Below, one piece after another: positions 1-18,749 of a stretch of DNA of 18,749 bases; position 1 is the first letter of the stretch, and every line of letters starts with the position of its first letter. The position numbers were made by a program, and so were the translations under genes. The notes beneath the pieces were generated by a model that worked only from the letters and a program-made list of their open reading frames with translations, did not search any database and was not told the origin of the DNA. The DNA is from Chloroflexota bacterium (GTDB lineage: Bacteria; Chloroflexota; Anaerolineae; Promineifilales; Promineifilaceae): assembly GCA_008501785.1 (NCBI GenBank), contig QQUD01000891.1:1-18749 (forward strand). Reading direction: 5' to 3'.

Positions 1-171
1 AGAAGTGATCGGTGTCTACAAACTGGCAGAGTTTGGTGTGCCCGAAGCGATGTGGGTGATTCGTGTTGAAGATTTCCCGGTGGTGGTGACGATGGACAGC
101 CACGGTAACAGCATCCACAAGAACATCGAAGCGGAATCGCAAGGTAAGTTTGCTGAGATTATTGGTGTTTA
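1..171 (+). CDS. Class I fumarate hydratase, C-terminal end (partial)
   Basis: Reading frame 2 is open from the window edge to TAA at 169-171 and gives 56 residues. It matches the C-terminal beta domain of class I iron-sulfur fumarate hydratases and L-tartrate dehydratases, which interconvert fumarate and malate in the TCA cycle. The recognisable block is the EAMWVIRVEDFPVVV stretch followed by TMDSHG, equivalent to the EAIWKIEVEDFPA...DDKG block of E. coli FumA. The start lies outside the window, so it cannot be said whether this is the intact gene or another 3' fragment. It is followed by its own intrinsic terminator at 196-235. Two further copies of the same gene end lie at about 979-1221 and 10661-10791. 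Family assignment is from recognised motifs; the [4Fe-4S] cysteines would lie upstream and are not visible. Confidence 0.8.
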
Positions 172-195
172 ATCACGAATAAGACGAATAGACGA

Positions 196-235
196 ATGGC
201 ACGAATGTTTTTGGATGTTCGTGCCATTTTTGTTT
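196..235 (+). terminator. Rho-independent terminator after fumarase 3' end
   Basis: A perfect 10-bp stem (ATGGCACGAA at 196-205 pairing with TTCGTGCCAT at 218-227) encloses a 12-nt loop and is followed by a T-rich tail from 228. It lies 25 nt after the fumarase stop. The same hairpin core follows the third fumarase copy near 10822, showing that gene end and terminator were copied together. Confidence 0.85.
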
Positions 236-282
236 CTTGACGATGTTCATGCTTGATATTTTGGTTAGCTGAGCAAACCAGT

Positions 283-501
283 CTACCGTTCTCTTCCTTC
301 TCGAATAAGATCTACGATTTCTTGGGTTGTTATTTTTGCTTTAATTGAGGGTACATCTAAAGGTGAACTGACGTTTCTTTCCGGTACTAAGGCAAAAGTG
401 CGTCCGTCCTTTCTCCGAATCAATACTTTGCCAGATGCGTCAGCTTGTTCGAGTAGTAAAGCAAGCTTTTGTCTGGCTTCTGAATAGGTGTAAACTTGCA
501 T
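283..501 (-). CDS. Phd/YefM-type antitoxin of a PIN-toxin module
   Basis: A 72-aa protein whose N-terminal half has the Phd/YefM pattern: a short beta strand, a helix with SEARQKLALLLEQA, then a strand pair ending in DGRTFALVPE. The charged C-terminal tail (about residues 50-72) would be the toxin-wrapping segment. Such antitoxins bind and neutralise the toxin and repress the operon. Its ATG lies 1 nt after the toxin stop, and its Shine-Dalgarno GGAGG sits in the last codons of the toxin gene, so translation is probably coupled. The toxin gene comes first, the reverse of the usual order. The palindrome at 917-930 over the promoter is the likely operator. Family assignment is confident; autoregulation is inferred. 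Confidence 0.85.
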   Translation of the reverse strand: MQVYTYSEARQKLALLLEQADASGKVLIRRKDGRTFALVPERNVSSPLDVPSIKAKITTQEIVDLIREGRER

Positions 502-502
502 G

Positions 503-895
503 TTAAACCTCCAACGTAACGATATTGAGTGTTTGAGCTGCTGTTTTCAGTTTCTGGTCGAGGGTTAGTAAAGGTGATTTATACCTGGTAGCGCAATCTA
601 AAAAATAGGCGTCATAAGCATGCATATTGGTTTGTTTGGATAGTTTCAAAGCGTTAAAAAAATCTGTTTCAACATACCGGATTGGAACCGTGTCAAATAT
701 TACTAAGCCCTTTTGCGCTTCATCAAGCGATAACCTGTCTTGTTTAAACATAGCTGAAAAGGCGTTGCCAACTTCCCACGGAATTGAGCCAGGACCAATC
801 AATGTATTTCCAGACGTTAATTCAATAATCTTTGTACGTTCTGGTTCACCAACGATCACTGCAATTAACGCAGATGTATCAATGACAATATCCAT
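503..895 (-). CDS. vapC: PIN-domain ribonuclease toxin (VapC family)
   Basis: A 130-aa PIN-domain protein, normal length for VapC. The acidic metal-binding residues expected of the family are present: D6 in VIDTSAL, E41 in IPWEVGNA, D95 in MHAYDAYFLD and a fourth acidic site at D113 in LTLDQKL. VapC toxins are Mg2+-dependent endoribonucleases, often cutting tRNA or rRNA when freed from the antitoxin; the target here is unknown. ATG at 895 is preceded by GGAG six bases upstream. The gene is read from a near-consensus promoter (923-950), and the antitoxin follows after a 1-nt gap. The module lies between two copies of the fumarase 3' end, which suggests an acquired insertion. Confidence 0.93.
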   Translation of the reverse strand: MDIVIDTSALIAVIVGEPERTKIIELTSGNTLIGPGSIPWEVGNAFSAMFKQDRLSLDEAQKGLVIFDTVPIRYVETDFFNALKLSKQTNMHAYDAYFLDCATRYKSPLLTLDQKLKTAAQTLNIVTLEV

Positions 896-916
896 ATCAA
901 TCTCCAGTGGTTAATA

Positions 917-950
917 TGTACAATTGTACAACTCATAAGCGTTTTGTCAA
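917..950 (-). promoter_or_regulatory. TA-module promoter with overlapping palindromic operator
   Basis: Read on the minus strand, TTGACA (complement of 945-950) is followed after 16 nt by TACAAT (complement of 923-928), close to the sigma-70 consensus. The perfect 14-bp palindrome TGTACAATTGTACA at 917-930 covers the -10 box. That placement fits autorepression by the antitoxin or toxin-antitoxin complex. The VapC ATG at 895 lies just downstream. The sequence match is direct; the repressor assignment is inference. Confidence 0.75.
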
Positions 951-978
951 GAACGCACGCTGATGCACATTGGAGGTT

Positions 979-1221
979 ATTGTTTGTCGTAACTCCAATT
1001 ACCTGCACGCTATCGGCGGCGCAGCCAGTTTGATTGCCCAATCTGTGAAAGAAGTGGTGGGCGTCTACAAACTGGCAGAGTTTGGCGTACCCGAAGCGAT
1101 GTGGGTGATTCGTGTTGAGGATTTCCCAGTTGTGGTGACGATGGACAGCCACGGTGTCAGCATGCACGACCAGATTGAAGCGAAATCGCAGGGTAATTTT
1201 GCTAAAATTGTTAGCGTTTAA
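979..1221 (+). pseudogene. Truncated class I fumarate hydratase 3' end (copy 2)
   Basis: About 80 codons align with the fumarase C-terminus: NYLHAIGGAASLIAQS, then VYKLAEFGVPEAMWVI and VEDFPVVVTMDSHG, ending at TAA 1219-1221. Similarity starts near 979-985, directly after the toxin-antitoxin promoter region. The beta domain and the [4Fe-4S] catalytic part needed for activity are mostly absent. A TTG at 970 could open an 83-aa frame but has no convincing ribosome-binding site. Its 3' part aligns colinearly with copy 1, and many differences fall at third codon positions. Unlike copies 1 and 3 it has no following terminator hairpin. It is most likely a non-functional remnant left by duplication or insertion at the fumarase 3' end. 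Confidence 0.75.
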
Positions 1222-1327
1222 CGACAGGTCTTTCAAGTGCTAAATTTGCTTCAGTTGAGGGGATTGGAAAAGTTTTAAACGAATCCTGACGCAAGGTTGT
1301 ACGCACTGTCAAAGCCTAATTTGGTCG

Positions 1328-1657
1328 TTAGCTTCTCGGTAGACGGCCGTCCCTGATCATGGCTATCACTTCTGTCGTGACATCTTTTCCACCTGCCAAA
1401 TTCACAATTACTGCCTCGATAGTATAAATAAAGCCCCATGGAAAGCCCCACCAACCCAGCAGCAGCGTTACCAGAGTATAGCCCAGCCCCTTAATGACCA
1501 CGCTTTCTCCAGCCTTGACAAAATAAACATCTGACCTGCGTCGGAAGGTGAGGATCAAACAAGAGATACAGTAATGAAACATCACAAACTTGCCCCCGTT
1601 TTGCAGTTCAAACCGCAAATCGCTCGTTGTCATCCCGTCGATGCCTTTGATTAACAT
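1328..1657 (-). CDS. Small membrane protein of unknown function
   Basis: A 109-aa protein, last gene of the minus-strand operon 3350-1328. Residues about 50-88 form a hydrophobic region rich in W and G (LGYTLVTLLLGWWGFPWG), probably a membrane hairpin, followed by a conserved-looking VNLAGGKDVT motif. The N-terminal half has HYCISC with two cysteines and a basic FRRRSDVYF segment. I recognise the general pattern as one seen in uncharacterised bacterial proteins but know no function. GGAGGG lies about 8 nt upstream of ATG 1657. It follows the GRDP-like gene after 58 nt, so it is probably co-transcribed. Its codons include one of the window's ACGGCCGT palindromes (1343-1350). Confidence 0.7.
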   Translation of the reverse strand: MLIKGIDGMTTSDLRFELQNGGKFVMFHYCISCLILTFRRRSDVYFVKAGESVVIKGLGYTLVTLLLGWWGFPWGFIYTIEAVIVNLAGGKDVTTEVIAMIRDGRLPRS

Positions 1658-1715
1658 AAGATTTACCCTCCATTGGTAGTTTAAGGTTTATATGCTTGCC
1701 TGAGTCACGCCATTC

Positions 1716-2333
1716 TCACCACGACCTAAGCAGCGGCCATGCCGGCACAATCAAATGGATGATTGCCAACATCAGAATGATCGTCCTGAATTTTAGAAAG
1801 CTTTTACGGGTAGGTTTGGGGATCACCCAATTCTTATTGAGGTCCACTCGCTGTATGCGCATGGTCGGAAATTGTCCTGGCTCAGGCCAGATATCGGCGG
1901 GCGGCTTTTCGCCAAAAACCCGCCGGTACGATGCCAGCGTCGCCATGTACCATTGATGAAAATTCTCTGATTCCGCTGCTGATCCGGCACTTGGAAAATG
2001 GTGTAAGGAGCGGGGCAGGTAGTTTCGACACAGATCGTTCCAATAAGAGTCGGTAAAAAGCAGGTGCAAATGCCACGCCTGGTCTACGGTGTAAGACGGG
2101 CTTACCGGTTCTCCCAACGCCGTCAGGATCAAAAACCTCATGTACTCAGCCAGAACACGCTGCGTGAATGAGAGGGACCACCTATTTTCTTGGGCCAATT
2201 TGCGACAAAATGCAGCTTGCGCCACAGCAGAACCAAATCTGAAAGTTTCAAGGTGATGGTCATAATTTGTGGTGCCCATCATGTTCCCTCTTTTTGGCTG
2301 CATCTGATCAACCACCTGCACATCAGCCGCCAT
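1716..2333 (-). CDS. GRDP/TIGR04222-like protein with C-terminal membrane anchor
   Basis: A 205-aa protein. Residues about 30-150 show the pattern of glycine-rich-domain-protein-like (GRDP-like) and TIGR04222-type proteins: RKLAQENRWS, an EYMRFL helix, then SPSYTVDQAWHLHLLFTDSY and a YRRVFGEKPPADIWP segment. The VDxxWHLHLL motif is the best marker. A single hydrophobic stretch near the C-terminus (TIILMLAIIHLIVPAWPLL) suggests membrane anchoring. The function of this family is not known. ATG 2333 overlaps the end of the GPP34-like gene by 11 nt. An internal ATG at 2282 or 2279 has a better ribosome-binding site (AGAGGG), so the true product may be about 187 aa starting just before the conserved part. 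Coupling to the gene upstream is certain from the overlap; its job is open. Confidence 0.75.
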   Translation of the reverse strand: MAADVQVVDQMQPKRGNMMGTTNYDHHLETFRFGSAVAQAAFCRKLAQENRWSLSFTQRVLAEYMRFLILTALGEPVSPSYTVDQAWHLHLLFTDSYWNDLCRNYLPRSLHHFPSAGSAAESENFHQWYMATLASYRRVFGEKPPADIWPEPGQFPTMRIQRVDLNKNWVIPKPTRKSFLKFRTIILMLAIIHLIVPAWPLLRSW

Positions 2334-2973
2334 AGGCAGCTTCTTCTTCCAGTTCTTTGATTATTTGGTGAAGCAGTCGAGCTGCTGTCTCCAGCGAAAC
2401 AGTGAGCGGTGAAAGTTCAGATAGCTGCTTAAGGCGCTTTTGCCGGGTCTTGAGTTCATTTGCACGCAGCGGTAATAGAGAGGATTGTTCGTAGCCTTGC
2501 ATGATTGCTAGCAAAGCTGCAATCTCTTCAGGCACGGCATCGTTTCCCATAATGGCGGTGCGAATGGCATGATGAAGCGCTTGTTTGGGAGCCTGATTGA
2601 TCAGGGGATACACTGTAACTGGAAAGAAAAGGAGAACCTTCTTTTTTTGCGCATGGCATAGTTGACGAACGACCATTGAGGCCTGCTGTTTTTTAAGAAC
2701 CTGGCCGTCCGGTAAATTTAACAGGTCATTAACAGGCATCTTATTTCGCACTATGCGCAGCACCTCGTCGGTGGCTGCGTGTCCAACCGATTGGCGAGTC
2801 TTGACGCTTAAATTTAAGCCGTCAAACTCGATTCGTCCCTGCTTTGTTAAATCGGCAATTGCGGCCAGCGTGAACATCGATACGTTACCGGTTGTTTTGC
2901 CGGCATCGTTCACAAGCAAGAGGAACATAAGGTCCATCATGCGTAAATTTTGTGTATTCCAGCTTGCTGTCAT
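2323..2973 (-). CDS. GPP34 (GOLPH3-like) family protein
   Basis: A 216-aa protein resembling the GPP34/Golgi phosphoprotein 3 fold: a helical N-terminus (LMFLLLVNDAGKT), then LAAIADLTKQGRIEFDG, a block typical of the family, and an all-helical remainder with a charged C-terminus. Eukaryotic GOLPH3 binds phosphatidylinositol-4-phosphate on Golgi membranes; bacterial members are largely uncharacterised, so lipid binding is only suggested. The gene starts with ATG overlapping the previous stop as TAATG and has GGAGGG seven nt upstream. Its end overlaps the GRDP-like gene. It forms the centre of a four-gene unit whose other members look membrane-associated or uncharacterised, supporting a peripheral membrane role. 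Confidence 0.75.
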   Translation of the reverse strand: MTASWNTQNLRMMDLMFLLLVNDAGKTTGNVSMFTLAAIADLTKQGRIEFDGLNLSVKTRQSVGHAATDEVLRIVRNKMPVNDLLNLPDGQVLKKQQASMVVRQLCHAQKKKVLLFFPVTVYPLINQAPKQALHHAIRTAIMGNDAVPEEIAALLAIMQGYEQSSLLPLRANELKTRQKRLKQLSELSPLTVSLETAARLLHQIIKELEEEAAYGG

Positions 2974-3350
2974 TACTTTACCCTCCGCACAATGAGATAT
3001 GTTTTGACCTTATCGCCATTGGCGTTCTTTTGCCAGGAGAGGCTGGCCCATACTTTAGAGGTGCCCCCGAAAGAGGTATTCGCCAAGTTAGGTTGTTCGG
3101 CCTCGCCACAAATCGGACCGGATTTTTGGAACCACAACCGGGCCACAAATGACCATTCGTTTTTGTCGGGCTGGATGCAGACTTCCTCCTCACCGACCGA
3201 GGTTACCTGTCCCTTAAACTCATATACCCAGTAAATAGTGGGGAAATTAAACACATTGATCAGGATGATGAAAACAATCACCCCCACCACCAGGTTGCCG
3301 AGCCACTTCTGTTCAACCGGCGTGGTGGCGCTATTCGTTGTTGTACTCAT
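2973..3350 (-). CDS. Single-pass membrane protein of unknown function
   Basis: First gene of the operon, 125 aa. Start chosen at ATG 3350 because AAGGAG-type sequence (AAGGAGAAAG) lies just upstream; a longer frame opening at 3425 runs through the inverted repeat at 3365-3416 and is unlikely. Residues 18-43 hold one hydrophobic segment (LVVGVIVFIILINVF), followed by an apparently extracytoplasmic domain with two cysteines, in EEVCIQPD and GPICGEAE, that could pair, and a basic end. It has no recognised family. The stop codon overlaps the GPP34 start by 1 nt, which couples the two. Confidence 0.7.
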   Translation of the reverse strand: MSTTTNSATTPVEQKWLGNLVVGVIVFIILINVFNFPTIYWVYEFKGQVTSVGEEEVCIQPDKNEWSFVARLWFQKSGPICGEAEQPNLANTSFGGTSKVWASLSWQKNANGDKVKTYLIVRRVK

Positions 3351-3364
3351 GCGTCTTTCTCCTT

Positions 3365-3416
3365 GTAAATCGAACATCTTGTTCGATGATCGGTCCGAAC
3401 AAGATGTTCGGATTAC
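3365..3416. repeat. REP-like double-palindrome element
   Basis: Two 21-nt arms (3365-3385 and 3396-3416) pair with only two mismatches around a 10-nt loop. The inner 15 nt match exactly: CGAACATCTTGTTCG against CGAACAAGATGTTCG. Each arm is itself a small hairpin (CGAACA/TGTTCG), so the element can fold as one long stem or as two short ones. The outer ends read GTAA and TTAC. The same layout with another core occurs at 16417-16482. It lies just upstream of the operon start at 3350. Confidence 0.7.
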
Positions 3417-3559
3417 GACTTTCATCCTTCGCGGTTCGCTGCGGAGCGTGCTCTATCTTTTGGGAATGTTTAATTGGGTTGACTTGACTATGGCTCAGTA
3501 TGCCAAAAGCTGTGGTTAAGTTCGATAGATGAACGCTGAGGAGTCGCTGAGTAAACAAT

Positions 3560-3595
3560 AAAAAAGGCTCTGCGATTTTTGAAAATCGCAGAGCC
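3560..3595 (-). terminator. Rho-independent terminator of the giant kinase gene
   Basis: A 14-bp perfect stem with a 2-nt centre (GGCTCTGCGATTTT at 3566-3579 and its complement at 3582-3595) is followed, in minus-strand reading, by six T residues (3560-3565). It begins 22 nt after the kinase stop. The core TGCGATTT...AAATCGCA resembles the core of the REP-like element at 16417. Confidence 0.9.
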
Positions 3596-3617
3596 TTTAC
3601 GGTAATTGTGTAATGAT

Positions 3618-6600
3618 TTATTCGTCTGGGATTTCCAACAGAAGTTCCCGCAGCACCTTGGCAGTAAATGGGTTTTCCCCAGCCTTTAAGATACTAATCC
3701 AATCTTCTCGCTTTGATTTGAGAACCTTTTTATCGTTACCAGTGTATTCGGTCTCAAACCATTCCACCACTTTCTCAAAATCTTCAATCGCACCCTCGTA
3801 GTCTCCGGTCAAAGCACGGGCTAACCCCCTGCTATCAAGAATTTTTTCATCCTCAGGAGCGAGTTCGACGGCCGTTTTACAATTTATCATCACTTCATCG
3901 ACTTTACCCAATAAACTACCAACCCAGCAAAGACCGTTGTGAGCATTCGCATTGTCGGGGTCGCTCTCAATGGCCCGGATGAAATCGGCAAGCGTGTCAT
4001 CGTACCGCTTCAGTTTATAATTAACCTTGGCCAAACCCGTGTAGGCAAGTGCAAAGTCAGGGTCGATTTCAATGGCCCGATTGTAATCAGCAATGGCATC
4101 ATCATATTGCTCCAGGTCATAATAAACAATGCCCCGACCATTGTAAGGCAATGCAAAGTCAGGGTCGATTTCAGTGGCGCGAGTGTAATCAGCAATGGCC
4201 TGGGCGCGGGTGTAATCAGTGATGGTCATGTCGTCCTGCCCTTTTTGATAATAAGCAATACCACGATTGTAAAAGGCGAATGCATACTCAGGGTCGATTT
4301 CAATGGCCCGATTGTAATCAGCAATGGCATCATCATATTGCTCCAGGTCATAATAAACAATGCCCCGACCATTGTAAGGAAATGCAAAGTCAGGGTCGAT
4401 TTCAGTGGCGCGGGTGTAATCAGCAATGGCCTGGGCGCGGGTGTTATCAGTGATGGCCACGTCGTCCTGCCCTTTTTCAAAATAAGCAATACCGCGATTG
4501 TAGAAGGCGAATGCAAACTCAGGGTCGATTTCAATGGCGTGAGTGTAATCAGCGATGGCCACGTCGTGTTGCTCTAATTCATAATAAGCAATACCGCGAT
4601 TGTTGTAAGCGACGACGGCAATACTTTCAGAGTTGTCGCTGCTAATGGCTTGGGTGAGGCTTATAGCTTGAGTATAGTAGATAATCGCATTGTTGGGATC
4701 TCCATGTGGCGTCCCATAAAGCCAGCCTAGACGAAATAGCGCGCCATCTAACCCCTCAGGTATATTACCATAAAGAAGAAGGTCGTTTATCTCGTCTTTT
4801 ATATCTTCCAATAATGGCGGACGGTCATTGCATGGTTTAGGATTATCTAGAGAACGAGCATCTGAAGAAAGAATTTCGTCTACCCCGCATTCTGCCAAAT
4901 TGATGGCTTGGTCATACTGTCCATTTAGGTAATGCGAATGGCTAACGGCAAATAATGACAAAAACTCGAGATGATCAGGTAATTCCTTAAACACAAATTT
5001 ATTAAGGTAATCATCAAGAGGGTCAAACTGGTTTATATCTCCCGTGACATGAACCGAAGCCGCTTCGAAGTCAGGGTGCTTCAATTCGAGAAAGTTCACG
5101 CGTATTTTCCCAGCGGTATCCTCACCCCAAATCACTATACTGGCATTGTATTGCTCTCCAATTTCTCTAGCCATAGTCGTAGATTCCCCTTCATCGTTCA
5201 AGATATGTTGTGTCAATTCCACTCGAACCATTTCCAGATCCTTCTCTCGGTCTACGGTATCTTGAATCTCATAAAGAATTCCGACCTCAGGTTCGGTGTC
5301 GTTTTTTTCAGGTTTACTAAAAGTAAAAATGAGTATCAGGATTTCGTCTTTAGCTGCAGCAGAAATTTCCGTACCGTTTCTATTTAAGAGAATGACTGAG
5401 GGAGGAGAAACATTAAAGTATAATAATAGCCCAGAGAGGCAGGCAACACAGGTGCAGGAGGCCAGAAGGAACACCGCAATTCCCACTATCTTCGGTTGGT
5501 TAGTAGCTACTTGTGGGCGTTGTTTCTGAGTATCTTTTTGGGGACCAGGTTTTAGGATGTCACAAACAGCAGCGGCGGCCCAAAAGGCGGTTTGTTTGGG
5601 AATTGAACGGCCGTTTTTATCCTGCATGGCGTCCAGGTCTTTAAACCGCAATGTGCCTAGCAAATAAACGATCAGCCCCAGGTAGTACTGGTAATTGTTG
5701 CTGCGACTGGTGATGTACGATTTTGCTTCATCGCGCAGTTGGGCCAGCAACTCGAATGGCTTTTTTAACTGTTCCGGAATATCGTGGGAGATTGTGGATT
5801 GCCCAATCTTAAATGTCTCCTGGTCCAACTTGCAGTAAAAGTCGTAAATAATCCTGGGGAGTTGTTCACCTTCATCATGGCATAATTCGGCCACGATTTT
5901 GGTAATTATCCGGCTTTCATAAGTCAAAAAATCGTGCAGCACTTTGTCCTGGCGCATTTGCGCAAAATCAATCAGGTAAAGGGCATCCCCTGGAGTTTCG
6001 ATTAAAACATTTTCCAGGTTAAGGTCGCCGTGGATAACGCCGCTGCGGATGCCGTCCATAAATTTCGCCAACGTTGGTTCCAGGGCCAGCCACGGGTTGG
6101 GTACCATTTTGTTAAGCACAGGGAGGTCAAGGTAAGGGGCTTGCTGCCAGTTAACGGCCGTTCCCAATACCTTTCCCAAAATTTCGTGGAAACTGTCAGC
6201 CCGGGTCGATTGCACAATGCCTTGAATATCGTGTGGGATAAGGTGACCAATCTGATAGCGAACATAAGGCTGCATCGCCTCAGCCGATTGAAAATTTAGC
6301 CGCAGCGTGTAACAACTATCAACTTCTGCCGGTGAACGCAAAAAAAGTGCAAAATTGGTAGGATCAACCTTAACCAGGATAAATTGCTGGTCAACCACCC
6401 GCACCGGATCACCCTTTTTGAATTCACCCAGCAGTACATCGGACCTTATTTTAGCAGGAGCCTGAATGGATGACCCATCATTGGGACAATCAACCACCAA
6501 ATCGACGGGCAGTAAGAAGCTAAAATGTTTACGCACGGAATAGCTTCTTTCAGCCTGAACCTCACCTGTCGATTGCCAAATGTTTTTCATCTCTTTTAGC

Positions 6601-8006
6601 AGAGCTTTCTGTTTGTCTAAAACATCATCTATGTTATTGTCCGGCGAAAGATAATATTGATGCAGGCTATTGACTCGTGCTTCACCATCTCCAGCCATTG
6701 AATAGCGCAGTCCACCCCATCCCAGACCAAGCTCCGGTACTTCAATCGGCTTGCCGATAGATTTAACACATTTTAAGGAAAATTTTCGCGCCGCTTCAGC
6801 CTTTTGGATGAATTGCTCATACGCCAGATATTCTCTCAGGATGACGCTCTGGGCTGCAACTTTTATGACGCTATGTGCTTCATTGGTGCTGTGACTGATC
6901 GGCCGCACTTCATAAACATAAGCCCCGCTAAGTCCCCCATCAAATTGCCGCCTGACGGTTACCTCCTTATACTTTTCCTCTACAAACATTTTTTCTAACA
7001 CTACTTTTCCTTCTTCCGATAAGAGGTGATTGGGATCAACAATCCTTGGAGAAGTAATTGGGGGCAATTGATCAATATCACTTAACAAGGTGATCGTAGT
7101 TGACACTGGGGAGGCATAGGGTAAGGTTTGTATCTGTGGCTTGAGTTCACTCAGTGCTTCATCCATTTCGGTAACGGTTTGAAAGCGGGCAGTGGGGTCT
7201 TTGGCAAGGGCTTTGAGGATAACTTCTTCCAACTGAATAGGTAGAACTGGATAAATAGAGGTGGGCTGCGGGGGTTCCTCATCGCAAATAATGTGTTTAT
7301 CTGCCAGGGTCTTGATTTGAAAAGGCAGTTGGCCGGTTGTTAATTCGAACAGGATAATGCCTAATGAGTAAATATCAGAACGGCCGTCAACGCCTTGCGA
7401 ATTACATCCGGCTTGTTCTGGAGACATATAAGGTGGCGTTCCACTTACTCGTCGGGAGCTTCCTTCAACAGCTTCTTTGAGTTCGGCAATTCCAAAATCT
7501 GTTAAAATGGGTTGATAGCCAAATTCTGATGCTGTTTTTTTAGCCAGCATGATATTTTCAGCCTTCAGATCCAGGTGCCAGATATTTTTATCATGAGCCT
7601 TTTGCACTGCAGGACAAAGTTCGTGAATAAGCCAGATGGCTTCTTCTAGCCCCAGCCAAGATTGGTTGGCCCTTAATCTATGGAGGCGTTTGCCTAAATT
7701 TTCACCTTCGACGAAGTCCATAACAATATAAAGTCGATCTCGGTTGCGCCCCCCATTAAACCCAAAATCGTGAATAGAGACGGTCCCTGGGTCTTCACCA
7801 AGCTCGGCCATAATTTTTGCTTCGACCTGAAAAAGCTGACGAAACGCAGGCACTTCTGCATAATCCGGTCTGATGACTTTAATCGCGGAACGAATTGTGG
7901 GTATTTTATGGTGACGCGCTTCGTAGACTGTTCCCATCCCTCCTTCCTCGATTATTCTGATTGTTTCAAAATTTCCATAAAGCTCCTTGTGTTCCTTTTG
8001 AATCAT
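3618..8006 (-). CDS. Transmembrane Ser/Thr protein kinase with second kinase-like domain and TPR array
   Basis: A 1462-aa protein starting at ATG 8006, chosen for the AAGGAGAG just upstream rather than GTG 8039. Residues about 9-290 are a complete Hanks-type kinase: glycine loop EEGGMG at 20-25, lysine K43 in AIKVI, catalytic HLDLKAEN at 144-151, DFG at 170-172, and SPEQ at 195-198. Residues about 335-780 look like a second, aminoglycoside-phosphotransferase-like fold: VIKVA with K382, HGDLNLEN at 659-666, IDFAQ with D680. Its two lobes are separated by an unusually long insert. It could be a ternary-complex-associated (TCAD9-type) domain, from memory only. One TM segment lies at about 840-865. 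Then come an extracytoplasmic domain with YNASIVIWG (about 887-975) and eight or nine TPRs (about 1089-1417). It is probably a sensor kinase phosphorylating cytoplasmic proteins. Upstream are an IMPase and an ATPase/wHTH gene on the same strand. Confidence 0.93.
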   Translation of the reverse strand: MIQKEHKELYGNFETIRIIEEGGMGTVYEARHHKIPTIRSAIKVIRPDYAEVPAFRQLFQVEAKIMAELGEDPGTVSIHDFGFNGGRNRDRLYIVMDFVEGENLGKRLHRLRANQSWLGLEEAIWLIHELCPAVQKAHDKNIWHLDLKAENIMLAKKTASEFGYQPILTDFGIAELKEAVEGSSRRVSGTPPYMSPEQAGCNSQGVDGRSDIYSLGIILFELTTGQLPFQIKTLADKHIICDEEPPQPTSIYPVLPIQLEEVILKALAKDPTARFQTVTEMDEALSELKPQIQTLPYASPVSTTITLLSDIDQLPPITSPRIVDPNHLLSEEGKVVLEKMFVEEKYKEVTVRRQFDGGLSGAYVYEVRPISHSTNEAHSVIKVAAQSVILREYLAYEQFIQKAEAARKFSLKCVKSIGKPIEVPELGLGWGGLRYSMAGDGEARVNSLHQYYLSPDNNIDDVLDKQKALLKEMKNIWQSTGEVQAERSYSVRKHFSFLLPVDLVVDCPNDGSSIQAPAKIRSDVLLGEFKKGDPVRVVDQQFILVKVDPTNFALFLRSPAEVDSCYTLRLNFQSAEAMQPYVRYQIGHLIPHDIQGIVQSTRADSFHEILGKVLGTAVNWQQAPYLDLPVLNKMVPNPWLALEPTLAKFMDGIRSGVIHGDLNLENVLIETPGDALYLIDFAQMRQDKVLHDFLTYESRIITKIVAELCHDEGEQLPRIIYDFYCKLDQETFKIGQSTISHDIPEQLKKPFELLAQLRDEAKSYITSRSNNYQYYLGLIVYLLGTLRFKDLDAMQDKNGRSIPKQTAFWAAAAVCDILKPGPQKDTQKQRPQVATNQPKIVGIAVFLLASCTCVACLSGLLLYFNVSPPSVILLNRNGTEISAAAKDEILILIFTFSKPEKNDTEPEVGILYEIQDTVDREKDLEMVRVELTQHILNDEGESTTMAREIGEQYNASIVIWGEDTAGKIRVNFLELKHPDFEAASVHVTGDINQFDPLDDYLNKFVFKELPDHLEFLSLFAVSHSHYLNGQYDQAINLAECGVDEILSSDARSLDNPKPCNDRPPLLEDIKDEINDLLLYGNIPEGLDGALFRLGWLYGTPHGDPNNAIIYYTQAISLTQAISSDNSESIAVVAYNNRGIAYYELEQHDVAIADYTHAIEIDPEFAFAFYNRGIAYFEKGQDDVAITDNTRAQAIADYTRATEIDPDFAFPYNGRGIVYYDLEQYDDAIADYNRAIEIDPEYAFAFYNRGIAYYQKGQDDMTITDYTRAQAIADYTRATEIDPDFALPYNGRGIVYYDLEQYDDAIADYNRAIEIDPDFALAYTGLAKVNYKLKRYDDTLADFIRAIESDPDNANAHNGLCWVGSLLGKVDEVMINCKTAVELAPEDEKILDSRGLARALTGDYEGAIEDFEKVVEWFETEYTGNDKKVLKSKREDWISILKAGENPFTAKVLRELLLEIPDE
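4061..4522 (-). repeat. Two tandem 231-bp repeats inside the TPR region
   Basis: Copies at 4061-4291 and 4292-4522 differ at about 10 positions by eye (about 96% identity); the first 87 nt are identical. Each encodes 77 residues, one 34-aa TPR plus one 43-aa TPR. The longer one carries an extra nine residues through a duplicated AIADYTRA-like helix segment. A third, more diverged half-copy starts at 4523. The similarity points to a recent duplication, and the repeat may vary in copy number between strains. Confidence 0.9.
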
Positions 8007-8093
8007 TTCTCTCCTTTCCAGATTTTTGCTAAACAGCACATCAATATATGTTTTAATTGGTTATGTCTTTAGCGGTATGTAATTAGTTCATGA

Positions 8094-8915
8094 TCACGTA
8101 GCTCTGGATAACCTGGTTTTACTGCTGATTGCTTTCCGTACCTCCGCCACCACCAGCGGATGCCCTGCTACAATCGGCTCGGGCGTGGGGCAGCCATTCA
8201 CCAGCACGGTCAGGTCAACCGGCCGACCAGACAAGTAGCGTAATTCACCGCCCGCTTGCTGCAAAATGAGAACTCCCGCAGCGATGTCCCACAGCCTGGC
8301 TTGGGGAATGAAGGCAGCAGTGGCCGAACCGCGGGCGGTATAGACTAGGCTGGCATTCATGTTACCCAGGGCGCGAATTCGAGGGATATTGATCTCGAAA
8401 TGATAGTGTGCCCCGGCGCTGACGGCCAGGAAACCTAGACCATTCCAATCTGATGAAACAGTTTTGCGTAAAGGTTGCCCGTTACAATAAGTTCCGGCTG
8501 GCGTGGCGTAGGTTAGGTCTGCCAACAGCGGCATATGGTATAGTCCCATTACTGGCCTACTCTGGTAGAACAATCCTACCGAGATACCCCAGCCTGGCAA
8601 GCCGCGCACAAAACAAGTTGTGCCATCAAGCGCATCGATACCCCAGGTGTAAGGTGAACGGGTTTGAGGATAGCGACCTTCTTCGGCCAGTAGGTTGTGA
8701 TCTGGATAGGCAAGACGAATTTGGTTGGTTAAAAACTGCTCAAGCTTGAGGTCCGTGGTTGTAAGCAAGGTGCCATCAGCTTTTAATGGCAGTAGCTTTA
8801 CGCTTTCGAAATCACGCAACGCCATTTCACCGGCTTGTTTTACCCAGGTAATGGCTTGATCGAGTATAGTAGCTAACTCGTTTGGTTGAGGGGAGCGGCA
8901 AATTTGAGGTGACAT
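8094..8915 (-). CDS. Inositol monophosphatase family protein
   Basis: A 273-aa member of the IMPase superfamily of Mg2+-dependent, Li+-sensitive phosphatases. Metal- and substrate-binding motifs are in place: LLAEEG with E78/E79, WGIDALDGTTCFVRG with D94 and D97, and RLWDIAAG with D210 before the C-terminal helix. Substrate cannot be told from sequence; relatives act on inositol phosphates, histidinol phosphate, fructose bisphosphate or phosphoadenosine phosphate. Start ATG 8915 has AGGAG seven nt upstream. It lies between the ATPase/wHTH gene (136-nt gap) and the giant kinase (87-nt gap), all on one strand, so co-transcription is possible but the gaps are too wide to insist. Confidence 0.9.
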   Translation of the reverse strand: MSPQICRSPQPNELATILDQAITWVKQAGEMALRDFESVKLLPLKADGTLLTTTDLKLEQFLTNQIRLAYPDHNLLAEEGRYPQTRSPYTWGIDALDGTTCFVRGLPGWGISVGLFYQSRPVMGLYHMPLLADLTYATPAGTYCNGQPLRKTVSSDWNGLGFLAVSAGAHYHFEINIPRIRALGNMNASLVYTARGSATAAFIPQARLWDIAAGVLILQQAGGELRYLSGRPVDLTVLVNGCPTPEPIVAGHPLVVAEVRKAISSKTRLSRAT

Positions 8916-9051
8916 ATTTATCTCCTAAAGGTTGACTAAATTCTCCCAGTATAGTTAATTTTCGAGCCAAATTCTCTCGTTTAACGCTGATGAAACTGTG
9001 AGGAATCGTAAAAAATAAACCACCATAGTAAGCTTGACTGCTGCGCTTTCC

Positions 9052-10476
9052 TTACTGTTCTGGACGACCTTCTGGGTAAAGTTTGTACCCTCCTCTGGGG
9101 TGACGACCCCAGGAAATGATAAAACGCGGATTTGAGGAGTCCTCCTCAATCTTTTTACGCAATCCGGACACCAATTGTTGAACGTTGTTTACCATAATCG
9201 TTTTGTCATATTGTTCATCCAGGGTCCAAACTTCATTGAGCAATGTCTCGTATTCATGTTCCTTATGCGCTTCATGTTGCAACATAAAGGAGAGTAGCGT
9301 CCGTTCCTGTGGCGTTAAATTTGTTACCAGGGTTTCCCCCTGGAATAGCTCATTTGTGACTGAGTCGAGGCGCAGGCCACCCCGGCTGACCGGTCCCATC
9401 ATTTCGATATAGGCCGCCAGTAGTTTGCCCCTCATTTGCCAGCCGGGTCCCCTTTTAAAGCACAGACCTTTTTCAGCCAGACGCCGTAAAGTAGCATCTC
9501 GTTCGATTTCCAACAGTGAGGTCCCTTTGCTGCCGGATTTCTTATGTTTGGACGGCTGTTGTCTCTTGTGGATGGTTGCTAGAGTAAACTGTTCTATCTG
9601 GGTCAATCCGTGCCACAACTTGGTTAGCTGCTGTTCCACGACCGGTTCGGTTATCAATATCTTGTGCCAATCAGTCAAGGATGGTTTGTCGGATTGATTC
9701 AACCACCATAGTCCAATCGCTCGCAGCAATGAGGGGAAGCCTCCGCTAAGGGTTAACATAGTCTGGACCTCTGCTGTGGTAGGTGACTGCGGTGCGGAAT
9801 AAGTAGTCTGGTTGATCACCCAACGAGCATCGGCTTCGTTCATGGCCCCGACCCAGCAGATTTGGTAAAGGAGTAATCCAGAGAATGTATCTGTAAAGCC
9901 TTTTGCGTCGGATAGGTAAGCTGCTTCTTGAGTCATTCCGGCGATAAAACAAAGGGTGTCTCTAAAGCTGTCGCGCAGGCCACGCAAAGTGTCGAGTGTT
10001 TGTGGGCGGGTGGACTGAGTAAAACGATCAAAGTGATTGAGTGCCAGGACCAACTGGACTTCCTTCTCCTGCAGAGCAAAGAGCAGTTCGTGTAAACCAC
10101 TTTGGGCTAGAAAAGGGCTTTGGGTAGGTCGATATTCCTGATAAAAGGCAACAATTGTTTCTTGAAGGTGGCTGGGAAAACGGTGGCGTACCCAATAGAT
10201 AGCCCGCAGGATGACCAGGTAAAGTGTGATCGGGTCGTGAGAGGGCAAGTGATTAAGGTCTATGGGGACGAGGATAATGGTTCCGGTCTCCGGCGGTAAA
10301 TAGCCCTGGACAATGTCGGGGCGGTGACATAAAAAGTTGAGCAGTGTGCTTCGCCCACAGCCGGGCAATCCAATCACTGTGCCACTTTCGCAGGTTGCTA
10401 TCCAACGGGTTAAAAGGCGCATCTCGTCGGCGCGGTAGGTTTGAGGATAGCGTTCCCAAACGCGTAGGTTAGGCAT
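9052..10476 (-). CDS. AAA/STAND-like ATPase with C-terminal OmpR-type winged helix
   Basis: A 474-aa protein. The N-terminal part (about 1-300) is a P-loop NTPase: Walker A GLPGCGRST at 36-44 and Walker B-like VLALNHFDRF near 143-152, followed by a sensor-like ITEP and helical region. The C-terminal 90 residues are an OmpR/PhoB-type winged helix: LTPQERTLLSFML, NNVQQLVSGLRKKIEED as recognition helix, and HPRGGYKLY as wing. It is probably a DNA-binding regulator whose activity depends on nucleotide or ligand sensing. Walker A has Arg in place of the usual Lys, and Walker B has NH where DE is common, so catalysis may be weak or lost. ATG 10476 is preceded by GGAGG. Target genes are unknown; the IMPase and giant kinase lie directly downstream. 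Confidence 0.85.
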   Translation of the reverse strand: MPNLRVWERYPQTYRADEMRLLTRWIATCESGTVIGLPGCGRSTLLNFLCHRPDIVQGYLPPETGTIILVPIDLNHLPSHDPITLYLVILRAIYWVRHRFPSHLQETIVAFYQEYRPTQSPFLAQSGLHELLFALQEKEVQLVLALNHFDRFTQSTRPQTLDTLRGLRDSFRDTLCFIAGMTQEAAYLSDAKGFTDTFSGLLLYQICWVGAMNEADARWVINQTTYSAPQSPTTAEVQTMLTLSGGFPSLLRAIGLWWLNQSDKPSLTDWHKILITEPVVEQQLTKLWHGLTQIEQFTLATIHKRQQPSKHKKSGSKGTSLLEIERDATLRRLAEKGLCFKRGPGWQMRGKLLAAYIEMMGPVSRGGLRLDSVTNELFQGETLVTNLTPQERTLLSFMLQHEAHKEHEYETLLNEVWTLDEQYDKTIMVNNVQQLVSGLRKKIEEDSSNPRFIISWGRHPRGGYKLYPEGRPEQ

Positions 10477-10660
10477 GGTTCCTCCACATTTTCCTTACAT
10501 TTGTGAACTTTAATTAGTGTTGTATGCTAATCTCGTTGTTGTTTTACAAAATATGGCGAATAAGGTTCCAATACACCTTCAAAACAAGCATAGGAAAACT
10601 ATAGTTTATTTACATGTTTCCGACAAGTTTCACATTAATCATGTGCATTTGACTGGGTGA
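10477..10660. other. Gene-free spacer
   Basis: AT-rich 184-nt spacer between the ATPase/wHTH gene (minus) and the third fumarase fragment (plus). It must hold the promoter of the minus-strand gene, but only weak boxes are visible (a TTGTAA and CATACA pair 17 nt apart). No ORF, RNA or repeat is recognised. Confidence 0.4.
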
Positions 10661-10791
10661 GGAAAGCGATGTGGGTGATTCGCGTTGAAGATTTCCCCGT
10701 CGTAGTCACGATGGACAGCCACGGCGGCAGCATTCACAAGCACATTGAAGCAGAGTCGCAGGGCAAGTTTGCTAAGATTGTTGGCGTTTAA
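10661..10791 (+). pseudogene. Truncated class I fumarate hydratase 3' end (copy 3)
   Basis: The last 43 codons of the fumarase reading frame, ending at TAA 10789-10791 (EAMWVI-like start, VEDFPVVVTMDSHG, then IEAESQGKFAKIVGV). By eye about 85% identical to copy 1 in DNA, with most differences silent. An ATG at 10669 within it opens a 40-aa frame and happens to have GAGGA six nt upstream, so a short peptide could be made, but no fumarase function is possible. It carries the same terminator as copy 1. Together with copies 1 and 2 it forms a set of direct repeats in the same orientation. Confidence 0.8.
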
Positions 10792-10821
10792 AGAAATACG
10801 AATTTAACGAATTGATGAATG

Positions 10822-10856
10822 GCACGAATGTCTTTTGGATGTTCGTGCTTTTTTTT
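10822..10856 (+). terminator. Rho-independent terminator after fumarase copy 3
   Basis: GCACGAA (10822-10828) pairs with TTCGTGC (10842-10848) and is followed by eight T residues (10849-10856). Loop and flanks closely match the hairpin at 196-235. Confidence 0.85.
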
Positions 10857-10919
10857 GTGGAGGAAACGGCCGTTTCCCCTAAATGCCCCTCTGAAATTAT
10901 CAGCATAAACTGTGTTATT

Positions 10920-12521
10920 TTATCTCTTTGATTGTTTGATGATTTTTTGAGTTGCGTACCACCCTGTTAGCATGGCAATGGGTACACCTGCAGGCGCATA
11001 TGCCCACTGACCAGCTTTAAATACGCCTGGAATCGAGGTTAAAACAGAATTTGGAATATCTTTCAATTTATCGACCACAGGGATGTTTGTTTCAAAAGAC
11101 CAGCCGGTAATCGCCCCCTCAGAACTTCCAGAAACCTTATTAATTGTCAGTGGTGACGATGAAAATTTAAAGAGGATGTCATTATCAAATCCATCATAAA
11201 GGGTTTCAGAAAAAATTCTAACAATGCAGTTTTCCAATGTCTCTTTAAACTCATCATACCAGCCAGCTTTTTCAATTTTTTTGATAATTTCATAATCAAA
11301 TAGACAGCTTATCAAAACGCCTGTTTGTCCCTCCGGCGCTAAGGTTGGGTCGCGGAGCACGGGCACAGAAACTTCATACGTGTTTAAATTACAGAACTTG
11401 TCTAACCAGGTTAATATCTCCCCTTTGGATTTACTGTCAAAATCATCTATGAGATTTTCTCTTTCCCCGCGAATCGTCTCTCCTAAGCCTGTTTTTGAAG
11501 GGGTATAGAATAGATGCTCACCACCGTTTGTTTGAAAATAGGAAGGTGGACGATCTACAGCAATAAACAAAATGAAGACAGATTCCGCTCCTTTGGCAGA
11601 AAGAATTATCTGAGCCTCAGATTCGATTTTATGTGTTAGTTTTGCATCTAATCCTACTGGGTTCAGGTTTCGATAAAGCGTTTTTAAATCTGCTGCCCAT
11701 ATTAGCTGATCATAGCTGTAGTGATTGCCGTCTGAGTCTTCGACTGTCGATTCTGATGGATTGACTTCAATAATTTGCGTATTCAGTTTTATTTCGCCGC
11801 CCCAATCCAATATCTTTTCTTTCAAAATATTGGCCAAAGCAACGGTTCCACCTTTTGGATAAAAATAATCAAGGTAAACGTAGAAATAACCCAACGCGAA
11901 ATTGGTAGGCGTTTTCCTGAAAAACAGTTGGGTCAATATATCGATTAAAGAGCGGTTGTCGGTTAGCCGTTCCAGACTTTCTTCCATTGGCATGTTAAAC
12001 TGATTCAACTTTTTCAAAGCGTGTAGAAATTTAAATGTCCAGGGAATTAATTCTCTAAAAATGAATTTTTTGTTGTTCTTTAGGTCTACAAAATTAGGAT
12101 TGTCAAATTCATATAAAACTTTTGTGTACTCAGATAATTTGTAAATGATGGATATTATTTTTTCTATATCCTCAATGTTTTCGGGATACAATTTGCAGAG
12201 TACCCGTTTGTATTCCTCGGCGGCTTCCATTGAATCGATACAAAATAGTTCATCTTCAATGCCGATGGAAATTTTATTGTCTAAAAAGTCCCAACTGATG
12301 CCTAAATCTTTTAGCATTGGCTTAACAATGCCGGAATTGACAAAGGCCCTTGGACCGGAGTCAAAGAAAAATCCATTGGTTTCAAAGGTATGTAACAATC
12401 CACCTGTACGATCATTTTTATCTAGTAGTAAAACGTTGAAATTGTCCCTAGCCAAATAGGCGGCTGCTGTTAAACCTGCCATGCCAGCGCCAACAATTAC
12501 GATTCTTTTTTCCGTTGTCAA
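10920..12521 (-). CDS. Phytoene desaturase/carotenoid isomerase-like FAD oxidoreductase
   Basis: A 533-aa flavoprotein. The N-terminus has the Rossmann motif IVIVGAGMAGLTAA (GxGxxG at 11-16), an acidic end of the second strand at D34, then RTGGLL, the usual FAD-binding signature. The C-terminus ends with VFKAGQWAYAPAGVPIAMLTG, the second FAD contact typical of CrtI/CrtISO and retinol-saturase relatives. These enzymes desaturate, isomerise or saturate polyene and isoprenoid chains; the substrate here is unknown. The start is TTG 12521, inside the SDR stop (TTGA, 4-nt overlap) with AGGTGA upstream; the next Met would lose the GxGxxG, so TTG is needed. It forms a two-gene unit with the SDR. The pair looks more AT-rich than its neighbours, which could mean later acquisition. 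Confidence 0.88.
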   Translation of the reverse strand: MTTEKRIVIVGAGMAGLTAAAYLARDNFNVLLLDKNDRTGGLLHTFETNGFFFDSGPRAFVNSGIVKPMLKDLGISWDFLDNKISIGIEDELFCIDSMEAAEEYKRVLCKLYPENIEDIEKIISIIYKLSEYTKVLYEFDNPNFVDLKNNKKFIFRELIPWTFKFLHALKKLNQFNMPMEESLERLTDNRSLIDILTQLFFRKTPTNFALGYFYVYLDYFYPKGGTVALANILKEKILDWGGEIKLNTQIIEVNPSESTVEDSDGNHYSYDQLIWAADLKTLYRNLNPVGLDAKLTHKIESEAQIILSAKGAESVFILFIAVDRPPSYFQTNGGEHLFYTPSKTGLGETIRGERENLIDDFDSKSKGEILTWLDKFCNLNTYEVSVPVLRDPTLAPEGQTGVLISCLFDYEIIKKIEKAGWYDEFKETLENCIVRIFSETLYDGFDNDILFKFSSSPLTINKVSGSSEGAITGWSFETNIPVVDKLKDIPNSVLTSIPGVFKAGQWAYAPAGVPIAMLTGWYATQKIIKQSKR

Positions 12522-13456
12522 TTTAGTTCACCTAGCTTTTTACTTATTGCCCACAATTCTTCTGCTGCGTCCTTGTCCAATGCTGGGGGGGCAGGTTCTT
12601 CTTCTGTGGTGAGATTAAAAAACTTGCCAGAAATGTTGTTTAAATCAGCAGAAACACCCAGGTAATAAAGGGCTTCTGCAGAAACATGTGAAGATTGGGC
12701 TGTTCTATCAACAATTAACCGCTTGAAGAACTTGTAAATTCTTCCATTGTTTTGACCACTGTTTGTTTTGACATTGCCGGGGTGCATCGCATTGATGGTG
12801 ACGCCGGTTCCGGCAAATTGCTCGTTGAATTTTAACATTGATAGCAGTTGCGCAGTTTTTGCCGCGCCATAACTCCGCAAGCCAGCGTAAAAATGTTTTT
12901 CCCAGGCGAGATCGTCTAAATATAATCCGGAAACAGCGAATCGATGTGCTTCAGAATTGACAAATAGGATGCGCCCTTTATTTTGGGTGATGAGTTTTTC
13001 TCTAAGGTAGTGATTTAAAACAAAGGTGCTGAGATAATTTGTTTGAAACACCATTTCCAGCTTGTCTTCTGTAAACGTCCTTTTGGTTACGAATACACCG
13101 GCATTGTGAATGAGTACATCGATGTTTCTGTCGTATGCTGCCAATTGTTTTCCGACAGCGTGAACGTCTGCTAATTTTGAAAAATCTGCAAGTATGTAGG
13201 TGCAGTTTGTGTTGAATTCTCTTTTTAATGTTTCACACAGTTCTATTGATTTTTGTTCGTTTCTGTTGACCGTTAAAATATCGGCTCCATATGATGCGTA
13301 TTTTTTTGCGGTTGCATAACCGATTCCTGAGGTTGCTCCGGTGATGACAAGTAAACGGCCGTTAAACGCATCCGTACAAATTTTAGGGTCTAATTTTAAA
13401 TTGCGCACCATTGCGCCAATATTAGACCATTTATACGCTTTTAGATATCTTCTCAA
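12518..13456 (-). CDS. Short-chain dehydrogenase/reductase, retinol-dehydrogenase-like
   Basis: A 312-aa classical-type SDR using NAD(P)H. Visible: cofactor motif TGATSGIG at 39-46, HNAG at 117-120, catalytic S168 in FVNSEAH and the SYGAAK site with Y196 and K200, then the MHPGNVKT segment after the active site. Arg65 after the second strand (VNRNE) suggests NADP preference. Its pattern is closest to WW-domain oxidoreductase/retinol dehydrogenase relatives. It starts with TTG 13456, four nt after GGAGG, and overlaps the downstream flavoprotein, so the two probably act on one substrate, perhaps an isoprenoid alcohol or aldehyde (inference). Confidence 0.9.
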   Translation of the reverse strand: MRRYLKAYKWSNIGAMVRNLKLDPKICTDAFNGRLLVITGATSGIGYATAKKYASYGADILTVNRNEQKSIELCETLKREFNTNCTYILADFSKLADVHAVGKQLAAYDRNIDVLIHNAGVFVTKRTFTEDKLEMVFQTNYLSTFVLNHYLREKLITQNKGRILFVNSEAHRFAVSGLYLDDLAWEKHFYAGLRSYGAAKTAQLLSMLKFNEQFAGTGVTINAMHPGNVKTNSGQNNGRIYKFFKRLIVDRTAQSSHVSAEALYYLGVSADLNNISGKFFNLTTEEEPAPPALDKDAAEELWAISKKLGELN

Positions 13457-13528
13457 GTTGCCTCCAAGGCATATGGATGTCTAAATGGAAATCTGTATTG
13501 CTCCCTGATACCCTGCTTCACTACTTAA

Positions 13529-13558
13529 ATTATAGATTGATTGTGGTTTTCAAGAAAA
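13529..13558 (-). promoter_or_regulatory. Possible promoter of the SDR-flavoprotein pair
   Basis: The minus strand holds a perfect TATAAT (complement of 13529-13534) about 75 nt before the SDR start. The -35 region is poor: a TTGAAA lies only 13 nt away, and at 17 nt the match is weak. The call rests on the -10 box and position. Confidence 0.35.
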
Positions 13559-13633
13559 TTTATTAATAATTAATATTCCTTGATTATGGAGAAAGGCGGC
13601 TGGAAGCAATGGAAGGAGGGGGGAACGTTTTGG

Positions 13634-13649
13634 AAAACGGCCGTTTTCA
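13634..13649. repeat. Extended ACGGCCGT palindrome
   Basis: The ten ACGGCCGT sites in the window start at 1343, 3868, 5607, 6154, 7380, 10866, 13355, 13637, 15036 and 16520. In spacers the symmetry is longer: GGAAACGGCCGTTTCC near 10863, GAAAACGGCCGTTTTC here, GGGAAACGGCCGTTTCCC near 15031, and a G6/C6-flanked version with one base missing near 16514. Confidence 0.85.
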
Positions 13650-14612
13650 CTTTGAAGCATGAAACTCATCTGACCAAATCCACAATTCGCGAATGGTTTC
13701 CATGACCACCTCAGGTTTGCTGAACCAAAGATAATGATTCGTTCCCTCCACTACTTTTACTTTTGATGCAGGCAAATCCTCTTGAAGATGAACAGATTGC
13801 TCCATAGCATGTTTATCTAGGTCGCCAGCGACTATCATGACTGGCACATCGATCTTGTCTAAATTTTCAACCAAAGCTGCTAATGATGCCGGTATAATCC
13901 GTGTTTCTGCTGCTGTTGTTTTTACATGGCTGGGCCGTAGTCCCATCTCTAATGTTGCGTCATAATAACCTGCTGGCACCGTGTCGAGCGGGGAAAAGTA
14001 ATCTTTATTTTGCTTTAGCATGGCAGGTGCTACCCAGTGACGACCGATTGGTACATAAATCGTATGAACGATCAAATCCCCTATCATTGGCGTTCTGGCA
14101 ATGACATTGAAGATGTCGGTGTTTCTTTCGCGTGGATACGGTGCTGTGCCCAGTAATAGCATTCCCGATAGATCATTTGGGTAGGCTTGCGCATATGCTA
14201 ATGCAATCACGCCGCCCCAAGATTGTCCTAAAATGAGTGGCTTTTCATATCCAAGTTCTTTAATGGCACTGTGAATCAGCCGTGCTTGAACCTCTGGAGT
14301 TGCTTCTTCGGCTGGTTTTTCGCTGTATCCTAATCCTGGCCGGTCAAAAATGATGACTTTGTATTCGTCAAGAACTAGTGGGTAAAGTGGTGAATGTGAA
14401 AAATCTTGTATTTTTCCACTACCCCCTGGGATGATGACAACTGGCGGTCCTGAGCCTGCTTCTAGATAATGGAGGCGCACGTTTTCGGCCGTTACAAATT
14501 TTGCTGGAGGATATTTGGCCTCCGCATTTTGCACAATTGCATCCGTGTAAATTTTGCCACCGACAAGAATGATTATTAGAATAGCAAATAATAAGACAAG
14601 AAATTTTTTCAT
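13647..14612 (-). CDS. Membrane-anchored alpha/beta hydrolase
   Basis: A 321-aa alpha/beta hydrolase. ATG 14612 is chosen because GGGGGG lies just upstream and a signal/anchor segment follows at once (MKKFLVLLFAILIIILVGG); the longer frame to 14669 lies inside the previous gene. The likely triad is S131 in GQSWGG, an Asp in VAGDLDKH (264 or 266) and H293 in TNHYLW, with IPGGSG at 61-66 as oxyanion turn. It matches the proline-iminopeptidase/haloalkane-dehalogenase-like broad group; the substrate is unknown. The enzyme is expected on the outer face of the membrane. It begins 10 nt after the ATL gene stop, so the two are coupled. The palindrome GAAAACGGCCGTTTTC follows just after its stop. Confidence 0.88.
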   Translation of the reverse strand: MKKFLVLLFAILIIILVGGKIYTDAIVQNAEAKYPPAKFVTAENVRLHYLEAGSGPPVVIIPGGSGKIQDFSHSPLYPLVLDEYKVIIFDRPGLGYSEKPAEEATPEVQARLIHSAIKELGYEKPLILGQSWGGVIALAYAQAYPNDLSGMLLLGTAPYPRERNTDIFNVIARTPMIGDLIVHTIYVPIGRHWVAPAMLKQNKDYFSPLDTVPAGYYDATLEMGLRPSHVKTTAAETRIIPASLAALVENLDKIDVPVMIVAGDLDKHAMEQSVHLQEDLPASKVKVVEGTNHYLWFSKPEVVMETIRELWIWSDEFHASK

Positions 14613-14622
14613 GATTTCCCCC

Positions 14623-15006
14623 CTAAAACAACCTCGCCTGCCTCGGTTGCTGCTCCTGCCCCGGGCCACGCCACTGATAAACCTTCAAGTCAATCTTATC
14701 CTTCACAAACAGGATTCCCTCTTCCTCCAGCAGTTGTTGCTGTTGCTTTGCACCCGGCCTATCGCTGATCTTCCCTTGCGAATTGATGACACGCTGCCAC
14801 GGCACATCAGTTGGACAGGCTGCCATCGCATTGCCCACCCAGCGTGGGCCGAATGCTTTGTAATCTTCAGACGCAATGCCCACAGGCGCGGCTAGCATTT
14901 GGGCGATCTGTCCGTAGGTGGCAACGTAGCTGTACGGAATTTGGCGGACCAGATGCCAAACTTGTTCGTAATATGCCTGCTCGTTTGGTGGGTATGTGTA
15001 ATCCAT
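14623..15006 (-). CDS. Alkyltransferase-like protein (MGMT family, ATL)
   Basis: A 127-aa protein of the O6-methylguanine-DNA methyltransferase DNA-binding domain family: YVATYGQIAQML (helix-turn-helix region), RWVGNAMAACP at 55-65, and PWQRVINSQG at 69-78. Active MGMT has PCHRV; here Trp70 replaces the acceptor Cys, the hallmark of ATL proteins, which bind O6-alkylguanine without repairing it and hand it to nucleotide excision repair. The usual His next to it is Gln here, a further deviation. Length fits ATL. ATG 15006 lacks a strong ribosome-binding site. The C-terminal tail is Q/R-rich. Confidence 0.9.
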   Translation of the reverse strand: MDYTYPPNEQAYYEQVWHLVRQIPYSYVATYGQIAQMLAAPVGIASEDYKAFGPRWVGNAMAACPTDVPWQRVINSQGKISDRPGAKQQQQLLEEEGILFVKDKIDLKVYQWRGPGQEQQPRQARLF

Positions 15007-15082
15007 TTGTGATATTCCGTTACAACTGGTGGGAAACGGCCGTTTCCCCTCCCATATTACTCAAAAAATCCCGCTGTAAGTT

Positions 15083-16264
15083 TCAGTCCGCGAGATTTCT
15101 AACCGCAGCCGCCAAGTTATCCAAAGCACGTTCAATTGTTTTTCGTGGACACCCAATCGTCATTCGCGCAAACCCAGCCCCTTCTCTGCCAAACCAATAC
15201 CCTGGAGCCACAGCAATATTGGCTTCCTGTGCCAGAAACGATTCCAGGGCTTTCGCATCTAAAGCCAGCCCTCTAAAATCGAGCCATGCCAAAAACGTCC
15301 CTTCAGGTTCAATTAACGAGACGTTGATATCGTTATTCTGCAAATATTCCTGAATCGTGTCGACATTTCCTTGAATATAATTCAGCAGCGCATCTAACCA
15401 TTCTGAACCATTTTGATAAGCAGCTTCTATTGCTGCGGTGGCAAATACATTTACCTTGTTAATCTGGTATCGATGCGCAAATTCGTGGAACTGGTTGCGA
15501 ACCGTTTCGTTTGGAATAATCGCCATGGCATCTACCATGCCCGAAATATTGAATGTTTTTGCCGGAGAAATACACGCGGCCCCATTTTGGGCAGCCGTTT
15601 CAGAAACAGTCAGGAATGGAACATATTGATTAGGGGAAAAAGCAAAATCCCCATGAATCTCATCTGCAATCACAAAAACATTATTGCGTGTACATATTTC
15701 TGCTACCCGTGCCAACTCTGACTTTGTCCATACCCTACCCACAGGGTTATGAGGATTACACAATATCAATATCTTTGTATTCGGATCGGATGCTTTGCTT
15801 TCCAGATCATCAAAATCAATCTTGTATTGCCCGTCCTCTAGTTTGAGAGGGTTCTTGATGAGTTTTCTGTTGCCGCTTCGTATTACCATTTTGAATTCGA
15901 AGAAAACAGGTGGCTGCAGAATAATGCCATCCCCTTCATGTGATTGCTGATTGATCAAGATAGAAATTGCGTTCAAGATGGATGGGCAAGGTTCTATATG
16001 CTGCTGATTAATGATCCACCCGTGCCTGCTTTGATACCACGACTCAAGTGCGTGGAAATAGCTTTCTGGTTTAGACTCGTAGCCATAAATCCCATGGGCG
16101 ACCCGTTTTTTCAACTGCTCAACCACAGCAGGCGGCGCTTTCAAATCCATATCAGCGACGGACATCGGAATTGCGTTTTCGTTTCCGAAATGCGCTGCAA
16201 GGAATGATCTGCTCCATTTCATCGTAGGATATTCGTTGCGATCAATAGATTCATTAAAATTCAT
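15083..16264 (-). CDS. MalY/PatB family PLP-dependent C-S lyase
   Basis: A 393-aa fold-type I PLP enzyme of the MalY/PatB cystathionine beta-lyase-like family. Motifs: SVADMDLKAPP near 35-45, the CNPHNPVGR loop at 169-177, IADEIHGDFAF with D201, the PLP-binding lysine K236 in SPAKTFNISGM, and the carboxylate-binding Arg in the C-terminal FARMTIGCP. These enzymes cleave C-S bonds of cystathionine or cysteine conjugates to give pyruvate and ammonia; some double as regulators. Full family length, no defects. ATG 16264 has only a weak GAGATG ribosome-binding site. It appears to be monocistronic, followed after the stop by the palindrome at 15034-15045. Confidence 0.92.
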   Translation of the reverse strand: MNFNESIDRNEYPTMKWSRSFLAAHFGNENAIPMSVADMDLKAPPAVVEQLKKRVAHGIYGYESKPESYFHALESWYQSRHGWIINQQHIEPCPSILNAISILINQQSHEGDGIILQPPVFFEFKMVIRSGNRKLIKNPLKLEDGQYKIDFDDLESKASDPNTKILILCNPHNPVGRVWTKSELARVAEICTRNNVFVIADEIHGDFAFSPNQYVPFLTVSETAAQNGAACISPAKTFNISGMVDAMAIIPNETVRNQFHEFAHRYQINKVNVFATAAIEAAYQNGSEWLDALLNYIQGNVDTIQEYLQNNDINVSLIEPEGTFLAWLDFRGLALDAKALESFLAQEANIAVAPGYWFGREGAGFARMTIGCPRKTIERALDNLAAAVRNLAD

Positions 16265-16416
16265 AACATCTCATTTCCACTGGTTTGGATTTTTAGGGTA
16301 AATATGAGGATGGGGGAGTCATGTGTTCGTCATTTTCCTGTCTCGAAATAAGATTAACACGAATGAGATGAATGGACGAATGGTTGAGATTTGGGGGGGC
16401 AGTTTTCTTATATACC

Positions 16417-16482
16417 GTAGCCGCGATTTCCGAATCGCGTTCCGGTCTGTCCCGCAGAGCGCGATTTGGAAATCGCGGTTAC
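16417..16482. repeat. REP-like double-palindrome element
   Basis: Two 23-nt arms (16417-16439, 16460-16482) pair with two mismatches across a 20-nt loop. The right arm contains CGCGATTTGGAAATCGCG, itself a perfect hairpin. Outer ends read GTAG and TTAC. Layout and ends match the element at 3365-3416, though the core differs. It lies between the C-S lyase and a GNAT gene, both on the minus strand. Confidence 0.75.
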
Positions 16483-16545
16483 AAGTCCGACTTCTGAAAA
16501 ACCCTAGATTGGGGGGGGAACGGCCGTTTCCCCCCTCAAAACCTG

Positions 16546-17007
16546 CTAAAGATCACAACTATAAATCATTAGCTTTTCATCGCCGTCCGAGACCCTCTGG
16601 ATCGGCTTCCATCCCAGACGCTCCAGAATGCCTCGCGCCGCAACTGTTGTGGCATAAATCCTTTGGTAGCCTTGCTCCCGAGCGACATGCATACCGGCTC
16701 TGACTAACTCGCTCCCAATACCTTGGCCACGGTGCTGCTCTATCACAAACAATCCCCCAAGACCTGGGTGGTATTCCGGCAAGGCATTCATAGCCCGGTC
16801 ACGCAGCGTAATCGTACCCGCCAACTCACCATCAGCGAAGGCCACCAGGCGCACGGGGATGCCGTTGCGGTTTGCTTCCAAGAAAAAATCCTGAGCGATG
16901 TCCGCCTCAGTACGCCCGGCAAAGTAATCTGGCCATTGGGTACGAAACCAGCGGACCAGGGTAGGTACAGACTCGGGACAATCTGCGAGAAGGGAGATTT
17001 TGATCAT
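16546..17007 (-). CDS. GNAT family N-acetyltransferase
   Basis: A 153-aa single-domain GNAT. The acetyl-CoA loop is seen in VIEQHRGQGIGSELV (Q91-H-R-G-Q-G), preceded by the beta4 strand LGGLFV, and followed by YATTVAARGILERLGW, which ends the fold. The substrate is unknown. Start at ATG 17007 (MIKISLL) with AAAGG upstream; the longer frame to 17184 overlaps the C-terminus of the phosphotransferase gene and is not supported. It follows that gene after 73 nt, on the same strand. Confidence 0.88.
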   Translation of the reverse strand: MIKISLLADCPESVPTLVRWFRTQWPDYFAGRTEADIAQDFFLEANRNGIPVRLVAFADGELAGTITLRDRAMNALPEYHPGLGGLFVIEQHRGQGIGSELVRAGMHVAREQGYQRIYATTVAARGILERLGWKPIQRVSDGDEKLMIYSCDL

Positions 17008-17080
17008 GTGCTGCCTTTGTTTTTGCGAGTTGAGAGACCCATCAGTATGCTGAACTGCATTGGGACGGGCATGGAGCGGA

Positions 17081-18058
17081 TCAAACTTGAGATGATTCAA
17101 TAACATCCAAGATGGATAATCCATTTCGTTTGGCTTTTTCATATCGATCCGCATTTCCAATCTGAACACGCCAAATATAGGCATACATAAAGCTTCCCAG
17201 AAGTTTATATGCGTTTCTCCTAAAAGCAGAAGCAGACGATTTGTCTAATCTAAAACAATAGTTACTCAAAAAATCATCATTTTGCATCACGAGAGAATCG
17301 GACTCCAATTCTTTATCACCAAAAATTGCTTTATCTACATCAATCAGGGCCACGACATCCCATCTGCTATCATTTTTGCTTACCAAAACATTGCCTTCCC
17401 ATAAATCAGCGTGGATCATACGCGCTTGTGTTATTTGATCAAATAGTGTTGCATCAGCAAAAACATTGAGAAATCGATTGAGCACACTATCGTTAAAAAT
17501 GCCATAATTTGATGTTCTATCAGCAAGTTCCCTTGTAAAACGATGTAAGAAACCACTCCAATTATCATACATTTCTAACTCACCGTTTGGTCGTTTCCAT
17601 CCAAATTTTTCTTCTTTTATATCGTGAAGCAATGAGATGATTTCACCCAACCTACGATAAAGGCCGGATTTCACATCATTTGGCACTGAGATGTCGTTCA
17701 TAGGAATACTTCTTATGTACTTAAAAATGATATATTCCCGATCAATAACATCAAATGAGTTGCTGTGATGAATGACCTCTGACGTAGGTATATTTTTTTC
17801 TTTTAACATGGCATAGAAAAGCGATTCTGCAGCCATCATACTCTTTTCAAAATCAAATAATAAGTGCCGATTGATGGGTGCAACCCTGAGGACAATACCG
17901 TTGTTTTCAGCGTTCGTCTTTACCAAATAAGTTGTATTGAAAAGCCCCCCTTTCATCAAACTGCAATCTATGATCTTTGTATCACTTCCATATAAATCAG
18001 AGATAACTTTATCGATTTCGGCGCTATTGAGTTCTTTGAAAATTCTAGATTTAGTCAT
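17081..18058 (-). CDS. APH-family phosphotransferase
   Basis: A 325-aa aminoglycoside-phosphotransferase-fold kinase. Catalytic and metal residues are present: MIHADLWEGNVLV with D218 and N223, and VVALIDVDKAIFGDKE with D240. An Arg (R58 in VLRVAP) sits at the usual ATP-lysine place, as in many family members. Members phosphorylate antibiotics, choline, homoserine or sugars; nothing here fixes the substrate, so resistance should not be assumed. ATG 18058 has GGAAAGAAA upstream. The codon use looks more AT-rich than the flanking GNAT genes. Confidence 0.88.
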   Translation of the reverse strand: MTKSRIFKELNSAEIDKVISDLYGSDTKIIDCSLMKGGLFNTTYLVKTNAENNGIVLRVAPINRHLLFDFEKSMMAAESLFYAMLKEKNIPTSEVIHHSNSFDVIDREYIIFKYIRSIPMNDISVPNDVKSGLYRRLGEIISLLHDIKEEKFGWKRPNGELEMYDNWSGFLHRFTRELADRTSNYGIFNDSVLNRFLNVFADATLFDQITQARMIHADLWEGNVLVSKNDSRWDVVALIDVDKAIFGDKELESDSLVMQNDDFLSNYCFRLDKSSASAFRRNAYKLLGSFMYAYIWRVQIGNADRYEKAKRNGLSILDVIESSQV

Positions 18059-18120
18059 TTTCTTCCTTTCCTATTCGTTGATTCCCAACATTCGTTGCCT
18101 TCTCCTTCATGCTCTACTTT

Positions 18121-18594
18121 CTAGAAATGTTTTATATATCCGTCTTGCATGTGCCAGGGTTTGAAGCCACAGGCTTGGTAAAGTCCTTTAGCGGCTTCTC
18201 TCTTACCAAAATGAGCAACCGAAGCGAATTCCATGCCAGCATCAGCCATTTGCTGCATCCCATACAAAACGATTGCCCGCCCCAAACCACGGCGTCTATG
18301 ATCCTTGTGCGTGCCCACCGGTTCAAACAGTCCCATGCGGTTCAAATGATCGTGCCAGATGATGGTGAAGGCTGCGAAGGTACCATCTGGAGCTTGGATG
18401 ACCAACTCCCGTTCAGGCGCATAACCCGGAGACTCCATCGCTTTTCGGTACAATTCAGAGGTCCAGATCGGCCCAAATGCGCTGTTATGCACCTCAGCCA
18501 AGGCCGCAGCATCTTCAATACCGTTAGCCGCCCGGAATAAGTAACCCTCTGGAAGCGCAGGCACATCAATAGAATTTATTTCAGAGTGGTTCAA
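18121..18594 (-). CDS. GNAT acetyltransferase, C-terminal domain of a broken tandem-GNAT gene
   Basis: A 157-aa frame encoding a complete GNAT domain: motif A at FEPVGTHKDHRRRGLGRAI and a final KGLYQACGFKPW. It begins at TTG 18594 without a visible ribosome-binding site. The same frame continues upstream through ten sense codons to TAG at 18622-18624 and then opens again to the window edge. It therefore looks like the second half of a two-domain (mycothiol-synthase-like) acetyltransferase rather than a free gene. Independent translation is doubtful. Confidence 0.75.
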   Translation of the reverse strand: MNHSEINSIDVPALPEGYLFRAANGIEDAAALAEVHNSAFGPIWTSELYRKAMESPGYAPERELVIQAPDGTFAAFTIIWHDHLNRMGLFEPVGTHKDHRRRGLGRAIVLYGMQQMADAGMEFASVAHFGKREAAKGLYQACGFKPWHMQDGYIKHF

Positions 18595-18621
18595 GACATA
18601 GGGTAATTCATTGTCCGGTTT

Positions 18622-18749
18622 CTAACCCAATGCCGTGAGAAGTTCAATGCGAGCTGTGTCACCCCGAAATGCCTTCGCGTAGATGCAGTCACCAGCAATC
18701 TCATACCGGCGCATGAGTTCTACCGTGCGTTCATCGGCGTATTCCAAAA
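18622..18749 (-). pseudogene. N-terminal part of the tandem-GNAT gene, ended by in-frame TAG
   Basis: From the window edge the minus strand reads 41 codons in the same frame as the downstream GNAT, with DTARIELLTALG typical of the end of a GNAT domain where GY or GF normally follows. Here the Gly codon is followed by TAG, then KPDNELPYVLNHSEI joins smoothly into the second domain. A single T-to-G change of a Tyr codon would explain it. The start is outside the window. Confidence 0.7.

Follow-up and report, generated by a model that had tools for sequence, protein, structure and literature searches.

The window, the whole stretch of 18,749 nucleotides analyzed here, holds a predicted toxin-antitoxin pair and a 9.4-kb block set between three direct copies of the 3′ end of a fumarase beta gene. 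The copies are real and chance cannot explain them. Our best reading, favored with modest confidence, is that the gene end was displaced successively in two acquisitions from related-species donors, by insertions anchored through homology at one side and joined without homology at the far side. The bacterium is likely a member of an uncultured Chloroflexota order, of which 56 genomes were searched along with 14 control genomes.

Fumarase gene ends and the cargo between them

All three copies lie on the plus strand. The first (c1, 1..172) is open at the window start, the second (c2) occupies 1000..1221, and the third (c3) occupies 10664..10791. The Pfam family Fumerase_C (PF05683) matched c1 with 39.4 bits and c2 with 62.3 bits (cut-off, 22.2), while c3 was assigned by tblastn and not by Pfam. 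At E ≤ 1e-5, tblastn against 49 fumarase loci gave matches to 48 for c1, 49 for c2, and 47 for c3. The left edge of c2, at about 1000, was set by homology to intact relatives; the listed open frame begins at 970. Measured from the gene end, c2 starts at 222 nt and c3 at 128 nt, so that their left edges lie about 90 bp apart. Each copy is free of internal stops and, as originally predicted for three same-strand copies, keeps the native stop, except that the TAA of c1 lies at 170 to 172 and does not end at 171. The prediction of a terminator common to c1 and c3 also held: an ACGAAT-rich terminator follows c1 (175..231, plus strand; stem of 16 pairs at 194-229), a similar one follows c3 (10798..10855, plus strand), and c2 has none. 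DNA identity is 86.0% between c1 and c2 (172 nt), 85.6% between c1 and c3 (187 nt, terminator included), and 84.7% between c2 and c3 (131 nt); the longest stretch without a mismatch is 29 nt for c1-c2 and 19 nt for each of the other two pairs.

Selection has left its mark on two of the three comparisons. For c1-c3, dS is 0.83 and dN/dS is 0.07; for c2-c3, the values are 0.64 and 0.15. When the same number of changes was placed at random in 5000 runs and synonymous differences were counted, a synonymous count as high as the real one was reached in 0 of 5000 runs for c1-c3 and in 0.06% for c2-c3. Since the differences in these pairs are mainly synonymous, the ends diverged inside selected, working genes, and this divergence probably took place in different genomes. 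For c1-c2 (dS, 0.35; ratio, 0.37; P, 0.10), selection is not clearly visible.

Between c1 and c2, on the minus strand, adjoin genes for a predicted antitoxin of the Phd/YefM family (283..501; PF02604, 30.7 bits, cut-off 29.8) and a predicted PIN domain toxin (503..895; PF01850, 40.7 bits, cut-off 23.6), families that fit a type II toxin-antitoxin module. The PIN toxin has matches in 6 of the 56 order genomes (E ≤ 1e-10). The block separating c2 from c3 (1222..10663) contains genes on the minus strand that encode a GPP34 family protein (2323..2973; PF05719, 68.6 bits), a kinase-TCAD9-TPR protein of 1473 aa that is a predicted conflict-system component (3618..8039; PF00069, PF19974, and TPRs) and whose kinase part is matched by PADLOC models, an inositol monophosphatase family protein (8094..8915; PF00459), and an ATPase-like protein with a C-terminal winged helix (9052..10476; PF00486). 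The label of the last is taken from its sequence, a Pfam ATPase match being absent. Matches to it occur in 14 of the 56 order genomes, and in 10 of the 15 loci read a match to the TCAD9 part lies within 4.2 kb of its relatives (within 0.7 kb in 7). The block is predicted to hold a conflict system. NTP-dependent conflict systems are described by Kaur et al. 2020 (PMC7159879); the MoxR-vWA core domains of those systems were found in none of the window proteins scanned, and the main text of that article does not contain the word TCAD. The 1473-aa protein carries TCAD9 with no EAD in the window, and the relatives' loci hold EAD7 in three cases, NACHT over the cut-off in one, and a STAND-like match below the cut-off in another.

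Probable donor relatedness and similar scars in the order

The palindrome ACGGCCGT occurs five times in the block and five times to its right, where 0.17 occurrences would be expected in the window. Among the 49 fumarase loci, 12 carried at least 4 copies, and these 12 all belong to a single order; the other 37 had 0-1. Over-representation of ACGGCCGT is thus common to the host, the block, and one order of Anaerolineae, and because host and block share it the donor was likely a relative. Homologous anchoring would require donors with a similar fumarase, so related donors also fit on this ground. The GPP34 protein had no match among the 56 order genomes (E ≤ 1e-8) and an amine oxidase-like gene in the right flank had no order relative at the threshold used; parts of the block or flank may therefore come from further away. 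As a join point, ACGGCCGT was considered and dropped as unproven. The left edges of both displaced thioredoxin copies in genome G414 (below) first seemed to be placed on it, but closer alignment puts the start of copy 1 further upstream; copy 2 still begins at a half-site, and the other edges have no palindrome.

The fumarase end was matched in 23 of the 56 order genomes, strongly in 21, and among these a true displaced end was found only in G163, as a truncated end with 87.3% DNA identity over 518 nt and a dN/dS of 0.03. This count leaves out matches cut by contig ends in G236, G382, and G033, which could hide displaced ends. A truncated fumarase in G096 (L127) was rejected, as fumA lies before it and there is no displaced end. 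Among the 120 short fumarase proteins listed, out of 311 matches, 7 had an unrelated N-terminus and were set aside because their longest contigs measure about 1.2 kb or less. Viral contigs gave 3 pattern matches, with a fumarase relative confirmed in none. No strain with an empty fumarase site or with the donor arrangement was found in the 56 order genomes.

Other genes carry the same scar in G414. There, a dehydratase gene is followed by a GNAT gene and a displaced 267-nt end (87.6% identity), and a methyltransferase gene by a Gp49/HTH pair and a displaced 142-nt end (88.7%). An intact thioredoxin-like gene has 3′ fragments stacked behind it in a triple layout, namely a small gene, a 108-nt end (75.0%), an NRPS-like cluster, and a 234-nt end (88.0%). 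One of these ends is decayed (the 75% copy), the other has two internal stops, and their left edges lie 110 nt apart. Fragments unrelated to variable cargo had been named as evidence against the original prediction; this was not seen at the methyltransferase site, where G414 and G413 have flanks conserved at 76-84%, different cargo, and a displaced end in G414 only.

These genes emerged from a scan for displaced ends in 2,008,398 bases of order sequence (1,462 ORFs), a set that counts about 20 kb of G014 (L106) twice and includes loci picked because they carry fumarase or the ATPase-like protein. It gave 6 matches of the 3′ type, of which 2 were dropped (L187, upstream of tandem paralogs), and 1 of the 5′ type, 53 kb distant; a scar divided between two contigs, as in G163, is invisible to such a scan. 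In the control set (814,032 bases, 683 ORFs), every match was dropped: the 3 of the 3′ type all came from a single tandem-repeat ORF in L127, and the 2 of the 5′ type lay on the opposite strand in L025. All three extra genes come from G414 (1.09 Mb scanned), with none kept in the other order sequence (0.92 Mb) or in the control, whose 0.81 Mb is too small to prove enrichment. Enrichment of displaced ends in this order is hence not proven.

Proposed successive displacement and rival explanations

Under the reading we favor, incoming DNA would consist of a donor fumarase 3′ end plus downstream cargo, and would pair with the recipient fumarase by homologous recombination at one side and join without homology, at its far end, inside the 3′ part of the recipient gene. 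The fumarase gene would stay whole because the donor's end replaces the recipient's own, and the old end would remain downstream as a fragment. In a first event, c2 and the 9.4-kb block would have entered and displaced c3 with its native terminator; in a second, c1, its terminator, and the toxin-antitoxin pair would have entered and displaced c2. Homologous gene ends do stand at the left side of each cargo (c1 and c2), and the left edges of the displaced copies are abrupt and differ. The mechanism would call for RecA-dependent entry of linear DNA; on this point the ComEC family, found in 50 of the 56 order genomes and 10 of the 14 control genomes, does not discriminate. Of the original proposal, two successive insertions fit best, and the alternative named with it, homologous exchange or cassette accretion at a hotspot, fits better than an integrase-borne island.

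The scar alone does not reveal the mechanism, because a prophage bearing an integrase leaves a similar one. Prophage e14 of E. coli K-12 has displaced an icd end of 165 nt (153/165 identical) to a position 15 kb downstream, which also overturns the earlier argument against attachment repeats as long as 130-240 bp. Integrative elements usually target 3′ gene ends, and icd/e14 is a scar of the same kind made with an integrase; even so, we judge it quite unlikely that the window is accounted for by site-specific elements that attach within the fumarase 3′ end and whose integrases were lost or act in trans. As predicted, no integrase, and also no phage module, was found among the scanned ORFs of the toxin-antitoxin interval and the block (named ORFs by Pfam, most also by PHROGs and NCBIfam, with the 1473-aa protein excepted and small overlapping ORFs excluded). 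Moreover, one gene has two different left edges, the seven left edges in this and the other genes lack a common core (no 5-mer is common to at least 3 of them), and at four places (the toxin-antitoxin interval of the window plus three in G414) the cargo measures 0.6-1.2 kb, less than a self-integrating element needs. The same final order could be produced, with no illegitimate join at entry, if homologous recombination cut the cargo out as a circle, which then re-entered another fumarase 3′ end via one homologous crossover, as proposed for rhs tips (PMC2935791). Variable fragment lengths would be expected from such circles. We nevertheless regard them as unlikely, as no circle was seen and RecA excision should be inefficient between repeats that are 14-15% diverged with exact runs of at most 29 nt.

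Local duplication of the gene end, with unrelated insertions and decay later, would suit copies that are near each other on one strand, and c1-c2 taken alone bears no clear sign of selection. The intact frames, the predominance of synonymous changes in c1-c3 and c2-c3, the different fragment lengths, and the cargo in between make it highly improbable. An assembly chimera of several related strains deserves equally little credence. The window is apparently one complete contig whose start falls inside c1, and hence inside a repeat, and two G002 contigs, first taken as a displaced-end candidate and then rejected as an assembly matter, have exactly 127 nt in common at this gene end, an overlap of k-mer-like length. 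Yet a single protein sequence, that of the 83-aa c2 fragment together with its 5′ junction, is recorded for 3 contigs (up to 18,749 bases long), and the junction thus appears to have been assembled more than once, although the other two contigs may share the sample. In addition, c2 and c3 are each joined without homology at the left edge, and the same layout is internal to G414 contigs of 513 and 560 kb.

Successive displacement could also be read more widely, if only tentatively, as a route by which genomes throughout this Anaerolineae order gain genes without an integrase. DNA from congeners would stack at core-gene 3′ ends that are about 85-88% identical, bringing toxin-antitoxin pairs, defence-like modules, and biosynthetic clusters. 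The gene would be restored every time, and the previous end would stay behind as a dated scar. If this is right, horizontal gain without recombinases can be read from displaced core-gene ends, each of which yields an entry point, the donor's relatedness, and the sequence of events, and the route would explain toxin-antitoxin pairs and defence-like modules in chromosomes without an adjoining mobile element. Any genome could be searched for such scars by looking immediately behind intact genes for diverged fragments of 3′ ends.

Comparison with known systems

Minimal mobile elements of Neisseria consist of variable cargo beside conserved genes, and recombination within these neighboring genes exchanges the cargo. 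The window resembles them in having variable cargo beside a conserved gene, but displaced gene ends are not known to be part of their definition. With e14 and icd it has in common a displaced 3′ end downstream and, under the favored reading, a restored gene end; unlike e14, in which intE, xisE, and phage genes are annotated, it has none of these among its scanned ORFs. Displacement of Rhs C-terminal ends (PMC2935791) leaves a row of detached 3′ fragments that follows an intact gene, and it involves related donors only. The window shows a comparable stack and contains no intact copy of the gene, and the circles proposed there have near-identical cores and differing tips, whereas the homologous ends here are 14-15% diverged. 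There is also a likeness to the effector displacement and orphan immunity arrays of Vibrio T6SS (PMC5361080), where a homologous upstream part anchors incoming DNA, the old 3′ end is pushed downstream, and events stack, for which the authors propose homology-facilitated illegitimate recombination. Under the favored reading, anchored insertion, displaced gene ends, and stacking would be shared features. However, the gene end in T6SS arrays is itself the variable toxin trait, while here the gene is conserved and metabolic and the cargo is unrelated to it; in contrast to both Rhs and T6SS, the window has a fumarase beta end and no polymorphic toxin with a variable tip. The process is of a known kind, and what appears new is its setting, in ordinary genes instead of T6SS arrays.

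Fumarase 3' ends and the cargo between them

In the window, the 3' end of one fumarase beta gene (class I, Fumerase_C) occurs three times, always on the same strand; the copies are designated c1 (1-172, with the upstream part of the gene lying outside the window), c2 (~1000-1221), and c3 (10664-10791). The copies share 84.7 to 86.0% pairwise identity, and an ACGAAT-rich terminator is common to c1 and c3 and missing from c2. A predicted PhdYefM antitoxin gene and PIN toxin gene occupy the c1-c2 interval. The 9.4-kb block between c2 and c3 encodes GPP34, a 1,473-residue kinase-TCAD9-TPR protein, a protein resembling inositol monophosphatase, and a winged-helix-containing ATPase-like protein, along with three open reading frames (ORFs) without family assignment (1328-1657, 1716-2333, and 2973-3425). 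The TPR part of the 1,473-residue protein (3941-4609) contains long internal repeats spaced 102 and 231 nt apart. No tRNA was found in the window and no integrase among its scanned ORFs. In the right flank (10920-18594), minus-strand genes form a patchwork, their G+C content ranging from 36 to 54%; the amine oxidase-like gene in this flank had no match at E ≤ 1e-60 among 56 genomes of one Anaerolineae order (hereafter, the order).

The ATPase-like protein had matches in 14 of these 56 genomes, and GPP34 had no relative in the order at E ≤ 1e-8. Of 16 places found, 15 loci were read; in 10 of these, the TCAD9 part of the 1,473-residue protein had a match within 4.2 kb of the ATPase-like match, and in 7 within 0.7 kb. 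At locus L120 the partner combines kinase and TCAD9 parts with WD40 repeats, which replace the TPRs; other partners have EAD7 and, in one case, a NACHT neighbor. This proximity of TCAD9 parts to ATPase-like relatives identifies the block, at the sequence level, as carrying a TCAD9-type module with a predicted function.

Divergence and lineage of the fumarase ends

Over 42 codons (stop excluded), c1 and c3 differ by 13 synonymous changes and 6 others (dS 0.83, dN/dS 0.07), c2 and c3 by 11 and 9 (dS 0.64, dN/dS 0.15), and c1 and c2 by 7 and 12 (dS 0.35, dN/dS 0.37). Random change of equal size reached the synonymous count in 0 of 5,000 runs for c1-c3, in 0.06% of runs for c2-c3, and in 10% for c1-c2. 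Judged by these codons, the fumarase copies diverged as genes in the c1-c3 and c2-c3 comparisons, and not clearly so in c1-c2. Since the synonymous excess in both pairs involving c3 beats random change, c3 is not a local copy in long decay.

Fumarase end matches (E ≤ 0.001) were present in 143 of 396 genomes of the class, with a double match only in G002 and G163. That of G002 was rejected as a displaced end, being a 127-nt contig overlap. In G163, fumA-fumB is intact, and a separate contig carries a fumarase end without fumA whose left side is joined to unrelated DNA; the two ends are 87.3% identical over 518 nt (dN/dS 0.03). A 102-nt dispersed intergenic repeat (L098 6550-6651, L099 1346-1447, and L113 8795-8887; 84 to 89% identical) on three G163 contigs suggests that they belong to one organism. 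The truncated G163 fumarase adjoins, at its left edge, an inverted repeat (L099 2574-2638, with AAGTGACTGTCACGGGGC starting at 2574 and GCCCCGTGACAGTCACTT at 2621). For the fumarase site, the loci compared yielded no donor, no intermediate, and no empty site in the same species.

The palindrome ACGGCCGT, which resembles iterated palindromes of the HIP1 type, occurs 10 times in the window versus 0.17 expected, with five copies in the block (1343, 3868, 5607, 6154, and 7380) and five to its right (10866, 13355, 13637, 15036, and 16520). Extended forms (like GGAAACGGCCGTTTCC) at 10858-10884, 13629-13655, 15028-15054, and 16512-16538 lie at or just behind minus-strand gene 3' ends, at four gene boundaries of the right flank. 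We found 49 fumarase loci, most with Chloroflexota record titles; 12 contain at least 4 copies of ACGGCCGT (0.8 to 2.2 per kb), each from genomes of the order, and the remaining 37 contain 0 or 1. The palindrome is absent from two loci of the order (L004 and L006), and its density is 1.48 to 2.07 per kb on three long order contigs compared to about 0.5 in the window. Given this distribution, host and block both look like the lineage of this palindrome-bearing order, the c1-c2 interval being too short to judge. A literature search on highly iterated palindromes and Chloroflexi found no paper.

Displaced ends at other genes

When 2.01 Mb from the order was scanned for partial gene copies, four hits at three non-fumarase genes were kept, each in G414, and none was kept in 0.81 Mb of control sequence; the scan recovers icd/icdC when given that Escherichia coli region. 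Behind the dehydratase gene lie a GNAT gene and a 267-nt end (87.6%, dN/dS 0.10), and behind the methyltransferase gene lie a Gp49/HTH pair and a 142-nt end (88.7%, dN/dS 0.29). The thioredoxin-like locus matches the window layout: the gene is followed by a small gene and then by a 108-nt end (75.0%), which a 16-kb stretch holding NRPS-like genes separates from a further end of 234 nt (88.0%) that contains two internal stops. Enrichment in the order is not proven, the numbers being too small and all three genes coming from G414. In G413, a truncated 3' part of the thioredoxin gene (L283, G413:C26, 5284-5741, minus strand; residues 73 to 240) is preceded by unrelated DNA and followed, after 0.7 kb, by a DUF433/DUF5615 pair.

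Cargo gain is seen at the methyltransferase site against the relative G413, in which the left flank is kept at 82%, an HNH gene replaces the Gp49/HTH pair, displaced end, and 256-residue gene of G414, and the displaced end is absent. Right-flank pieces are 76 to 84% identical, with two genes swapped in order, and another two G414 genes, lying beyond these on the right (192 and 415 residues), had no counterpart within the 8 kb that was read from G413. At the dehydratase site of G412, neither a GNAT gene nor a displaced end was found in the 1.5 kb behind the gene, and the flank differs from that of G414. The end on the intact G414 gene and the displaced one are 88% identical, and each is 81 to 82% identical to G412, a pattern suggestive of a donor more closely related to G414 than is G412.

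Proposed route of insertion

In E. coli K-12, the integrase-bearing prophage e14 displaces the icd end and leaves the same scar as that of the window, a warning against reading mechanism from the scar alone. Left edges are unequal between c2 and c3, between the thioredoxin copies, and from gene to gene, and no 5-mer is common to at least three of the seven left edges. Because the edges vary, the cargo is small, and no integrase was found, a single site-specific recombinase is disfavored and homologous anchoring with a non-homologous far join is favored. Incoming DNA would be anchored by homologous recombination within the gene, and its far end would be joined without homology; both this join and the order of the insertion events are what we infer. 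ComEC is present in 50 of the 56 order genomes versus 10 of 14 control genomes, and DNA uptake in the order is possible. A homology-anchored route with a non-homologous far join, like the one favored here, is proposed for T6SS arrays (PMC5361080), and a related route, with circles, for rhs (PMC2935791).
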